Below, piece after piece: positions 1 to 64,000 of a stretch of DNA of 64,000 bases. The stretch's first letter is position 1, and every line of letters starts with the position of its first letter. This DNA comes from Lentzea tibetensis (GTDB lineage: Bacteria; Actinomycetota; Actinomycetes; Mycobacteriales; Pseudonocardiaceae), in contig NZ_VOBR01000003.1 of assembly GCF_007845675.1 (NCBI RefSeq), positions 124,001 through 188,000 on the forward strand. Direction: 5' to 3'. Made by a program: the position numbers and the translations under genes. The notes beneath the pieces were generated by a model, which did not search any database, was not told where the DNA came from, and saw nothing but the letters and a program-made list of their open reading frames with translations.

Positions 1-1
1 G

Positions 2-415
2 CTCGCACGTCTGGCATCGGCGCTCGTCATGATGCTGCCGTTGGTGATGGTCAGCATGGCGCAGCCCGCGTCGGCCGCCTACCCCGACATGAGGCAGTAC
101 TGCGGCGGCGGTTACTACTGCCTCTACGGCAACCGCGACTGGCGCGAGTGCATCGCGGCGTTCGCAGGCAACGACACCAACTACGGCAATGACTACTGCT
201 ACGACGGGCCGATCGGTTACGCGCTCGACAACCGCACCAGCTCCGTGTTCAACAACGGTTTCTACGGTGCGCCCGACGACATCCAGTCGTTCAGGCACCC
301 GAACTACGTGGAGATGATCTGGTTCGTTCCGCAGGGGACGTACTACTCGTTCGTGGACGACTGGTGCGGCGCGTTGCCGTGCAACGACCAGGCTTCCTCG
401 CACCGCTGGGTGTGA
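2..415 (+). CDS. I36-like secreted small protein, copy 1 (5' end cut by window edge)
   Basis: The gene is missing about 8 nt at its 5' end. By comparison with the tandem copy at 461 it should start just outside the window with TTG AGC AAG. The product has a signal peptide ending in A-S-A and a mature domain of about 110 residues that is rich in Cys, Tyr and Gly. The pattern YYCLYGNRDW ... LDNRTSSVFNNG ... DDIQSFRH matches the peptidase inhibitor I36 / beta-gamma-crystallin-like family (SMPI type). Such proteins are exported, and some inhibit metalloproteases. Inhibitory activity here is inference only. The next gene is an almost identical copy 45 bp downstream. Six Cys in the mature part suggest disulfides. 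Confidence 0.75.
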   Translation, partial: LARLASALVMMLPLVMVSMAQPASAAYPDMRQYCGGGYYCLYGNRDWRECIAAFAGNDTNYGNDYCYDGPIGYALDNRTSSVFNNGFYGAPDDIQSFRHPNYVEMIWFVPQGTYYSFVDDWCGALPCNDQASSHRWV

Positions 416-460
416 CGCATCCGCGGCAGTGAAGTGGCTAGTTGAACTGGGGGAAGTGAA

Positions 461-883
461 TTGAGCAAGCTCGCACGTCTGGCATCGGCGTTCGTCATGA
501 TGCTGCCGTTGGTGATGGTCAGCATGGCGCAGCCCGCGTCGGCCGCATATCCCGACATGAGGCAGTACTGCGGCGGTGGCTACTACTGCCTCTACGGCAA
601 CCGCGACTGGCGCGAGTGCATCGCGGCGTTCGCAGGCAACGACGCCAACTACGCCGACAACGCCTGCTACGACGGTCAGGTCAGCTTCTACCTCGACAAC
701 CGCACCAGCTCGGTGTTCAACAACGGTTTCTACGGTGCGCCCGACGACATCCAGTCGTTCAGGCACCCGAACTACGTGGAGATGATCTGGTTCGTTCCGC
801 AGGGGACGTACTACTCGTTCGTGGACGACTGGTGCGGCGCGTTGCCGTGCAACGACCAGGCGTCCTCACATCGGTGGGTGTGA
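461..883 (+). CDS. I36-like secreted small protein, copy 2
   Basis: 140 aa starting at TTG, with GGGGGAAG about 6 nt upstream acting as ribosome binding site. The signal peptide (residues 1-29, hydrophobic core followed by A-S-A) precedes an I36 / beta-gamma-crystallin-like domain. It is nearly identical to copy 1, including synonymous positions, except for one loop of about 20 residues (encoded by 639-698). There this copy reads NDANYADNACYDGQVSFYLDN. The product is likely secreted and disulfide-bonded, and may be a protease inhibitor or a cell-surface binding protein. A tandem duplication is evident. A hairpin follows at 912-950, so the pair probably ends its transcript there. Confidence 0.78.
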   Translation: MSKLARLASAFVMMLPLVMVSMAQPASAAYPDMRQYCGGGYYCLYGNRDWRECIAAFAGNDANYADNACYDGQVSFYLDNRTSSVFNNGFYGAPDDIQSFRHPNYVEMIWFVPQGTYYSFVDDWCGALPCNDQASSHRWV

Positions 884-911
884 CGCACTCACAGTGGTGA
901 AATGTCGGCCC

Positions 912-950
912 AGGACCGAAGTGGACGCGAAGTCGGTCCACTTCGGACCT
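912..950. terminator. Stem-loop after the I36-like pair
   Basis: 15-bp arms with one mismatch (912-926 AGGACCGAAGTGGAC against 936-950) around a 9-nt loop. It lies 29 bp past the stop of copy 2 and 22 bp before the lipoprotein start. No T-run follows, as is usual in high-GC actinobacteria. It is a likely intrinsic terminator or attenuator. Confidence 0.55.
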
Positions 951-971
951 GGATCCTCTGGGGGAGAAGAA

Positions 972-1871
972 ATGGCTAGGAACCACCTGAAGGCGGTGGT
1001 GATCGGGGCGGGCTTGTTCGCGATCGCCGCGTGCTCGGCACAGCCGGACGAACCACGACCCGAGCCCCCGCTGGGACCGGTTCCGGTCATCCAGGTCGAC
1101 GCGGACGTCACGTTCCCGCTCGACGGCTACCTGATCTCGCCGGAGCGCAGGGCCACCGTCCGGAAGGGCCAGGACCTGTTGGTGCAGAAGTGCCTGCGCC
1201 GGTTCGGCTTCGAGATGGAGCTGCCCGACCGCGAGGCGGACCAGGTGCGGGGCCGCGTCATCGGTGTCGTCGACGACGCGGAGGTGGCGAAGTACGGCTA
1301 CTCCGATCCGGAGACGCTCGAGTCCGTTCACAAGGCCGAGCAGATCAGGAAGGACCAGAAGCCCTGGCCGGAGGAGATGGTCGCCGTGCTGAACGGGCGC
1401 GGGCAGAACGCGTCGAAGAAGGGCGATGTTCCCCAGGGAGGCTGCGCAGGCGAAGCTCAACGGGCACTCGGGCTCGCGTCGCAGAGCGTGGACAAGCCCG
1501 GCGACGAGAACTTCGTGATCGCCCTGTCGCGCGACTCGACCAAGCTGACCGAGGAGGACAGCAGGTTGAAGGGCGCCTGGGGCAAGTGGAGCGCCTGCAT
1601 GAAGGAGGCGGGGTACGACTACGCCGACCCGTGGGGGCCCAACGGCGAGAAGAAGTTCGGCGGTGACGACGCTTCGCCGGAGGAGATCGCCACGGCGCGC
1701 GCCGACGTCGCCTGCCGCAAGAAGCACGACGTGAACGGGATCTGGGTGGCGGTGCGGACCGCCTATCAGAACCGGCTCATCGAGGACAACGCCGATGCGC
1801 TGAAGCAGCACCAGAACCGCATCGACGAACAGGTGCGCAAGGCGACCGAGGTCGTGTCGGCCAAGAAGTGA
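972..1871 (+). CDS. Secreted lipoprotein of unknown function
   Basis: 299 aa. The start was placed at the ATG at 972 because GGGGGAGAAGA lies directly upstream and a lipoprotein signal then begins at residue 1: basic start, hydrophobic core and lipobox A-I-A-A-C with the lipidated Cys at about residue 19. An in-frame ATG at 894 would bury the signal. The mature part carries scattered Cys (KCLRRFGFEME, GGCAG, WSACMKEAGYDY, ACRKKHD). These recur in uncharacterised actinobacterial lipoproteins where short helices are cross-linked. No enzymatic motif was found. It faces the P450 gene with only 24 bp between the stops. Confidence 0.7.
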   Translation: MARNHLKAVVIGAGLFAIAACSAQPDEPRPEPPLGPVPVIQVDADVTFPLDGYLISPERRATVRKGQDLLVQKCLRRFGFEMELPDREADQVRGRVIGVVDDAEVAKYGYSDPETLESVHKAEQIRKDQKPWPEEMVAVLNGRGQNASKKGDVPQGGCAGEAQRALGLASQSVDKPGDENFVIALSRDSTKLTEEDSRLKGAWGKWSACMKEAGYDYADPWGPNGEKKFGGDDASPEEIATARADVACRKKHDVNGIWVAVRTAYQNRLIEDNADALKQHQNRIDEQVRKATEVVSAKK

Positions 1872-1895
1872 GGCGCTGGTGGCGTGGCGCCGTGG

Positions 1896-3074
1896 TCACC
1901 AGGTGACGGGCAGAGAGTGGAGCGCTCGGGTCGACAAGCCCGTTTTCCACTCCAGCTCGTCCACCGGCACCGCGGGCGCCAGTCCGGGGAACCGCGCGAG
2001 CAACCCGCCCAGGGCCGCGCGCAGTTCGAGCCGCGCCAGCTGAGCGCCGAGGCAGAAGTGCGGTCCGTGCCCCAGTCCGACGTGGGGCGCGGGTCCGGCC
2101 CGCGTGATGTCGAAGACCTCGGGTGACGGATACGCCGAAGGATCCCGGTTGGCCACTGTGATCAACGGGATGACGGCTTCGCCCGCCCGCACCACGACCT
2201 CCCCGACCGGTGTGTCCGCGACGGCCACGCGCGGCATGGTCGCGGACGTGAGCCGCGAGTGCCGCAGCAGCTCGTCCACGGCCTGGGGCAGCAGGGCCGG
2301 ATCCGAGCGCAGCAACTCCCACTGCGCGGGGTGCTGGAACAGGGTGACCAGCGAGTTGCCGATCTGGCTGACCGTGGTCTCGTGCCCGGCGATCAGCAGC
2401 AGCTGCACGTTCGACACCAGCTCGGACGGCGACAGGTGGCCGCCCTCGTCGTTCACCGCGATCAACGCCGAGATCAACGCCTCGTCCGGTGCCGCGCGGC
2501 GTTCCTCGATCAACGCGGCCAGGTACCCGTCGACCTGCTTGATCGCCGCACCGATCTCGGCCGGCGTGTACGCGGTGCGCGCGATCAGCACACCCGCCCA
2601 GCCGCGGATCCGCTCCTGGGCTTCGGCCGGCACGCCGAGCAGCTCGCAGATCACCATGATCGGTAGCGGTTCGGCGAAGTGGCGCACCAGGTCAGCGGGT
2701 TGCGCCAACCGGGAGAAGTCGGTGAGCAGGGTGGACACCAGCTCGTCGACGCGCGGGGCGAGGCGGTCGACCATGCGCGGGGTGAACGCGTTCGCCATCA
2801 GCCTGCGCACCCGCGTGTGCCGGGGCGGATCCATGCTGACCAGCAGCTGGGGGTTGGCACCGGCCTGGTTGACCAGCGGGCTGCCCGGCCCGGCCGCGGC
2901 CTCGCGGCTGAAGCGCTGGTCGGACAGGACCTGGCGGACCGCGTCGTAGCCGAGTGCCAGCCACACCTCCCGCCCGTCCATCGACGCGCGAACCATCGGC
3001 GCCTCTTCGAGCAGGCGCACGCCCTCGGGTTCCGTGTCGGCACCGGGCGGGGTGTCGAACGGATAAGTCGTCAC
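1896..3074 (-). CDS. Cytochrome P450
   Basis: 392 aa from GTG at 3074. This start lies 25 bp after the stop of the upstream dehydrogenase and fits typical bacterial P450 N-termini (VTTYPFDTPP). The I-helix oxygen-activation motif AGHETT is present, as is a K-helix segment (VDELLRHSRL). The heme loop GLGHGPHFCLGAQLARLE carries the Cys ligand. The usual Phe seven residues before that Cys (FGxGxHxC) is Leu here, an uncommon substitution. The enzyme should be a soluble class I P450 needing ferredoxin and a reductase, neither of which is encoded nearby. The substrate is unknown. It is probably co-transcribed with the AidB-like gene and the SARP regulator. Confidence 0.9.
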   Translation of the reverse strand: MTTYPFDTPPGADTEPEGVRLLEEAPMVRASMDGREVWLALGYDAVRQVLSDQRFSREAAAGPGSPLVNQAGANPQLLVSMDPPRHTRVRRLMANAFTPRMVDRLAPRVDELVSTLLTDFSRLAQPADLVRHFAEPLPIMVICELLGVPAEAQERIRGWAGVLIARTAYTPAEIGAAIKQVDGYLAALIEERRAAPDEALISALIAVNDEGGHLSPSELVSNVQLLLIAGHETTVSQIGNSLVTLFQHPAQWELLRSDPALLPQAVDELLRHSRLTSATMPRVAVADTPVGEVVVRAGEAVIPLITVANRDPSAYPSPEVFDITRAGPAPHVGLGHGPHFCLGAQLARLELRAALGGLLARFPGLAPAVPVDELEWKTGLSTRALHSLPVTW

Positions 3075-3099
3075 CCGGCCAACGATAGGCGAGAAGGCG

Positions 3100-4641
3100 T
3101 CACACCAGGGGCACAGCTCGATCGAGGATCGCGCCGAAGTCCGTGCCGCGCGGCAGGGTGCCGAACGCGACACCCCAGTCGCCGGACAGTCGCGACGCGC
3201 AGAACGCGTCCGCGACCGCGGGGTGACCGTGCCGCACGAGCAGCGCGCCCTGCAGGATCAACGCCATCCGCTCGACCAGCCTGCGCGCCTGCGACTCGTC
3301 CACATCGGACAGTGAGGCTTTCAGCGCCGCGACGGCCGAGTCCACGCGGGGATCCACGCCGGTCACGAGCTCCAGGTACTCCTCGACCAACGACGGCTCG
3401 CGGGACAGCGCACGCAGCACGTCCAGCGCCGCCACGTTGCCCGAGCCCTCCCAGATCGAGCTCAGCGGCGACTCGCGGAACAGCCGCGGCATGCCGGAGT
3501 CCTCGATGTACCCGTTGCCGCCCAGGCACTCCAGCGCCTCGGCGGCGTGAGCGGGGCCGCGCTTGCACACCCAGTACTTGGTGACCGCCAGCCCGAGCCG
3601 CGAGCGACCCGACGCCAGCCACATCGCGACGGTCGTGGCCGCCTCGGACTCGACGGCCAGGTCCGCCAGCACGTTGCGCATCGCGGGCTGGTCGATCAAC
3701 AGCGAGCCGAACGCCTTGCGGTGCGCGGCGTGGTGCGCGGCCTGCGTGACGCCGAGCCGCATGCCGGACGCGGAGCCGAGCACGCAGTCGAGCCTGGTCG
3801 TGTTGACCATCTCGATGATCGTGCGGACGCCCCGGCCCTCCTCGCCGACCAGCCACCCGACGGCGTCGGTGTACTCGATCTCGGCGGAGGCGTTGGACCT
3901 GTTGCCCAGCTTGTCCTTCAGGCGCTGGAGGGTGATGGCGTTGCGGGTGCCGTCCGGCAGCACGCGCGGCACGAGGAAGCACGACAGACCGCCGGGTGCC
4001 TGTGCCAGGGTCAGGAACACGTCCGACATCGGCGCGGACGTGAACCACTTGTGGCCGGTCAGCAGGTAGTCAGAACCGGAAGGCCGCGCGACGGTCGTGT
4101 TCGCGCGGACGTCCGAACCGCCCTGCTTCTCGGTCATCGACATGCCCGCGATGAGCCCGCTCTTGGTCAGCGGCGCGCGCAGCCCGAAGTCGTAGGACCG
4201 CGACGCCAGCAGCGGCTCGTACTGCTCGGCGAGCACGGGGTTCATCCGCAGCGCGGGAACAGCCGCGTAGGTCATCGAGATCGGGCAGCCGTGGCCCGCC
4301 TCGACCTGGCTCCACACGTAGAACTTGGCGGCGCGCTGCAGGTGGTTGCCCTCGCGCCACGGCGCGGCGTGCAGGCCGTGCGTGACGGCGACGTCCATCA
4401 GGTCGTGCCAGGCCGGGTGGAACTCGACCTCGTCGATCCGGTTGCCGTACCGGTCGTGCGTGTGCAGCACCGGCGGGTTGACGTTCGCCAGCCTGCCCCG
4501 GTCCTGCCACTCCGGGGTGCCGGCGAGCCTGCCCAGTGCGCGCAGCGACGGCTCGTCCACCCAGGTCAGCAGTGCCGGGTCCGCCGAGACGTCGTGCCCG
4601 GTCAGCGGCGGTACCTGGTTGATGACTTCGTGGGTCGCCAT
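3100..4641 (-). CDS. aidB: AidB-like acyl-CoA dehydrogenase
   Basis: 513 aa, a length and sequence pattern typical of AidB rather than of ordinary 380-aa acyl-CoA dehydrogenases. AidB-family blocks are visible: GRLANVNPP, QVEAGHGCPISMTYAA, GMSMTEKQGGSDV, LTGHKWFTS, LKDKLGNRSNAS, PRLFRESPLSSIWEGSGN. The fold binds FAD. E. coli AidB is induced by alkylating agents, binds DNA and may protect it or destroy alkylators. The start ATG lies 12 bp after the stop of the SARP gene and the P450 follows 25 bp downstream, so the three are probably one transcript. An Ada-AlkA alkylation repair gene lies elsewhere in the window at 55.8 kb. Confidence 0.88.
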   Translation of the reverse strand: MATHEVINQVPPLTGHDVSADPALLTWVDEPSLRALGRLAGTPEWQDRGRLANVNPPVLHTHDRYGNRIDEVEFHPAWHDLMDVAVTHGLHAAPWREGNHLQRAAKFYVWSQVEAGHGCPISMTYAAVPALRMNPVLAEQYEPLLASRSYDFGLRAPLTKSGLIAGMSMTEKQGGSDVRANTTVARPSGSDYLLTGHKWFTSAPMSDVFLTLAQAPGGLSCFLVPRVLPDGTRNAITLQRLKDKLGNRSNASAEIEYTDAVGWLVGEEGRGVRTIIEMVNTTRLDCVLGSASGMRLGVTQAAHHAAHRKAFGSLLIDQPAMRNVLADLAVESEAATTVAMWLASGRSRLGLAVTKYWVCKRGPAHAAEALECLGGNGYIEDSGMPRLFRESPLSSIWEGSGNVAALDVLRALSREPSLVEEYLELVTGVDPRVDSAVAALKASLSDVDESQARRLVERMALILQGALLVRHGHPAVADAFCASRLSGDWGVAFGTLPRGTDFGAILDRAVPLV

Positions 4642-4653
4642 GCCGCCACGCTA

Positions 4654-7461
4654 CTACCGGCCGGTAACTTGGGACAGCACTTCCCTCGTCCGCCTGAGCC
4701 CGACGTGGTGGCCGCTGGCCTCGTGCAACGCCAGCGCCTCGTGCGCGTACCGGTGTGCCTGGCCGTCCTCGCCCCGGCGCAGGTGGACCTCGGCGAGCAC
4801 GGTCAGCGCCTGCGCCTCCAGCAGCTTGTAGCCGGCCATCCGGGAGATCGACAACGACTGCAGCGCGTGCGTCACGTCCGCCGTGGTCGAGGTGAGGCCG
4901 ATCAGCGCCACCGCCTCGCCGTGCCGGTACCCGGTGCGCCGCGCGAGCACCAGCGCGCGGGCGTGGTGCTCCTGCGCCTCGTCGAGGTCGCCCATCAGCT
5001 CCTGCACGGACGCGATCGTGTTGCGCGCGTCGGTCTCGGCACCCGGATCGCCGATGTCGAGCGCCATGTCCAGCGCTTCCCGGCCGATCCGCAGCGCCTC
5101 GTCGTACCGGCCCGCGTCCCGGTACGCCCAGGACAGGTCGTCGAGCATGTACGACGCGTGCGAGCGCGCGCCGTGCTCCTTCAGCACCCGCACCGACTCG
5201 GTCATGTACTCGATGGCCGTGTCCACGTCACCGAGGTCGCGCAGCGGCCCGCCGACGACGCCCAGGTAGAACCCGGCGAAGTACGCGGAGTCGCTCTCGC
5301 GGGCCAGTCGCAGCGCCTCGCCGTGGAAGTACCGCGCCTCCTCGAGCCTGCCCTGCTGCCAGCAGGTCGCGCCGAGCCCGAAGTAGTTGGACGGCAGCAC
5401 GTCCAGGAACCCCTGCGCGCGGTTCAGCTCGATGGCCTCGGTGTAGCAGTCGAGCGCGGTGTCGATGTCACCGATCTCCCGGTACACGTGGCCGGTCGAG
5501 TTCAGGATCCGCGCCCGCGCCTCCGGCCACGCGATCGCCAGCGCGGCCTGCGCGTACTCGATGGCCCGCTGGTGCTGGCCGCGGCTCCAATGCGCGTTGC
5601 TGAGGTTGTGCAACGCGGTCAGCCTGCCCGCCTCGTCCGTGCCGGCCCCGGCCAGCGCGGCTTCCGCGACGGCCAGCCAGTCCGCGCCGTGCCTGCGGAG
5701 CTTGAAGAACCCGTGCAGCCGATCCGCGAGCAGCCACTTGACCCGGTTCGGGCTGTACGCGCTCACCGCGACCAGGTTGGCGCGCTCGGACTCCAGCCAC
5801 GCCACCGCGTCCGCGCTCGACGAGAACCGCGACTCCTCCGGCTTGCCCGGACCGAGGTGGCAGAACTCGGCGCCGACGAACTGCGCCGCCTGGTGCGTCG
5901 TGTCCAGGTACCACTCGTAGAGCCGGTCGCACGCGGCACGGCGTTGCTCGGCGGTGTCGTCGCTCTGCGCGCGGTCGTACGCGTAGAGCCGCAACAGGTC
6001 GTGGAACCGGTAGCGCCCGGACGCATGTTCTTCCAAAAGGTTCGCGCGGACCAGCTGATCCGGGTCGGCCGGTTCACCCGCGAGCCGTGTCGCGGACTCG
6101 GCGGTGAAGTCCAGTCCCGGTACGAGCCCGAGCCGCCGGAACAGCCTGCGCTGGGCGGGTGTGAGCGCCTTGTACGACAGGTCGAACGCGGCTCGCACGG
6201 CCACCTGCTCGTCGTCCGCGATCGCGAGCGCCGCGAGCCGGTTCTCCTCGCGCAGGTCCGCGACGACGTTGCTGATCGACATCCCGGTGGGGGCGGGCCG
6301 GAGGCTGGGGGTCGGCGATGGCGCCGTGTTGGCGGCGGCGATGCGGAGCGCCAGCGGCAGGTAGCCGCACAGCGCGGCGAGCTCGGCCGCCGCGGCGGGC
6401 TCGGCGTCGACCAGGTCGTCGCCGAGCAGCTCGCGCAGCAGCTCCACCGCCTCGTCCGGGTCGAGCACGTCGAGGAACAGCGGCAGCGCGTCCAGCTCGG
6501 CGAGCCGGTTGCGGCTGGTGATCAGCACGAGGCACGACTCGTTGCCCGGCAGCAGCGGCCGCACCTGGTCCGCGTCGACCGCGTTGTCCAGCAGCACCAG
6601 CATGCGGCGGCCGGACAGCAGCGTGCGGTACAGCGCGGACTGCTCGTCCACGCTGATCGGGACGCGTTCCGGCTTGATGCCCAGTGCGCGCAGGAACTGG
6701 GTGAGCACGTCACCCGGTCGCAGCGGCCGGTCGTGCGGGTCGAAGCCGCGCAGGTTCACGTACAGCTGCCCGTCCGGGAACCGGTCGGGCACGCTGTGCG
6801 AGAAGTGCAACGCCAGTGCCGTTTTCCCGACTCCCGCGGTGCCGTCGATCGCCGTGATGAGAACGGTTTCGGCGCTCTCGGCCAGCTGGTTCAGCTCCTT
6901 GCCGCGCCCGGTGAAGTCCGGGATCGCGCCGGGCAGCTGGTGCGGCACCTGGGTCGGTTCGAGCGGCTGCGTCTCGGCCTGCTTCAGCTCGTGGCGCGCC
7001 GCGGTGCGCTCGGCGTCGAGTGCGGCGCGGAGGCCGTCCCACAGCGGCGTCGACGGCAGGCCCTCCAGCGGCGGGCCGTGCCACAGGCTGAGACCGGACC
7101 GCAGCAGCTGCGTCGCGAGCACCGGGTCGTCGGTCGTGCGCGCCTCGGCGACGAGCCTGCGGAAGCGGTGCAGGTCGACGAGGCCGGGATCGATCTCCAG
7201 CGAGTAGCCGTTGCCGACCGTGGTCAGCACGATGTCCGGCACGTCGGCGAGCGTGCGGCGCAGCCGGTGGATCTGCGTGCGCAGCGCGTTCGCGGGCGTG
7301 GACGGCTGGTCGTCGCCCCAGACCGCGTCCAGCAGACGGGACATCGGCACGGCGCGACCGGGCTCCAGCAGCAGTGCGGTGAGCAGGCAGCGCTGTCGAG
7401 TGGTCAGCGGCGTGTCGTCGACGTCCACCCGGCCGAGCAACTGAATCCGCACGCCTCCCAT
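4654..7461 (-). CDS. AfsR/SARP-type regulator with NB-ARC and TPR domains
   Basis: 935 aa. An OmpR-like winged helix occupies residues 1-90 (MGGVRIQLLG, then TPANALRTQIHRLRRTL). A bacterial transcriptional activation (BTAD) segment follows at about 95-160, then a Pro/Gln linker. An NB-ARC ATPase starts near 175 with Walker A GTAGVGKT and Walker B MLVLLDNA. C-terminal TPRs run from about 560 to the end. The BTAD looks about half the usual length. Family members activate secondary metabolism operons in an ATP/ADP-gated manner. Its stop is 12 bp from the downstream aidB start and its start lies 41 bp from the divergent fatty-acid genes. No good SD precedes the ATG, so the start is uncertain. Confidence 0.88.
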   Translation of the reverse strand: MGGVRIQLLGRVDVDDTPLTTRQRCLLTALLLEPGRAVPMSRLLDAVWGDDQPSTPANALRTQIHRLRRTLADVPDIVLTTVGNGYSLEIDPGLVDLHRFRRLVAEARTTDDPVLATQLLRSGLSLWHGPPLEGLPSTPLWDGLRAALDAERTAARHELKQAETQPLEPTQVPHQLPGAIPDFTGRGKELNQLAESAETVLITAIDGTAGVGKTALALHFSHSVPDRFPDGQLYVNLRGFDPHDRPLRPGDVLTQFLRALGIKPERVPISVDEQSALYRTLLSGRRMLVLLDNAVDADQVRPLLPGNESCLVLITSRNRLAELDALPLFLDVLDPDEAVELLRELLGDDLVDAEPAAAAELAALCGYLPLALRIAAANTAPSPTPSLRPAPTGMSISNVVADLREENRLAALAIADDEQVAVRAAFDLSYKALTPAQRRLFRRLGLVPGLDFTAESATRLAGEPADPDQLVRANLLEEHASGRYRFHDLLRLYAYDRAQSDDTAEQRRAACDRLYEWYLDTTHQAAQFVGAEFCHLGPGKPEESRFSSSADAVAWLESERANLVAVSAYSPNRVKWLLADRLHGFFKLRRHGADWLAVAEAALAGAGTDEAGRLTALHNLSNAHWSRGQHQRAIEYAQAALAIAWPEARARILNSTGHVYREIGDIDTALDCYTEAIELNRAQGFLDVLPSNYFGLGATCWQQGRLEEARYFHGEALRLARESDSAYFAGFYLGVVGGPLRDLGDVDTAIEYMTESVRVLKEHGARSHASYMLDDLSWAYRDAGRYDEALRIGREALDMALDIGDPGAETDARNTIASVQELMGDLDEAQEHHARALVLARRTGYRHGEAVALIGLTSTTADVTHALQSLSISRMAGYKLLEAQALTVLAEVHLRRGEDGQAHRYAHEALALHEASGHHVGLRRTREVLSQVTGR

Positions 7462-7502
7462 TCAAACATCAGGGTGACTGTGGCTCGTTAGGACATTTGG
7501 AC

Positions 7503-8846
7503 GTGCCAACAGCGCTGTCGCGGAATAACGTCGAGTGGGTGAGCGAGGCTGAGCACAATCAGGCCGTCACGGCCGTACGCGCGCAGTTCGCCGCCATGCG
7601 TGAAGGAGCGCCTGTGCGGCTGGCGAAATCCACCTCCAACCTCTTCCGCTTCCGAGCCGACCAGTCCGGTGGACTGGAGGTCGGCAGGCTGAACCGGGTC
7701 CTGTCGGTCGACCCGGTCGCACGCACCGCGCAGGTGCAGGGCATGACCACGTACGAAGACCTGGTGGACGCGACGCTGCCGCACGGCCTGATGCCGCTGG
7801 TGGTGCCGCAGTTGAAGACCATCACGCTCGGCGGCGCGGTCGCCGGGCTGGGGATCGAGTCCACGTCCTTCCGCAACGGCCTGCCGCACGAGTCCGTGCG
7901 GGAGCTGGAGGTCCTGACCGGCCAGGGTGACGTCGTGGTCGCCAAACCGGACGACGACCTGTTCCGCGGTTTCCCCAACTCCTACGGCACGCTCGGATAC
8001 GCGCTGCGACTGGAGATCGAGCTCGAACCTGTCAAGCCTTTTGTCCGGTTGCGACACGTTCCGTTCGGTTCCGCCGCCGAGTGCGCCGAGGTCATCGCGC
8101 AGGTGTGCGCGGACGGTTCGGCGGATTTCGTCGACGGCACGGTCTTCTCAGCGGATGAGATGTACCTGACGCTCGGCAACTTCGTCGACATCGCACCGGC
8201 GACGAGTGACTACACCGGCAACCAGATCTACTACCGGTCGATCCAGAGGCTCAGACACGACCATCTGACGATCAAGGACTACCTCTGGCGCTGGGACACG
8301 GACTGGTTCTGGTGCTCCCGCGCGTTCGGCGCGCAGAACCCGGTCGTGCGCAGGATGTGGCCGAAGCGCTACCTGCGGTCGGACGTGTACCGGTCGCTGG
8401 TGGCCCGGTACCGCCGCTTCAAGCCGCCCTCGACGCGGGAACCCGTGATCCAGGACGTCGAGATCCCGGTCAGCGCGCTCGCCGAGTTCCTCGGCTTCTT
8501 CCACCGCGAGATCGGCATCTCGCCGATCTGGCTGTGCCCGGTGCGGTTGCGGACGTCCGAGGGCTGGCCGCTCTACCCGATGGACCCGGACGTGCTGTAC
8601 GTCAACGTCGGCTTCTGGTCCGAGGTCCCGGTCCGTCCCGGCGAGCGGATGGGCGACCGCAACCGGATGATCGAGCACGAGGTCGCCAGGCTCGGCGGCC
8701 ACAAGTCGCTGTACTCCGACTCGTACTACGAGGAAACGGACTTCTGGGACAAGTACAACGGGCCGGCCTACCGCTCGTTGAAGGAGAAGTACGACCAGAC
8801 GAACCGGCTACCAGATCTCTACGCGAAGTGTGTCAGGGGGAGATGA
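7503..8846 (+). CDS. tmsA: FAD-binding oxidoreductase, 10-methylene fatty acyl reductase-like (TmsA/BfaA)
   Basis: 447 aa. GTG at 7503 is preferred to TTG at 7497 because AGGA lies 9 nt upstream. An FAD_binding_4 / DHCR24-like fold is indicated by LAKSTSNLFRFR, ITLGGAVAGLGIESTSF and the PNSYGTLGYALRLEIEL block. It overlaps or abuts a CFA-synthase-like methyltransferase gene, the arrangement known for tuberculostearic acid synthesis (mycobacterial Rv0449c with Rv0447c; bfaA/bfaB or tmsA/tmsB). The partner makes a 10-methylene branch from oleoyl phospholipid, and this flavoenzyme would reduce it to 10-methyl. It likely acts at the membrane surface. The assignment rests on fold plus pairing. Confidence 0.8.
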   Translation: MPTALSRNNVEWVSEAEHNQAVTAVRAQFAAMREGAPVRLAKSTSNLFRFRADQSGGLEVGRLNRVLSVDPVARTAQVQGMTTYEDLVDATLPHGLMPLVVPQLKTITLGGAVAGLGIESTSFRNGLPHESVRELEVLTGQGDVVVAKPDDDLFRGFPNSYGTLGYALRLEIELEPVKPFVRLRHVPFGSAAECAEVIAQVCADGSADFVDGTVFSADEMYLTLGNFVDIAPATSDYTGNQIYYRSIQRLRHDHLTIKDYLWRWDTDWFWCSRAFGAQNPVVRRMWPKRYLRSDVYRSLVARYRRFKPPSTREPVIQDVEIPVSALAEFLGFFHREIGISPIWLCPVRLRTSEGWPLYPMDPDVLYVNVGFWSEVPVRPGERMGDRNRMIEHEVARLGGHKSLYSDSYYEETDFWDKYNGPAYRSLKEKYDQTNRLPDLYAKCVRGR

Positions 8847-8851
8847 TCACC

Positions 8852-10087
8852 ATGCGGTTGGCCAACGTGTTCCAGCGCATCACCGGTGGCGGCGGAGACG
8901 TCCGCTTCAGCGCGTACGACGGCAGCAGCGCAGGCCCGGACGACGCACCCGTCCACATCGAGGTGCGCACTCCCGAAGCGTTGTCGTACCTGGCGTCCGC
9001 GCCGGGGGAGCTGGGCCTCGCGCGGGCGTACGTCACCGGCAACCTGGAGATCATCGGTGACGCGCACGGCGCGCTCGCGCAGCTCTCCGAGTTCTCGCTG
9101 CGGGAGATCCCGTGGGCGGAACGCCTCGGGCTGCTGAGCTTCCTCGGCCGCACCCGGATCAACAACCGGGTGAGCCCGCCGCCGCAGGAGACCCGGCTGC
9201 ACGGCCTGCGGCACTCGAAGGAGCGCGACCGGCAGGCGATCGCGCACCACTACGACGTGTCGAACCAGTTCTACGAGTGGATCCTCGGCCCGTCGATGGC
9301 GTACACGTGCGCGGTGTACCCGACCCTCGAGTCCACTTTGGAAGAAGCGCAGTTCGCCAAGCACGACCTCGTCGCCCGCAAGCTGGGGCTGCGCGAGGGC
9401 ATGCGGCTGCTCGACGTCGGGTGCGGCTGGGGCGGCATGGTCATGCACGCCGCCCGCGAGTACGGCGTCCGCGCGATCGGCGTGACGCTGTCGCGCAACC
9501 AGGCCGAGTGGGCGCAGAAGGCGATCATCGACGCCGGGTTGTCCGAGCTGGCCGAGGTCCGCCACCTCGACTACCGCGACGTGCGGGAGACCGGGTTCGA
9601 CGCGATCAGCTCGATCGGGCTCACCGAGCACATCGGCAAGGCCAAGCTGCCCGCGTACTTCCGGTCGTTGTACGCGAAGGTCAAGCCGGGCGGGCGGTTG
9701 CTCAACCACTGCATCACCCGGCCGGACAACCTGCAGCCTGCCCGCACCGGCGGCTTCATCGACCGGTACGTGTTCCCGGACGGCGAGCTCGTCGGCCCCG
9801 GCCACATCGTGTCGCTGATGCACGACACCGGGTTCGAGGTGCGGCACGAGGAGAACCTGCGCGAGCACTACGCGCTCACGCTGGCCGCCTGGTGCCGCAA
9901 CCTCGAGTCGCACTGGGACGAGGCCGTCCGCGAGGTCGGCGAGGCACGGGCGCGCGTGTGGCGCCTGTACCTCGCCGCCTCCAGGCTCGGCTTCGACCGC
10001 AACAACATCCAGCTGCACCAGGTGCTCGGCGTGCGACTCGACGGCGTCAAGTCGCACATGCCGCTGCGCCCGGAGTGGCTGGGCTAA
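8852..10087 (+). CDS. tmsB: SAM-dependent fatty-acyl methyltransferase, CFA-synthase family (TmsB/BfaB)
   Basis: 411 aa from ATG at 8852, with GGGGGAG ending 9 nt upstream. ATG at 8843 overlaps the previous stop (ATGA) and is the alternative. Class I methyltransferase motifs are present: LDVGCGWGGMVMHAA (SAM binding), the acidic strand GVRAIGVTLS, and EHIGKAKLPAYF and KPGGRLLNH typical of cyclopropane fatty acid synthases. The N-terminal 130 residues match the CFA-type helical cap (LAYVTGNLEI-like). With the upstream flavoenzyme it should convert phospholipid-bound oleate to 10-methylstearate. Its TAA stop overlaps the stop of the opposing peptidase gene (10084-10087). Confidence 0.85.
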   Translation: MRLANVFQRITGGGGDVRFSAYDGSSAGPDDAPVHIEVRTPEALSYLASAPGELGLARAYVTGNLEIIGDAHGALAQLSEFSLREIPWAERLGLLSFLGRTRINNRVSPPPQETRLHGLRHSKERDRQAIAHHYDVSNQFYEWILGPSMAYTCAVYPTLESTLEEAQFAKHDLVARKLGLREGMRLLDVGCGWGGMVMHAAREYGVRAIGVTLSRNQAEWAQKAIIDAGLSELAEVRHLDYRDVRETGFDAISSIGLTEHIGKAKLPAYFRSLYAKVKPGGRLLNHCITRPDNLQPARTGGFIDRYVFPDGELVGPGHIVSLMHDTGFEVRHEENLREHYALTLAAWCRNLESHWDEAVREVGEARARVWRLYLAASRLGFDRNNIQLHQVLGVRLDGVKSHMPLRPEWLG

Positions 10088-11445
10088 GGCGCTGGGACGG
10101 GGAAGGCCACCGGGCTGCGGTGGCCTTCCTGGTCCACGGCCCGCACGCCGAAGAACACGTTGTCCTTCGACAGGTCGACGGTGTGCGCGGTGACGGCGCC
10201 GACCGGGATGCGGTGCGTCCAGTCGGCCTCCTGGGTCGGCCGCCACACCACCTCGTAGCCCGCGGCGTCGGAACCCTTGTCCCACACCAGGTCCGTCTCG
10301 TTGGTGAGCCGGTTCGTGCGGATGCGCACGTTCTTCGGCGTGCTCGGCCCGTTCGCGAGCGACCACAGCGCCGCCGCGTTGACCCTGGCGACCCCGGTCA
10401 TGTAGGGGAAGCTGCAGAACTCGACCAGGTCGCCGAACTGCACGCCGTTCTCGACGCGCACGTTCTGGTGCTGGTGCGCGTAGTTCTCGTGCGGCTCGGT
10501 GAACCGCGCCGCGGGCCTGCCGCGCTCGAGGAACGGGATGTGGTCGCCGCCGCGCAGGTACCGGTCCCGCCGGTAGATCACTTCGACGGTCATGCCGGTG
10601 GCGCTGTTGTTCGCGACGTCCGTGACGAACCGCGCGAGCTGCCTGCTGGGCGAGTCGTTCTCGCCGCCGACCGAGCGCCGGATCGCGGCCTGCTCCGGCG
10701 TCTCGGACGTGGGCACGCCCTCGGCGAACAGCCGCACGACCCGGTCGGCGTCCGGCGGTGCGGCGCCGACGATGTCGTTGGTGAACATCCCTTGCAGGTC
10801 AACGGGTTTGAGCGACTCGGCGAGGTGTGCCGCGCCCAGCAGCCCCTGCTCCTCGCCCGCCACGGCGGCGAAGATGATCGTGGCCTTCGGCTTCCTGGCG
10901 GCCATGACGCGGGCGAGCTCCATGACCACGGCGACACCGGACGCGTCGTCGTCGGCGCCGGGCGCGTCGCTGGTGAAGTCCATGACGTCGCTCGCCCGCG
11001 AGTCGTAGTGCCCGGACACCACGTACACGCGGTTCGGGTCCGTGCCGGGCAGCGTGGCCAGCACGTTGGTGATCGTCGTGGGAACCGGGATGCGCCCGCC
11101 GGGCGGCTGGACGAACGACTGGAGCTCGGCGCGGATGCCGTACCCGCCGAGCTCCTTGAGAATCCAGTCGCGGGCCGCGCCGATGCCCCGGATCGGGTCG
11201 GTCTGGCTGGAGAGGGTGTGCCGGGTGCCGAAGCTCGCCAGCTTGCGCACCGACGCCTCGATGCGGCGCTGGTCCAGCGCGCTGAGGATGCGGCGCAGCT
11301 CCCGGTCGGGTTGCTGAGGGCGGATCCGCTGTCCCGGACCCGTCGGCCAGTCGCGGGTGCCGGCCGCCGCGCTCGGGATGGGAACTGCCGCGACCGCGGG
11401 GGTGAGTGCCGCCGCGGCCATGAACTGTCGTCGACTAGGCATCAC
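10084..11445 (-). CDS. Secreted M28-family aminopeptidase with C-terminal Fn3-like domain
   Basis: 453 aa from GTG at 11445 (or the adjacent ATG at 11442). The N-terminus has a twin-arginine type signal (SRRQFMAAAALTPAVAA). M28 zinc motifs are readable: SGHYDSR (His ligand), GADDDASG (bridging Asp), AGEEQGLLG (catalytic Glu and Glu ligand), FTNDIVGA and YAHQHQN. The last 90 residues look like a fibronectin III-type domain (NVRIRTNRLTNETDLVWDKG ... YEVVWRPT). It is a likely exported leucine-type aminopeptidase for peptide scavenging. A DasR-like palindrome (11448-11459) overlaps its SD region, suggesting GlcNAc-linked repression. Its stop overlaps the stop of the facing tmsB gene. Confidence 0.88.
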   Translation of the reverse strand: MMPSRRQFMAAAALTPAVAAVPIPSAAAGTRDWPTGPGQRIRPQQPDRELRRILSALDQRRIEASVRKLASFGTRHTLSSQTDPIRGIGAARDWILKELGGYGIRAELQSFVQPPGGRIPVPTTITNVLATLPGTDPNRVYVVSGHYDSRASDVMDFTSDAPGADDDASGVAVVMELARVMAARKPKATIIFAAVAGEEQGLLGAAHLAESLKPVDLQGMFTNDIVGAAPPDADRVVRLFAEGVPTSETPEQAAIRRSVGGENDSPSRQLARFVTDVANNSATGMTVEVIYRRDRYLRGGDHIPFLERGRPAARFTEPHENYAHQHQNVRVENGVQFGDLVEFCSFPYMTGVARVNAAALWSLANGPSTPKNVRIRTNRLTNETDLVWDKGSDAAGYEVVWRPTQEADWTHRIPVGAVTAHTVDLSKDNVFFGVRAVDQEGHRSPVAFPVPAP

Positions 11446-11447
11446 CC

Positions 11448-11459
11448 TGGTCTAGACCC
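11448..11459. promoter_or_regulatory. DasR-like (dre) operator over the M28 peptidase start
   Basis: TGGTCTAGACCC matches 11 of 12 positions of the published dre core TGGTCTAGACCA and contains the perfect palindrome GGTCTAGACC. It begins 3 bp upstream of the GTG start of the minus-strand peptidase and so overlaps its SD. It also sits about 190 bp upstream of the divergent secreted protein at 11650. DasR is the GntR-family GlcNAc-responsive regulator of actinobacteria. Binding is inferred from sequence only. Confidence 0.5.
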
Positions 11460-11649
11460 CTACCGGCGAGTCCGACAAGGGCACTTCGGCGGGAGTCGTC
11501 CGGCAAGCGCTTTCCCGAAGGTGTAGTTCAGATCCCCTGAAGGACACCGCAGATTACGTCCGCCCGGCGGAACACTCGGCCGGGAGCTCTCGGTACTACT
11601 TGGTGCGGGGCGTCTGGGGGCGCCCTGACCACCACATCCGGGGGAGTTC

Positions 11650-12558
11650 ATGGGGGCAATGAGGGTTCTTCAACGCGTCGTCGTGTTCGCAGGCGTGGCC
11701 GCCGGGTGCGCACTGCTGGCCGTCGCACCGGCCGGCGCGCAGCCGGTGACCAGCGGATCTCTGGTGTTCTCCGGTGATCCGGGCGACTACATCACCGGAG
11801 GCGGGTCGTACAAGTACTCGCCCGCCAACGGCGACGAGCTGACCGTCAACGCGGGCGAGAACCGCAACTACGTCGGTGTGCGCGTCAACGGTGTGCAGGG
11901 CGACTGGTGGTATCTCGACCTCGCCGCGCCGAAGGGGCAGGAGCTGACGGCCCGCACCTACGAGGGTGCGACGCGGTACCCGTTCCAGGGTGCCGGTCCC
12001 GGCCTGAGCCTCAGCGGCAACGGTCGCGGCTGCAACGAGCTGAGCGGCACGTTCACCGTCCAGAACGTCAAGTGGGGGCCGCACGGCTACGTCGAGAAGC
12101 TCGACGCGACCTACGAGCAGCACTGCGAGCACTGGGACGCGGCCCTGCGCGGTGAGGTGCACATCGCCAACGCGCCCGCACCCGCCGAGCTGGCGCTGGG
12201 GCCCGCGATCAACGACGAGGGCAAGGCCAACCCGGTCAACGGGAAGGCCGTCGTGTCCGGCACCGTCACCTGCTCCGTGCCGGTCTCCGCGACCGTGGCG
12301 GGCACGGTCACCCAGGTGAAGAACAACGTGATCATCAAGGGGAACTACTCGACGCAGGTCGCGTGCAAGCCGGGGGAGAACGTCCCGTGGACCGCGTCCG
12401 CCGAGCCGGCGGGCACCACGCCGTTCCAGCGCGGCAAGGCCGAGGTCTACACGCGAGCCAGTGCCCAGGACCCGAACTACAACGTTCCGGTGTCCAAGGA
12501 AACCACCAAGGTCGTGCAGCTGCGGCGCGGCACGACCGGCGCGCTCACCGACGAGTGA
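11650..12558 (+). CDS. Secreted two-domain protein of unknown function
   Basis: 302 aa with a clear SD (GGGGGAG 3-9 nt before ATG). The signal peptide has a hydrophobic core (VVVFAGVAAGCALLAVAPAGA), with cleavage likely at A-G-A/Q. The mature N-terminal domain (about 35-170) is glycine- and aromatic-rich (SGDPGDYITGGGSYKYSP, GDWWYLDLAAP, with a Cys pair in GRGCNELSG and EQHCEHWD). It resembles a beta-sandwich of the carbohydrate-binding kind, but I cannot name it. The C-terminal domain (about 175-300, Cys in GTVTCSVP and QVACKPGE) looks immunoglobulin-like. No catalytic motif was found. It is followed by a strong terminator at 12568. Confidence 0.7.
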   Translation: MGAMRVLQRVVVFAGVAAGCALLAVAPAGAQPVTSGSLVFSGDPGDYITGGGSYKYSPANGDELTVNAGENRNYVGVRVNGVQGDWWYLDLAAPKGQELTARTYEGATRYPFQGAGPGLSLSGNGRGCNELSGTFTVQNVKWGPHGYVEKLDATYEQHCEHWDAALRGEVHIANAPAPAELALGPAINDEGKANPVNGKAVVSGTVTCSVPVSATVAGTVTQVKNNVIIKGNYSTQVACKPGENVPWTASAEPAGTTPFQRGKAEVYTRASAQDPNYNVPVSKETTKVVQLRRGTTGALTDE

Positions 12559-12567
12559 GCGGGTTCC

Positions 12568-12600
12568 GTCGGGGGCGCCTCCGTGAAAGGCGCCCCCGAC
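12568..12600. terminator. Bidirectional terminator
   Basis: Perfect 13-bp inverted repeat (12568-12580 GTCGGGGGCGCCT and 12588-12600) with a 7-nt loop. It lies between the convergent genes ending at 12558 and 12608. Confidence 0.85.
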
Positions 12601-12607
12601 GACCTAC

Positions 12608-13426
<819 letters not shown>

Positions 13427-13481
13427 GGCTCCACTGTGGCCGTCCGAGATGTGAGCAGACTGAGGATTGCCAGGGGACTGG

Positions 13482-15521
13482 CTAAGAACCCACGAGCAGT
13501 GCGTGGATCTCGTCGGCGGTGAGTGCGGCGCCGAAGTAGGGGCCTTGTCCGCCGGACACGCCGAGCTCGGCGAGTCTGCGTGCTTCGGTGGCGGTCCGCA
13601 CGTCCTCGGCGAGCCGCGGTACGCGCAGCACCTTCGACCACTCCAGCAGGGCGACGGAGGCGGTCTCGTCGACCCGATTGGCACCGTCGTCGAGCCCGTG
13701 CACCACGGCACCGGTGAACTTGACGCCCGTCAGCGGCAGCTGGCGCAGCTTGTCGACGCCGACGTTGCCGCCGCCCATCTGGTCGAGCACCAGCTGGATG
13801 CCGCGCTCCGCGAGGATCGTCAGCTCGTCGATCTGCTCGTCGTTCAGCAAAGCGGGCAGGTTCTCGTGCAGCTCGAACCGCAGCAGCGTCGCGGGCAGCC
13901 CGGACTGCTCCAGCACCCGCGCGACCTCGGCGACCAGCTCGGGTTCCTGGCACACGCGGGGCGGCAGGTCGATGCTCAGCACCGGTGTCGACTCGCCCAG
14001 TTCGGCGAACCACTCGCCCGCCTGCGCGCAGGCGCGCTTCAGCGCCCAGTGGATCAGTCGCACGATCATGCCGGTGTCGGCGGAGATGCCGAGGAACTCC
14101 TCGGAGGACAGCACGCCGCGTTCGGGGTGGTCCCAGGTCAGCTTGGCCTCGACGGCGAGGATCCTGTTGTCCCGCAACGAGTACACCGGAAGGTAGTCGA
14201 CCCGGAACTGGTCTTCCTCCAGTGCGCCGGGGATCGAGGCCGCCAGCGTGAAGCGTTCCTTGTCGTGCTTGTCGCGGGTCGGGTCGTACAGCGCCCACTG
14301 CGCTCTGCCGTCCCGCTTGGCCCAGCCGACCGTCACGTCCGCCGCCCGCAGCACGTGCGCCGCGTCGCTGCCACGGGCTTGGCGGGCCACGATGCCGACG
14401 CTCGCGGTGACCCCGATGCCGCTGGTGCCGACCCAGAGCGGCTCTTCGAGGCGGCTGGTGAAGTCCTCGACCAGTGCGATCACGCTGCGCACGTCGGCCG
14501 GGTTCTTGATCAGCACACCGAACTCGTCCTCGCCGATGCGCGCCAGTTGCCCGATCTCGCCGAACACCGATCTCAGGTGGTTCGCGGTGGACATCAGCAC
14601 CCGGTTGCCCGCCTCGTGGCCGAACGCGTCGTTGACCACGCGGAAGCCGTCGATGTCGATCTGCACCAGCGCCAGCGTCTCGGGGCCCTTGGTGCCGGTC
14701 GCGCCCTCCAGCCAGCCGAGGAACTGCGACCGGTTCGGCAGGCCCGTCTGCATGTCGTTGAGCGACTGCTTGACGAGCTGCGTCTGCAGCGCGCGCACCT
14801 CGTTCATGTTCTCGATCATGGTGACGAAGTGCGCGGGTGTGCCGTCGTCCTCGCGGATCAGCGACACGGCCAGCAGCGCCGTGACGATCTCGCCGTCGCT
14901 GCGCACCAGCCGCTTCTCGACGCGCACGTGGTCGGAGTCGGAGTACATCAGCCGTTCGGCGATCTCGGCCATCGACTGGCGGTCGTCCGGGTGCAGCAGC
15001 TCGCGTCCGAGCATCGCGCGCAGGTCGGACTCGTCGTAGTCGACGAGGGTCAGCAGCGCGTCGTTGAACTCGACGATGTGGCCGTCCAGCGCGCTGACCA
15101 CGATCGCCAAGCCGGACGCGCGGAAGATCGCCCGGAACTTGGCCTCGCCCGCGCGGGCGACCTCCTCCGCGCGCTTCATCGTGAGCATCGCGGCCTGGCG
15201 GCTCATCTCCTGCTGGTCGAGCGTCCGGTCGCGCAGCGCCTCGGCGTAGCCGGCGGCGAGCGCGCCGAGCAGCGCGGGGCGCAACGGGGTCAGCTCACCG
15301 AGGAAGCGGATCGACTCCTCGATCGTCGACGAGGAGATGAAGTCGTGCTCCACCATCGAGCGGCCGACCTGGCGGGCGGCTTCCGGCTCGTCCTTGAGCA
15401 GCGCGTCGACATACCCCATCAGCAGCTCTTCGAGCTGCGGGCGCGTCAGGTTGACGAGGAGGGTGCTGGAGATCGCCGCCGCCCAGCGAACGGCGGGCTC
15501 TCGGCTGTCGACCATGTTCAT
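13482..15521 (-). CDS. PAS-GGDEF-EAL protein with degenerate c-di-GMP motifs
   Basis: 679 aa, no membrane helix seen. An N-terminal helical sensor (about 10-110) is followed by a PAS domain (125-235: FRAIFRASGLAIVVS ... MIENMNE), GGDEF (about 245-405) and EAL (about 425-675). The GGDEF signature reads GEDEF and no RxxD inhibitory site precedes it. The EAL signature reads EAK (VEAKLTW), and other metal or catalytic positions are altered (LSIDLPP for Asn, DQMGGGN for DDFG, VKFTG for VKID). Phosphodiesterase activity is therefore unlikely, and cyclase activity is doubtful. It may act as a c-di-GMP receptor or scaffold. A perfect 26-bp palindrome lies 43 bp upstream of the start. Confidence 0.87.
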   Translation of the reverse strand: MNMVDSREPAVRWAAAISSTLLVNLTRPQLEELLMGYVDALLKDEPEAARQVGRSMVEHDFISSSTIEESIRFLGELTPLRPALLGALAAGYAEALRDRTLDQQEMSRQAAMLTMKRAEEVARAGEAKFRAIFRASGLAIVVSALDGHIVEFNDALLTLVDYDESDLRAMLGRELLHPDDRQSMAEIAERLMYSDSDHVRVEKRLVRSDGEIVTALLAVSLIREDDGTPAHFVTMIENMNEVRALQTQLVKQSLNDMQTGLPNRSQFLGWLEGATGTKGPETLALVQIDIDGFRVVNDAFGHEAGNRVLMSTANHLRSVFGEIGQLARIGEDEFGVLIKNPADVRSVIALVEDFTSRLEEPLWVGTSGIGVTASVGIVARQARGSDAAHVLRAADVTVGWAKRDGRAQWALYDPTRDKHDKERFTLAASIPGALEEDQFRVDYLPVYSLRDNRILAVEAKLTWDHPERGVLSSEEFLGISADTGMIVRLIHWALKRACAQAGEWFAELGESTPVLSIDLPPRVCQEPELVAEVARVLEQSGLPATLLRFELHENLPALLNDEQIDELTILAERGIQLVLDQMGGGNVGVDKLRQLPLTGVKFTGAVVHGLDDGANRVDETASVALLEWSKVLRVPRLAEDVRTATEARRLAELGVSGGQGPYFGAALTADEIHALLVGS

Positions 15522-15564
15522 TCAGCTCTGGTGGCCATTCGTGTGGACCCTGTTTGATCCGCTC

Positions 15565-15590
15565 TATCGATCGCCGCGCGGCGATCGATA
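15565..15590. promoter_or_regulatory. Perfect 26-bp palindrome upstream of the GGDEF/EAL gene
   Basis: The half-site TATCGATCGCCGC is followed immediately by its exact reverse complement, with no spacer. It lies in the 229-bp divergent region between the GGDEF/EAL gene (start 15521) and the NACHT gene (start 15751 or 15811). The absence of a loop favours a protein-binding site over a transcription terminator. The rest of the region holds nothing else I can identify. Confidence 0.55.
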
Positions 15591-15750
15591 CGAGTTTGCG
15601 ATCTCCACCCGTCAGATTCCGCCGAACGAGTGAAAAACACTGCTCACACCACCACTGCGGGTGTGCTGCCCCACGAGCTTACTGATCACGGCGGTCCTGT
15701 CCAACCGGGGCGGATGCAATTCATGAGCGTGAACGTCAAACGGGCTGTTT

Positions 15751-18700
15751 GTGCCCCCGATCACAGCGGCCCGCGAAATGGGTGATCACTTCCCGGTACT
15801 GTCGAACGACATGGCCAGAATGCGCTCCGGCTTCAGCTATCAGGACGCCGTCAAGCTGCTGGGCGGCGACACGGACGCCGCCAAGCTGGTGGACCGGCTG
15901 TCCTCCGCCGGGGTGCTCCTCACCGGCGGCGTCAACCTCATCGACGCGCGGTCGGAGGTCGTCCGGCTCGGCAAGGACCTCGTGCGCACGGTGCGCACGC
16001 GCGTGCAGGGCATGTCGCGCCTCGACCGCACGCAGCTGCTGGAAGCCGCGCACAGCATCATCGTGGTGACGGCGTTCTTCGACGCGCTGGCCGACCTCTC
16101 CCTCCCCGTCGACGTCGGGCTCACGCGTCCCGAGCAGCTCGGTGTCATGACGTCCGCGCCCGGCCAGTTCCCGCGCACCGTCGACCTCGTCGGCGAGCTG
16201 CTGCGCTGGGACACGCCCCAGCCCAGCGCCGAGTGGCCGTTCGCCGACCTGGTGGCGGCGCTGGGCGTGCAGTACCGCGCCCGCGTCGGCAGCTTCCTCT
16301 CGTTCGTCAGCGGGCTGGCCGGGTGGGACGAGCTCGACGCGCGGCGCAGGCAGGCGTTCGTCTCTTCGGTGTCCGAAGAGCTGCCGGGCAAGGCGGTCGC
16401 CCGGTACGAGGCGATGTACCGCAAGCTCGCGCTCGACTGCCCCGAGTTCTCGGTGTGGACGTCGCTGCACGAGCACGCCGCCACCCGCAGCAGGCTGGAC
16501 GACCTGCGCGCGCTGCTGGAGAGCGTCGCCAGCGGCGACGTTCCCGACGCGCGGCGCTCCGGCCTGGCCAAGGCGTACGCGGACGTGCTGGACCGGCCGC
16601 TGGTGGAAACCGGTGACCTGCCGCGTGATCTCGTGGTGCCGCCGCTGCGCCAGGCCTACGTCGCGCCGTTGTTCAAGGTGGCGGAGGTGACGCGCGAGGA
16701 CGACATCTCGTTCGACTCGTGGTGGGCCGCCGTCCCCCGGCGCGACGACATCCAGGACTTCCTCGCCGGGTACCTCACCTCGTCGCGCGCCGTCTCGGCA
16801 CCGCTGGTCGTGCTGGGACAACCGGGTTCGGGCAAGTCGGTGCTGACGAAGATGGTGGCGGCGCTGCTGCCGGCCTCCGACTTCCTGCCCATTCGCGTGG
16901 TGCTGCGGGACGTTCCGGCCGAAGCGGATGTGCAGGAGCAGATCGAGCACGCCATCCGGGACGCGACCGGCGAGCGCATCGACTGGCCTTCACTCGCCCG
17001 GTCGGCTGGCCAGGCCGTCCCCGTCGTGCTGCTGGACGGGTTCGACGAGCTGTTGCAGGCCACCGGGGTCAGCCGGTCGGACTACCTGACGAAGATCAGC
17101 GAGTTCCAGCGGCGCGAACGCACCCAGGGGCGCGCGGTGATCGTCGTGGTCACCAGCCGCATCGCGGTGGCGCACCGGGCGCGTGTCCCCGAGGGCACCA
17201 CGGCGCTGCGCCTCGAACCGTTCGGCGAGGCCCAGGTCGCGCACTGGCTGGCGGGCTGGAACACGGCCAACGGGGACTACTTCCGCGCCAACGCCCTGCA
17301 CCCGCTCGAAGCGGACGTGGTCCTCCAGCACGCCGATCTGGCCGAGCAGCCGCTGCTGTTGTTCATGCTCGCCCTGTACGACCTCGAGGGGAACGTCCTG
17401 TCGGACGGCTCGCGACTGCTCAGCCGCTCGACGTTGTACGAGGGGCTGCTGCGCCGGTTCGCGCGCAGGGAGGTGTCCAGGCAGGGCAGCTCGCTGCCGG
17501 ACGAGGAGATCGAGCGCGGGGTCGAACGCGAGCTGGGGTACCTCTCGATCGTCGCCTTCGCCATGTTCAACCGCGGTGCGCAGTGGGTGGACGAGACCTC
17601 GCTGAACGAGGACCTGGAAGCGCTGTTCGGTGCCGCGGAGCCCGAGCGGGGCGTGCGCGCGCACCTCACCGCGGCGCAGCTGGTGCTGGGCCGGTTCTTC
17701 TTCGTGCACGAGGCGTGCGCCACCCGCGACGACGCGACGTTGCAGACCTACGAGTTCCTGCACGCGACGTTCGGCGAGTACCTGGTCGCGCGGCTCATCC
17801 ACCAGGTGCTCTGCGACCTGGCGGAACGCGACCTCGCCGCACCCTCGTCACCCTTCGGCGACGGCCGGTGCGACGACGGCCTGCTGCACGCGCTCCTGTC
17901 GTTCGCGCCCCTCACCACTCGGGCGCCGGTGATGACGGCGCTGCGGGAGCTCTCGATCGGGCTCGAGCGGAGGCAGCGAGACGCGTTGCGGCTGCTGCTG
18001 GTGCGGTTGCTGCGGGCGGCGCAGCTACCGCGTTCGGACGCGGGGTACCCGCGCTACTCGCCGAGGCCGATGACGGTGCCGGGGCGGATCGCCGCGTACA
18101 CCGCGAACCTGGCGCTGCTGATCGTCGTGATCGGGGGTGAGCTGCGGTCGACCGACCTCGGTGACGGTGACCGGGTGCGCGAGTGGGCGAGCCTGACCTA
18201 CCTGTGGCGTTCGCAGATGTCCGCGGAGGAGTGGTCGGCGTTCGCCGCCCGCGTGGACGTCAGGCGTGGTGAAGGCCGTGACTTCGCCTTCGGGCACGCC
18301 AGGGGGATCAACTTCACCGAGACCGGTGACCTGATCCACGAGAACACGATCCACGGCGCCGGCGTGCTGGACCTGGCCGCGCACGCGGTGCTGCCCGTGT
18401 CCTACGCGCTGGGGCAGTCGATGAACCGCACCACGCCCTCCGGCAGGGACTTCGTCTCACCGGTGCACCTGTTGATGGACGCGTGGGCGGGCAACGCGGC
18501 GGACTCCGAGGAGAGGAACGCCAAGTACCAGGCGTGCCTGCTCGCGATCACGGACGTGCACCGGTACTGGGAGCTCCTGCTGCGGCTGATCGCCCAGGAC
18601 GAGTCCGTGTCGACGGACGTCGCGCTGCTCGCGCTGTTCGCTGGACTGCACTACGGCACGGCGCCCGGTCCGTTGTCCGAGGTCGCGATGCTGCTGCTGG

Positions 18701-18984
18701 AACGCGTCGAACACCCGGCGGTGGTGTTCGACGCACTCAACCGGATCCTGGCCTGGGCGGAGCTGGAGGCCCCTGCGCTGGTCGCCGTCCGCGCGCTCGT
18801 CCGGCTGATCGAGCTCGGCCTCGAAGACGACCTGTGCCGGGTGCAGTACCTCGCGGATCCGGTGGCCTTCCTCAACCACGGCGTCCTCCTGGAGAAGATC
18901 GCCGAAGCCGACCCCGCGCTCTACACCCGGTTGCAGTGGGCCATGCGGTCCGTCGGGCTAGCCGACGGGGTGCGCTGGCTGTGA
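15751..18984 (+). CDS. NACHT-domain STAND NTPase (bNACHT-like), possible defence sensor
   Basis: 1077 aa from GTG at 15751. ATG at 15811 (MARMRSGFSYQDAVKLLGG) is an equally plausible start, and neither has a clear SD. The N-terminal helical region (to about 310) begins with YQDAVKLLGG and resembles the NNH7-type N-terminal domain of actinobacterial NACHT proteins. NACHT core: Walker A GQPGSGKS near residue 358, Walker B VVLLDGFDEL near 425, sensor VVVTSR near 470, then winged-helix and helical regions (LQTYEFLHATFGEYLVAR). The C-terminal 350 residues are helical and without recognisable repeats. bNACHT proteins include antiphage sensors. No effector domain is visible. The 3' end overlaps the opposing FMN reductase by 27 bp. 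Confidence 0.85.
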   Translation: MPPITAAREMGDHFPVLSNDMARMRSGFSYQDAVKLLGGDTDAAKLVDRLSSAGVLLTGGVNLIDARSEVVRLGKDLVRTVRTRVQGMSRLDRTQLLEAAHSIIVVTAFFDALADLSLPVDVGLTRPEQLGVMTSAPGQFPRTVDLVGELLRWDTPQPSAEWPFADLVAALGVQYRARVGSFLSFVSGLAGWDELDARRRQAFVSSVSEELPGKAVARYEAMYRKLALDCPEFSVWTSLHEHAATRSRLDDLRALLESVASGDVPDARRSGLAKAYADVLDRPLVETGDLPRDLVVPPLRQAYVAPLFKVAEVTREDDISFDSWWAAVPRRDDIQDFLAGYLTSSRAVSAPLVVLGQPGSGKSVLTKMVAALLPASDFLPIRVVLRDVPAEADVQEQIEHAIRDATGERIDWPSLARSAGQAVPVVLLDGFDELLQATGVSRSDYLTKISEFQRRERTQGRAVIVVVTSRIAVAHRARVPEGTTALRLEPFGEAQVAHWLAGWNTANGDYFRANALHPLEADVVLQHADLAEQPLLLFMLALYDLEGNVLSDGSRLLSRSTLYEGLLRRFARREVSRQGSSLPDEEIERGVERELGYLSIVAFAMFNRGAQWVDETSLNEDLEALFGAAEPERGVRAHLTAAQLVLGRFFFVHEACATRDDATLQTYEFLHATFGEYLVARLIHQVLCDLAERDLAAPSSPFGDGRCDDGLLHALLSFAPLTTRAPVMTALRELSIGLERRQRDALRLLLVRLLRAAQLPRSDAGYPRYSPRPMTVPGRIAAYTANLALLIVVIGGELRSTDLGDGDRVREWASLTYLWRSQMSAEEWSAFAARVDVRRGEGRDFAFGHARGINFTETGDLIHENTIHGAGVLDLAAHAVLPVSYALGQSMNRTTPSGRDFVSPVHLLMDAWAGNAADSEERNAKYQACLLAITDVHRYWELLLRLIAQDESVSTDVALLALFAGLHYGTAPGPLSEVAMLLLERVEHPAVVFDALNRILAWAELEAPALVAVRALVRLIELGLEDDLCRVQYLADPVAFLNHGVLLEKIAEADPALYTRLQWAMRSVGLADGVRWL

Positions 18985-19500
18985 GGCCACCAGCGCGTTC
19001 AACGCGGCCGCGTCGAGGTGGCCGACCAGCTTCGCGGTGAGGTCCTCCGCCGAGATCGACAGCACCGACTCGTTGAGGAAGATGCCTTGTCCCGCAACGA
19101 GTCCGCCCAGCTCGACGAGCAACGGCCGCAGGTGCAGCTCGACCGCCAGCGCGTGCCGGTCCGCCGCCGCGACCAGCAGCGGGACGACGACCTTGCCGCG
19201 CAACCAGCCTGACGGCGCCTGGTCGAGCATTGCCTTGAGCAGTCCCGTGTAGGTGGCCTTGTAGGTGGGGGAGGCGATGACCAGCACATCCGCGCGAGCC
19301 AGTTCGTCCAGCGCGGCACGGACCTTCTCGCCGCCGGGGACGAAGACCTCCAGCGCGAGGTCGGCCGCGTCGACCAGCGGGCCGGTGTCCGCGACGGGGT
19401 GGTCGAGCACCTGGCGCACGGCGTCGCGCAGTGCGAGTGCCGCGTGCCAGGTGCGTGACGCCGGACGCGGGTTGCCTACCAGTACACCGATCTGGGTCAT
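18958..19500 (-). CDS. NADPH-dependent FMN reductase, flavodoxin fold
   Basis: 180 aa. SsuE/NAD(P)H-FMN reductase features: N-terminal IGVLVGNPRPASRTWHAA phosphate-binding loop, VLIASPTYKATYTGLLKAMLDQ and the downstream LRGKVVVPLLVAAADRHALAVE. It is soluble and would supply reduced FMN to a two-component monooxygenase or reduce quinones. No partner monooxygenase is encoded nearby. Its C-terminal codons overlap the end of the NACHT gene on the other strand. Confidence 0.85.
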   Translation of the reverse strand: MTQIGVLVGNPRPASRTWHAALALRDAVRQVLDHPVADTGPLVDAADLALEVFVPGGEKVRAALDELARADVLVIASPTYKATYTGLLKAMLDQAPSGWLRGKVVVPLLVAAADRHALAVELHLRPLLVELGGLVAGQGIFLNESVLSISAEDLTAKLVGHLDAAALNALVASQPAHPVG

Positions 19501-19563
19501 GGGCCCAGCACACCGGTGTCGGGAGAAGTCGTCAACCCGCGTCCACGCAGTGAAAGCGGTTGA

Positions 19564-20367
19564 CTAGTACAGGATCTGCTGCTTGATCCAGGTTTCCTCG
19601 GAGGAGACCTTGCCGTACACGGCCGGGGCGTTGGGCTGCGCGCACTGCGGCGGGCCGAACGACACGACGCCGACGAGCTTGCCGCTCGCGACGAACGGGC
19701 CGCCCGAGTCGCCGAAGCACGAGTCGCGGTTGCCATCGACGTCACCGGCGCAGATCATCTGCTTCGGGTTGAAGACGTCGATGCCCTCGTCGTCCTTGCC
19801 GTAGAAGGTGAGGCACGACTTGTCCGGCACGACCGGCAGCTTCGCCTTGAGCAGCAGCGGCGACTCGCCGCCGCCCGCCTTCTGCGTGCTGCCCCAGCCG
19901 AGCACGGTCAGCTGCTTGCCGGGCTGCTGCAGGCCGCTGTCCTTGCTGGTGGCCAAGGAGATCGGCTTGTACGGCAGCACGCGGTCCAGCGTGAGCACGG
20001 CGAAGTCGGGGCCGAAGCCGTCGTACTTCGGGTGCACCGCCAGCCTCTTCACCTTGGCGACCACACCGGCGTCGGTGCGTTCGTCATCACGGCCCGCGAC
20101 GACGTTCACCGTCGCCGGGTCGTCGGGCTTGCCGCCCTCCTCCACGCAGTGCGCGGCGGTGAGGACCTTGTTCGGTGCGACGATGCTGCCGCCGCAGAAG
20201 CTGTTCCGCTTGCCCGGCCTGGTCAGGAAAACCGCGAACGGGTTGTCCTTTGTGGATGCTTTCGTCCCGCCGACTACCTGGGTGGATGGTTCGTCATCGG
20301 CGACAGCCGTGCCGCTCAAGGGGAGCAGCACGGCCGACGCGAGAAGGATTCCGGAGAGTAAGCGCAC
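19564..20367 (-). CDS. Secreted trypsin-like serine protease (S1A)
   Basis: 267 aa with a signal peptide (ILLASAVLLPLSGTAVA) and a short propeptide ending before VVGGTKAST. The catalytic triad is intact: His in LTAAHC, Asp in DFAVLTL, Ser in GDSGGP. Four or more Cys are placed for the usual disulfides (FCGGS, AAHC, SCLTFYG, ICAG, SCFGDS). Asp four residues before the GDSGGP motif (NRDSCFGDSGGP) fits a trypsin S1 pocket that prefers Arg or Lys. A close paralogue with a mutated catalytic His lies 31 bp upstream on the same strand, so the two are probably one transcript. Confidence 0.93.
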   Translation of the reverse strand: MRLLSGILLASAVLLPLSGTAVADDEPSTQVVGGTKASTKDNPFAVFLTRPGKRNSFCGGSIVAPNKVLTAAHCVEEGGKPDDPATVNVVAGRDDERTDAGVVAKVKRLAVHPKYDGFGPDFAVLTLDRVLPYKPISLATSKDSGLQQPGKQLTVLGWGSTQKAGGGESPLLLKAKLPVVPDKSCLTFYGKDDEGIDVFNPKQMICAGDVDGNRDSCFGDSGGPFVASGKLVGVVSFGPPQCAQPNAPAVYGKVSSEETWIKQQILY

Positions 20368-20398
20368 GACTACGACACGGAGAGCGCTTTCATTTGGT

Positions 20399-21211
20399 TC
20401 AGTACAAGATTTGCTGCTTCACCCACGCGTTCACCGTCGAGACGCGGCCGTAGATCGCGGGCGAGTTGGGACGGGCGCAGCCGATGCCCGACTGCACCGT
20501 GCCGATGAGCTTGCCGCCCGCGACGAACGGGCCGCCGGAGTCGCCCTGGCAGGCGTCGATCTTGCCGCCCTTGTGGGCCGCGCACATCATCGACTTCTTG
20601 TCGTAGATGTCGACGCCCTCGTCGTCCTTGCCCCAGAACTTGGTGCAGTCCGCGTCGTGCAGGATCGGGATGGACGCCTTGAGCAGGAACTGCGAGGTCT
20701 CGCCGTCCTCAGTCGTGTCGCCCCAGCCGAGCACGGTCGCGTTCTTGCCGGGCTTGTACAGGCCGCTGTCCAGTGCGCCTGCCAGCTGGATCGGCTTCTG
20801 GGTCAGCTTGCGGTCGAGCGTCAGCACCGCGAAGTCGAACGAGATGCCGTCGTACTTCTCGTGCAGCACGATCTTGGTGATGTTCGCGACCGTGCCTGTT
20901 GTGCTGCGGAAGTCGTCGCGACCGGCCACGATCTGGCGGGAGCCCGGCGGAACGGGCTTCGGTCCGGTGACGCCCTCGTCCACGCACTGCGCGGCGGTGA
21001 GGATCTTGTTCGGTGCGACGATCGAGCCGCCGCAGATGGGTGTGATCTTGCCGGTGAACACCATGAAGACGGCGAACGGGTTGTCCTTTGTGGATGCTCG
21101 GGTGCCGCCGACGACCTGCGTCGACACGTCACCGTCACCGGGATCCGCGACGGCCGTGCCCGTCAGTCCGAGCAGCACGGCCGCCAGCGCGATTCCACTT
21201 CGCAACAGCAT
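20399..21211 (-). CDS. Secreted trypsin-like pseudoprotease (catalytic His replaced by Gln)
   Basis: 270 aa, signal peptide then VVGGTRAST, a clear paralogue of the next gene (shared VVGGT-ASTKDNPFAVF, CGGSIVAPNK, GKDDEG, GDSGGPFVA and the C-terminal KQQILY). Asp (FDFAVLTL) and Ser (GDSGGP) are present, but the motif TAAHC reads TAAQC: the codon is CAG where the paralogue has CAC. His57 is essential in the S1 family, so this copy should be proteolytically dead or nearly so. The reading frame, signal and disulfide Cys are otherwise intact, which suggests a retained non-catalytic role such as decoy, inhibitor scavenger or partner of the active copy. Confidence 0.9.
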   Translation of the reverse strand: MLLRSGIALAAVLLGLTGTAVADPGDGDVSTQVVGGTRASTKDNPFAVFMVFTGKITPICGGSIVAPNKILTAAQCVDEGVTGPKPVPPGSRQIVAGRDDFRSTTGTVANITKIVLHEKYDGISFDFAVLTLDRKLTQKPIQLAGALDSGLYKPGKNATVLGWGDTTEDGETSQFLLKASIPILHDADCTKFWGKDDEGVDIYDKKSMMCAAHKGGKIDACQGDSGGPFVAGGKLIGTVQSGIGCARPNSPAIYGRVSTVNAWVKQQILY

Positions 21212-21284
21212 TCGGTTGTTCCTCTCGCAAGCAGGGAAGTGCGCGAGGAACGTGACCGGATGCGTCTCAGTTCGATCTTCTGCG

Positions 21285-22940
21285 TCAGGTCACCTGATCG
21301 GACGCGGACCGTCCGGCCACCCGGCCGGAGAACAGGCAGCCGCCGAGGAACGTTCCCTCGAGCGCGCGGTAGCCGTGCACACCACCACCGCCGAAGCCCG
21401 CCGCCTCGCCGGCCGCGTACAGGCCGGGCACCGGCTTGCCGTCCGCGCCGAGCACCCGCGACGACAGGTCGGTGTGCAGCCCGCCCAGCGTCTTGCGGGT
21501 GATCACGGACAGCCGCACCGCGATCAGCGGGCCGGCCTTCGGGTCGAGGATGCGGTGCGGTTCGACGACGCGGACCAGCTTGTCGGTGAGGAAGTGCCGG
21601 GACGCGCGGATCGCGTTGACCTGCATGTCCTTGCTCAGTCCCGCGGTGACCTGGCGGTCACGTTCGACGATCATCCGTTCCAGTGCGGCGGCGTCGATCC
21701 GGTCGTCGCCGGTGAGCGCGTTCATGCCCTTCGCGAGCTCGGCGACGGTCGTCGCCTGGATGAACTCCTTGCTGCGCTTGGCGAACTCCTCGACCGGCGC
21801 GACCGCACCCGGCAGCGCGCGCTTGAGCACGGCTCGCGTGTCCTTGCCGGTGAGGTCCGGGTTCTGCTCGGAGCCCGACAGCGCGAACTCCTTGCCGATG
21901 ATCCGCTTGTTGAGCACGAACCACGAGTGCTCGTGGCCGTGCGTCGTGATGTGCTCCAGCGAGCCCAGCGCGTCGAATCCGGGGAACAGCGGGATCGGCA
22001 GCCGCTTGCCGTCCGCGTCGAGCCAGAGCGACGACGGGCCGGGCAGGATCCGGATGCCGTGCCTGCTCCAGATCGGTGCGTAGTTCGCGATGCCCTCGGG
22101 GTAGTGCCACATGCGGTCGGCGTTGATGATCTCGCCGCCCGCCTTCTGCGCGACCTCCAGCATCAGGCCGTCGACGTGGTCCGGGACGCCGGACAGCATG
22201 TGCTTGGGCGGCGTTCCCATGCGCTCCGGCCAGTTGCGGCGCACCAGCTCGTGGTTGCCGCCGATGCCGCCGGACGTGACGATCACCGCCTGCGCGGACA
22301 GGCTGAAATCGCCCGCCACGGTGCGGGAGCTCGGCTCACCGCGCTGCGCGTCGCTCGGTTCGAGCACCTCGCCCTTGACCCCGTCGACCACGCCGCCCGT
22401 CGTCGACAGTTCGGTGACCCGGTGCCGGAACTTCAGCGTGACGAGCCCCTTCGCGACGCCCTCGCGCACCCGGCGCTCGAACGGTTCCACGACGCCGGGG
22501 CCGGTGCCCCACGTGACGTGGAACCGCGGCACCGAGTTGCCGTGGCCGTCGGACAGGTAGCCGCCCCGCTCCGCCCACTGCACGAACGGGAACCACCGCA
22601 CGCCCATCGCGTGCAGCCACGACCGCTTCTCGCTGGAGGCGAAGTCCACATACGCCTCGGCCCACTTCCGCGGCCAGTGGTCTTCCTCGCGGTCGAACTG
22701 GGCGCTGCCGAACCAGTCCTGCAGCGCCAGGTCGTGCGAGTCCTTCACGCGCAGCCTGCGCTGCTCCGGTGTGTCGACCATGAAGAGACCGCCGAACGAC
22801 CAGAACGCCTGGCCGCCGAGTGAGGCCTCCGGTTCCTGGTCGAGCAGGATCACCCTGCGGCCCGCGTCAGCGAGCTCTGCGGTGGCGACCAGGCCAGCGA
22901 GGCCCGCGCCGACGACGATGACATCCGCGTCATGTGCCAT
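21285..22940 (-). CDS. FAD-dependent dehydrogenase, KstD/fumarate-reductase-like flavoprotein
   Basis: 551 aa. The FAD-binding Rossmann motif VIVVGAGLAGLVAT is at the N-terminus, with TSGGIGGNHELV mid-protein and the C-terminal FAD loop GLYAAGEAAGFGGGGVHGYRALEGTFLGG. The overall pattern is of the FAD_binding_2 family that includes 3-ketosteroid delta-1-dehydrogenases. It fits the Rv0785-like branch annotated as FAD-binding dehydrogenase. The substrate is not deducible from sequence, and no steroid degradation genes lie nearby. It is soluble. A 428-bp upstream region separates it from the coiled-coil gene. Confidence 0.85.
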   Translation of the reverse strand: MAHDADVIVVGAGLAGLVATAELADAGRRVILLDQEPEASLGGQAFWSFGGLFMVDTPEQRRLRVKDSHDLALQDWFGSAQFDREEDHWPRKWAEAYVDFASSEKRSWLHAMGVRWFPFVQWAERGGYLSDGHGNSVPRFHVTWGTGPGVVEPFERRVREGVAKGLVTLKFRHRVTELSTTGGVVDGVKGEVLEPSDAQRGEPSSRTVAGDFSLSAQAVIVTSGGIGGNHELVRRNWPERMGTPPKHMLSGVPDHVDGLMLEVAQKAGGEIINADRMWHYPEGIANYAPIWSRHGIRILPGPSSLWLDADGKRLPIPLFPGFDALGSLEHITTHGHEHSWFVLNKRIIGKEFALSGSEQNPDLTGKDTRAVLKRALPGAVAPVEEFAKRSKEFIQATTVAELAKGMNALTGDDRIDAAALERMIVERDRQVTAGLSKDMQVNAIRASRHFLTDKLVRVVEPHRILDPKAGPLIAVRLSVITRKTLGGLHTDLSSRVLGADGKPVPGLYAAGEAAGFGGGGVHGYRALEGTFLGGCLFSGRVAGRSASDQVT

Positions 22941-23368
22941 TGCGCGAGTCTAGATCCACCGCTGGTCACGCACGAGACCTGAATAGGTTTCAGATTTGGT
23001 TCCAGCGCGCCGGGCCTGGTGGGAGTCGGTTTGGGGCGCCGTCGGCCGATCCCGGAGAGGGGGGAACCGGTCGGCCGACGGCTGGTTGTCCCGCGCGCGA
23101 GCGTTCGGCGGCGGCGGACACGGGCGTCGCGCCGACTGGGGGTAGTTTCAGCGCGAATCCCGGCACCGTGCTCCAGCACCGCGGGCAACCACTAGTTGAA
23201 CGTACAACGAGCCACGCGTGTTCCGGGCGGCTTCGGGTGTTTGCCCGATGTGACCGACACCATGCCGGTGCCTGGCACGTGCGTGCTTCCGCAGGCGTCC
23301 CCGCCAGGGGGTCCCCTGCTTTCATTCTCCCAGCCGGCACCGACAGTTCCGGGCCCTCAGCGGCACCT
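22941..23368. other. 428-bp intergenic region with a strong hairpin
   Basis: No credible gene was found on either strand. The one notable structure is a perfect 12-bp inverted repeat (23038-23049 GCCGTCGGCCGA with 23071-23082) enclosing a 21-nt G-rich loop. It lies about 100 bp upstream of the flavoprotein start on the minus strand. It could be a leader element or the terminator of the upstream coiled-coil gene. The remainder is featureless and may be a degraded coding remnant. Confidence 0.4.
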
Positions 23369-24061
23369 TCAGTCGGATTGGATCTCGGCCAGTTTGCGTT
23401 CGGCGGCGGTGCGCGCCTTGGTGGCCGCGCGCACCTGGCGCTTGGCCTCGTCCAGGTGCTCGACGGCCCGGTCGTACGACCGCTGCGCGGCGGCCTCGAT
23501 CGTCTTGGCCTCGCGCAGCGCGTCGTCGGCTTCCTCCAGCGCCGCCGCGGCCTCCTCCAGCTTGCGCTCGCGCCGCTCCCGGCGTTTGCGCGCCAGTGCG
23601 TCCTCACCGGCGGGCACGACGGGCGCGAACACCTCGGCGGCACCGAACCCCGAGTACTCCAGTGCCTTGGTCAACCGGCCCTCGCGCACGGCCTCCGCGA
23701 GCGACGGCTCGGCCATCGCGGCGCCGATGGTGGCGCGCACCTGTTCCAGCACGGCCTCCGCGAGCGGACCGGTGAGCTCCAAGGTCCGGTAGGTCAACGC
23801 CTCCAGCAGCTCCTTGCGCCGCCGCCCCAGCTCCCGCACGTCCAGCTTCGCCTCGCTCAGCCCGAGCGCCTGCTCCAGCTCGGGCGGAGCATCGCGGACG
23901 AGCAGGTTCACCGCCCACGCGGCGACGGTCGGCTTGCGCAGGTCCGAGATCGCCTTCGCGAGGTCCTTGTCGGACGCCTCGCGGGCGCGCTGGTTTCTGA
24001 CCGCCACGAACTCCTTGAGCGCCAGCCCGTAGATCTCGTCGGCGACCAGGTCCAGGTCCAT
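23369..24061 (-). CDS. Coiled-coil protein of unknown function
   Basis: 230 aa, soluble and highly charged. The N-terminal half (MDLDLVADEIYGLALKEF ... ISDLRKPTVAAWAVNLL) is a conserved-looking helical domain. The C-terminal half (about 145-230) is almost uninterrupted Ala/Glu/Arg/Lys heptads and should form a long coiled coil. No enzymatic motif is seen. No SD precedes the ATG. A TAATTT hexamer ends 6 nt upstream of it, which fits a leaderless transcript with that hexamer as -10. The role is unknown; similar actinobacterial proteins are annotated only as hypothetical. Confidence 0.7.
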   Translation of the reverse strand: MDLDLVADEIYGLALKEFVAVRNQRAREASDKDLAKAISDLRKPTVAAWAVNLLVRDAPPELEQALGLSEAKLDVRELGRRRKELLEALTYRTLELTGPLAEAVLEQVRATIGAAMAEPSLAEAVREGRLTKALEYSGFGAAEVFAPVVPAGEDALARKRRERRERKLEEAAAALEEADDALREAKTIEAAAQRSYDRAVEHLDEAKRQVRAATKARTAAERKLAEIQSD

Positions 24062-24098
24062 GCGCGCAAATTAGCGCGTCGTGCGGCTTCCGGCATGC

Positions 24099-24722
24099 CT
24101 ACCGCACAACCCGGTACCGGATGTGCGTCACCTTCGGGGAGGCGATCACCCGCACCGGCTCGAGAACGGGGTCCCCGACGTTCTCCAGCAGCCGCTCGCC
24201 CGACCCCAGCACGATCGGCGCGACGTGCAGGTTGAGCTCGTCGAGCCACCCGGCCGCCAGGAACTGCTGGACCACCTTCGCGCCACCCGCGACGGAGATG
24301 TTCGCGTCTCCCGCCGCGGCCCGAGCCTGCTTCAGCGCGGACTCGACGCCGTCGGTGACGAAGAAGAACGTGGTGCCGCCCTCCATCTCCAGCGGTTCGC
24401 GTTCGTGGTGGGTGAGCACGAAGACGGGACCGTGGTAGGGCGGGTTCTCGCCCCACCAGCCCCGCCACGTCCCCTCCCACGGCCCGCGGCCGCCGCCGAA
24501 CATGTTGCGGCCCATGATGAAGGCGCCCATGCCGCCGACGATCTCGTCGGCGACGTCGTCGTCGGCCGTGCGCGGGCTGCCGTCCCCGCGCCAGGTGCCG
24601 GTGCCGAACATCCACTCGTGCAGCCGCTCCCCGCCCTCGCCGAGCGGGTTCTGGACGCTCTGGTTCGGGCCCGCGACGAAGCCGTCGAGTGAGATCCCGA
24701 TGTTGCTGATGACTGAGTTCAT
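24099..24722 (-). CDS. RibD C-terminal / dihydrofolate reductase-like protein
   Basis: 207 aa from ATG at 24722 (MNSVISNIGISLDGFVAGPN). Family marks: ISLDGFVAG at the N-terminus, FIMGRNMFGGGRGPW, PVFVLTHHEREPL and the NADPH-site segment ISVAGGAKVVQQFLAAGWLDELNLHVAPIVLGSGERL. Members reduce pyrimidine or pterin-like substrates with NADPH, but most actinobacterial paralogues have no known substrate. The start lies only 37 bp from the divergent ADP-ribosylglycohydrolase, so the promoters must overlap. GTG at 24737 is an alternative start. Confidence 0.85.
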   Translation of the reverse strand: MNSVISNIGISLDGFVAGPNQSVQNPLGEGGERLHEWMFGTGTWRGDGSPRTADDDVADEIVGGMGAFIMGRNMFGGGRGPWEGTWRGWWGENPPYHGPVFVLTHHEREPLEMEGGTTFFFVTDGVESALKQARAAAGDANISVAGGAKVVQQFLAAGWLDELNLHVAPIVLGSGERLLENVGDPVLEPVRVIASPKVTHIRYRVVR

Positions 24723-24759
24723 GTCCGAGTAGACCACCGCCGTCGGCGAAACTCATCGC

Positions 24760-25605
24760 ATGATGGTCGAACTTGCCGTTGGCGACGCGTACGGCGCGTG
24801 CTTCGAGTACGCGGACCCGTCGTTCGTCGCGGAGCACAACACGCTGGAGCGGTACGTCCAGCACCCCACGCACCCCGACATCGCGCCCGGCGCGTACACC
24901 GACGACACCCAGATGACGCTGGCGCTCGCCGAGCTGCTGATCACCGGTGAGCCGTGGACGCCGCGCGTGCTGGCGGACAAGTTCGTCGAGGTGTTCCACC
25001 GCGACCCGCGCGCGGGCTACGCGGGCCGGTTCCACGCGTTCCTGCGCGAAACGCGTGACGGGGCCGCGTTCCTGGAGCGGATGAGGCCGGACAGCGACAA
25101 GAGCGGTGCCGCCATGCGCGCCGCACCGATCGGGCTGCTGCCGGACGTCGCCGCCGTGCTCGAGCACGCGGCCGTCCAGGCCCGCGTCACGCACGACACC
25201 CCGCTCGGCATCTCCGCCGCGCAGGCCGCGGCACTCGCCGTGCACTACTGCCACCACGAGCTCGGCCCGTTCGCCGAGACGCAGAACTGGGTCGCCGGCG
25301 TCCTCGGCGCCCAGTGGGCGAAACCGTGGCACGGCAAGGTCGGCTCGAAGGGCTGGATGAGCGTCCGGGCCGCGCTCACGGCGCTGACGACGGGCCGGTC
25401 GCTCAGCGAGATCCTGCGGACGTGCGTCGCGTACACCGGCGACGTCGACACGGTCGCGACCATCGCGCTCGCGGCCGCGTCGCGATCGGCCCAGGTCGTT
25501 CAGGACCTGCCGGACGCGCTGGTGAACGACCTGGAGGACGGCGAGTTCGGCCGCGCGTACTTGGTTCGGCTCGACGACGCGCTGCTCGCTACCGTGCGGC
25601 CATGA
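24760..25605 (+). CDS. ADP-ribosylglycohydrolase family protein
   Basis: 281 aa. Magnesium-binding motifs of the ARH/DraG family are present: AVGDAYG near the N-terminus, YTDDTQMTLALAE (TDDT, residues about 47-50) and the C-terminal CVAYTGDVDTVATIALAAAS (GDxDT). It should hydrolyse ADP-ribose from a protein, nucleic acid or small substrate in the cytoplasm. The target is unknown. The N-terminus is shorter than in many relatives. The downstream DinB-like gene overlaps its stop (ATGA at 25602), so the two are translationally coupled. Confidence 0.85.
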   Translation: MMVELAVGDAYGACFEYADPSFVAEHNTLERYVQHPTHPDIAPGAYTDDTQMTLALAELLITGEPWTPRVLADKFVEVFHRDPRAGYAGRFHAFLRETRDGAAFLERMRPDSDKSGAAMRAAPIGLLPDVAAVLEHAAVQARVTHDTPLGISAAQAAALAVHYCHHELGPFAETQNWVAGVLGAQWAKPWHGKVGSKGWMSVRAALTALTTGRSLSEILRTCVAYTGDVDTVATIALAAASRSAQVVQDLPDALVNDLEDGEFGRAYLVRLDDALLATVRP

Positions 25606-26102
25606 CGCGACGGGTGCCGTTCACGGGCGGCGAGAAGGAGAGCCTGCACGTGAGCCTCGAGCGCCACCGCGACGCCGTGGTGTGGAAGCTGGACGGACTG
25701 TCCGACGAGGACCTGCGCAGGCCGATGACGCCGTCGGGGCTGGGCCTGTTGAAGCTCGTGAAGCATCTGGCGTGGGTCGAGGCCGGCTGGTTCTGCGACA
25801 CGTTCGGCAAGCCGTTCGACAAGCCCGAGTTCGACCCCGACGACCCGGACGCCGACTTCCGCGTGGAACCGCACGAGACGACCGAGGACGTCCTCGCGTT
25901 CTACGCGCGGGCTCGTGCCGCCGCCGACGAGGTGATCGCGGAGCTGGACGTCGAGGCCGTCGGCACGCCGTGGTCCGGCGACCAGGTGTCGCTGCGCTGG
26001 GTGCTCATCCACATGATCGAGGAGACCGCGCGGCACGCGGGCCACATGGACATCCTGCGCGAGCTGATCGACGGCACGACCGGCGACCACAAGCGCGCCT
26101 GA
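25602..26102 (+). CDS. DinB-family putative thiol-dependent metalloenzyme
   Basis: 166 aa. Its ATG overlaps the stop of the ADP-ribosylglycohydrolase gene. A four-helix DinB/DUF664 fold is suggested by LVKHLAWVEAGWFCDTF (His 1) and the C-terminal IHMIEETARHAGHMDILREL (His 2 and 3), the divalent-metal triad of mycothiol- or bacillithiol-dependent transferases. The insertion FGKPFDKPEFDPDDPDADF is acidic. The natural reaction is unknown; mycothiol-dependent isomerase or S-transferase activity is the usual expectation. A strong hairpin follows the stop directly. Confidence 0.82.
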   Translation: MTRRVPFTGGEKESLHVSLERHRDAVVWKLDGLSDEDLRRPMTPSGLGLLKLVKHLAWVEAGWFCDTFGKPFDKPEFDPDDPDADFRVEPHETTEDVLAFYARARAAADEVIAELDVEAVGTPWSGDQVSLRWVLIHMIEETARHAGHMDILRELIDGTTGDHKRA

Positions 26103-26158
26103 CAAAGGTCGTGAGTGATTAGGAGGCCTGTGGCACTCCTGATCACTCACGACCTTTG
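26103..26158. terminator. Long near-perfect inverted repeat between convergent genes
   Basis: Arms of 23 bp (starting CAAAGGTCGTGAGTGAT at 26103 and ending at 26158) with a single mismatch and a 10-nt loop. It fills the gap between the stops at 26102 and 26167. It would terminate both transcripts. Its length and the motif AAAGGTCGTGAGTG suggest a member of a dispersed palindromic repeat family of this lineage, not just a local terminator. Confidence 0.8.
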
Positions 26159-26166
26159 ACCAGGGA

Positions 26167-27168
26167 CTACTCGGGGCTGACGGGACCCCGGCCGGCACCG
26201 GTCCGCTCGATCGCGGCGGTGATCTCGGCCAGGTCGTCGGCGGTCAGCTCCAGCGCCGCGGCGGGCAGCCAGCCGTCGATCTGCGCCGGACGGCGCGCGC
26301 CGACGATCGCGGCCGTGACACCGGGCCACGCGAGCGTCCACGCCACGGCCACCGCGGCCAGCTCGACGCCGTGCCGTTCCGCGATCGGGCGAAGTGCGTC
26401 GGTCAGTGCGAGGTTCGCGGCGAGACCCTTGCCGAAGTCGCCGGACTGGCGGCGCCAGTCGTTCTCCGGCAGCGCCGCCACGCGCTCGGCGGAGAAGGCG
26501 CCGGTGAGCAGGCCGGACTGCATCGGCGAGTACACGATCACGCCGGTGTCGTTCGCCGCGCACCACGCGATCTCCGCCGCGTTCCTGCGCTCGATCGCGG
26601 AGAACGACGGCTGCAGCGAGTCGACGTGCGAGACCTTCTCGGCCAGGTCGAGCGCCGGAACGTCGTGATTGGACAGACCGATGCAGCGGACCTTGCCCGA
26701 CGACTTGAGGTCGGCGAGCACCTGCCAGTACTCCTCGATCGGCGTGCCGCACTCGGTGGGCCAGTGCACCTGGTAGAGGTCGATCGTCTCGACGTCCAGC
26801 CGCCGCAGCGAGTCCTCCACCTCGCGCCGCACGGACGCGGGCTTCATGATGCGCGCCGGGGGCGTGAGCGGGTTCTCCTCGTCCCACACGAGGCCGCACT
26901 TCGTGAACAGGAGCGGGCGGTCGGCTGCGGGCAGGTCCGCGAGCGCGCGGGCGACGACGACCTCGGAGTGGCCGAGGCCGTAGACGGCGGCCGTGTCGAT
27001 CCAGTTGACGCCCTGCTCGACGGAGTAGCGGATCGCGGCGACCGACTCGGCGTCGTCCTGCTCACCCCAGCCGTAGGCCCAGTCACCACCACCGACGGCC
27101 CATGCGCCGAAGCCGACTCGGGTGATGTGCAGATCGGTGTTGCCGAGTTGCCTCGTGGGCAGGGACAC
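26167..27168 (-). CDS. Aldo/keto reductase
   Basis: 333 aa from GTG at 27168, chosen because GAGGAG lies 7 nt upstream and VSLPTRQLGNTDLHI matches typical AKR N-termini. The catalytic tetrad is visible: Asp in NWIDTAAVYG, Tyr in AAVYGLGHSE, Lys in LLFTKCG, His in YQVHWP. NADPH-binding features are at the C-terminus (VYSPMQSGLLTG, GVTAAIVGARRPAQIDG). It is a cytoplasmic TIM-barrel oxidoreductase of the YajO/IolS-like kind with unknown carbonyl substrate. It is divergent from the S8 protease gene. Confidence 0.9.
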   Translation of the reverse strand: MSLPTRQLGNTDLHITRVGFGAWAVGGGDWAYGWGEQDDAESVAAIRYSVEQGVNWIDTAAVYGLGHSEVVVARALADLPAADRPLLFTKCGLVWDEENPLTPPARIMKPASVRREVEDSLRRLDVETIDLYQVHWPTECGTPIEEYWQVLADLKSSGKVRCIGLSNHDVPALDLAEKVSHVDSLQPSFSAIERRNAAEIAWCAANDTGVIVYSPMQSGLLTGAFSAERVAALPENDWRRQSGDFGKGLAANLALTDALRPIAERHGVELAAVAVAWTLAWPGVTAAIVGARRPAQIDGWLPAAALELTADDLAEITAAIERTGAGRGPVSPE

Positions 27169-27535
27169 TGCGAGCTCCTCTGATCGTGAACGTCTTTCAC
27201 AACATCTCACGAGCAGACTCGCCGCGTGGTTCGAACCTGTCCAACACAAATAACTGCTCGGACCGAGCAGTGGCGGCGATGAATCAATCGCGAGTAGCGT
27301 CGATTCCGTTACGGTTAATGCACGTTCACCGTTGACAGCAGGTTGACATTCCCGCCCATCAGCCCTTGACTGTGAGAGGGATGCGCGTTCTAACCACGCG
27401 CAGCGTTTCAGGCGTGCCAACACAAGCCGCCAGACAGTCCAATGTGGAGTTCAACGTTGCTCCACCTGTCTGATTGATCGCCCAAGCCCGGAGAGATGTG
27501 CTACTCGCATTCTTTCCCCACGAAGGGTTTGCGCC
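27169..27535. promoter_or_regulatory. Divergent promoter region with a 19-bp palindrome
   Basis: 367 bp between the aldo/keto reductase and S8 protease starts. It contains an inverted repeat at 27253-27271 with 9-bp perfect arms (ACTGCTCGG / CCGAGCAGT) around a single A, a candidate repressor site. Two TTGACA boxes occur at 27332 and 27343, but no matching -10 could be placed with confidence. No gene is seen here. The AAGGG at 27523-27527 is the SD for the protease. Confidence 0.45.
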
Positions 27536-30500
27536 GTGATCAACACAACGTCTCGGTGGAGACACCGCACCGGAGCGGCCTTGCTGGCCGCGGTGCTCGG
27601 TGCATCGGGCCTCGGCTTCGCCGCCACTTCCGCTCTCGCGCAGACGGGTACCTCCGCCGCCAACGAGGCGGACAAGCAGCTCGACAAGCACGACCGCGAA
27701 CTGGTCGCCGAAGCGACCGCTCAGGGCAAGGCCACGGTCGACCTCCTGGTCGCCGCGGAGGACGGCAAGACCGACGCGGCGATCAACGACCTCAAGGCGC
27801 TGGGCGCCACGGTCCAGAAGACCGAGAAGGACGTCGACTACGTCAAGGTCACCATTCCGCGCGACAACGCGGAGAAGGCCGCGAAGCTGAAGTCCGTGAG
27901 CTCGGTCGACGTCGACGGCCTGATCGCGCGGGACGAGCCCAAGCCGGACGGTGTGCAGGACCCGATCCCGCAGAAGGCGCCGGACTCGAAGACGCCCAAG
28001 AAGAACCCTTACATGCCCATCGGTGACACGCAGGCCGTGCAGTTCACCGACGCGCACCCGAAGTGGGACGGCCGCGGCACCACGATCGCCATCCTCGACA
28101 CCGGCATCGACCTCGACAGCCCCGCGCTGTCGACGACGACCACCGGCGAGCGCAAGGTGGTCGACTGGTACAACGCCAACGGCGTGACCTCGGGCGACGG
28201 CACCTGGGTCGCCATGACCAAGACCGGCCGCGTCGGCAAGTTCACCGAGGGCGGCCGCGAGTGGACGGCACCGTCGACCGGTGGCCCGTACTCGTTCGGC
28301 CTCTTCCGCGAGACCGCCGGTGACCTCGGCACCGCGGCCAGCGAGATCGGCGGTGACATCAACCGCGACGGTGACCGCACGGACGCGTTCGGCGTGCTGC
28401 AGGACATCCAGACCAAGGAGGTCTTCGTAGACCTCGACGGTGACGGCAACTTCACCAACCAGAAGCGGATGCTCGACTACAAGGTCAAGCAGGACGTCGG
28501 CTACTTCGGCACCGACAACCCCGCCACCCCGGTGATCGACCGCGTCGCCTTCGTCGTGCAGACCGACCGTTCGATCTACGACACCGCGGGCACGCCGTAC
28601 GTCAACCTGGGCATCGCGGCCGCCGCGCACGGCACGCACGTCGCGGGCATCACGTCGGCCAACAAGCTGTTCGACGGCAAGATGACCGGTGCGGCCCCCG
28701 GCGCGAAGCTGATGGCCGTCAAGGTCTGCCTCTCGACGCCGTCCTGCACCAGCTCCGGCCTGATCGACGGCGTCCTCTACGCCGCGCGCAACGGTGCCGA
28801 CGTCGTCAACATCTCCATCGGCGGCCTGCCGGCGCTCAACGACGGCAACAACGCCCGTGCGGAGCTCTACAACCGCACGATCAACGAGTACAACGTGCAG
28901 CTGTTCATCTCCGCGGGCAACAGCGGCGCCGGTGCGAACACCGTCGGCGACCCGTCCGTGGCGACGGACGCGGTGAGCGTCGGCTCGTACATCACCAAGG
29001 AGACCTGGCTCTCGAACTACGGCTCGGTCACCAAGGACAAGCACAACCTGCACGGCTTCTCGTCGCGCGGCCCGGCCGAGGACGGCGGCTTCAAGCCGAA
29101 CATCATCGCGCCCGGTTCGGCCATCTCGACGACGCCGCGCTGGCAGGCCGGCGGTCCGCTGCCGGGCACGTACGCCCTGCCCGCCGGCTACTCGATGTTC
29201 AACGGCACGTCCATGGCCGCCCCGCAGGCGACCGGTGCCGCGGCGCTGCTCGTCGGCGCGTACAAGGCCTCGCACAACGGCCAGCGCCCGACCTCGGGCG
29301 CGCTGCGCTACGCGATCCAGTCCAGCGCCACGTACATCCCGAACCTGGGTGCGTACGAGCAGGGCGCCGGTCTGTTCAACACCCCGGCCGCGTACGACAT
29401 CCTCAAGAAGAACCCGGCGCCGAACGCCGTCAAGACGGCCGTCCCGGTGAGCACGGTGCTGTCCGGTCTGCTGGCGACCCCGAACGTCGGTGTCGGCATC
29501 CACGACCGCGAGGGCGTCGAGGCGGGCAAGGAGTACACCCGCACCTACACGCTGACCCGCACCACCGGTGCGAACAAGTCGATCAGCTACTCGGTGAAGT
29601 GGAAGGGCAACGACGGCACGTTCACGTCCGACAAGACGGTGCGCCTGCCGCTCAACCAGCCCGTCACCTTCGCCGTGAAGGTGAAGCCGAAGTCGGCCGG
29701 TGTGCACTCCGCGGTGCTGGAGCTCAACGACAGCAACACGCCGGGTGTCGACGTGCAGACGCTGAACTCCGTGTTCGCGACCGAGAACTTCTCCGCCGCC
29801 AACAAGTTCGCGGTGTCGAAGTCCGGCACGGTCGGCCGCAACAAGGGCACGAGCCTGTTCGTGAACGTGCCCAAGGGCACCAGCGCGCTGAAGATCGACT
29901 TGGCCGCCGGTGGCACTGAGGCCGGCAAGGGCCAGGTGCGCTTCCTGCGCTTCACCCCGCAGGGTGTTCCGCTCGACAGCACCGCGTCGACCAGCTGCTA
30001 CAACCCCGACGCCGGAGCAGGCTGCGCCGGTGGCACCGCCACCAGCCGCACGCTGACCAACCCGATGCCGGGTGTGTGGGAGATCGTCGTCGAGGCGCGT
30101 CGCACCTCGGACGCCGACGCCGCTCCGTACAAGGTCACGGCCTCGGTGCTGGGCACGACCATCAGCCCGAACCCGGACGTGATCGCATCGGCGCAGCTCG
30201 GCGTGCCGGTGAACCGCGCCTACACCGTCACCAACTCGCAGGCAGCCTTCACCGGCCGTCTCGTGGGCGGTGCGGTCGGCAGTGCGAAGACGGCTCGTCC
30301 GTCGATCGCGAACCTGGCGCAGCAGGTCTACGACGTCACCGTCGCACCGGGTTCCTCGTCGCTGACGGCGACGATCGGCAACACGACCGACGTGGCCGCC
30401 GACCTCGACCTCATCGTCCTCAACTGCACCACCGGGACCTGCGTGCAGGCCGGTGCGTCGGCGGACGGTGACTCCGAGGAGTCCGTGACGATCGCGAACC

Positions 30501-30784
30501 CGGCAGCGGGTGCGTGGAAGGTCGTGGTGGACGGCTACGCGGTGCCCGCGGGCACCACGGAGTACGACTACTTCGACGTCTACACCGCGGCTTCGCTCGG
30601 CAGCCTGTCCGTGACGGACGCCGACGCGGACCGTCCGGCCGGTGCCTCGTGGAACGTCGCGGGCGTCATCACCGCCGGTGGCCAGCCCGGCGCGGGCCGC
30701 GTGCTGCGCGGTGAGCTCGAGGTGCGCACGTCCGGCAACGACGTCGTCGGCCGCGGTGCCGTGATCGTCCAGTCGGTCAGCTAG
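27536..30784 (+). CDS. Large secreted subtilisin-like protease (S8)
   Basis: 1082 aa from GTG at 27536 with an AAGGG SD 8 nt upstream. The signal peptide runs to about residue 36 (ATSALAQ). An I9-like propeptide occupies about 66-130 (ATVDLLVAAEDG ... YVKVTIP ... VSSVDVDGLI). The S8 domain has all four key residues: Asp in AILDTGID, His in HGTHVAGI, oxyanion Asn in SAGNSGAG, Ser in NGTSMAAPQ. It is followed by about 480 residues of beta-rich repeats (PPC/Fn3-like) containing VDVQTLNSVF and GTVGRNKGTSLFVNVP. It should act extracellularly on protein substrates. A lipoprotein resembling its propeptide is encoded convergently just downstream. Confidence 0.92.
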   Translation: MINTTSRWRHRTGAALLAAVLGASGLGFAATSALAQTGTSAANEADKQLDKHDRELVAEATAQGKATVDLLVAAEDGKTDAAINDLKALGATVQKTEKDVDYVKVTIPRDNAEKAAKLKSVSSVDVDGLIARDEPKPDGVQDPIPQKAPDSKTPKKNPYMPIGDTQAVQFTDAHPKWDGRGTTIAILDTGIDLDSPALSTTTTGERKVVDWYNANGVTSGDGTWVAMTKTGRVGKFTEGGREWTAPSTGGPYSFGLFRETAGDLGTAASEIGGDINRDGDRTDAFGVLQDIQTKEVFVDLDGDGNFTNQKRMLDYKVKQDVGYFGTDNPATPVIDRVAFVVQTDRSIYDTAGTPYVNLGIAAAAHGTHVAGITSANKLFDGKMTGAAPGAKLMAVKVCLSTPSCTSSGLIDGVLYAARNGADVVNISIGGLPALNDGNNARAELYNRTINEYNVQLFISAGNSGAGANTVGDPSVATDAVSVGSYITKETWLSNYGSVTKDKHNLHGFSSRGPAEDGGFKPNIIAPGSAISTTPRWQAGGPLPGTYALPAGYSMFNGTSMAAPQATGAAALLVGAYKASHNGQRPTSGALRYAIQSSATYIPNLGAYEQGAGLFNTPAAYDILKKNPAPNAVKTAVPVSTVLSGLLATPNVGVGIHDREGVEAGKEYTRTYTLTRTTGANKSISYSVKWKGNDGTFTSDKTVRLPLNQPVTFAVKVKPKSAGVHSAVLELNDSNTPGVDVQTLNSVFATENFSAANKFAVSKSGTVGRNKGTSLFVNVPKGTSALKIDLAAGGTEAGKGQVRFLRFTPQGVPLDSTASTSCYNPDAGAGCAGGTATSRTLTNPMPGVWEIVVEARRTSDADAAPYKVTASVLGTTISPNPDVIASAQLGVPVNRAYTVTNSQAAFTGRLVGGAVGSAKTARPSIANLAQQVYDVTVAPGSSSLTATIGNTTDVAADLDLIVLNCTTGTCVQAGASADGDSEESVTIANPAAGAWKVVVDGYAVPAGTTEYDYFDVYTAASLGSLSVTDADADRPAGASWNVAGVITAGGQPGAGRVLRGELEVRTSGNDVVGRGAVIVQSVS

Positions 30785-30796
30785 TTCTGATTGCCA

Positions 30797-30841
30797 TGAG
30801 GGGAGCTTCGCCAGCGCTGGGCGCCGGCAAAGCTCCCCTCA
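30797..30841. terminator. Bidirectional terminator
   Basis: 16-bp arms with one mismatch (30797-30812 TGAGGGGAGCTTCGCC and 30826-30841) and a 13-nt loop. It lies between the convergent S8 protease (stop 30784) and lipoprotein (stop 30848). Confidence 0.85.
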
Positions 30842-30847
30842 CGGCGT

Positions 30848-31210
30848 TCACGGCTCGGGGAGGCGGTTGTTGATGGGCTCGTCGACGTCCACCTTGGACA
30901 CACCGGGCAGGTTCGGCACGGCGTCGACCTTCCCGATGGGCACCTCGGCCTTGACGTAGCCGATCCGCGGGTCCTGCGCTTCGACGGCGGCGCCGAGCTC
31001 GCGCAGCGCCTGCTCCACGGCCTCCTGCTGGCCCGCCTTGACGGACACCAGGAGCGTCACGCTCTTCGCACCGTCCTTTTCGGCCTGTGCGACGTACCTC
31101 TTGTTGATCGACGGCGGCACGGACGTCACCTCCGGGGTGGTTGCCGGTACCCCGTTGCTACCACAGCCCGCGACGGCGAGCACGCACGCGGCGACGAGTG
31201 CTCTTCTCAT
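30848..31210 (-). CDS. Lipoprotein resembling an S8 propeptide / I9 inhibitor
   Basis: 120 aa. Lipoprotein signal with lipobox L-A-V-A-G-C (Cys16), then a Ser/Pro/Thr spacer to about residue 35. Residues 47-113 align without gaps to residues 64-130 of the neighbouring S8 protease: by hand count 24 of 67 positions are identical, including V-x-L-L-V, L-G-A-x-V, Y-V-K and V-D-V-D-x-x-I. That segment is the protease propeptide (inhibitor I9 fold). The protein ends seven residues later. It is thus a cell-anchored stand-alone propeptide domain, probably a reversible inhibitor or folding chaperone of the S8 protease or a similar enzyme. It follows the MFS gene by 4 bp and is likely co-transcribed with it. 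Confidence 0.82.
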   Translation of the reverse strand: MRRALVAACVLAVAGCGSNGVPATTPEVTSVPPSINKRYVAQAEKDGAKSVTLLVSVKAGQQEAVEQALRELGAAVEAQDPRIGYVKAEVPIGKVDAVPNLPGVSKVDVDEPINNRLPEP

Positions 31211-31214
31211 GCGC

Positions 31215-32561
31215 CTAGGACGGAACGCTCACCCGCAACGGTTGCAGCTTCGTCTCCGGTATCGCGACGGCCATCGCCACCACCGCCAGCACCACCACGC
31301 CACCGATGACGGCGAACGTCAGCGGTAGCCCGAGGTGCGGCCACAGCAGCGCACCGAACAGCACCGGCACGAGCCCGGCCCCGACCCGGCTGACCGTCGA
31401 CGCCCACCCGAACCCGCTGGCCCGCAGCTCGGTCGGGTACAGCTCGGGCGCGAACGCGTACAGCGCCGGGATCGCGATCTGGATCAGCAACCCGTACAGC
31501 GTGATCCACACCTTGGCCGACGTCTCGACGTTCAGCTGCAGCGCGAACATCACCAGCGCCACGGCCGCGAGCGGAGCGGACACCCCGATGACCCACTTGC
31601 GCCCGAACACGTCGACCAGCCAGGCGGCGATGAGCGCGCTGACCATGCCGACCGCCACCGTCAGCGTCGTCACCATGAACGCCGCGTACGTGCCGAGCCC
31701 CTGCTGCTTGAGGATGCTCGGCAGCCACGTCACCGCGCCGTAGTACAGCAGGAACACCGCGAGGAACAGCAGCCACAGCGCGGCCGTGCGGCGCGGGTCG
31801 AACCGCCAGATCTCCTTGAGCTGCTTGAACATCGTGCCGGGGGAGAGGCGCGGCGCCGTCTGCGGGTCGGGCAGCCGCCACTCGGTTTTCGGCGCGCCGG
31901 TCCTGGTGACCAGGTCGTCGATGACCTGCTTGGCCTCCGCCTGCCGTCCGCGCAGGACGAGGAACATCGGCGACTCGGGCACCGACCTGCGCACCCAGAA
32001 CAGCAGCAGACCCGGCAGCACCATGGTGAGCAGCAGCAGCCGCCAGTTGTCGAACGGCAGCAGAGCCGCCGACACGATGCCGCACAACGTCGCGCCGAGC
32101 GGCCAGAACCCGTCCATCGCGGCCAGCACGCGCCCCCGGTACTTGGCGGGCGTGAACTCACCGACCAGCGCGAAGTCGACCGGGATGCACCCGCCGAGCC
32201 CGACACCCGCGAGGAACCGGAACACGCAGAACGTCACGAAGTCCGGGCTCAGCGCACCCGCGACGGTGAACACCGAGAACATCAGCAGCGTCAGGCTGAA
32301 CGCCTTCTTGCGACCGACGACGTCCGCGATCGCACCCCAGCCGAACGCACCGACCGCCATGCCGATCAGGTTCGCCGTGCCCACCCAGCCGCGTTCGGCG
32401 AGGCTCAGCCCCCACTCCTCGGCGACCAGCGGGATGAGAAACGCGTTGAGCGTGACGTCCCACGCGTCGAACAGGAAGCCGAGGCCGCCGATGAGGAAGA
32501 TCGTCCCCTGGGCGCGCCACTTCCACGGCAGGCCCTGAACGACCTGATCCCCCGTCATCAT
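31215..32561 (-). CDS. MFS transporter, sugar/metabolite:H+ symporter type
   Basis: 448 aa with about 12 hydrophobic segments. Signatures: FDAWDVTLNAFLIPLV in TM1, loop 2-3 motif GAIADVVGRKKAF, PESPMFL after TM6, loop 8-9 DVFGRKWV and the end motif PETKLQP. These place it near the sugar porter / metabolite:H+ symporter branches of the major facilitator superfamily in the inner membrane. The substrate is unknown. The propeptide-like lipoprotein starts 4 bp after its stop. Confidence 0.88.
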   Translation of the reverse strand: MMTGDQVVQGLPWKWRAQGTIFLIGGLGFLFDAWDVTLNAFLIPLVAEEWGLSLAERGWVGTANLIGMAVGAFGWGAIADVVGRKKAFSLTLLMFSVFTVAGALSPDFVTFCVFRFLAGVGLGGCIPVDFALVGEFTPAKYRGRVLAAMDGFWPLGATLCGIVSAALLPFDNWRLLLLTMVLPGLLLFWVRRSVPESPMFLVLRGRQAEAKQVIDDLVTRTGAPKTEWRLPDPQTAPRLSPGTMFKQLKEIWRFDPRRTAALWLLFLAVFLLYYGAVTWLPSILKQQGLGTYAAFMVTTLTVAVGMVSALIAAWLVDVFGRKWVIGVSAPLAAVALVMFALQLNVETSAKVWITLYGLLIQIAIPALYAFAPELYPTELRASGFGWASTVSRVGAGLVPVLFGALLWPHLGLPLTFAVIGGVVVLAVVAMAVAIPETKLQPLRVSVPS

Positions 32562-32583
32562 GTGACACAGTGTGCCGCTTCGG

Positions 32584-33315
32584 TTACCGGTGTTGTATGA
32601 ACTTTGTGATCGTGTCGGCCAGCAGGTCGGGTGCGGTGAGGTGGGCGATGTGGCCCTGGTCGGGGAGCATGACGAGCTCCGCGCCTTCGATTTCTCGGGT
32701 CAAGCTGCGGGCAGCCCGGCCGTAGACGAGTTCCGGCCGATCGGTCCGCTCGCCCAGCAGCACCGTCGTCGGGACGGTGATCTTCTCCAGCACCGCAGGG
32801 TCGTAGCGGAAGCGGTCCAGCGCCTCGATCTCGGCGCGGGTGCTGTCGATCAGCTCCAGCATCGCTGACCAACCCACCGGGTTGCGGGTGCGGAACGCCT
32901 CGGCGTACCGCGGCGAGTCACCGATGAGCTCGATGGACACGATCTCGAACGCCTTGTCGCGGTCGCCCGCGTCGAGCGCTTCGGTGATGGCCTTCAGCGG
33001 CTCGCGGGCGAACGGCCCGTCGACCGGCACCACCGGTTCGTACAGGACGAGCGCCGTCAGGTCGTCGCGTTCGGCGGCGGCCAGCAACGCGATCAGGCCG
33101 CCGTAGCTGTGGCCGACCAGGAACGGGTGCTCGGTGGTGTCGAGCACGCGGTGCAGGTCGTCCACCTCGGTGCGCAGCTCGTAGTCCGGGCCGATGGGCG
33201 GACTGTCCGCGCGGCCGCGGCGGTTGGGTACGAGCACGCGGCCGGGCAGTCTGCGCGCCACCTCGGCCCAGTGGTCGGCGGTGGTCTGCACGCCGTGCGC
33301 GATCACGAAGTCCAC
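32584..33315 (-). CDS. Alpha/beta hydrolase
   Basis: 243 aa from GTG at 33315 (VDFVIAHGVQTTADHWAEVARRL). There is no SD, but TATGGT ends 6 nt upstream, consistent with a leaderless transcript. Nucleophile elbow GHSYGG, Asp in the LLGERTDRPE region, His in LPDQGHIAHL. The compact cap and oxyanion segment AHGVQ suggest an esterase or salicylate-esterase-like enzyme. The substrate is unknown. Confidence 0.85.
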   Translation of the reverse strand: MDFVIAHGVQTTADHWAEVARRLPGRVLVPNRRGRADSPPIGPDYELRTEVDDLHRVLDTTEHPFLVGHSYGGLIALLAAAERDDLTALVLYEPVVPVDGPFAREPLKAITEALDAGDRDKAFEIVSIELIGDSPRYAEAFRTRNPVGWSAMLELIDSTRAEIEALDRFRYDPAVLEKITVPTTVLLGERTDRPELVYGRAARSLTREIEGAELVMLPDQGHIAHLTAPDLLADTITKFIQHR

Positions 33316-33332
33316 TCCGCGACCATATTGCG

Positions 33333-33461
33333 GTGAACGACATCGAGGAACCGGTCGCGTGCGCATCGGTCCGGTGGCTGACGGCCGATGTCGGCGCCAA
33401 GGTCGCGGTGATGGAGGGCCCGCCGGTCGTCGGGCGCGCCGAGGTGTCCGCCGTGCTCTGA
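33333..33461 (+). pseudogene. Possible remnant of a SnoaL/NTF2-like protein
   Basis: A 42-codon reading frame from GTG (VNDIEEPVACASVRWLTADV ...) ending in a stretch GPPVVGRAEVSAVL that resembles the end of a SnoaL-like domain (ED-PPVVGRAAIRAFL pattern). It is far shorter than the roughly 120-residue family. It sits in the 213-bp gap between the hydrolase and the MscS gene, 17 bp from the divergent hydrolase start. It is more likely a gene fragment than a functional gene, and it could also be chance. Confidence 0.25.
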
Positions 33462-33528
33462 CTTGGCCGGTCCCTGGTGTCAGACTTCCCCTGAACGGGT
33501 ACCTCCATTCGAAGGGAGGTGATGGCGC

Positions 33529-34638
33529 ATGCCCGAATGGGCGCGTCTGCTGATCACCATTGGCATCTCGGCACTGCTGGCCCTGATCGCCGTCGAGGTC
33601 GTCCACCGCGCGGTCCGCCGACTCACCCACTCCGGCCGCATGTACCGCCCAGGACAACTCTTCGGCGTGCTCCTGGCCGTCCAGATCTCACTGAGCCTGT
33701 CCCGGACACCGGGCGACTGGCGCGGCCCCGCACTGCACGCGACAGGCGTCGCCCTGATCGCGGCCGGCGCGTGGCTGCTGGTCGCCTTCTTCAACACCCT
33801 CGCGGACGTGGCGCTCGCCCGCGTCCCGACGGACGTCACCGACAACCGGCACGCGCGGCGCGTCCACACGCAGATCGCGCTGGTGCGGCGCGTGGCGGCC
33901 GCGGTGCTCGGGGTGCTCGCCGTCGGCGCGATGCTGATGACGTTCCCGAGCGTCCGGGCGATCGGGACCACGGTGCTCGCCTCGGCCGGTGTGATCGGTG
34001 CGGTGGCGGCGTTGGCGGCGCAGTCGTTGCTGGGCAACGTGATCGCCGGTGTGCAGATCGCGTTCAGCGACGCGCTGCGGCTGGCGGACGTCGTCGTGGT
34101 GGAGAAGCAGTGGGGGCGGGTCGAGGAGATCACGCTCACCTACGTCGTCGTGCACCTGTGGGACGACCGGCGGCTGATCCTGCCCACCAGCTACTTCCTC
34201 AAGACGCCGTTCGAGAACTGGACGCGCACGCAGTCCGAGCTGCTCGGCACGGTCGACGTCGATGTCGACTGGACGGTGTCCGTCGAGGAGATGCGACACG
34301 AGCTGCGCGCCATGCTCGAGGGCAACGACCTGTGGGACGGCCGCGTCAGCGTGCTCCAGGTGACCGAGGCCGTGCACACGCTCGTCCGGGTGCGGGCGCT
34401 GGTCAGCGCACCTGACGCCGGCAAGCTGTGGGACCTGCGCTGCCTCGTCCGCGAGCACCTCGTCGACTGGGTGCGACGGCAGGGTGCGATGCCGCAGGTC
34501 CGCATGCGGAAGACCGAGACCGGCACCGGCCCTGCGGCCGCGGAGAGGTCCGACCACCACACCGACGCGCGCGTGTTCGGCGACAGCCCGGACGGCACCC
34601 AGCGCGACCAGGCCTTCTCAGGACCCAAGGGAACCTAG
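33529..34638 (+). CDS. MscS-family mechanosensitive ion channel
   Basis: 369 aa with an excellent SD (GGAGGTGAT at 33515-33523). Four hydrophobic segments occur in the first 175 residues. The last is the pore helix with alternating small residues (GTTVLASAGVIGAVAALAAQSLLGNVIAGV) typical of MscS TM3. The cytoplasmic beta domain follows (DVVVVEKQWGRVEEITLTYVVVHLWDDRRLILPTSYF). The C-terminal 45 residues are charged and disordered. It is an inner-membrane osmotic release valve. The 3' end overlaps the end of the opposing M1 peptidase gene by 4 bp. Confidence 0.9.
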   Translation: MPEWARLLITIGISALLALIAVEVVHRAVRRLTHSGRMYRPGQLFGVLLAVQISLSLSRTPGDWRGPALHATGVALIAAGAWLLVAFFNTLADVALARVPTDVTDNRHARRVHTQIALVRRVAAAVLGVLAVGAMLMTFPSVRAIGTTVLASAGVIGAVAALAAQSLLGNVIAGVQIAFSDALRLADVVVVEKQWGRVEEITLTYVVVHLWDDRRLILPTSYFLKTPFENWTRTQSELLGTVDVDVDWTVSVEEMRHELRAMLEGNDLWDGRVSVLQVTEAVHTLVRVRALVSAPDAGKLWDLRCLVREHLVDWVRRQGAMPQVRMRKTETGTGPAAAERSDHHTDARVFGDSPDGTQRDQAFSGPKGT

Positions 34639-35831
34639 GGCAGCTTGGCCGCGAACAGCCAGGGCGTGAGCAGGTCGCGATGCCCGGCGAGCGCCAGGAA
34701 GTCCTCGGTGGTCGCGGTGCCGTGCCGGTGCCGCGACGTCCACTCGCGCAGCAGCGCGAAGAACGAGTCGTCGCCCAGCGCGCCGCGCAGCGCGTGCAGG
34801 GTCAGCGCGCCCCGCTTGTAGACGCGGTCGTCGAACCAGTCGCGCATCGCCGGGTCGCCGATCACGATGTCCTGCGGCAGCCGCGAGAGCATGTCGCGTG
34901 CGCGTGCGGCCATGACGGTGGCCGTGGGACCGCCCGACGCCTCCGACCACAACCACTCGGCGTAGCAGGCGAAACCCTCGTTGAGCCAGATGTGCTGCCA
35001 GTCCGCGATCCCGACGCTGTTGCCGAACCACTGGTGCGCCAGCTCGTGCGCGACGAGCCGCTCGAAGCCGCGGCGGCCGTCCACGTGGTTCGCGCCGAAC
35101 GTCGACAGCGCCTGCGCCTCGACCGGTACCTCGAGGTCGTCGTCGGTGATCACCACCGAGTACTGGTCGAACGGGTACGGGCCGAACAGGTCCTCGAAGA
35201 CCTCGATCATCCGCGGCTGGCGGGCGAAGTCGTGCGCCGCCAGGCGACGCAGCCGCTGCGGCGCGAACACGCGCGGCGCGACCTCGACGTACTGTCCGAT
35301 CTGGACCGACGCCAGGTAGGTCGCCATCGGCTCCGTCGCCGAGTAGACCCACGTCGTCGTGCTGCCGCCGATCCGGCCGTCGGCCAGGACCCCGTTGCAC
35401 ACCACGGTGTACGGCGACGGCGCGACCACCGTGATGCGGTAGGTCGCCTTGTCCGACACGACGTCGTTGCACGGGAACCAGGACGGCGCGCCGAACGGTT
35501 GCGACGCGACGATCGAGCCGTCGGCGAGCTGGTCCCAGCCCAGCTCGCCCCAGTACATCGTGCGCACGGGGCGCGGGGTGCCGACGTAGTGCACCTCGAC
35601 GGTGAACTCGCCGCGCACGGCGCCGCGGATGCGGAGCTTGCCGTTGCTGTGCGTGTAGCGAACGGGCTTCCTGTTCACCAGCACCTTGTTGATGCGGAAC
35701 GGCCCGAGCGACAGCTCGAAGCCGGGCAGCGGCTTCGGCGCGACAGCCGTCAGCACCGCACGCCCTGCCAGGCGTGCGGCGTGCGGCTTGTAGTCCAGTT
35801 CGAGCTCGTAGTGCCGTACTGAGAACGTCAT
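34635..35831 (-). CDS. M1-family zinc aminopeptidase coupled to a Pls-like synthetase
   Basis: 398 aa from ATG at 35831 (MTFSVRHYELELDYKP), overlapping the stop of the NRPS gene as ATGA. The M1 core is clear: zinc motif HELAHQW with the third ligand Glu 18 residues on (LNEGFACYAE) and the proton-donor Tyr in the RVYKRGALTLHALR region. The substrate-recognition motif GxMEN of classical M1 enzymes reads VPVEAQ, keeping only Glu. No signal peptide is seen and the C-terminal domains of large PepN enzymes are absent. M1 peptidases next to poly-amino-acid synthetases may trim or degrade the polymer for self-protection. That role is inferred from coupling. Confidence 0.88.
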   Translation of the reverse strand: MTFSVRHYELELDYKPHAARLAGRAVLTAVAPKPLPGFELSLGPFRINKVLVNRKPVRYTHSNGKLRIRGAVRGEFTVEVHYVGTPRPVRTMYWGELGWDQLADGSIVASQPFGAPSWFPCNDVVSDKATYRITVVAPSPYTVVCNGVLADGRIGGSTTTWVYSATEPMATYLASVQIGQYVEVAPRVFAPQRLRRLAAHDFARQPRMIEVFEDLFGPYPFDQYSVVITDDDLEVPVEAQALSTFGANHVDGRRGFERLVAHELAHQWFGNSVGIADWQHIWLNEGFACYAEWLWSEASGGPTATVMAARARDMLSRLPQDIVIGDPAMRDWFDDRVYKRGALTLHALRGALGDDSFFALLREWTSRHRHGTATTEDFLALAGHRDLLTPWLFAAKLP

Positions 35832-38800
35832 TGCCAAGCGGAGATCGGGTTTCCGAGCCATCTTGTCCCGGACGGTACCTCTTCGCCGCGCATGACGAGC
35901 GAAGCGGGTCCGACAGTCGTGTGGGCGCCGACGGACGCTCCGGGAAGGACGATGCCGTGCGGGCCCAGTGTGGCGCCCTCGGCCAGCGTGACCCGGTCCA
36001 TCCGCAGGATGCGGTCGTGGAACAGGTGCGTCTGCACCACGCAACCGCGGTTCACGGTCGCGCCGTCGCCCAGTCGCACGAGGTCCGCCTCGGGCAGCCA
36101 GTACGACTCGCACCAGACACCGCGCCCGATGCGCGCGCCGAGCAGGCGCAGCCACGTGTTCATGATCGGCGTGCCGCCGGAGAACCCGACCAGCCACGGC
36201 ACCGCGAGCGTCTCGACGAACGTGTCCGCCAGCTCGTTGCGCCACACGAACGCGCTCCACAGCGGGTACTCCCGCGTGCGGAACCGGCCGATCAGCGTCC
36301 ACTTCGCGACGAGCGCCACCAGGCACGCCGCGACACCGGCCGCGAACAGCACCAGCCCGCTGGCGAGCAGCGCCCACACGCCGAACTCGCGCAGCGCGAA
36401 CAGCACCAGCACGACGAGCGCCACGTTCAGCACCACCGGCGCGAACCGGCACAGCTCGACCAGCGCACGGGCGATCATCAGCCTGCGCGGCGGGTCGAAC
36501 GTGCGGCTCTGGTCGCCGCCCTCCGCGGTGCGCGGCAGCTTCATGGGCGGCATGCCGAGGTACGAGTCACCGGCCTTGGTGCGCTTCGGCGTCGAGGACA
36601 GCACGCCGACCAGCCCGCCCTTCGGCACCGCGCGACCGGGAGCGGTCATGCCGGAGTTGCCGAGGAACGCGCGCTTGCCGACGCGAGCCGTCGCCAGGTG
36701 CATCCAGCCGCCGCCGAGCTCGTAGGAGGCGACCATCGTGTCGTCGGCGAGGAACGCGCCGTCGCCGACGCGGGTCATCTTCGGCAGCGCCACGACCGTC
36801 GACGCCTCGACGCGGCGGCCGACGCGCATGCCGAGCGCCCGCAGCCACACCGGCGTGAACAGGCTGGCGTACAGCGGGAACAGCGCGGTGCGCGCGGTGT
36901 TCATCAGCCGCTCGGTCGTCCACGCCTGCCACGCGATCCGGCCGTGCACGGGGTAGTAGCCCTCGCGCATGCCGATGCCGAGCAGCCGCACGGACACCAG
37001 CACGAGCAGCGCGTAGCAGCCGAACCAGATCACCGACGCCACCGGCACGTCCAGCAGCGCCGAGCGCAACGTCATCTGGCTGCCGGAGAGCACACCGCCC
37101 GAGAACGTGAGCGGGCCGCCCAGCACGTACAGCACCGCGGGCAGCGCCGCGAGCACGGGCAAAGCGCTCAGCGCGGCCGAGCTGACGCCGTACATGAAGC
37201 TCCAGAAGTGCGACCGCGCCGGACGGCGCCGCGGCCAGTCGCGCGCGGCCTTGCCGGACTTCGTCGCGGGCACACCGCCCCAGCGCTGGCCGGTCGGCAC
37301 CGAGCGGGCGACACCGGAACCCGGCGCCACCTCGGCCCGCTTGCCGATCCGCGCACCGGGGAACAGCGTGCTGCGCGCACCGACCGTGGCACCCGCGCCG
37401 ATGCGGATGCGGCCGACGCGCAGGACGTCGCCGTCCAGCCAGTGGCCGGACAGGTCTACCTCGGGCTCGACCGCCGCGTTGCGGCCGATCTTCAGCATGC
37501 CGGTGACCGGCGGCAGCGAGTGCAGGTCGACACCGGCACCGATCTTGGCGCCCAGCGCGCGGGCGTAGTGCGTGACCCACGAGCCGGACAGCTCGGTGGC
37601 ACGGGACAGCTCGGCCAGCTTCTCGGCCGTCCACAGTCGCATGTGGACACTGCCGCCGCGCGGGTAGGCGCCGGGCTTCAAGCCGCCCAGCAACATCCGG
37701 GCGCCGATCGCGGAGATCGCGAGCCTGCCGGGCGGGCTGATGAACACGGCCCAGCCCGCGGCGACCCACCACCACGAGACGTGCGTCCAGCCGATGACGT
37801 TGCTCAGCGCGGCCAGCAGCGTCACCCAGCGCGCACCGGCGATGGTGAGCAGCGGGATCATCAGCAGCGTCTGCAGGACACCGGTCCACCGCGGCGTGGG
37901 CGCGACGACGCGCACCTCGGCCGCTTCGGCGTCGAACGACTCCAGCCGCTTCGCCATGGCCTGCAGCGTCGGGAACTGGTAGACGTCGGACACGGAGCCG
38001 CTCGGGTACTTGACCCGGATCAGCGACACGAGCTGCGCGGCGGAGAGGCTGCTGCCGCCGCACGCGAAGAAGTTCGCGGCCGGGCTCGCCGGACCGGTGC
38101 CCAGCACGGACACCCACTGCTCGGCGAGCCAGCCCTGGGTGCCCTCGAACTGCACGGCCGCGGTGTCCAGCGACTCGAGGGGCCACGGCAGCGCGGCCCG
38201 GTCGACCTTGCCGGAGGTGCGGGTGGGAAGCGTGTCGACGACCGCGAGCAGCGGCACGAGCGCGGCGGGCAGTTCGGTGCGCAGCTGCTCCACGGCGGCC
38301 GCCTGGTCGAAGTTCTCCGAGGCGACGACGTAGCCGACGAGCAGCTGGTTGCCGCCGCGCGTGGTGCGCACGGCCGCGGCCGCGCCGGCGACCTCGGGCA
38401 GCGCCTGCAGCGCCGCGTCGACCTCGCCGAGCTCGATGCGCCTGCCGCCGAGCTTGATCTGCTCGTCCGCGCGGCCGAGGAAGATCAGGCCCTCGGGCTC
38501 AGCGCGGACCATGTCACCGCTGCGGTACGCGCGGTCCCAGCCCATCGACGGCAGCGGCGCGTACTTCTCGGCGTCTTTCTGCTCGTCGAGGTAGCGCGCG
38601 AGGCCCACGCCGCCGATGACCAGCTCGCCGGACTCGCCCATCGGCACGACCTCGCCGGCCGCGTCGACGACGACGAGCTCCCAGCCGTCGAGCGGCAGCC
38701 CGATGCGCACCGGACCCTCGCCGGTCAGCTGCGCGGCGCACGCGACGACAGTTGCTTCCGTTGGGCCGTAGGTGTTCCAGACCTCGCGGCCTTCGACCGC

Positions 38801-39646
38801 GAGCCGCTCGGCCAGCTCGGGCGGGCACGCCTCGCCGCCGAAGATGAGCAGCCGCACGTCGTCCAGCGCCTCGACCGGCCACAGCGCGGCGAGCGTCGGG
38901 ACGGTCGAGACGACCGTGATCTCCTGCTCGACGAGCCACGGCCCGAGGTCCATGCCGGTGCGCACGAGCGAGCGCGGAGCGGGGACGAGGCAGGCGCCGT
39001 AGCGCCACGCCAGCCACATCTCCTCGCACGACGCGTCGAACGCGACGGACAGGCCGGCGAGCACGCGGTCCTCGGGGCCGATCGGCTCCTCGGTGAGGAA
39101 CAGGTTCGCCTCGGCGTCGACGAACGCGGCCGCCGAGCGGTGCGTGACCGCGACGCCCTTCGGCTTGCCCGTCGAGCCGGACGTGAAGATGATCCACGCG
39201 TCGTTGTCGAGGCCGGGTTCGCCCTCGACGCCGATCGGCGCGTCCTTGACGGTGATGGACCGGCCGGCGCCGAGCACGGCGCAGACGCCCGCCTCGCCGA
39301 ACACGAGCTCGGCCCGCTCGTCCGGGTCCTCGGCGTCGACCGGGACGTACGCGGCGCCGACGGCGAGCGTCGCGAGGATGCTCACGTACAGGTCCACGGT
39401 GCCCGACGGCACGCGCACGCCGACCCGGTCGCCGACGCCGATGCCCTCGGCGGAGAGCTTGGCCTTCAGGTCGTTGATCTCGGTGAGGAGCGCGCGGTAC
39501 GTCAGCGCGGTCGTGCCGTCGTCGACGGCGAGCGCGTTCGGGTGCTCCTCGGCACTCGCGCGCAGGATGTCCAGCAGCGTGCGCGCCTGGGTGGCCTCGC
39601 CTGCGGTGAACATCGAAAGGGCTACGGGCTCCATCACAACGGTCAC
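35828..39646 (-). CDS. Pls/PosA-type membrane NRPS (poly-amino-acid synthetase family)
   Basis: 1272 aa from GTG at 39646. Adenylation domain about 20-510 (FTSGSTGKPKG, FDASCEEMW, NTYGPTEAT, RSGDMVR, TRTSGKVDR). Thiolation domain about 540-615 with phosphopantetheine Ser in CGGSSL. Six hydrophobic segments follow (for example LQTLLMIPLLTIAGA, SWWWVAAGWAVFI, VVLNVALVVLVLFAL), interleaved with three left-handed beta-helix-like domains (hexapeptide stretches such as RIRIGAGATVGARSTLFPG and LAEGATLGPHGIVLPGASVG). There is no condensation or thioesterase domain. This A-T-TM layout is that of epsilon-poly-L-lysine synthetase and relatives, which make linear homopolymers at the membrane. Length (about 1.3 kaa) matches. 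The M1 peptidase gene overlaps its 3' end. Confidence 0.88.
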   Translation of the reverse strand: MTVVMEPVALSMFTAGEATQARTLLDILRASAEEHPNALAVDDGTTALTYRALLTEINDLKAKLSAEGIGVGDRVGVRVPSGTVDLYVSILATLAVGAAYVPVDAEDPDERAELVFGEAGVCAVLGAGRSITVKDAPIGVEGEPGLDNDAWIIFTSGSTGKPKGVAVTHRSAAAFVDAEANLFLTEEPIGPEDRVLAGLSVAFDASCEEMWLAWRYGACLVPAPRSLVRTGMDLGPWLVEQEITVVSTVPTLAALWPVEALDDVRLLIFGGEACPPELAERLAVEGREVWNTYGPTEATVVACAAQLTGEGPVRIGLPLDGWELVVVDAAGEVVPMGESGELVIGGVGLARYLDEQKDAEKYAPLPSMGWDRAYRSGDMVRAEPEGLIFLGRADEQIKLGGRRIELGEVDAALQALPEVAGAAAAVRTTRGGNQLLVGYVVASENFDQAAAVEQLRTELPAALVPLLAVVDTLPTRTSGKVDRAALPWPLESLDTAAVQFEGTQGWLAEQWVSVLGTGPASPAANFFACGGSSLSAAQLVSLIRVKYPSGSVSDVYQFPTLQAMAKRLESFDAEAAEVRVVAPTPRWTGVLQTLLMIPLLTIAGARWVTLLAALSNVIGWTHVSWWWVAAGWAVFISPPGRLAISAIGARMLLGGLKPGAYPRGGSVHMRLWTAEKLAELSRATELSGSWVTHYARALGAKIGAGVDLHSLPPVTGMLKIGRNAAVEPEVDLSGHWLDGDVLRVGRIRIGAGATVGARSTLFPGARIGKRAEVAPGSGVARSVPTGQRWGGVPATKSGKAARDWPRRRPARSHFWSFMYGVSSAALSALPVLAALPAVLYVLGGPLTFSGGVLSGSQMTLRSALLDVPVASVIWFGCYALLVLVSVRLLGIGMREGYYPVHGRIAWQAWTTERLMNTARTALFPLYASLFTPVWLRALGMRVGRRVEASTVVALPKMTRVGDGAFLADDTMVASYELGGGWMHLATARVGKRAFLGNSGMTAPGRAVPKGGLVGVLSSTPKRTKAGDSYLGMPPMKLPRTAEGGDQSRTFDPPRRLMIARALVELCRFAPVVLNVALVVLVLFALREFGVWALLASGLVLFAAGVAACLVALVAKWTLIGRFRTREYPLWSAFVWRNELADTFVETLAVPWLVGFSGGTPIMNTWLRLLGARIGRGVWCESYWLPEADLVRLGDGATVNRGCVVQTHLFHDRILRMDRVTLAEGATLGPHGIVLPGASVGAHTTVGPASLVMRGEEVPSGTRWLGNPISAWQ

Positions 39647-39739
39647 AGCGCGGCTACTTCCACCTTCCGGGGTTGACCAGCAACTTTACCGCGCTGTGAC
39701 CCGACTTTTCTTCGGTTGGTGCGCCGCCTCACACCGGTT

Positions 39740-41503
39740 TCACCTGTTTGGGCGGTCTTCTTGGCACGAATTCATCAGCGGGTTGTCCGCCAGCAGCTTG
39801 CGCGCCTTCTCCCGGCTGAGGTTCCAGTCGCGGAAGTCCTCGTCGTGGACGGGCATGAGCCGCGGGCTCCAGATCGCGCAGCTGCGCAACGGTTCGGGCA
39901 GTTCGTAGATCGCGGGGACGGCGTCACCGGACAGCTGCTGGAGGTAGTAGGTGTCGATCTTGCCGGTCTCCTTCCAGCGCGTGACGTTGTGCTCGGCCAC
40001 GATCGCCTCGGGGTTGAGCACGGCCAGCGCCAGGAAGAACGCCGTTCCGGTGCCGACGACGGCCCGCGGCAGCCAGGCCGCCCTCAGCTGGACGCCTGCC
40101 GCGATCACCAGCAGGTACACCAGCCCGAGCCACAGCTCGCACGCGCCGACCAGCAGCCGCAGCACGGTGAACCCGTACGCCTCCTGGTAGAACCACATCC
40201 GGCTGAGCGCGGACGTGACGATCACCAGCGTCAGCACGGCGAGCGCGCCGAGCAACCCGCGCAGCCACATCTGGTCGCGCACCGTCTCCTTGGCCGACCA
40301 GCGCGCGACGACCCCGATGACCGCCAGCGTCAGCACGGTGACCCACAGCAGCTGCCAGAACCCGGACCGCGCGTACTCGGCGAACGTCACGCCCGCGGTG
40401 CGCTGCACGTAGTCGTTGCCGCCGAACAGAACCGCGACCTGCGTCGCGAGGAACCCGGTGAACAGCACCACGAGCACGCCGACCGGCAGCGCGTAGTCCT
40501 TGGGCCGCAACGTCCCCGGCTTGCGCGCACCCTCGTCCTTGATCTGCGCGGGTGACGTGACGAGGTAGCAGGCTCCGAACGCGCCGAACCCGGCCACGAC
40601 GAACATGAAGATCCACCAGGACGCCTTGTCCGGGTCGATCGACGGGGTCAGCCGGTTCATGAACTCGTTGAACGTCGCGTCCGCGCTGGCGAGCAGCGAC
40701 CCGAACACCATGAGCAGCAACAGGCTCACGCCGACCGAGATCACCGACCGCACGTTGCGCGGCCGCGCGTTCGCCAGCCCTCGCGCCACCCACGGCACCG
40801 ACCTCAGCGCCGCCAACGGGATCGCGATCGCGCTGAACGCGACGCTCAGCACCGAGCGGCCGTTCACCAGCGCCATCGCGCCGCAGAGCACCGAAGCCAT
40901 CACGCACAACGGGAACAGCCAGTCGGCGTCCCTGATCGCGCCGATGCCCAGCAGTGCGATCGCCGCGGCCAGCCAGACCGCCTGCGCCGCGGTCGGGCGC
41001 TTGACGTAGTAGACGAACGCGCCGAGTCCGACCAGGCCGGCCAGCAACCAGCCGATGCCGATCGTCTGCGGTGTCAGCGCCGCCGCGCCGAGACCGGTCG
41101 CCACACCCACCCAGATGACCTTCGCCGGTGCCGGGCTCTGGGGCGGGCGCCACCACGGGAAGACCGGGGCAGGGGGTTGCTGGAGGATCATCGGGCCGCC
41201 GGTCGGGTAGGGCGGCGGGGTGAACATCTTCACCGCGGGACCGGACTGGGCCTTGGTGGTGCGGGGAGCGTTGATGACCGGATCGCTTTCTGGCTCGTCG
41301 GTGTCGGATGCCTCGGGTTCGTCGTCGAATTCGTGTTCGGACCGCGGGTCTTCGTCGTCCGCCTCAGGCTCGGCGTCGTCGTCGGTTTCCTGCCGGGGCA
41401 ACGGTTCCTCGCCAGGTGAGGCGTCGCTGGCCGCGCCGCTCCACTCGGCATCGGGCTCGTCAGGCCCCTGCGTGGCGCGGTCGTCGTGATCGGACGTGGG
41501 CAT
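39740..41503 (-). CDS. DUF4173 multi-pass membrane protein
   Basis: 587 aa from ATG at 41503, chosen for the GGAGA 9 nt upstream. The first 85 residues are highly acidic and low-complexity, then a Pro-rich stretch (PPPYPTGGPMILQQPPAP). About eleven or twelve hydrophobic segments follow. The block FGGNDYVQRTAGVTFAEYARSGFWQLL is the signature of DUF4173, found in many actinobacteria. The C-terminus (YYLQQLSGDAVPAIYELPEPL ... NLSREKARKLL) resembles a soluble tail. Function unknown. It lies between the Pls-like gene and a two-component system, all on the minus strand. Confidence 0.82.
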   Translation of the reverse strand: MPTSDHDDRATQGPDEPDAEWSGAASDASPGEEPLPRQETDDDAEPEADDEDPRSEHEFDDEPEASDTDEPESDPVINAPRTTKAQSGPAVKMFTPPPYPTGGPMILQQPPAPVFPWWRPPQSPAPAKVIWVGVATGLGAAALTPQTIGIGWLLAGLVGLGAFVYYVKRPTAAQAVWLAAAIALLGIGAIRDADWLFPLCVMASVLCGAMALVNGRSVLSVAFSAIAIPLAALRSVPWVARGLANARPRNVRSVISVGVSLLLLMVFGSLLASADATFNEFMNRLTPSIDPDKASWWIFMFVVAGFGAFGACYLVTSPAQIKDEGARKPGTLRPKDYALPVGVLVVLFTGFLATQVAVLFGGNDYVQRTAGVTFAEYARSGFWQLLWVTVLTLAVIGVVARWSAKETVRDQMWLRGLLGALAVLTLVIVTSALSRMWFYQEAYGFTVLRLLVGACELWLGLVYLLVIAAGVQLRAAWLPRAVVGTGTAFFLALAVLNPEAIVAEHNVTRWKETGKIDTYYLQQLSGDAVPAIYELPEPLRSCAIWSPRLMPVHDEDFRDWNLSREKARKLLADNPLMNSCQEDRPNR

Positions 41504-41573
41504 GGTTGTTCGTCTCCAGGGCATGCGTCATCGCCGCACCACCGAGTGTGCGCGCGTCAGGGCTGAATGAAGG

Positions 41574-42566
41574 TCAGTAGCGGGGAAGTGCGACCCGGAT
41601 GCGGGATCCGGGGTCGACGACGGCGATGGTGCCGCCGTGCAGGTCCACCACCCAGCGGGCGATGGCGAGTCCGAGTCCGGTGCCGCCGCCTCCGGCGCGC
41701 TCGCCTCGGGTGAAGCGTTCGAAGATGCGGCCGCGGTCGGCCACGGCGATGCCGGGGCCCTCGTCGCGAACCTCGATGAGGATCGAGTCGGTGGTGGCGG
41801 ACGCGATGACGTCGATCCTGCCCGCGCGCGGGCCGTGGCGGGCGGCGTTGTCGAGCAGGTTGACGACGACCTGGTACAGGCGTTCGGCGTCGGCCATGAC
41901 GGTCAGGTCCGGTGGGGTGACCGAGATCGAGAACTGGGCCTGCGGTGCGGCGACGCGGGCTTCGGCGACGACGTCGGCGAGCAGCGTGTCGACGAACAGC
42001 TCCTCGCGGTTGAGGCTGAGCGCACCCGCGTCGATGCGCGAGAGGTCGAGCAGCTCGGTCACCAGCTTGCCGAGACGTTCGGTCTGGGCGAGCGCGGTGC
42101 GCATGGTGTCGGAGTCGGCCTCGGCCACGCCGTCCACGACGTTCTCCAGCACCGCTTGCAGAGCCGAGATCGGGGTGCGCAGTTCGTGCGACACGTTGGC
42201 GATCAGCTCGCGGCGCTGCTGGTCCGCGGTGGCCAGGTCGTTGGCCATCAGGTTGAACGCGTCGGCCAGCTCGCCGACCTCGTCGCGCGAGGTGGCGCGG
42301 ATGCGGCGGGTGTAGTCGCCCTGAGCCATGGCGCGGGCGGCGCTCGTCATCTCGCGCAGCGGGCTGGTCATGCCGTGCGCGAGCAGCTGCGAGGTGACCA
42401 GGCCGAGCACGAGCGCGGCGACCGTGGTCTGCGCGGGCAACCAGCCGATCTTGTAGCGGAAGAACGCCATGCAGACCGCGCCGGACGCGACGAGCACGAT
42501 GCCCAGCTTCAGCTTGATCGACCGGATCGGGTCGAGCGGCCGCGGCAGGTGCTCCATCAGCCTCAC
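41574..42566 (-). CDS. Sensor histidine kinase
   Basis: 330 aa from GTG at 42566, overlapping the response regulator stop by 4 bp (GTGA), with GGAGGTG as SD inside the upstream gene. Two close hydrophobic segments (about 17-65) leave almost no extracellular sensor loop. HAMP follows (MTSPLREMTSAARAMAQGDY). HisKA has the phosphorylated His in IANVSHELRTPISAL. HATPase has NLLDNAARHG, RDEGPGIA and GGGGTGLGLAIARWV. It is a membrane kinase that phosphorylates its cognate regulator, encoded just upstream. Its lack of a periplasmic domain suggests membrane or intracellular sensing. Confidence 0.92.
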   Translation of the reverse strand: MRLMEHLPRPLDPIRSIKLKLGIVLVASGAVCMAFFRYKIGWLPAQTTVAALVLGLVTSQLLAHGMTSPLREMTSAARAMAQGDYTRRIRATSRDEVGELADAFNLMANDLATADQQRRELIANVSHELRTPISALQAVLENVVDGVAEADSDTMRTALAQTERLGKLVTELLDLSRIDAGALSLNREELFVDTLLADVVAEARVAAPQAQFSISVTPPDLTVMADAERLYQVVVNLLDNAARHGPRAGRIDVIASATTDSILIEVRDEGPGIAVADRGRIFERFTRGERAGGGGTGLGLAIARWVVDLHGGTIAVVDPGSRIRVALPRY

Positions 42567-43240
42567 CGCGGCACCTCCAGCGCGTACCCCACGCCGTGCA
42601 CCGTGCGGATCAGGTCCGCGCCCAGCTTGCGGCGCAACGCTTTGACGTGGCTGTCGACGGTCCGCGACGACGCGCCCGCGTGCCAGCCGCACACCTCGTT
42701 GAGCAGCCGTTCCCGCGCCTGCACGGCACGCGGCCGTTCGGCGAGGAACACCAGCAGCTCGTACTCGGTGGGCGTCAGGTGCGCCTCGGCGGGCCCCCGG
42801 TGCACGCGCCGCTCGGTCAGGTCGATCCGCAGGTCGCCGAGCACGATGCGGCTGGCGGCCGACACCCGCTCGACGCGCCGCAGCAGCACGTGCACCCGCG
42901 CGGCCAGCTCGCGGATCGAGAACGGCTTGGTCAGGTAGTCGTCGGCCCCCACCGCGAGCCCGACCAGCAGGTCCGTCTCGTCGCCGCGCGCGGTCAGCAT
43001 CAGCACCGGCACCGGCCGCTGCGCCTGGATCCGGCGGCACACCTCGAGCCCGTCGAAACCGGGCAGCATCACGTCGAGCACGACGAGGTCCGGCTCGATC
43101 TCGAGCGCCTTCGCCACGGCGGCCGGGCCGTCGTGCGCGAGGTCGACCACGAAGCCCTCGGCACGCAGCCGCGCCGCCACCGACTCCGCGATCGTCAGCT
43201 CGTCCTCGACGACCAGAACGCGTCGCTGTCCCCCTGTCAT
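42563..43240 (-). CDS. OmpR-family response regulator
   Basis: 225 aa. Receiver domain 1-120 with acidic pair VVEDE, phospho-Asp in LVVLDVMLPG, Thr in LMLTARG and Lys in YLTKPF. The winged-helix DNA-binding domain follows (LTPTEYELLVFLAERP ... SRTVDSHVKALRRKLGADLIRTVHGVGYAL). It is the first gene of a two-gene operon with the kinase (4-bp overlap). Its targets are unknown; the DUF4173 gene downstream on the same strand is a candidate by position only. Confidence 0.94.
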   Translation of the reverse strand: MTGGQRRVLVVEDELTIAESVAARLRAEGFVVDLAHDGPAAVAKALEIEPDLVVLDVMLPGFDGLEVCRRIQAQRPVPVLMLTARGDETDLLVGLAVGADDYLTKPFSIRELAARVHVLLRRVERVSAASRIVLGDLRIDLTERRVHRGPAEAHLTPTEYELLVFLAERPRAVQARERLLNEVCGWHAGASSRTVDSHVKALRRKLGADLIRTVHGVGYALEVPR

Positions 43241-43327
43241 GGCTCGGACTCTATGTGGAGGTCATGGAGAGCGCAGGTGCATGTTGTGAAGGTCCTGTGC
43301 AGACCGCGCAGGAGCTAGGTTGATCGC

Positions 43328-45508
43328 ATGAACGCCGCCGTCCTCGAAGCGGTCCTCGAACGGATCACCTACGCGAACGAGGACAACGGCTACACCGTCG
43401 CCAAGGTCGACACGGGGCGAGGTGACCTGGTCACCGTGGTCGGCGCGCTGCTCGGGGCGCAGCCGGGCGAGTCGATCAGGATGCGCGGCCGGTGGGGCAG
43501 CCACCCGCAGTACGGCAAGCAGTTCCACGTGGACGACTACACGACCGTGCTGCCCGCGACGGTCCAGGGCATCCGCCGCTACCTCGGTTCCGGCCTGATC
43601 AAGGGCATCGGCCCGGTGCTCGCGGACCGCATCGTCGAGCACTTCGGCGTGGACGCGCTCCGGATCATCGAGGACGAGCCGAAGCGCCTCATCGAGGTCC
43701 CGAAGCTGGGCCCCAAGCGCACCAAGCTGATCGCGGACGCCTGGGAGGAGCAGAAGGCCATCAAGGAGGTCATGCTCTTCCTCCAGGGCGTCGGCGTGTC
43801 CACGAGCCTCGCGGTGCGCGTTTACAAGCAGTACGGCGACAAGGCCATCGACGTGGTGCGCGACGAGCCGTACCGGCTGGCGTCCGACGTGTGGGGCATC
43901 GGGTTCCGCACCGCCGACCTGATCGCGAAGGCCGTCGGCATCCCGCACGACAGCCCGCAGCGGGTCAAGGCGGGCCTGCAGTTCACGCTGTCCGAGGCCA
44001 CGAGCAACGGCAACTGCTTCCTGCCCGAGCAGGAGCTGATCTCCGACGCCATCAAGATCCTGCAGGTCGACACCGGACTGATCATCGAGTGCCTCGCCGA
44101 GCTGGTCGCCGAGGAGGGCGTCGTCCGCGAGCAGCTGCCGGACGAGCTGACGGCCATCTACCTCGTTCCCTTCCACCGCGCGGAGATCTCGCTCGCGAAC
44201 CAGCTCACCACCCTCCTCCGCACGAGCGGCGACCGCATGCCCGCGTTCCGGGGAGTCGACTGGGACAAGGCCTTGCAGTGGCTCGGCACCGAACTGGAGG
44301 CGCACCAGGCCGAGGCGGTCAAGCTCGCGCTCACCGAGAAGGTCGCCGTCCTCACCGGCGGACCGGGCTGCGGCAAGAGCTTCACGGTCCGCAGCATCGT
44401 CCGGCTGGCCGTGGCCAAGAACGCGAAGGTGGTGCTCGCGGCGCCGACCGGACGTGCGGCGAAGCGCCTCACCGAGCTGACCGGCCACGAGGCGAGGACC
44501 GTGCACCGCCTGCTGGAGCTCAAGCCCGGCGGCGACGCGGCGTACGACCGGGACAACCCGATCGACGCGGACCTGGTCGTCGTCGACGAGGCGTCGATGC
44601 TGGACCTGTTGCTGGCCAACAAGCTCGTGAAGGCCGTCGCACCCGGCGCGCACCTGCTGCTCGTCGGCGACGTCGACCAGCTGCCGTCCGTCGGTGCAGG
44701 CGAGGTGCTGAGGGACGTGCTCGCACCCGGCAGCCCGATCCCGCACGTCCGGCTGACGCACGTCTTCCGGCAGGCGCAGGAGTCCGGTGTCGTGATGAAC
44801 GCCCACCGCATCAACTCCGGCGACTACCCGCAGATCCAGGGCCTCCCGGACTTCTTCCTGTTCGCCGTGGACGAGGCTGAGCAGGCGGCCGAGACGACCG
44901 TGGACGTGGTGGCGAACCGGATCCCGCGGAAGTTCGGGCTCGACCCGCGCAGGGACATCCAGGTGCTGGCGCCGATGCACCGTGGCCCGGCGGGCGCGGG
45001 TGCGCTGAACGCGGTGCTGCAGGAGGCGTTGACACCCGCGCGGGAGAACCTGCCGGAGAAGCGGTTCGGCGGGCGGGTCTTCCGGATCGGGGACAAGGTC
45101 ACCCAGATCCGCAACAACTACGACAAAGGCGCGAACGGCGTCTTCAACGGCACGCTCGGCGTCGTCACCGCGCTCGACCCGGTGGAGCAGAAGCTCGTCG
45201 TCCGCACCGATGAGGACGAGGAGGTCGACTACGACTTCAGCGAGCTGGACGAGCTGTCGCACGCGTACGCGGTCACCATCCACCGCTCACAGGGCAGCGA
45301 GTACCCCTGCGTGGTCATCCCGATGACCACCAGCGCGTGGATGATGTTGCAGCGCAACCTGCTCTACACCGCGGTCACCCGCGCGAAGAAGCTGGTCGTG
45401 CTGGTGGGGTCGAAGCGAGCCATCGGCCAGGCGGTGCGCACCGTCGGAGCTGGACGGCGCCACACCGCGCTGGCACACCGGCTCACTCCTCGAGGAACTC
45501 GATCATGA
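43328..45508 (+). CDS. recD2: RecD2-type 5'-3' DNA helicase
   Basis: 726 aa. The N-terminal extension typical of RecD2 includes an OB-like start (TVAKVDTGRGDLVTVVGAL) and tandem HhH motifs (GLIKGIGPVLADRIVEHFG, VPKLGPKRTKLI). SF1B helicase motifs follow: Walker A TGGPGCGKSFT, Ia APTGRAAKRL, Walker B VVVDEASMLD, III LVGDVDQLPSVGAGEVL, then an SH3-like insert and the C-terminal HRSQGSEYPCVVIP and YTAVTRAKKLV. It acts on DNA ends or structured DNA in repair, without RecBC in this family. The 3' end overlaps the opposing hydrolase gene by 26 bp. Confidence 0.92.
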   Translation: MNAAVLEAVLERITYANEDNGYTVAKVDTGRGDLVTVVGALLGAQPGESIRMRGRWGSHPQYGKQFHVDDYTTVLPATVQGIRRYLGSGLIKGIGPVLADRIVEHFGVDALRIIEDEPKRLIEVPKLGPKRTKLIADAWEEQKAIKEVMLFLQGVGVSTSLAVRVYKQYGDKAIDVVRDEPYRLASDVWGIGFRTADLIAKAVGIPHDSPQRVKAGLQFTLSEATSNGNCFLPEQELISDAIKILQVDTGLIIECLAELVAEEGVVREQLPDELTAIYLVPFHRAEISLANQLTTLLRTSGDRMPAFRGVDWDKALQWLGTELEAHQAEAVKLALTEKVAVLTGGPGCGKSFTVRSIVRLAVAKNAKVVLAAPTGRAAKRLTELTGHEARTVHRLLELKPGGDAAYDRDNPIDADLVVVDEASMLDLLLANKLVKAVAPGAHLLLVGDVDQLPSVGAGEVLRDVLAPGSPIPHVRLTHVFRQAQESGVVMNAHRINSGDYPQIQGLPDFFLFAVDEAEQAAETTVDVVANRIPRKFGLDPRRDIQVLAPMHRGPAGAGALNAVLQEALTPARENLPEKRFGGRVFRIGDKVTQIRNNYDKGANGVFNGTLGVVTALDPVEQKLVVRTDEDEEVDYDFSELDELSHAYAVTIHRSQGSEYPCVVIPMTTSAWMMLQRNLLYTAVTRAKKLVVLVGSKRAIGQAVRTVGAGRRHTALAHRLTPRGTRS

Positions 45509-46268
45509 TCGACGCCCACAGCGACGCCATCTCCAGGGCGGTCGCGTGACCGCACGGGATGTCGACGAACTTGGCACCCGGAACCAGGTCGGCGACCTCG
45601 CGGGGCAGCGTGGTCGACAGCAGCTGGTCCTTCGTCGGGCCGATCACCAGCGTGGGCACGGTGATCTGCGGCAGGTCCTCCGTCACGTCGACGCGCTGGA
45701 GCAGGTCGATGTGCTCGGGCGCGCCCCTCGGCACGCTCATGCCGATCAGCTCGGCGAACCCGGCGACCTGGCCGGGTGACAGCCTGCCCAGGTACTCGGG
45801 GCTCACCATCAGCTTCAGCACGTAGTGCGCCAGCTCCTGCGGGGACACGGCCAGCAGCTCGATCCACCGGTCGGTCCTCGCGCGGCTGTCCGCGTCCAGC
45901 TTCGCGAACGGCGCGGTCAGCACGAGCGCGGTCACCCGGTCCGCGTGCCGCACCGCCGTCCGGATCGCGACCGCGGTGCCCATCGAGAACGCGGAGATCG
46001 CGAACGTCTCGTACCCCGCCTCGACGGCGGTCGTCACGAGCCGGTCGGACAGGTCGTCCAGCTGGAGCGGCTTGTCCGAACACGGCGTCGCGCCGGACCC
46101 TGGCAGGTCCGGCGCGATCACCGTGAACTTCTTGGTCAACGGCGCCAGCACCGGGCCGTAGTTCGCCTGGATGCTGCCGCCTGCTCCGTGGACGAGCAAC
46201 AATGGTGGCCCACCCTTGCCTCTGACCACGCTCGAGAGGCCGGACGTGCTCAGTTCGGCTCGGGACAT
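45483..46268 (-). CDS. Alpha/beta hydrolase with a small upstream gene
   Basis: 261 aa. LLLVHGAGGSI oxyanion region, nucleophile elbow SAFSMGT (Ser in a slightly atypical A-x-S-x-G context), Asp in VIGPTKDQLL, His in PCGHATALE. It is a cytoplasmic serine hydrolase of unknown substrate. A 46-codon gene ends 10 bp upstream and its SD-containing end (GAGAGGA) serves this start, so the two are an operon. It overlaps the recD2 3' end. Confidence 0.88.
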   Translation of the reverse strand: MSRAELSTSGLSSVVRGKGGPPLLLVHGAGGSIQANYGPVLAPLTKKFTVIAPDLPGSGATPCSDKPLQLDDLSDRLVTTAVEAGYETFAISAFSMGTAVAIRTAVRHADRVTALVLTAPFAKLDADSRARTDRWIELLAVSPQELAHYVLKLMVSPEYLGRLSPGQVAGFAELIGMSVPRGAPEHIDLLQRVDVTEDLPQITVPTLVIGPTKDQLLSTTLPREVADLVPGAKFVDIPCGHATALEMASLWASIMIEFLEE

Positions 46269-46278
46269 GGGAATCCTC

Positions 46279-46419
46279 TCAATCCATGCTGCGCACGATT
46301 GTCGGCTCGAGGCCCTCGTCGTCGTCGGCCAGCCAGCCCCGCCAGGGGGAGTAGAACCGGTCAGGGATCGCGTAGTAGGAAATCTCGCCCGCTTGGTGAT
46401 CTAGGTAGAGATGGTCCAT
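46279..46419 (-). CDS. Small protein (46 aa) upstream of the hydrolase
   Basis: ATG at 46419 has GGAG 7 nt upstream, and the frame runs 46 codons to a TGA 10 bp before the hydrolase start. The product begins MDHLYLDHQAGEISYYAIPD and continues with an aromatic patch (RFYSPWRGWLADDD) and ends IVRSMD. It is acidic (many Asp/Glu), rich in Tyr and Trp, lacks Cys and a signal peptide, and has no hydrophobic helix. The ideal SD spacing and the tight linkage argue that it is translated. It could be a small subunit of, or ligand for, the hydrolase, or a precursor peptide. I do not recognise it. Confidence 0.55.
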   Translation of the reverse strand: MDHLYLDHQAGEISYYAIPDRFYSPWRGWLADDDEGLEPTIVRSMD

Positions 46420-46647
46420 GGACACGCTCCAGATGAATATCCTCGTAGCCCCCGGCGTTTGGCCACTAGCTGTGATTGGGAATAGATTAACGGCGGAACA
46501 CTAATCATTCTCCTATTGTCTCGTTGTCATGCCGAGACACCAGGTCCCATCACGCGTCGTCCACCAGGACGCAACTGTTCCGCCGTCCGTAGGTGGTGCA
46601 TTCGTCCGACGTCGTACATCCTCATGATCACCCTGCGAAGGAGGATC

Positions 46648-48396
46648 ATGTCAACAATGAGACGAAAGCCCCTCGCCTTGCTGGTGGCGGGCGTGACGAG
46701 TGCCGCTTTCCTGTTGGCGCCGTCGACCGGAGCCGCTGGGCCGAACCCTGCAACGGCCACGCAGCAACCGGGACCCACGTACGTCTACCGGGTGAACGCC
46801 CCGCTCGGTGACCGCGCACAGGACCTGCTCGCCCGCGGGTTCGACGTGCTGGAGCAGCGCGACGGGAACGACCTGTTCGTGCTCGGCGGCCAGGATGCTG
46901 GTCAGAAGCTGAAAGAAGCCGGGTTCACCGCGCTCGTGGAGTCAGTGATGGAACCGCCGCAATGGCAGCCTCCGTCAACGGACATGCGCGCCGCAGCTGA
47001 TGTGAACGAGACTTACTACGGTGGTTATCACACCATCAACGCGCATGCCGCTCATCTCGACCAGGTGGCGTCGCAACGCCCGGATCTCGCGACCGTCGTC
47101 GACTACGGCGACTCGTGGAAGAAGACCCAGGGCGCGGGCGGTCACGACCTGCGCGCCATCTGCATCACCAAGAAGAACGCGGGTGACTGCGAGCGCCGCA
47201 CGGACGCGCCCAAGCCCCGGTTCTTCGTGATGGGCCAGCTGCACGCCCGCGAGATCACCACCGGCGACATGGCGTGGCGCTGGATCGACCACCTCGTCGC
47301 CGGTTACGGCACGGACAGCCAGGTCACCTCGCTGCTCGACACGACCGAGGTGTGGGTCGTGCCGATCGCGAACCCGGACGGCGTCGACATCGTGCAGTCC
47401 GGCGGCAGCTCGCCGAAGCTGCAGCGCAAGAACGCCAACAACACCAACGGCAACTGCACGTCGAGCGGTCAGATCGGCATCGACCTGAACCGCAACACGA
47501 GCTCGCACTTCGGCGGCACCGGCACGTCGACGAACCCGTGCAACGAGACCTACAAGGGTCCGTCGGCGGACTCCGAGGCCGAGACGAAGGCGCTGCAGTC
47601 GCTGTGGCGCTCGCTCTACCCGGACAAGCGCGCCACCGGTGACACCGCGCCCGCGGCGAACGACACGCGCGGCGTCGTCGTCAGCATGCACAGCTACTCG
47701 AACCTCGTGCTGTTCCCGTGGGGCTGGAGCACGCAGGACTCGGGCAACGACGCGCCGCTGCGCACGATGGCCAAGGACATGGCGCAGCTCGCGGGCGGCT
47801 GGCAGTACGGCCAGCCGGGCGAGGTGCTCTACAACGCGGCGGGCGCGACGGACGACTGGGTGTACGACGACCTGGGCGTGGCGAGCTTCGTGTGGGAGAT
47901 CGGCGCGCAGAGCGGCAGCTGCAGCGGCTTCCTGCCCGCGTACTCGTGCCAGACGAGCACGCACTGGCCGAAGGTGAAGTCGATGCTGCAGTACGCGGCG
48001 GGCAAGGCGGCCAACCCCTACGGCGGTGGTGGCGGCAACCCCGTTCCGTCCTGCGCGACGAAGTCCAACGACACCGACCTCGCGATCCCCGACGCGGGTG
48101 CCGCGGTCGACAGCACGATCACCATCGCCGGGTGCGACGGCAACGCGTTGTCCGCCACGAAGGTCGACGTGCACGTCCAGCACACCTACCGGGGTGATCT
48201 GCGGATCGAGCTGGTCGCACCGGACGGCAGCGTGTACCGGCTGAAGACCGAGAGCAGCGACTCGACGCCGAACCTGGACACCACCTACACGGTCGACGTC
48301 TCCGGCGAGGCGCGCAACGGCGACTGGAAGCTCCGCGTCCAGGACCGCTACCGCGCCGACACCGGAACTCTCACCGGATGGACGCTCACCGTCTGA
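46648..48396 (+). CDS. Secreted M14 zinc carboxypeptidase with C-terminal P domain
   Basis: 582 aa from ATG at 46648 with SD AAGGAGGA directly upstream. Signal peptide (LALLVAGVTSAAFLLAPSTGAAG). An N-terminal pro-region of about 90 residues is followed by the M14 domain with zinc ligands in GQLHAREITTG and SMHSYSN, substrate-binding Arg/Asn in LNRNTSSHFG, and the catalytic Glu in SFVWEIGAQSG. The last 115 residues (CATKSNDTDLAIPD ... NGDWKLRVQDRYRADTGTLTGWTLTV) form a proprotein-convertase P domain, common on secreted actinobacterial proteases. It is an extracellular peptide-scavenging enzyme. Confidence 0.93.
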   Translation: MSTMRRKPLALLVAGVTSAAFLLAPSTGAAGPNPATATQQPGPTYVYRVNAPLGDRAQDLLARGFDVLEQRDGNDLFVLGGQDAGQKLKEAGFTALVESVMEPPQWQPPSTDMRAAADVNETYYGGYHTINAHAAHLDQVASQRPDLATVVDYGDSWKKTQGAGGHDLRAICITKKNAGDCERRTDAPKPRFFVMGQLHAREITTGDMAWRWIDHLVAGYGTDSQVTSLLDTTEVWVVPIANPDGVDIVQSGGSSPKLQRKNANNTNGNCTSSGQIGIDLNRNTSSHFGGTGTSTNPCNETYKGPSADSEAETKALQSLWRSLYPDKRATGDTAPAANDTRGVVVSMHSYSNLVLFPWGWSTQDSGNDAPLRTMAKDMAQLAGGWQYGQPGEVLYNAAGATDDWVYDDLGVASFVWEIGAQSGSCSGFLPAYSCQTSTHWPKVKSMLQYAAGKAANPYGGGGGNPVPSCATKSNDTDLAIPDAGAAVDSTITIAGCDGNALSATKVDVHVQHTYRGDLRIELVAPDGSVYRLKTESSDSTPNLDTTYTVDVSGEARNGDWKLRVQDRYRADTGTLTGWTLTV

Positions 48397-48410
48397 GTCC
48401 CCTAGGGGAC
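48397..48410. promoter_or_regulatory. 14-bp perfect palindrome after the carboxypeptidase stop
   Basis: GTCCCCTAGGGGAC directly abuts the TGA of the M14 gene and lies 54 bp upstream of the serine hydrolase start. It could be an operator for the downstream gene or a weak hairpin terminator. Function not established. Confidence 0.35.
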
Positions 48411-48464
48411 CGACGAGCCGAAAGGTGGTCGTGCTTTCAGCATCGCACCGGCAAGGTGTGGTGC

Positions 48465-49562
48465 ATGGGGATTCGACTACTGGCAACAGTGACGGTCATC
48501 GGCCTGCTGGGCTTCACCGGGGGAACCGCGTTCGCCGACACCACGACGGCGACCGCGGGCATCGACCGGAAGGAAGTCCAGCAGGCCCTGGACAAGCTCA
48601 CCAGCGGCGGAGGAGCGCTGGGAGCGCAGGCACGGATCACCGACCGGCGCGACCGGTTGACGGCGCGCGCGGGCGTCGCCGAGCTGGACACGACCAAGCA
48701 GGTGCCGCTCGACGGGCGGTTCCGGGTCGGCAGCATCACGAAGACCTTCGTCAGCACCGTGGTGCTCCAGCTGGTGGCCGAGGGCAAGGTCGAGCTCGAC
48801 GCGCCCGTCGACCGCTACCTGCCCGGACTCATCGACAAGAGCATCACCGTCCGGCAGGTGCTCCAGCACACCAGCGGCCTGTTCAACTACACCGACGGGA
48901 TCCCGCTGAACCCGGAGGAGTTCGAGAAGATCCGCTACAAGCACTGGGAGCCCGCGGAGCTCGTCGCCATCGCGACCAGCAAGCCGCTCGACTTCCCGCC
49001 CGGCACGAAGTGGAACTACTCCAACACCAACTACATCGTGGCCGGACTGCTCGTCGAGAAGATCACCGGCAGGCCGTACGAGAAGGCCGTCGAGAGGCGC
49101 ATCCTCGAACCGCTGCGGCTCCACGACACCTCGGTCCCCGGTGACCGCGCCGCCGTTCCCGGCCCGCACGCGCACGGCTACTACGCCGTCGCGGGCAAGC
49201 CGGTCGACGTCACGAAGCTCAACCCGTCGGTCGCCTGGGCGGCCGGCGAGATGATCTCCACGACGAAGGACCTCGACACGTTCGTCTCGTCGCTCGCCTC
49301 GGGGAAGCTGCTGAAGAAGGCCCAGCTCGACGAGATGACGAAGACGACGACCGTCAGCCCGGACTACGGCCTCGGGCTCGGCGTCCAGACCATGCCGTGC
49401 GGCACAAAGGTCTGGGGCCATGGCGGCGGCATCCCCGGCTACCAGACGCAGATGGCGACCACGCCGGACACGTCCAAGCGCCTCCAGGTGTCGCTCACGC
49501 AGTCACCCGCGCCGGGCAACGGTGACGGCTACGAGCAGCTGCTGAACGCCGCCTTCTGCTAA
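48465..49562 (+). CDS. Secreted class C beta-lactamase-like serine hydrolase (DD-peptidase type)
   Basis: 365 aa from ATG at 48465 (AAGGTG upstream). Signal peptide to about residue 24 (GGTAFA/D). Serine beta-lactamase/DD-peptidase fold with SxxK in VGSITKTF, YxN in WNYSNTNY and HGG in VWGHGGGIPGY. The S. R61 D-alanyl-D-alanine carboxypeptidase is the model for this family. Exported, it could trim peptidoglycan stem peptides or act as an esterase. It is probably transcribed with, or right after, the carboxypeptidase gene. Confidence 0.9.
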   Translation: MGIRLLATVTVIGLLGFTGGTAFADTTTATAGIDRKEVQQALDKLTSGGGALGAQARITDRRDRLTARAGVAELDTTKQVPLDGRFRVGSITKTFVSTVVLQLVAEGKVELDAPVDRYLPGLIDKSITVRQVLQHTSGLFNYTDGIPLNPEEFEKIRYKHWEPAELVAIATSKPLDFPPGTKWNYSNTNYIVAGLLVEKITGRPYEKAVERRILEPLRLHDTSVPGDRAAVPGPHAHGYYAVAGKPVDVTKLNPSVAWAAGEMISTTKDLDTFVSSLASGKLLKKAQLDEMTKTTTVSPDYGLGLGVQTMPCGTKVWGHGGGIPGYQTQMATTPDTSKRLQVSLTQSPAPGNGDGYEQLLNAAFC

Positions 49563-49589
49563 CCGATTGTCTCTAAGAGGGAGATCATC

Positions 49590-49624
49590 GTGGCCGGGTC
49601 GCTCGGGGTGAGCGGCCCGGCCAC
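49590..49624. terminator. Stem-loop between the serine hydrolase and DinB genes
   Basis: 15-bp arms with one position allowing a U-G pair (49590-49604 GTGGCCGGGTCGCTC and 49610-49624) and a 5-nt loop. It lies 27 bp after the stop at 49562 and 9 bp before the next ATG, so it may also fold in the leader of that gene. Confidence 0.65.
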
Positions 49625-49633
49625 AATGGTGCG

Positions 49634-50386
49634 ATGGCAGCGGAGCACGAGCACACCACCGCCTTTCGCGGCGCGCGCTTCACCGATTCCGATCTCGGTG
49701 GCGTGCGGATCCGCAGCTGCGACCTGACCGGGCTCAGGGTCGTCGACTCGTGGCTGGTCGACGTGAACATCTCCGGGATGGTGCGCAACCTCGTCGTCAA
49801 CGACGTGGACGTCACCGCGTACGTCGAGGCCGAGCTGGAGAAGCGGCATCCCGAACGCGCGCAGCTGCGGACCATGCGGACGCCGGACGACTTCCGCGCC
49901 ATGTGGGCGACGATCGAACGGCTCTGGGCCGATGCCACGGCTCGCGCCGAACAACTGCCCGAAGCGCAACGCCACGAACGCGTCGACGACGAGTGGTCGT
50001 TCGTGGAGACGGTGCGTCACCTTGTCTTCGCCACGGACGCGTGGGCGTTCAGCACGGTGCTCGACGAACCCGAGCCGTTCCACCGCCTCGGCCTCACCCA
50101 CACGTCCTACCCGGCGGCCGACGCGGCGGCGTTGGGCATCGAGCTCGACGCCAGGCCGACGTGGGCCGAGGTGCTGGAGGTGCGCGCTGACCGGGTGGCG
50201 CGGGTGCGGCGCATCGCCGACGGCCTCACCGAGGAAGAGCTCGAACGGCTGTGCTCGCGTCCGCCCGCACCCGGCTATCCCGACGAGGAACGAACGGTCG
50301 CCCGCTGCCTCGGCGTGGTGATGCAGGAGGAGTGCGAGCACCTCCGGTACGCCCTGCGCGACCTGGCGGTGCTCGAAGCGCGTTAG
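49634..50386 (+). CDS. DinB-family protein with pentapeptide-like N-terminus
   Basis: 250 aa. The first 55 residues carry a pentapeptide-repeat-like pattern (FRGARFTDSDLGGVRIRSCDLTGLRVVDS). The C-terminal 170 residues form a DinB_2 four-helix fold with metal-type His in FVETVRHLVFATDAW and EECEHLRYALRDL. The start is weakly supported: no SD is seen and a hairpin ends 9 bp upstream. Likely a mycothiol-dependent or orphan metalloenzyme of unknown substrate. It is soluble. Confidence 0.78.
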   Translation: MAAEHEHTTAFRGARFTDSDLGGVRIRSCDLTGLRVVDSWLVDVNISGMVRNLVVNDVDVTAYVEAELEKRHPERAQLRTMRTPDDFRAMWATIERLWADATARAEQLPEAQRHERVDDEWSFVETVRHLVFATDAWAFSTVLDEPEPFHRLGLTHTSYPAADAAALGIELDARPTWAEVLEVRADRVARVRRIADGLTEEELERLCSRPPAPGYPDEERTVARCLGVVMQEECEHLRYALRDLAVLEAR

Positions 50387-50416
50387 AAATGCCGCGCCGC
50401 GGGGTATCTCCTTGAC

Positions 50417-50566
50417 ATGCCTTGGGTTCGGCGGCACCGCCGCCACACACCGTACAGCTGGTTCCGCACCACGACGGTCCGGAGCCACCACCGCAGCAGG
50501 CCGGGCAACCTCTGGGTCGTCGTCGCGGTGGTGGCCGTGATCCTGTTGCTGATCCTCATCTTCTGA
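50417..50566 (+). CDS. Single-pass membrane microprotein (49 aa)
   Basis: ATG at 50417 opens a 49-codon frame whose product begins MPWVRRHRRHTPYSWFRTTT. It is strongly basic for about 30 residues, then has one hydrophobic helix (LWVVVAVVAVILLLILIF) ending at the C-terminus. This C-tail-anchored layout is typical of real small membrane proteins. The upstream SD is poor. It is followed by a perfect terminator. Function unknown. Confidence 0.55.
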   Translation: MPWVRRHRRHTPYSWFRTTTVRSHHRSRPGNLWVVVAVVAVILLLILIF

Positions 50567-50594
50567 GACCCGCTGAGTCGTCGAGCAACGGCGA

Positions 50595-50623
50595 GGCCCC
50601 CTCGACGCCGTGTCGAGGGGGCC
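50595..50623. terminator. Bidirectional terminator
   Basis: Perfect 12-bp inverted repeat (GGCCCCCTCGAC and its complement) with a 5-nt loop. It lies between the microprotein gene and the convergent chitinase gene. Confidence 0.88.
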
Positions 50624-50651
50624 CGTTTCACCGCGGGGGACGCGATGTGGC

Positions 50652-52274
<1,623 letters not shown>

Positions 52275-52308
52275 CGGACTCCTCAGTCGCAGGGGGTGCC
52301 AGCAACAT

Positions 52309-52345
52309 GTGGTCCAGACCACTTAACAGTCAAGGTCTAGACCTT
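52309..52345. promoter_or_regulatory. Two DasR-like (dre) palindromes in the chitinase promoter
   Basis: GTGGTCCAGACCAC (52309-52322) and AAGGTCTAGACCTT (52332-52345) are both perfect 14-bp palindromes matching the dre core TGGTCTAGACCA at 11 and 10 of 12 positions. Their centres are 23 bp apart, close to two helical turns. They sit upstream of the minus-strand chitinase start and resemble the 12-bp repeats of Streptomyces chi promoters. Binding by DasR is inference from this match. Confidence 0.78.
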
Positions 52346-52410
52346 TCGTGTCACTCGAACGGAGTAGTCCGAACTGAGACGTAAACCTTTACATCCGAGG
52401 CCTGTTCAAG

Positions 52411-54822
52411 TCAGCCGATTGCGCGCTCTGCACCCCACGCCGCGACGTCTTCTCTCGACGAGAGGCCGAGCTTGTCGCGCAGGCGTTGCAACCTGGACGC
52501 GACCGTGCGCACGGAGACGCCGAGCCGGTTGGCGATCTGCCGGTTGGTGAGACCGGTGGCGAGCAGCGCGACGACGCGTCGCTCGTGATCGTCCAGCTCG
52601 TCCTCGTCCACCTCGGTGCGGTCGAGCCACAGCTCGTCCTGGATGAACGCCTCGGTCTCGGTCGGGGTCAGCGGTGCCCACGCGGCCGCGTTCGCCTGCT
52701 GCGACGTCAGCATCGTGCGGGCGGTGCGCATCGCGCCGGAGACCTTCTGCTCCCAGAACGGGTCCGCGACGACGCCGACGGTCCGGCGCATCGCCCGCCC
52801 GGTCGCCTCCAGCCGCAGCGCGCGTTCCGCCTGGCCGCGGGACAGCGCGAGGATCGACAGGCCTTCCAACGCGTCCGGGCCGCTCATCGGGTTGTCGCCG
52901 TCGACCCGGAGCGACTCGTGGAACGCCGTGCCTGCCTCCTCGAGGTCGCCCTGCATCAGCGCGATCAGGCCGATCGTGTTCAGCGCGCTCGCCACGCGGG
53001 CCGGGATGCCCGACGCGCGGCACAGCGGCAGCGCCTTGACGACCGCCTTCATCGCTCGGTCGTACTTGCCCAGCCGCAACGCCGTGCGCGCCAGGTCGAC
53101 CAGGCAGGTCGCGCGGGCCAGCGGCTCGCCCAGCATCTCGGCGACCCGCAGGCACTCGGTGCGGTTCTCCGCGGACGCCTCCAGCTCGCCGCTGGACTGC
53201 TGCACGGCCGCGAGCGTGCTGCGGCAGCTCATCACCAGCGCCGGGTGGTTCAGGTCGCGCACGATCCGCGCCGCCTCGCCCGTCAGCTCCAGCGCCTCGT
53301 CGTGGTCGCCCTGCGCCGCCGCGAACCTGGCCGCGTGGTTCAGCGCCACGCACCGGTAGTCGCCGCGCGTGCCCGGCCTGCGCAGCGCGTCCCGCAGCAG
53401 GTACCGCGCCTGGCTGACCCGGCCGCGCCGCGCCGTGCAGTCGGCGAGCGCGGAGGTGAGCAGCAGCAGCCGTTCGTCGTCGCGGTCGGCGGCCCACTCG
53501 ACCGTGGCGAGCAGGCTGTCGACGTGGTCGTCGAGCTTGCGCTGCATCTCGGCGGGCACGGACAGCGGCGCGGTGATCAGCACGTCGCTCAGCTCGGTGA
53601 ACCAGCGGGCCAGCGCCTCGTACGCCATGTCCGTCTCACCGGCCGCGAGCAGCTTCTCGCGGGCGTGCAGCCGGATGCTCTCCAGCTGCCGGAACCGGGT
53701 GGTGCCGGGGATCGCGGTGAGCATCGACTTGGCCTGCAGCCTCGACAGCACGTCCAGCACCGGTTCGGCCGACCGTTCCGTCGAGCAGACCTCGGTCGCC
53801 GCGGCCAGGTCGAAACCGCCGTCGAACACCGAGAGCCTGCGCAGCGCGAACTGCTCGTCCGGCGCGAGGAGCCGGTAGCTCCAGTCGATGGCCTCCCGCA
53901 ACGAACGCTGGCGCGGCGGGGTCTTGCGGCAGCCGAGCGTCAGCAGCTCCAGCGGCTCGTCCATGCGGTCGCAGATGTCGGACACCGGCAGCAGCGGGAT
54001 CCACCGCGCCGCCAGCTCGATCGCGAGCGGCATGCCGTCGAGCCGGGCGCACAGCAGCGCGACCGTCGCCGTGTTCTCCGGGGTGAGCCGGAAGTCCGGC
54101 TTGCGCTCGCGGGCCCGGTCGACGAACAGCTTCACCGAGTCGCTGCGCGGTGCGGCCGTGTTCACGAGGTCCTGGTCGGTCGACGGGACGGGCAGGCCCT
54201 CGACGTGGAAGCTCACCTCGCCGGTGATCCACAGCGCTTCGCGGCTCGTCGCGAGCACGCGGACCGCCGGGCAGCGGTTGAGCAGCAGGTCGACCAGTTC
54301 GGCGCACGCGTCCAGCAGGTGCTCGCAGTTGTCCAGCACGACGAGAGCGCGCATGTTCCTGAGCGTCTCGACGACCGTCTGGCCGATCGGCTCATCGCCG
54401 TGCTCCGTCACGCCCAACGCGGCCGCGACGACCGGCATGAGCGAACGGCTGTCCGTCACGGCGCCCAACTCGATCAACAGCACGCGGTCCGTTCGGCCCC
54501 TTCGCAGCCGTTCGGCGGCCTCCAGAGCCAGCCTCGTCTTGCCCGAACCGGCGCTGCCGACGAGCGTGATGAGACGGTGCCTCCTGAGCAGCTGGTCGAT
54601 CTTCGTCAGCTCCTGCTGCCTGCCGACGAAGCTGTCCCGAGCGGCCGGCAGATTGCTCAGCACGCGCGCGTTCTGCCTGGGTAGAGGCGTTGGCGGGGGT
54701 GCGGCGACGCGCTTGCGGTATGCGCGCTGGCGGCAGGCGTTCGAACAGTAGGACCGGCGCTGCTCCGACGTCGAAGGTGGCAGCGCCACATCGCACGTCG
54801 TACAGCGAGCGATGCTCGACAT
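52411..54822 (-). CDS. STAND ATPase LuxR-type regulator with N-terminal zinc ribbon
   Basis: 803 aa. Residues 1-35 hold a Cys4 zinc-ribbon (CTTCDVALPP ... YCSNACRQRAYRKR). The AAA/NB-ARC-like ATPase begins near 65 (SFVGRQQEL) with Walker A GSAGSGKT and Walker B ALVVLDNCEHLLD. A winged-helix and helical arm (DWSYRLLAPDEQ) are followed by TPR-like repeats (about 420-700) and a C-terminal LuxR helix-turn-helix (ERRVVALLATGLTNRQIANRLGVSVRTVASRLQRLRDKL). It is cytoplasmic and DNA-binding with an unknown ligand. It lies 136 bp upstream of the chitinase on the same strand and is divergent from a NarL-type regulator. Confidence 0.88.
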   Translation of the reverse strand: MSSIARCTTCDVALPPSTSEQRRSYCSNACRQRAYRKRVAAPPPTPLPRQNARVLSNLPAARDSFVGRQQELTKIDQLLRRHRLITLVGSAGSGKTRLALEAAERLRRGRTDRVLLIELGAVTDSRSLMPVVAAALGVTEHGDEPIGQTVVETLRNMRALVVLDNCEHLLDACAELVDLLLNRCPAVRVLATSREALWITGEVSFHVEGLPVPSTDQDLVNTAAPRSDSVKLFVDRARERKPDFRLTPENTATVALLCARLDGMPLAIELAARWIPLLPVSDICDRMDEPLELLTLGCRKTPPRQRSLREAIDWSYRLLAPDEQFALRRLSVFDGGFDLAAATEVCSTERSAEPVLDVLSRLQAKSMLTAIPGTTRFRQLESIRLHAREKLLAAGETDMAYEALARWFTELSDVLITAPLSVPAEMQRKLDDHVDSLLATVEWAADRDDERLLLLTSALADCTARRGRVSQARYLLRDALRRPGTRGDYRCVALNHAARFAAAQGDHDEALELTGEAARIVRDLNHPALVMSCRSTLAAVQQSSGELEASAENRTECLRVAEMLGEPLARATCLVDLARTALRLGKYDRAMKAVVKALPLCRASGIPARVASALNTIGLIALMQGDLEEAGTAFHESLRVDGDNPMSGPDALEGLSILALSRGQAERALRLEATGRAMRRTVGVVADPFWEQKVSGAMRTARTMLTSQQANAAAWAPLTPTETEAFIQDELWLDRTEVDEDELDDHERRVVALLATGLTNRQIANRLGVSVRTVASRLQRLRDKLGLSSREDVAAWGAERAIG

Positions 54823-55026
54823 GTTCTCTTCTCCATGGTGTAACAGCCAGCCGAACGCCGTCGCACCGTTGCGACGCCGCAGGTCGGGGGTGGTGACCTG
54901 ACGTATGCAACCCGTTACACGTACGCGCAGCCGAGACGGTTCGGTCGGTGCCCGTTATGCATGCCTTTTCCCGCAGCTCGTTCGGGAACAAACTGGTGGC
55001 TGGGTCCGGTCTGACAGGGAGTGCGT

Positions 55027-55752
55027 ATGACGCTGACGACGAGCACCTCGTCGGAGTACTCGTGGGCGAGTGCGGGTCTGCAACTGGTGGACAAGCCGCG
55101 CACGATCACCGTCGGCATCGCTGACGACGAGGTCCTTATCCGCACGGGAGTCCGCGGAGTGCTGGAGCGCTCCGGCAACGTGGTGGTCGTCGGGGAGGCC
55201 AGCGACGGCAACAGCGCCGTCGAGCTGGCGCGCCGGCACCGCCCGCAGGTACTGCTGATGGACGCCTCGATGCCCGGCATGGAGGGCCTCGGCGCCGTCC
55301 GGATGGTGCGCAGGCACGTCCCCGGCACACAGGTGATCATGCTGTGCACGCCGACGACGGAAGAGATGCTGTTCCCGGCGTTGCGCGCCGGTGCGGCGGG
55401 GTTCCTGTTCAAGAACGGCGAGCCCGACTCGCTGGTGAACGCGGTGCGCGTGGTCGCGGCCGGGGAGGCGATCCTGTCGCCGTCCGCGACGCGGAGCCTC
55501 GTCGACCACTTCACGGGTGCCGACTCGGAGCGTCGTGACGCGGCGCGGTCGCGGATCTCGCTGCTCACCAGGCGTGAGCAGGAGGTGCTGGTGTACCTGG
55601 CGCAGGGCATGGCCAACGCGCGCATCGCGCGGCTCATGTACCTCTCCGAGGGTGCGATCAAGGCGCATGTGTCCAGGCTGCTCACGAAACTGCGCTGTGA
55701 CAACCGCGTGCAGGCCGCTCTGATCGCGCGAGACGCCGCTCTGCCGTGCTGA
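55027..55752 (+). CDS. Orphan NarL/LuxR-family response regulator
   Basis: 241 aa from ATG at 55027; GGGAG sits 6 nt upstream, whereas the GTG at 55021 overlaps that SD. A 30-residue N-terminal extension precedes a receiver domain (ITVGIADDEVLIRTGV, phospho-Asp in VLLMDASMPGMEG, Lys in GFLFKNGEPDSL). The conserved Thr/Ser after the fourth strand reads Cys (IMLCTPTTEE), so signalling may be atypical. The LuxR helix-turn-helix is at the C-terminus (LTRREQEVLVYLAQGMANARIARLMYLSEGAIKAHVSRLL). No kinase gene adjoins it. It shares a 204-bp divergent region with the STAND LuxR gene. Confidence 0.9.
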   Translation: MTLTTSTSSEYSWASAGLQLVDKPRTITVGIADDEVLIRTGVRGVLERSGNVVVVGEASDGNSAVELARRHRPQVLLMDASMPGMEGLGAVRMVRRHVPGTQVIMLCTPTTEEMLFPALRAGAAGFLFKNGEPDSLVNAVRVVAAGEAILSPSATRSLVDHFTGADSERRDAARSRISLLTRREQEVLVYLAQGMANARIARLMYLSEGAIKAHVSRLLTKLRCDNRVQAALIARDAALPC

Positions 55753-55815
55753 CGGCGGAGGGTTGATGTCGTTTTCTCGCCAGCGGTCCGCGGTGACCGC
55801 GGCGATGCTGGAGAC

Positions 55816-57258
55816 ATGTTCGAGGACACGGAGCGTTGCGTCCGGGCGGTTCAGTCGAAGGACGCCCGCTTCGACGGGTGGTTCTTCACGGCGGTGACGT
55901 CGACCGGCATCTACTGCCGGCCGTCCTGTCCCGTGGTCCCGCCGAAGGTCGAGAACATGCGGTTCTACCCGACTGCTGCAACGGCGCAGCAAGCCGGATT
56001 CCGCGCCTGCAAGAGGTGCCGCCCCGACGCTTCCCCCGGTTCTCCGGAGTGGAACCAGCGCGCCGACGTCGTCGCGCGGGCGATGCGCCTGATCTCCGAT
56101 GGCGTGGTTGATCGTTCGGGCGTGCCGGGTCTCGCCGCCGCGTTGGGCTACAGCACCCGGCAGGTGCAGCGCGCACTCGTGGCCGAACTGGGCGCGGGGC
56201 CGCTGGCACTGGCGCGGGCTCAGCGCGCGCAGACGGCGCGACTGCTGATCGAGACGTCCGCGCTCCCGATGGCGGATGTCGCGTTCGCCGCCGGGTTCTC
56301 GTCGGTGCGGGCGTTCAACGACACCGTGCGCTCGGTGTTCGCGCTGCCGCCTTCCGAGCTGCGCCGCCGTTCGTCCGGGTCGTCGCTGCCGGGGGTGCTG
56401 TCCCTGTGGCTCCCGTTCCGCGCGCCGTTGTGCCCGGACAACCTGTTCGGGCACCTGATCGCCACCGCAGTGCCGGGTGTCGAGGAGTGGCGCGACGGCG
56501 CGTACCGGCGAACCTTGCGGCTGCCCCACGGGCACGGCGTGGTGTCGCTGCGCCCGTTGCCCGATCACGTGGCCTGCTCGTTGGCGCTGTCCGACCTGCG
56601 GGACCTGTCCGTCGCGATCTCGCGGTGCCGGTGGATGCTCGACCTGGACGCCGATCCGATCGCCGTCGACTCCCTGCTGTCCCGTGATCCGGTGCTGGAA
56701 CCGTTGGTGCGCAAGGCTCCTGGGCGGCGGGTGCCGAGGACCGTCGACGGTGCCGAGTTCGCCGTGCGGGCCGTGCTGGGGCAGCAGGTGTCGACGGCCG
56801 CGGCGCGGACTCACGCCGCTCGGCTCGTCCAGGCTTACGGGACGCCGATATCCGATCCTTCGCTGACGCACCTGTTCCCGGAGCTCTCAGCTGTCGATCC
56901 GTCTTCATTGGCGATGCCCGAGTCGCGGCGCAGGACCATGCGCGCGCTCCTGGACTCGCTGTCGTCCGGGCTGGATCTCGGTGCCGGGGCCGACTGGGAG
57001 GCCGTCCGGGCGTCGCTCTCGTCGTTGCCCGGTTTCGGGCCGTGGACCGTCGAGGTGATCGCGATGCGCGCGCTCGGTGACCCCGATGCGTTCATCCCCA
57101 CCGACTTGGGCGTTCGGCTGGCGGCGTCGTCGCTGGGGCTTCCGTCCACACCCGCGGCTCTGGTGAAGAGGTCTGCGGCTTGGCGGCCGTGGCGCGCGTA
57201 CGCCGTGCAGCACCTGTGGGCGACCGGCGACCACGAGGTGAACCGCATCCCCGCCTAG
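55816..57258 (+). CDS. alkA: Ada-AlkA fusion: methyl-sensing regulator plus 3-methyladenine glycosylase
   Basis: 480 aa. The Ada N-terminal zinc domain (residues about 5-80) has the Cys4 set in YCRPSCP and ACKRCRPD; one Cys accepts methyl from phosphotriesters. An AraC-type helix-turn-helix follows (GVPGLAAALGYSTRQVQRAL ... VAFAAGFSSVRAFNDTVRSVF). Then come an AlkA N-terminal domain and an HhH-GPD glycosylase domain (AVRAVLGQQVSTAAARTHAARL, SLPGFGPWTVEVIAMRALGD, catalytic Asp in IPTDLGVRLA). The layout equals that of mycobacterial AlkA (Rv1317c). It excises alkylated bases and probably regulates the adaptive response. Its stop overlaps the opposing STAND gene by 4 bp. Confidence 0.92.
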   Translation: MFEDTERCVRAVQSKDARFDGWFFTAVTSTGIYCRPSCPVVPPKVENMRFYPTAATAQQAGFRACKRCRPDASPGSPEWNQRADVVARAMRLISDGVVDRSGVPGLAAALGYSTRQVQRALVAELGAGPLALARAQRAQTARLLIETSALPMADVAFAAGFSSVRAFNDTVRSVFALPPSELRRRSSGSSLPGVLSLWLPFRAPLCPDNLFGHLIATAVPGVEEWRDGAYRRTLRLPHGHGVVSLRPLPDHVACSLALSDLRDLSVAISRCRWMLDLDADPIAVDSLLSRDPVLEPLVRKAPGRRVPRTVDGAEFAVRAVLGQQVSTAAARTHAARLVQAYGTPISDPSLTHLFPELSAVDPSSLAMPESRRRTMRALLDSLSSGLDLGAGADWEAVRASLSSLPGFGPWTVEVIAMRALGDPDAFIPTDLGVRLAASSLGLPSTPAALVKRSAAWRPWRAYAVQHLWATGDHEVNRIPA

Positions 57259-59834
57259 GCGTCGAGGTGCGCCTGGACCTGATCGGCCTCCGGCATGCCG
57301 AGTTCGGTGTAGAGGGCCACCGCGTGCTTGTAGTGGGTGCGGGCGGAGCTGAGGTCGCCGAGGGTGCGGTGAGCGTGGCCGAGGCCGGTGTGAGCGCGGG
57401 CTTGCGGGTCGAGAGCGTCGATGTCGGCGGCGATGGTGAGGGCTTCGGTGTGGTGGGCGAGGGCGTCGGCGGGGCGCCCGGTGGTGTGGGCTGCTTCGCC
57501 GAGGCCGTTGAGCGTCCAGGCTTCGCCCTGGCGTTCGCCGATCACGCGAAAGATGGCCATGGCGTGCTGGTAGTGCCCGATCGCTTCGGCGGGTTGGTCG
57601 AGGAGCATGTGGAGGGCACCGTGGGTGTCCAGGACCCAGGCTTCGCCGGTGCGGTTGCCGAGTTGCCGGTACAGGGTCAGGGCCTGGTGGAGGTGGTCGG
57701 TGGCCGGACCGCACCAGCCCAGCCGCACCTCGACGCAGCCGAGCCCGCTGAGGGCGTTGGCCTGGCCTGCCCGGTCGCCGGCCTCCCGGTGCACGGCCAG
57801 GGCTTGCCCGTGGTGGTCGACGGCCTGCTGGTAGCGGCCCAGTCGTTCCTCGACCGTCCCGAGGCAGGCCAACGAGCGGGCTTCACCGATGCGGTCGCCG
57901 CCCTGCCGGAAGAAGACCAGGGCCTGCTCGTACTGGTCGGCGGACTGCCGGTAGCGACCCCGCCACGTCTCGACGACGCCGAGGTTGTGCAGGGTGCGAG
58001 CCCGGCCGACGGGGTCGCCCGCATCCCAGCACAGGGCCAGGGCCTGCCGGTAGTGCTCGGCGGCCGGCCCGTACCGGCCCATCAGCATGTGGGTGGTGCC
58101 GAGTCCGTTCAGTGCGTGGGCCAGTCCGGTCGGGTCGCCGGACCGTTGAGCGGCGTGGTGGGCGTGGCCGTGGATCGCCAGGGCGTCGGTGTGGTACCCG
58201 CCCATGAGGTAGCGGAAGAGGGTGACCGACAGCCGGATGGCGTGGGTGGGCCAACCGTGCGAGGCGGTGTGCGCCGCGACCGCGACGAGGGTCGGGCGTT
58301 CGGTGCCCAGCCAGGTGCGGGCGGCGTCCGGGTCGGTCAGCGCCGGAGCGGGCGTGCCGAGCTCGGGTACCTGTGGCCGGCGGTGCGTCTCCGCGGGGTG
58401 CAGAGCGTTCATGGCGATGCCGGTGGCGGACAGGTAGTAGTCGAACAGGCGGGTCAGCGCAGCCCGGCGTGCGGGTGGCGGATCCTCATCGGTGGCCTGG
58501 TTGCCTGCGTGGGCGCGGACGAGGTCGTGCAGGGTGTACCTGCCGGAGCTGGCCTGTTGCAGCAGGTGGTCGCGGCACAGGTGGTGCAGGTGGCTCCGTG
58601 CGGTGGACAGGTCGGTGTCGGTCAGCGCGGCGGCCGCGTAGGCGTCGAGGTCGTGGCCGGGGTGCAGCGCCGCCAACCGCAGCAGCCGCCGCTGGCCGGG
58701 GGGCAGGTGCCGGTAGGACAGGTCGAGTGCGAGCTGGAGACCGGTGTCCAGGCGGCGGGAGCGGTGGCGTTCGTCGAGCCGGTCGGCGTGGTCGGTCAGC
58801 GTCCAGCCGGGGGTGTCGCGGATGTGTCCGGCGACCAGCCCGAGCGCGAGGGGGAGGTGGCCGCACCGGTCGGCGATGCGGGCCGCTGCGGCCGGGTCCG
58901 CGCCGGCAGGAACGTCGGGTATGGCGTCGGTGAGGAATCGCCGAGCCTCGTCAGGGGTGAACACGTCCACCGCCAGGTGTGCGGCGGGGTGCAGGGTGGT
59001 GAGGCTGCGTCGGCTGGTGACCAGCACCGGGCAGCCGGGGGTGTCAGGCAGCAGGGGGCGGACCTGGTCGGCGTCGGCGGCGTTGTCCAGCACGATCAGG
59101 GTGCGGGTGCCGGCCAGCCGGTTGCGGTAGACGGCGGAGCGGCCGGGCAGGTCGTGCGGGATCTGCTGGCCGGGCAACCCGAGCAGGCGCAGGAAACCGT
59201 CCAGCACGGCGGCCGGGTCGGCCGGTGGCTGGGCCGGGTCGGGGTGGAACCCGCGCAGGTTGACGAACAGCACCCGGTCGAACAGCTCGTCCTGGGCGAG
59301 CAGGTGCGCGATGTGGACGGCCAGCTGGGTCTTGCCGACCCCGGCCATCCCGGCGATCGCGGAGATCACCACCGGGCCACCATCCGCGCTGCCGCGGTGC
59401 AGCGCTCGACGGAGCAGGTCCAGCTCGGTGGCCCGGCCGGTGAACCCCACCAGATCAGGCGGCAACCGGTCCTGGACCCGGACCTGCGCCGCCGCCTGGA
59501 TTTCTCCGACGACCGCGCACAGCGCCTGCCGCCACTGCGCCACGTACCCCGCGTCCGGGCGCAACGCCGCCACCACCGCCACCACCAGGTCGGTGTTCAG
59601 CCTCCGTCGGCCAGGCCGGAAGCAGTCCACGACCGTGGTCTTCCTCGCCAGCTCGCCGGCGGGCCTGCCGGCTGTCCGCCATGCCGTGTTGATGCGGTCC
59701 TTGATCGTGTCGTAGGACGGGCTCCCGGCCCACACCTTCAACAACCGCAGCCCCTCGATGAGCTCGTCCAGGGTGCCTGCCCGCCCCGGATCCGGTGGCA
59801 CGGCAAAAGCCCGGCCCGCGTGCGGCGCACTCAT
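57255..59834 (-). CDS. NB-ARC / TPR STAND protein with helix-turn-helix-like N-terminus
   Basis: 859 aa from ATG at 59834, chosen for the strong SD GGAGGGG 5-7 nt upstream. The N-terminal 110 residues (LDELIEGLRLLKVWAGSPSYDTIKDRINTAW ... CFRPGRRRLNTDLVVAVVAAL) match an HTH-like domain common in actinobacterial STAND proteins. NB-ARC at about 130-400: Walker A GMAGVGKTQLAV, Walker B TLIVLDNAAD, LVTSRR sensor, CGHLPLAL. From about 590 to the end at least seven 40-residue TPRs of the kinesin-light-chain type recur (G-x-A-x-A-L-x-x-L-G). Ligand and output are unknown; regulation or defence is possible. It lies downstream of the kinase/methylase genes on the same strand. Confidence 0.87.
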   Translation of the reverse strand: MSAPHAGRAFAVPPDPGRAGTLDELIEGLRLLKVWAGSPSYDTIKDRINTAWRTAGRPAGELARKTTVVDCFRPGRRRLNTDLVVAVVAALRPDAGYVAQWRQALCAVVGEIQAAAQVRVQDRLPPDLVGFTGRATELDLLRRALHRGSADGGPVVISAIAGMAGVGKTQLAVHIAHLLAQDELFDRVLFVNLRGFHPDPAQPPADPAAVLDGFLRLLGLPGQQIPHDLPGRSAVYRNRLAGTRTLIVLDNAADADQVRPLLPDTPGCPVLVTSRRSLTTLHPAAHLAVDVFTPDEARRFLTDAIPDVPAGADPAAAARIADRCGHLPLALGLVAGHIRDTPGWTLTDHADRLDERHRSRRLDTGLQLALDLSYRHLPPGQRRLLRLAALHPGHDLDAYAAAALTDTDLSTARSHLHHLCRDHLLQQASSGRYTLHDLVRAHAGNQATDEDPPPARRAALTRLFDYYLSATGIAMNALHPAETHRRPQVPELGTPAPALTDPDAARTWLGTERPTLVAVAAHTASHGWPTHAIRLSVTLFRYLMGGYHTDALAIHGHAHHAAQRSGDPTGLAHALNGLGTTHMLMGRYGPAAEHYRQALALCWDAGDPVGRARTLHNLGVVETWRGRYRQSADQYEQALVFFRQGGDRIGEARSLACLGTVEERLGRYQQAVDHHGQALAVHREAGDRAGQANALSGLGCVEVRLGWCGPATDHLHQALTLYRQLGNRTGEAWVLDTHGALHMLLDQPAEAIGHYQHAMAIFRVIGERQGEAWTLNGLGEAAHTTGRPADALAHHTEALTIAADIDALDPQARAHTGLGHAHRTLGDLSSARTHYKHAVALYTELGMPEADQVQAHLDA

Positions 59835-60015
59835 GACCCCTCCAGATATCCCCCCGGTCACGCTGGCCGCCCAGTTAACCCGCATCATCGGGCGACGGTC
59901 AGGACATTCGTCCACGATCGGCCTTTCGGCGGCCCGCAAGGACATCCCAACAGGGGGACGGTCTGCGTCCCAGCGGGTCGAGCCGGGCTTCGCAGGTGAA
60001 ATTTCAGGTGCGGGA

Positions 60016-60885
60016 CTAGCGGCCGGCGACCCTGGCGTACATGTGGCCGGGATTCGGGCCGGGGTGCAGGAATCCGGGCAGCGGCGGCAGGTTCGTCGCG
60101 AACGGCTGCAGCACGTCGAAGAGCTCGGCGGCGCTGGCGGGCCGGTGCTCCGGTTCCTTGGCCAGCAACGACTGGAGCAGGTCGTCGAGCACGGTCCCGG
60201 TGCGCGGAGGACGTTCCTTGACCTGCCGGTCGAACACCGCGTACGCGGTCGGACCGGTGAAGAGCTGTTCCCCGGTCAGCATCTCGTGCAGCACGCACCC
60301 CAGCGCGTACAGGTCGCTGCGCGGTTCGGCGACGCCGAGCCGCACCTGTTCCGGCGCCATGTACGCGGGCGTGCCGATGATCTGCCCGGCCCTGCTGAAC
60401 TGGGCGACGTCGCTCTCGCGCAGCACGGCCAGCCCGAAGTCGAGCACCTTGGCGCTGCCGTCCGGGCACAGCATCAGGTTGGTGGGCTTGAGGTCGCGGT
60501 GGCAGATCGACAACCCGTGCGCGGCGGCCAGCACGGCGCACGACTGCGCGGCAACGGAAGCGGCCCACGGGACGGGCAGCGGGCCGTGCTCGCTCACCAG
60601 GTCCGCGATGGTGACGCCGTCGATGAACTGCATGACCTGGTACAGCAGGTGGTCGTGCGTGCCGAAGTCGTAGAGCACCGGCGCGCCGGGGTGTTCGAGG
60701 CGGGCGACGATCCTGGCCTCGCGGGCGAAGCGGTGCGCCAGCTCGTGCTCGTGGCCGCCGGGGAGCTGGAGCAGCTTCACCGCGACGCGGCGGTTGAGGT
60801 GCTTGTCGTGGCCCCGGTGCACGGCACCCATGCCGCCCCGGCCGAGCGGGAGGTCGTCGAGCTCGTAGCGGTCGGCGATCAGCAT
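60016..60885 (-). CDS. Soluble Ser/Thr protein kinase
   Basis: 289 aa from ATG at 60885 with GGAGGG directly upstream, overlapping the methylase stop region. All Hanks motifs are intact: glycine loop GRGGMGAVHRG, Lys in RVAVKLLQL, catalytic loop CHRDLKPTNLML, DFGLA, GTPAYMAPEQ and a final PEHRPASAAEL. The chain ends about 30 residues after the kinase fold. There is no transmembrane helix or PASTA or other sensor domain, unlike PknB-type kinases. It starts 8 bp after the stop of the DNA methylase, so it is translationally coupled to it. A PP2C phosphatase is encoded divergently. The methylase or the neighbouring STAND protein are plausible substrates by position only. Confidence 0.92.
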   Translation of the reverse strand: MLIADRYELDDLPLGRGGMGAVHRGHDKHLNRRVAVKLLQLPGGHEHELAHRFAREARIVARLEHPGAPVLYDFGTHDHLLYQVMQFIDGVTIADLVSEHGPLPVPWAASVAAQSCAVLAAAHGLSICHRDLKPTNLMLCPDGSAKVLDFGLAVLRESDVAQFSRAGQIIGTPAYMAPEQVRLGVAEPRSDLYALGCVLHEMLTGEQLFTGPTAYAVFDRQVKERPPRTGTVLDDLLQSLLAKEPEHRPASAAELFDVLQPFATNLPPLPGFLHPGPNPGHMYARVAGR

Positions 60886-60893
60886 TCGCCCTC

Positions 60894-62294
60894 CTACGGC
60901 TCGAGCTGCCCACCCAGAAGTCCGGTGAAGCCTAGCCGGACGAGCTCCGCGGCCTCGGCGAATCCGTCCTCCATCGCCTTGAGCTGCCGGAACGCTTCGC
61001 CGTAGCGGCGTTGTTCGTCGATCTCGATCAGCGGAACGGGCGTGCGCTTCAGGTCCAGCCTGCTCGATCCCGTCGGAGTGCAGGCCAGCGCCGCGCGCAA
61101 CAGTCCGGACAGGTAGTCCGGGTCGACGACCTCCGGGTCGATGTCGTAGCTGGCGCCGGTCGGCGAGGTGACCGTGACGCTGCCGGGCGCAGTGCGGACC
61201 AGGTCGCCGATCGTCGTCATCGGCGGTGGCTCGCGGCGTTCGAGCGCGGGTGGCTCCGGCAGTGCGAAGGTCGCGCGGGCGTGCAGGAACGCGGTCGCGA
61301 CGTCGGCCCTGCTGTGCCGCGACGGGCTCAGGTCGACGTGGTCGTCGAGCAGGTCGATGATCCGCGTGTTCGGCTCGGCGTCGGGGCTGAACTCCTCCAG
61401 CAGCAGGATGTGCTCGGGTGGGCGTTCGTCGGGGAGCGGGTGGCGCAGCAGCCAGATGTCGCGGCCGCCCGCCACCGTGATGACCGCGCGCAACGCGCCG
61501 GCGCGCAGGAGGTTGCCGCGGATCCGCTTGCCGGGACGGCGTGACGTGGCCGCGCTCGGCATGAGGATCGCGACGCGGCCGCCCGGCCTCGTCAGCGACA
61601 GGCAGTGCTGCACCCACGCCAGCTCGGGCTCGCCGCGCGGCGGCAGTCCGTACGCCCAACGCGGGTCGCCGACCAGCTCCTCGTGACCCCACGAGCGCTC
61701 GTGGAACGGCGGGTCGCACACGACGGCGTCCGCTGTGGCTTCGGCGAATGCGTTGTGCCGCAACGAGTCGCCGGTGTGGATCTGCGCTTCGGGCAGCCGG
61801 ATGCTGGCGATCTCGGCGCTCGTCGGGTCCAGCTCCTGGCCTTTCCGCGCGCCGCCGGCCTGCTTGAGCAGCGTGCCGGTGCCGCACGCCGGGTCGACGA
61901 CCGTGCCGCGGTCGGCCTCGGCCAGCTCGACCATGAGCTTCGCGATGTCGTCCGGGGTGACGTTGAGCTGGCGCGAGTGGGCCTCGGCGTAACGCTCGTA
62001 GAGGAACTCGAAGGTGGCAGGATCGGTGTGCCTGCCCGCCTCGGCGACGCGTTCGCCGAGACGCAGGTCGTCGTCCTTGATCTGCTGCCAGAGGCGGTCG
62101 GCGGGGGAGACGTGGAACTGCTTGCCGTTGCGCCGCAACCACTCCTCGACCTCGCGCAACGAGAACAGCGGGCTGGACGCGGTGCCGCCGACGGGCTGCG
62201 GGAAGTCGTCGTACCGCCTGCGCCAGTTGCTGACGGCGGCCCGTCCCACGTCGACGAGCCGTGCGATGTCCCCCGCGTTCACGGTCTCGTCCAT
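60894..62294 (-). CDS. N6-adenine DNA methylase with N-terminal HTH
   Basis: 466 aa. Residues 1-55 form a MerR/AlpA-like helix-turn-helix (NAGDIARLVDVGRAAVSNWRRR ... LFSLREVEEWL). The N6_Mtase (HsdM-like) domain has SAM motif VVDPACGTGTLLKQA and catalytic motif IV VVCDPPFHERSW, i.e. D-P-P-F instead of the usual N-P-P-F of this family. RPGGRVAILMPS follows. The C-terminal 120 residues end in an HsdS-like helix (RQLKAMEDGFAEAAELVRLG), suggesting a built-in recognition part. No restriction endonuclease or HsdS gene is adjacent. The kinase gene follows by 8 bp. It could modify the host genome for epigenetic control or form part of a phospho-regulated defence system. Confidence 0.88.
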   Translation of the reverse strand: MDETVNAGDIARLVDVGRAAVSNWRRRYDDFPQPVGGTASSPLFSLREVEEWLRRNGKQFHVSPADRLWQQIKDDDLRLGERVAEAGRHTDPATFEFLYERYAEAHSRQLNVTPDDIAKLMVELAEADRGTVVDPACGTGTLLKQAGGARKGQELDPTSAEIASIRLPEAQIHTGDSLRHNAFAEATADAVVCDPPFHERSWGHEELVGDPRWAYGLPPRGEPELAWVQHCLSLTRPGGRVAILMPSAATSRRPGKRIRGNLLRAGALRAVITVAGGRDIWLLRHPLPDERPPEHILLLEEFSPDAEPNTRIIDLLDDHVDLSPSRHSRADVATAFLHARATFALPEPPALERREPPPMTTIGDLVRTAPGSVTVTSPTGASYDIDPEVVDPDYLSGLLRAALACTPTGSSRLDLKRTPVPLIEIDEQRRYGEAFRQLKAMEDGFAEAAELVRLGFTGLLGGQLEP

Positions 62295-62311
62295 GCGGTC
62301 AACACTAGTGC

Positions 62312-62330
62312 TTGTGAAGTCAGTTCACAA
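62312..62330. promoter_or_regulatory. Inverted repeat in the methylase/PP2C divergent promoter
   Basis: TTGTGAA and TTCACAA, perfect 7-bp arms 5 nt apart, inside the 52-bp region between the methylase start (62294) and the PP2C start (62347). It is AT-rich compared with its surroundings. It is a candidate operator for both genes, possibly bound by the HTH domain of the methylase itself (inference). Confidence 0.5.
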
Positions 62331-62346
62331 CTGCTCTACTGGTGGC

Positions 62347-63045
62347 ATGACACACGAGCTGCGGGTCGCTGCTGCGTCCGATCCGGGGTTGATGCGCGAA
62401 CAGAACGAGGACGCGTACTTCGCAGGCCCCGACCTGCAGGCGGTCGCGGACGGCATGGGCGGCCACGCGCACGGCGAGGTCGCCAGCGGCATCGCGATCG
62501 ACGTACTGGAGACGTTCGCGGGCGACCTCGGTGCGGCGGTCGCGGAGATCGCGCGCAGGCTCGACCTGGAAGCGCCGGAGGGCACCGGCACCACGCTCAC
62601 CGCGATGCGCTGGAACGGACTGACCTTCGAGCTCGCGCACATCGGCGACTCGCGCGCCTACCTGCTGCGCGCCGGTGAGCTCATCCAGATCTCGCACGAC
62701 CACACCATGGTCCAGGCCCTTGTCGACGCGGGCCGCATGACGCCCGAGGAGGCGCTCAACCACCCGCGCCGCGCGTACGTCATCCGGGCACTCCAAAGTG
62801 GAGGGTCGCACGAGCCGGACATCACGCTGCACGAGGCGAAAGCGGGCGACCGCTACCTGCTGTGCTCCGATGGCCTCACGGACTACTCGTCCATCGAGGA
62901 CGTCGGCGAGGTGCTCGCCTCGGTGGAGGACGGCGAGGAGGCCGCGTGGCGGCTCGTCGCGCTGGCCAACGGCAACGGCGGCCCGGACAACATCACCTGC
63001 GTGATCACGGACGTCGTCAAGCGCCGCTGGTACCAGCGCTACTGA
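62347..63045 (+). CDS. PP2C-family Ser/Thr protein phosphatase
   Basis: 232 aa from ATG at 62347. The metal-binding motifs of PPM phosphatases are complete: REQNEDAYF, VADGMGGHAHGEVAS, GTGTTLTAMRW, HIGDSRAYLLR, LLCSDGLTDY and GGPDNITCVITDV. It is soluble, with the compact PstP catalytic domain only. It starts 52 bp from the divergent methylase/kinase operon and is the obvious counter-enzyme of that kinase. The lack of a membrane anchor matches the anchorless kinase. Confidence 0.93.
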   Translation: MTHELRVAAASDPGLMREQNEDAYFAGPDLQAVADGMGGHAHGEVASGIAIDVLETFAGDLGAAVAEIARRLDLEAPEGTGTTLTAMRWNGLTFELAHIGDSRAYLLRAGELIQISHDHTMVQALVDAGRMTPEEALNHPRRAYVIRALQSGGSHEPDITLHEAKAGDRYLLCSDGLTDYSSIEDVGEVLASVEDGEEAAWRLVALANGNGGPDNITCVITDVVKRRWYQRY

Positions 63046-63053
63046 GGGACCGC

Positions 63054-63809
63054 TCAGGCCCTGCCGAGGAATCGCTCCAGCGCCGCGTTGAACTCCTCCG
63101 GCCGCTCCAGGTTCGGCAGGTGCGCCGCACCCTCGACGATCACCAGCTCCGAGTCGCGCATCCTGCTGTGCAACTCCTCGGCCTCGTTCACCGGCGTGTA
63201 CGCGTCCTCGCGTCCGACCACGATCAACGTCTTGGTCTCGGTGTGCGCCAACGACTCCACGTAGTCCGGCCGTTCCGCGCGCCCGCGCAACGCCGCAGCC
63301 GCGCCCTCCGGCGGTGACGCCCGCATCATCTCCAGCACGATCTTGGACGCCTCCGCGTTGGCGGGCGAGACCATCAGCGGCAGCACCTCGTCCGCGTACG
63401 GCTCCATGCCCTCGGCGAGCAGCCGTTCCGCGGTGGCGTACCGGAACTCCTTGCCCTCGGGCGTTTCCCCGACCGGGCTGGTGTCCGCGAGCACCATGCC
63501 GCGCAACCGTTCCGGGAACAGCCGGTGGAACTCCATGACGATCTGGCCGCCCATCGACAACCCGGCCATGATGCAGTTTTCCACTTTCAGTCGGTCGAGC
63601 AGGTCCGCGATGTCCCACGCGAACGCGGCGAGCGGCGTCTTCCCGGGAACGACCGGCGATGCGCCGTACCCGCGCAGGTCCGGCGCGATCACCCGGTGGC
63701 TGCTCCGGAAGTGCTCGACCTGGGGCCGCCACATCGAGCGGTTGAACGGGTGGCCGTGCACCAGCACGAGCGCCGGGCCAGCGCCTTCGTCGTCAAATGC
63801 CAGTTCCAT
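63054..63809 (-). CDS. Alpha/beta hydrolase
   Basis: 251 aa. Oxyanion segment LVHGHPFNRSMW, nucleophile elbow GLSMGG, Asp in VVGREDAYTP, His in VEGAAHLPNLE. The pattern is close to 3-oxoadipate enol-lactonase / non-heme haloperoxidase-like hydrolases. Substrate unknown. It is divergent from a MocR-type regulator with an inverted repeat between them, so it is likely controlled by that regulator. Confidence 0.88.
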   Translation of the reverse strand: MELAFDDEGAGPALVLVHGHPFNRSMWRPQVEHFRSSHRVIAPDLRGYGASPVVPGKTPLAAFAWDIADLLDRLKVENCIMAGLSMGGQIVMEFHRLFPERLRGMVLADTSPVGETPEGKEFRYATAERLLAEGMEPYADEVLPLMVSPANAEASKIVLEMMRASPPEGAAAALRGRAERPDYVESLAHTETKTLIVVGREDAYTPVNEAEELHSRMRDSELVIVEGAAHLPNLERPEEFNAALERFLGRA

Positions 63810-63822
63810 GACTCGACGTTAA

Positions 63823-63862
63823 CGAGTACATTCGCCTCAATGCAATGAGAACAATGTACTCG
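63823..63862. promoter_or_regulatory. Operator-like inverted repeat between hydrolase and MocR-type gene
   Basis: CGAGTACATT (63823-63832) and AATGTACTCG (63853-63862) are perfect 10-bp arms separated by 20 bp, AT-rich, in the 64-bp divergent region. Paired distant half-sites suit MocR/GntR dimers, which often control a divergent gene and themselves. Confidence 0.55.
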
Positions 63863-63873
63863 GAGCAATTCTG

Positions 63874-64000
63874 ATGGACGACTACAAGGCGCTCGCCGAC
63901 CGTCTGGCTTCGGACATCACTCACGGTCGGCTGCGTCCGGGCGAGAAGCTGATGCCGCAGCGCACTTTCGCGCGCCGCAACAGCATCGCGCCGTCCACGG
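63874..64000 (+). CDS. GntR/MocR-type transcriptional regulator (3' end beyond window)
   Basis: The ATG at 63874 (CGGAG 8 nt upstream) opens MDDYKALADRLASDITHGRL, then RPGEKLMPQRTFARRNSIAPST. This is the start of a GntR winged helix of the MocR sort, where QR-x-F/L-A-x-x-x-x-I-A-x-S-T forms the recognition region. Most relatives carry a C-terminal PLP-dependent aminotransferase-like domain, which would lie outside the window. It likely regulates the divergent hydrolase. Confidence 0.75.
   Translation, partial: MDDYKALADRLASDITHGRLRPGEKLMPQRTFARRNSIAPST

Follow-up and report, generated by a model that had tools for sequence, protein, structure and literature searches.

What does the soil actinomycete Lentzea tibetensis make with a membrane-bound non-ribosomal peptide synthetase, and what does the M1 metallopeptidase encoded directly behind it do? 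Both genes lie on the (-) strand of the window (the whole stretch of DNA analysed, 64,000 nucleotides), as do all the features described below. A sequence-only reading had taken them for a Pls-like poly-amino-acid locus. We conclude that the pair is very probably a Lentzea operon for the antimicrobial polymer epsilon-poly-L-lysine (epsilon-PL), with an M1 peptidase predicted to be cytoplasmic.

Architecture and adenylation pocket of the synthetase

The larger gene (35828..39646) encodes a 1272-aa protein of the Pls type. TIGR02353, Pfam and comparison with 7WEW, the crystallised adenylation (A) domain of Streptomyces albulus Pls, resolve it into an A domain, a thiolation domain and a membrane domain with three soluble segments, C1 to C3. 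The A domain covers residues 14-492 (38171..39607; phmmer match to 7wew_A, 664 bits) and contains the Pfam AMP-binding match (29-351), with AMP-binding_C (408-480) just below its cut-off. The thiolation (carrier) domain follows at residues 506-568 (37943..38131; PP-binding, PF00550, 3.2e-8) with the motif FFACGGSSL. Its Ser533 is invariant in an 83-row alignment, from which L115 was left out owing to its length, and is the likely site of phosphopantetheine attachment. The membrane domain (residues 590-1268; 35843..37879), delineated by TIGR02353, hydropathy and hexapeptide matches, scores 765 bits against the Pls/PosA family model, well above the cut-off of 423.1. Neither a condensation nor a thioesterase domain appears among the Pfam matches, and the proposed Pls-like architecture, including the lack of these two domains, is thus borne out.

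A simple hydropathy scan of the protein gave five transmembrane peaks (594-612, 824-842, 867-885, 1065-1083 and 1095-1113); the sixth, expected from the three pairs of the family, fell below threshold. The earlier suggestion of three beta-helix segments holds for C1 and C3, whose profile matches to solved hexapeptide enzymes support left-handed beta-helix homology, whereas C2 had no such match among the 60 listed and is presumably also of this fold. Pfam adds a weaker hexapeptide stretch at 747-780. Only C3 carries a QTHLFHDR-type motif (Q1205-R1212; 36011..36034), which is absent from C1 and C2. With four duplicate rows included, Q1205, H1207 and D1211 occur in every row, lysine-code and other, and position 1210 is H in 109/109 lysine-code rows and E in 16/16 others. 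From this conservation we propose C3 as the putative active site of peptide-bond formation.

The A domain is 67.6% identical to 7WEW over 478 aa, and its pocket, DAESIGTVVK, is the same at 10/10 positions (D204, A205, E208, S247, I268, G270, T292, V300, V301 and K480, in what we take to be PheA/Stachelhaus register). The monomer had been considered unpredicted, but given this identity L-lysine can be predicted. PosA (8G95), the delta-poly-L-ornithine synthetase of Acinetobacter baumannii, shares the family and architecture of the Lentzea synthetase but has the code DMEHNGTVSK.

The peptidase gene and its neighbourhood

The smaller gene (34635..35831; Peptidase_M1, 2.5e-28) encodes an M1 zinc metallopeptidase of 398 aa, shorter than PepN. 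Reading of the sequence places its ATG at 35831, overlapping the synthetase TGA by 4 bp (ATGA, 35828..35831); the listed 605-aa open reading frame is the same gene prolonged, out of frame, across the synthetase gene. The zinc motif is intact (HELAH, 262-266; glutamate of NEGF, 285), a PVEAQ motif is present, and the nearest solved relative is 6a8z, a zinc metalloprotease of 474 aa. The coupling originally noted is therefore real but not new: the S. albulus pls-pldII pair likewise has its peptidase gene downstream with a 4-bp overlap (PMC4361855), and Pls shares the domain order and pocket of the Lentzea enzyme. PldII degrades epsilon-PL (PMC4361855, PMC9223678). Since this arrangement is published and epsilon-PL clusters have already been reported in two Lentzea genome papers, the locus belongs to a type already described.

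Across all loci counted, which include four duplicate pairs, the gene immediately downstream encodes an M1 enzyme in 107/109 lysine-code loci and in none of 15 assessable others (11 with other codes, four without an A domain). L114, a lysine-code locus with 7 kb of downstream sequence, had no M1 match there. In a survey of 128 loci, many with only 1.5 kb of flank and so unable to show the neighbours discussed next, the synthetase was found in 125 and M1 in 108. Other neighbours considered as parts of the system were rejected. The upstream DUF4153, kinase and regulator genes had homologues in only 6, 8 and 8 of these loci, and the RecD-like and MscS-like genes in 8 and 7. These neighbours recur in few loci and are present in all four named Lentzea loci, in Umezawaea (L036) and, for the most part, in Crossiella (L040); we regard them as synteny among close relatives.

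Two lineages of synthetase and peptidase

In FastTree trees the lysine-code sequences formed a single clade, with all 107 together in a first A-domain tree (support 0.93; L005, L007, L109 and L110 left out for too few A-domain columns) and all 126 tips, one duplicate pair among them, in a full-length tree (support 1.0). The pair is L158 and L077, with L158 also present in the Corynebacterium variabile and M1 trees. Four further duplicates (L117, L011, L015 and L018) were kept out of the trees and of the overlap and export-signal counts below, but remain in the downstream-M1 and C3-motif counts above. The Lentzea synthetase groups in this clade with 7WEW and with the expressed Pls of C. variabile, which supports the reading as a Pls-like locus; among the sequences compared, it did not fall with NRPS-like proteins of other products. 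Other codes were represented in the trees by relatives in place of the named gamma-poly-Dab, beta-poly-Dap and PosA sequences.

Within the clade there are two lineages, one from Streptomyces nearest 7WEW and a wider one containing the Lentzea synthetase, and the M1 tree shows the same two. No A domain more than 94% identical to 7WEW was found in the 392 genomes searched, and S. albulus Pls and PldII are therefore represented by near relatives. Five of these, with 86-94% A-domain identity to 7WEW, share the C3 motif with the Lentzea enzyme; full-length identity to six 7WEW-type enzymes is 56-58%. Five Streptomyces-genus genomes have a copy of the wider lineage as well as a 7WEW-type copy.

The Pls of C. 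variabile DSM 44702 was located by its published cloning primer, by which alone the genome was recognised: it matched without mismatch in 1/242 genomes of the genus, and in 0/401 of the family of genome G043. Pocket, C3 motif and lineage are those of the Lentzea synthetase, to which it is 59.5% identical, against 52.3 and 52.7% for two 7WEW-type enzymes. A clade of 114 tips holds both and no 7WEW-type enzyme (full-length support 0.956); support for placing C. variabile Pls on the Lentzea side of the root was 0.887 with the A domain alone and a weak 0.37 with the C-terminal part alone. Here too M1 lies downstream without a visible signal, although it starts 10 bases past the synthetase stop, with no overlap.

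The lineages differ in the predicted location of the peptidase. Using a simple hydropathy and motif test, in which the first start codon was taken and could lie at most 20 bases ahead of the synthetase stop, we found a twin-arginine export signal in 10/10 M1 neighbours of 7WEW-type synthetases (M1 was not found at two of the 12 loci of this lineage). In contrast, the test found an export signal in 0/104 M1 loci of the wider lineage, a count that includes the Lentzea window itself as L001; the Lentzea M1 had neither a hydrophobic nor a twin-arginine N-terminus. The substrate-end motif differs as well, being ENQ (PVENQ) in the Streptomyces lineage and EAQ in the wider one. Because neither it nor its lineage shows a recognisable export signal, the Lentzea M1 is predicted to stay cytoplasmic. 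PldII is described as lying outside the membrane, and a common mode of action should not be taken for granted; the self-protection or trimming first suggested for the Lentzea enzyme would hold only by analogy with PldII. A search of titles and the beginnings of abstracts returned no description of the two lineages or of their difference in export signal, although most subscription papers were beyond its scope and absence from print is not implied; a term search inside PMC9223678 and PMC8117764 returned no passage on signal peptides.

Product, peptidase function and alternatives

These results are best explained by a model in which L-lysine, once activated by the A domain, would be attached to Ser533 of the carrier domain. 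The membrane-bound C-terminal half would then link lysyl residues by way of the side-chain amino groups and pass the polymer across the membrane. C3 would be the likely catalytic segment, with His1207 as general base, and M1 would hydrolyse, in the cytoplasm, epsilon-lysine chains released or left inside the cell, for protection or recycling.

It is possible, though we consider it doubtful, that lysine is activated but yields only short oligomers, or a polymer that is retained in the cell or attached to some other component, and is turned over by the cytoplasmic M1, a housekeeping rather than an antibiotic role. Such a role would suit the lack of a recognised export signal throughout the wider lineage, the Streptomyces-genus genomes with both copies, and retention of a family member above the TIGR02353 cut-off in 25/25 same-genus genomes searched. 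The named relatives, moreover, span Streptomyces, Amycolatopsis, Nocardia and Rhodococcus, though as the best 80 of 581 loci they are biased to close relatives. Against it, C. variabile Pls expressed in S. coelicolor gave epsilon-PL of 26-35 residues (PMC8117764). The reverse primer of that construct ends at the synthetase stop, and the peptidase was thus absent from it. According to the same paper, no epsilon-PL was detectable from C. variabile itself or from C. glutamicum expressing the gene, and loci of the Lentzea kind may therefore be silent.

A second alternative, that M1 is an unrelated neighbour serving general peptide turnover, gains something from the overlap, since only 53/104 distinct loci allow an NTGA overlap and 20/104 have no overlapping start. 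We nevertheless think it unlikely given the near-exclusive linkage of M1 to lysine-code loci, the matching lineages of the two trees and the degradation of epsilon-PL by PldII (PMC9223678), which belongs to the sister group of the Lentzea M1. Finally, polymerisation of ornithine, Dab, Dap or beta-lysine, all of which are used within the family (PMC10522769), is most improbable, as the pocket is that of 7WEW, the Ala205 position is Met in PosA and Phe in the Dap synthetase (PMC10522769) and F, S, G or C in the 12 other-code loci found, and M1 adjoins none of the 11 such loci with enough downstream sequence.

Taken as an epsilon-PL operon, the Lentzea locus adds one more predicted maker to a known list. 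The unexpected point is that, unlike PldII, the best-studied peptidase, its M1 appears intracellular. For a peptide polymerase that has no condensation domain, the C3 motif, in which position 1210 is H in the lysine-code rows and E in the others sampled, offers a defined target in the search for the residue responsible for catalysis. The sampled lysine-polymer operons divide between two lineages, and their coupled peptidases are predicted to act inside the cell in one and outside it in the other. This offers a simple way of testing why no product is seen from a strain such as C. variabile. Tentatively, epsilon-PL operons might represent two long-separated designs, one with an exported, protective peptidase and the other, that of the Lentzea locus and most named relatives sampled, with a cytoplasmic EAQ-type M1 that acts on nascent or retained polymer and sets chain length or crypticity. 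If so, removal of M1 would release polymer from strains thought to be non-producing.

Predicted monomer and the two synthetase lineages

All ten pocket residues (DAESIGTVVK) are the same in the A domain of the synthetase (TIGR02353; window 35828-39646, minus strand) and in that of Streptomyces albulus Pls (7WEW), in a register that follows PheA numbering. Identity between the domains is 67.6% over 478 positions, and the PDB names 7WEW epsilon-poly-L-lysine synthase. Window D204, A205 and E208 are consistent with PosA positions D217, M218 and E221, and the Met218 position is described as alanine in lysine-activating members and phenylalanine in the Dap synthetase (PMC10522769). Since the pocket equals that of 7WEW and carries this alanine, the monomer is predicted to be L-lysine, whereas the sequence-only reading had left it unpredicted for this strain.

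That reading had also called for a phylogeny. In trees rooted with other-code relatives as the outgroup, the window synthetase fell inside a single lysine-code clade: 107 of 107 (support 0.93) in a first A-domain tree, 127 of 127 (0.86) in a later one and 126 of 126 (1.0) in a full-length tree, the last two each including the duplicate pair L158 and L077. Twelve full-length 7WEW-type Streptomyces enzymes form their own clade (support 1.0), which 7WEW joins in the A-domain tree (13 tips, 0.78). The window synthetase belongs to the other, 113-tip clade (0.95 at full length, 0.75 for the C-terminal part). Over its full length it shares 66-69% identity with seven Streptomyces enzymes from its own lineage and 56-58% with six of the 7WEW type. 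Both lineages co-occur in five genomes, with within-genome pairs 55-60% identical. Among Streptomyces, 166 of 392 genomes match the 7WEW A domain at 1e-150; 23 of the matches listed have at least 74% identity, the others at most 71%.

Membrane domain and an expressed relative

A profile of 83 relatives gave hexapeptide-enzyme matches in the C1 and C3 parts of the membrane domain (the first and third of its soluble segments), in line with the beta-helices originally proposed there. Every row retains Q1205, H1207 and D1211 of C3. At position 1210 the lysine-code rows have H (109/109) and the others E (16/16); at position 1235, P occurs in 99% of lysine-code rows versus Y in 16/16 others (duplicates included throughout). 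On this conservation we propose that C3 may be the catalytic segment.

The corresponding motif, QTHLFHD, is present in 20 further loci and in Corynebacterium variabile, whose pocket is likewise the same as the window's. Expression of the C. variabile gene in S. coelicolor is reported to yield epsilon-PL of 26-35 residues; the same account describes none in C. variabile itself, nor in C. glutamicum, although the synthetase protein was expressed there (PMC8117764). We recognised the C. variabile genome by a zero-mismatch match to the published cloning primer, obtained in 1 of 242 genomes; a broader sample of 401 genomes, searched before, had given none. Its synthetase shares 59.5% identity with the window's, compared with 52.3-52.7% for two enzymes of the 7WEW type, and sides with the window's lineage (support 0.887 for the A domain, 0.956 at full length, 0.37 for the C-terminal part alone). 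Because the reverse primer reaches no further than the stop codon of the synthetase, the expressed construct did not include the peptidase.

The coupled M1 peptidase

The product of the M1 gene (window 34635-35831, minus strand) is 398 aa long and carries HELAH at 262, while NEGF supplies the third zinc ligand; its closest solved relative is 6a8z, a compact 474-aa zinc metalloprotease. The ATGA overlap noted at the outset is present in the sequence, the M1 start at 35831 overlapping the synthetase stop. The same coupling is published for S. albulus, where PldII is reported to degrade epsilon-PL and its repression to lower tolerance (PMC4361855, PMC9223678).

Our comparison comprised 128 loci, 125 with a synthetase match; among them are the window a second time (L001), four duplicate pairs and 80 named loci, the best 80 of 581. 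M1 directly follows 107 of 109 lysine-code synthetase genes. One exception (L009) is cut by a contig end; the other (L114, G030:C23) is not, and no M1 match was found in 7 kb downstream. The L114 genome holds three further TIGR02353 copies over cut-off. No M1 follows any of the 11 other-code genes that could be assessed (the remaining one, of 12, is cut) or any of the four A-less ones. Across 104 distinct loci, the junction allows an NTGA overlap in 53, another overlapping start in 31 and neither in 20.

In the 7WEW-type lineage an M1 neighbour was found at 10 of 12 loci and not detected at two (L143, L147), and all ten proteins carry a twin-arginine signal; PldII is described as located outside the cell membrane (PMC9223678). 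The genomes of those two loci (G587, G706) each also hold a window-lineage synthetase copy with an M1 neighbour. A twin-arginine motif was found in M1 at 0 of 104 loci of the window's lineage, with starts taken at most 20 bases ahead of the synthetase stop, so that a longer form is possible. At the 85 of these loci where M1 has at least 13 residues ahead of the homologous part, the highest mean N-terminal hydropathy is at most 1.22, versus 1.50-1.92 in the ten 7WEW-type proteins. Seven further distinct loci agree in showing no export signal, and none was seen by eye at the C. variabile N-terminus. Lentzea M1 starts nearly at the conserved fold, without the DPYLPxHGNxGY-like segment of most other genera.

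The two types also differ at the substrate-end motif, presumably the GxMEN motif of M1 enzymes. PldII-type proteins have PVENQ (10/10) together with the twin-arginine signal; the window M1, in contrast, has PVEAQ and no recognised signal. In its lineage the motif is PxEAQ, with the E found in 105/105 rows and the following A in 102/105 (window counted twice). The M1 tree shows the same division as the synthetase tree: the PldII type groups 10/10 (support 1.0), the other M1 fall together weakly (0.62), and both are united against two M1 paralogues of the window's genome (0.94). One of these two, L130 (G000:C27:91572-92759), is 40% identical to the window M1; judged by eye, its N-terminus has a Sec-like signal, and this strain may thus have a secreted partner in it.

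Surroundings, relatives and standing of the locus

The window is part of G000:C33, in a genome of 9.36 Mb, and Lentzea are the nearest named relatives of the locus (83-87% identity, among the best 80 of 581 named loci). Directly upstream of the synthetase, on the same strand, are response regulator, histidine kinase and DUF4153 membrane protein genes (window 39740-43240). Since homologues are kept in the synthetase loci of all four named Lentzea, of Umezawaea and, for the most part, of Crossiella, a regulatory link in that branch is possible. Elsewhere, a small lipoprotein-like protein (window 30848-31210) lies close to a subtilase (27536-30784); by eye, their translations share similar N-terminal or inhibitor-like segments.

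Three same-genus genomes hold a second family synthetase with pocket DSECYGGVTK (L123, G018:C21; L124, G016:C1; L125, G007:C45), the code given for a Bdellovibrionales enzyme; modest arginine activity is reported for a Bdellovibrionales homologue (PMC10522769). At L123 this gene overlaps a SET-domain gene, with a PucR regulator and an amino-acid permease nearby, and is a candidate for an arginine-like polymer. L109 encodes an 862-aa TIGR02353 protein (8116-10701) with T and membrane domains and no A domain. Adjoining it are genes for an A-T protein of its own, a TauD-like dioxygenase and SbnB, the last for diaminopropionate biosynthesis; this is a split-module relative, perhaps one that makes a Dap polymer. 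A-less proteins also occur in L110 and L007/L117.

TIGR02353 matches over cut-off were obtained in 25/25 same-genus genomes searched, 43/61 in the search of relatives (own genome included) and 14/296 across the phylum, a sample in which only three candidates per genome were scored. Epsilon-PL clusters are already on record from two papers on Lentzea genomes, at 100% homology in one (three strains) and at 100% antiSMASH similarity in the other (PMC11092160, PMC13151722). Given these published clusters and the matches in the genus, the locus is of a known kind; what stands apart is its peptidase variant.
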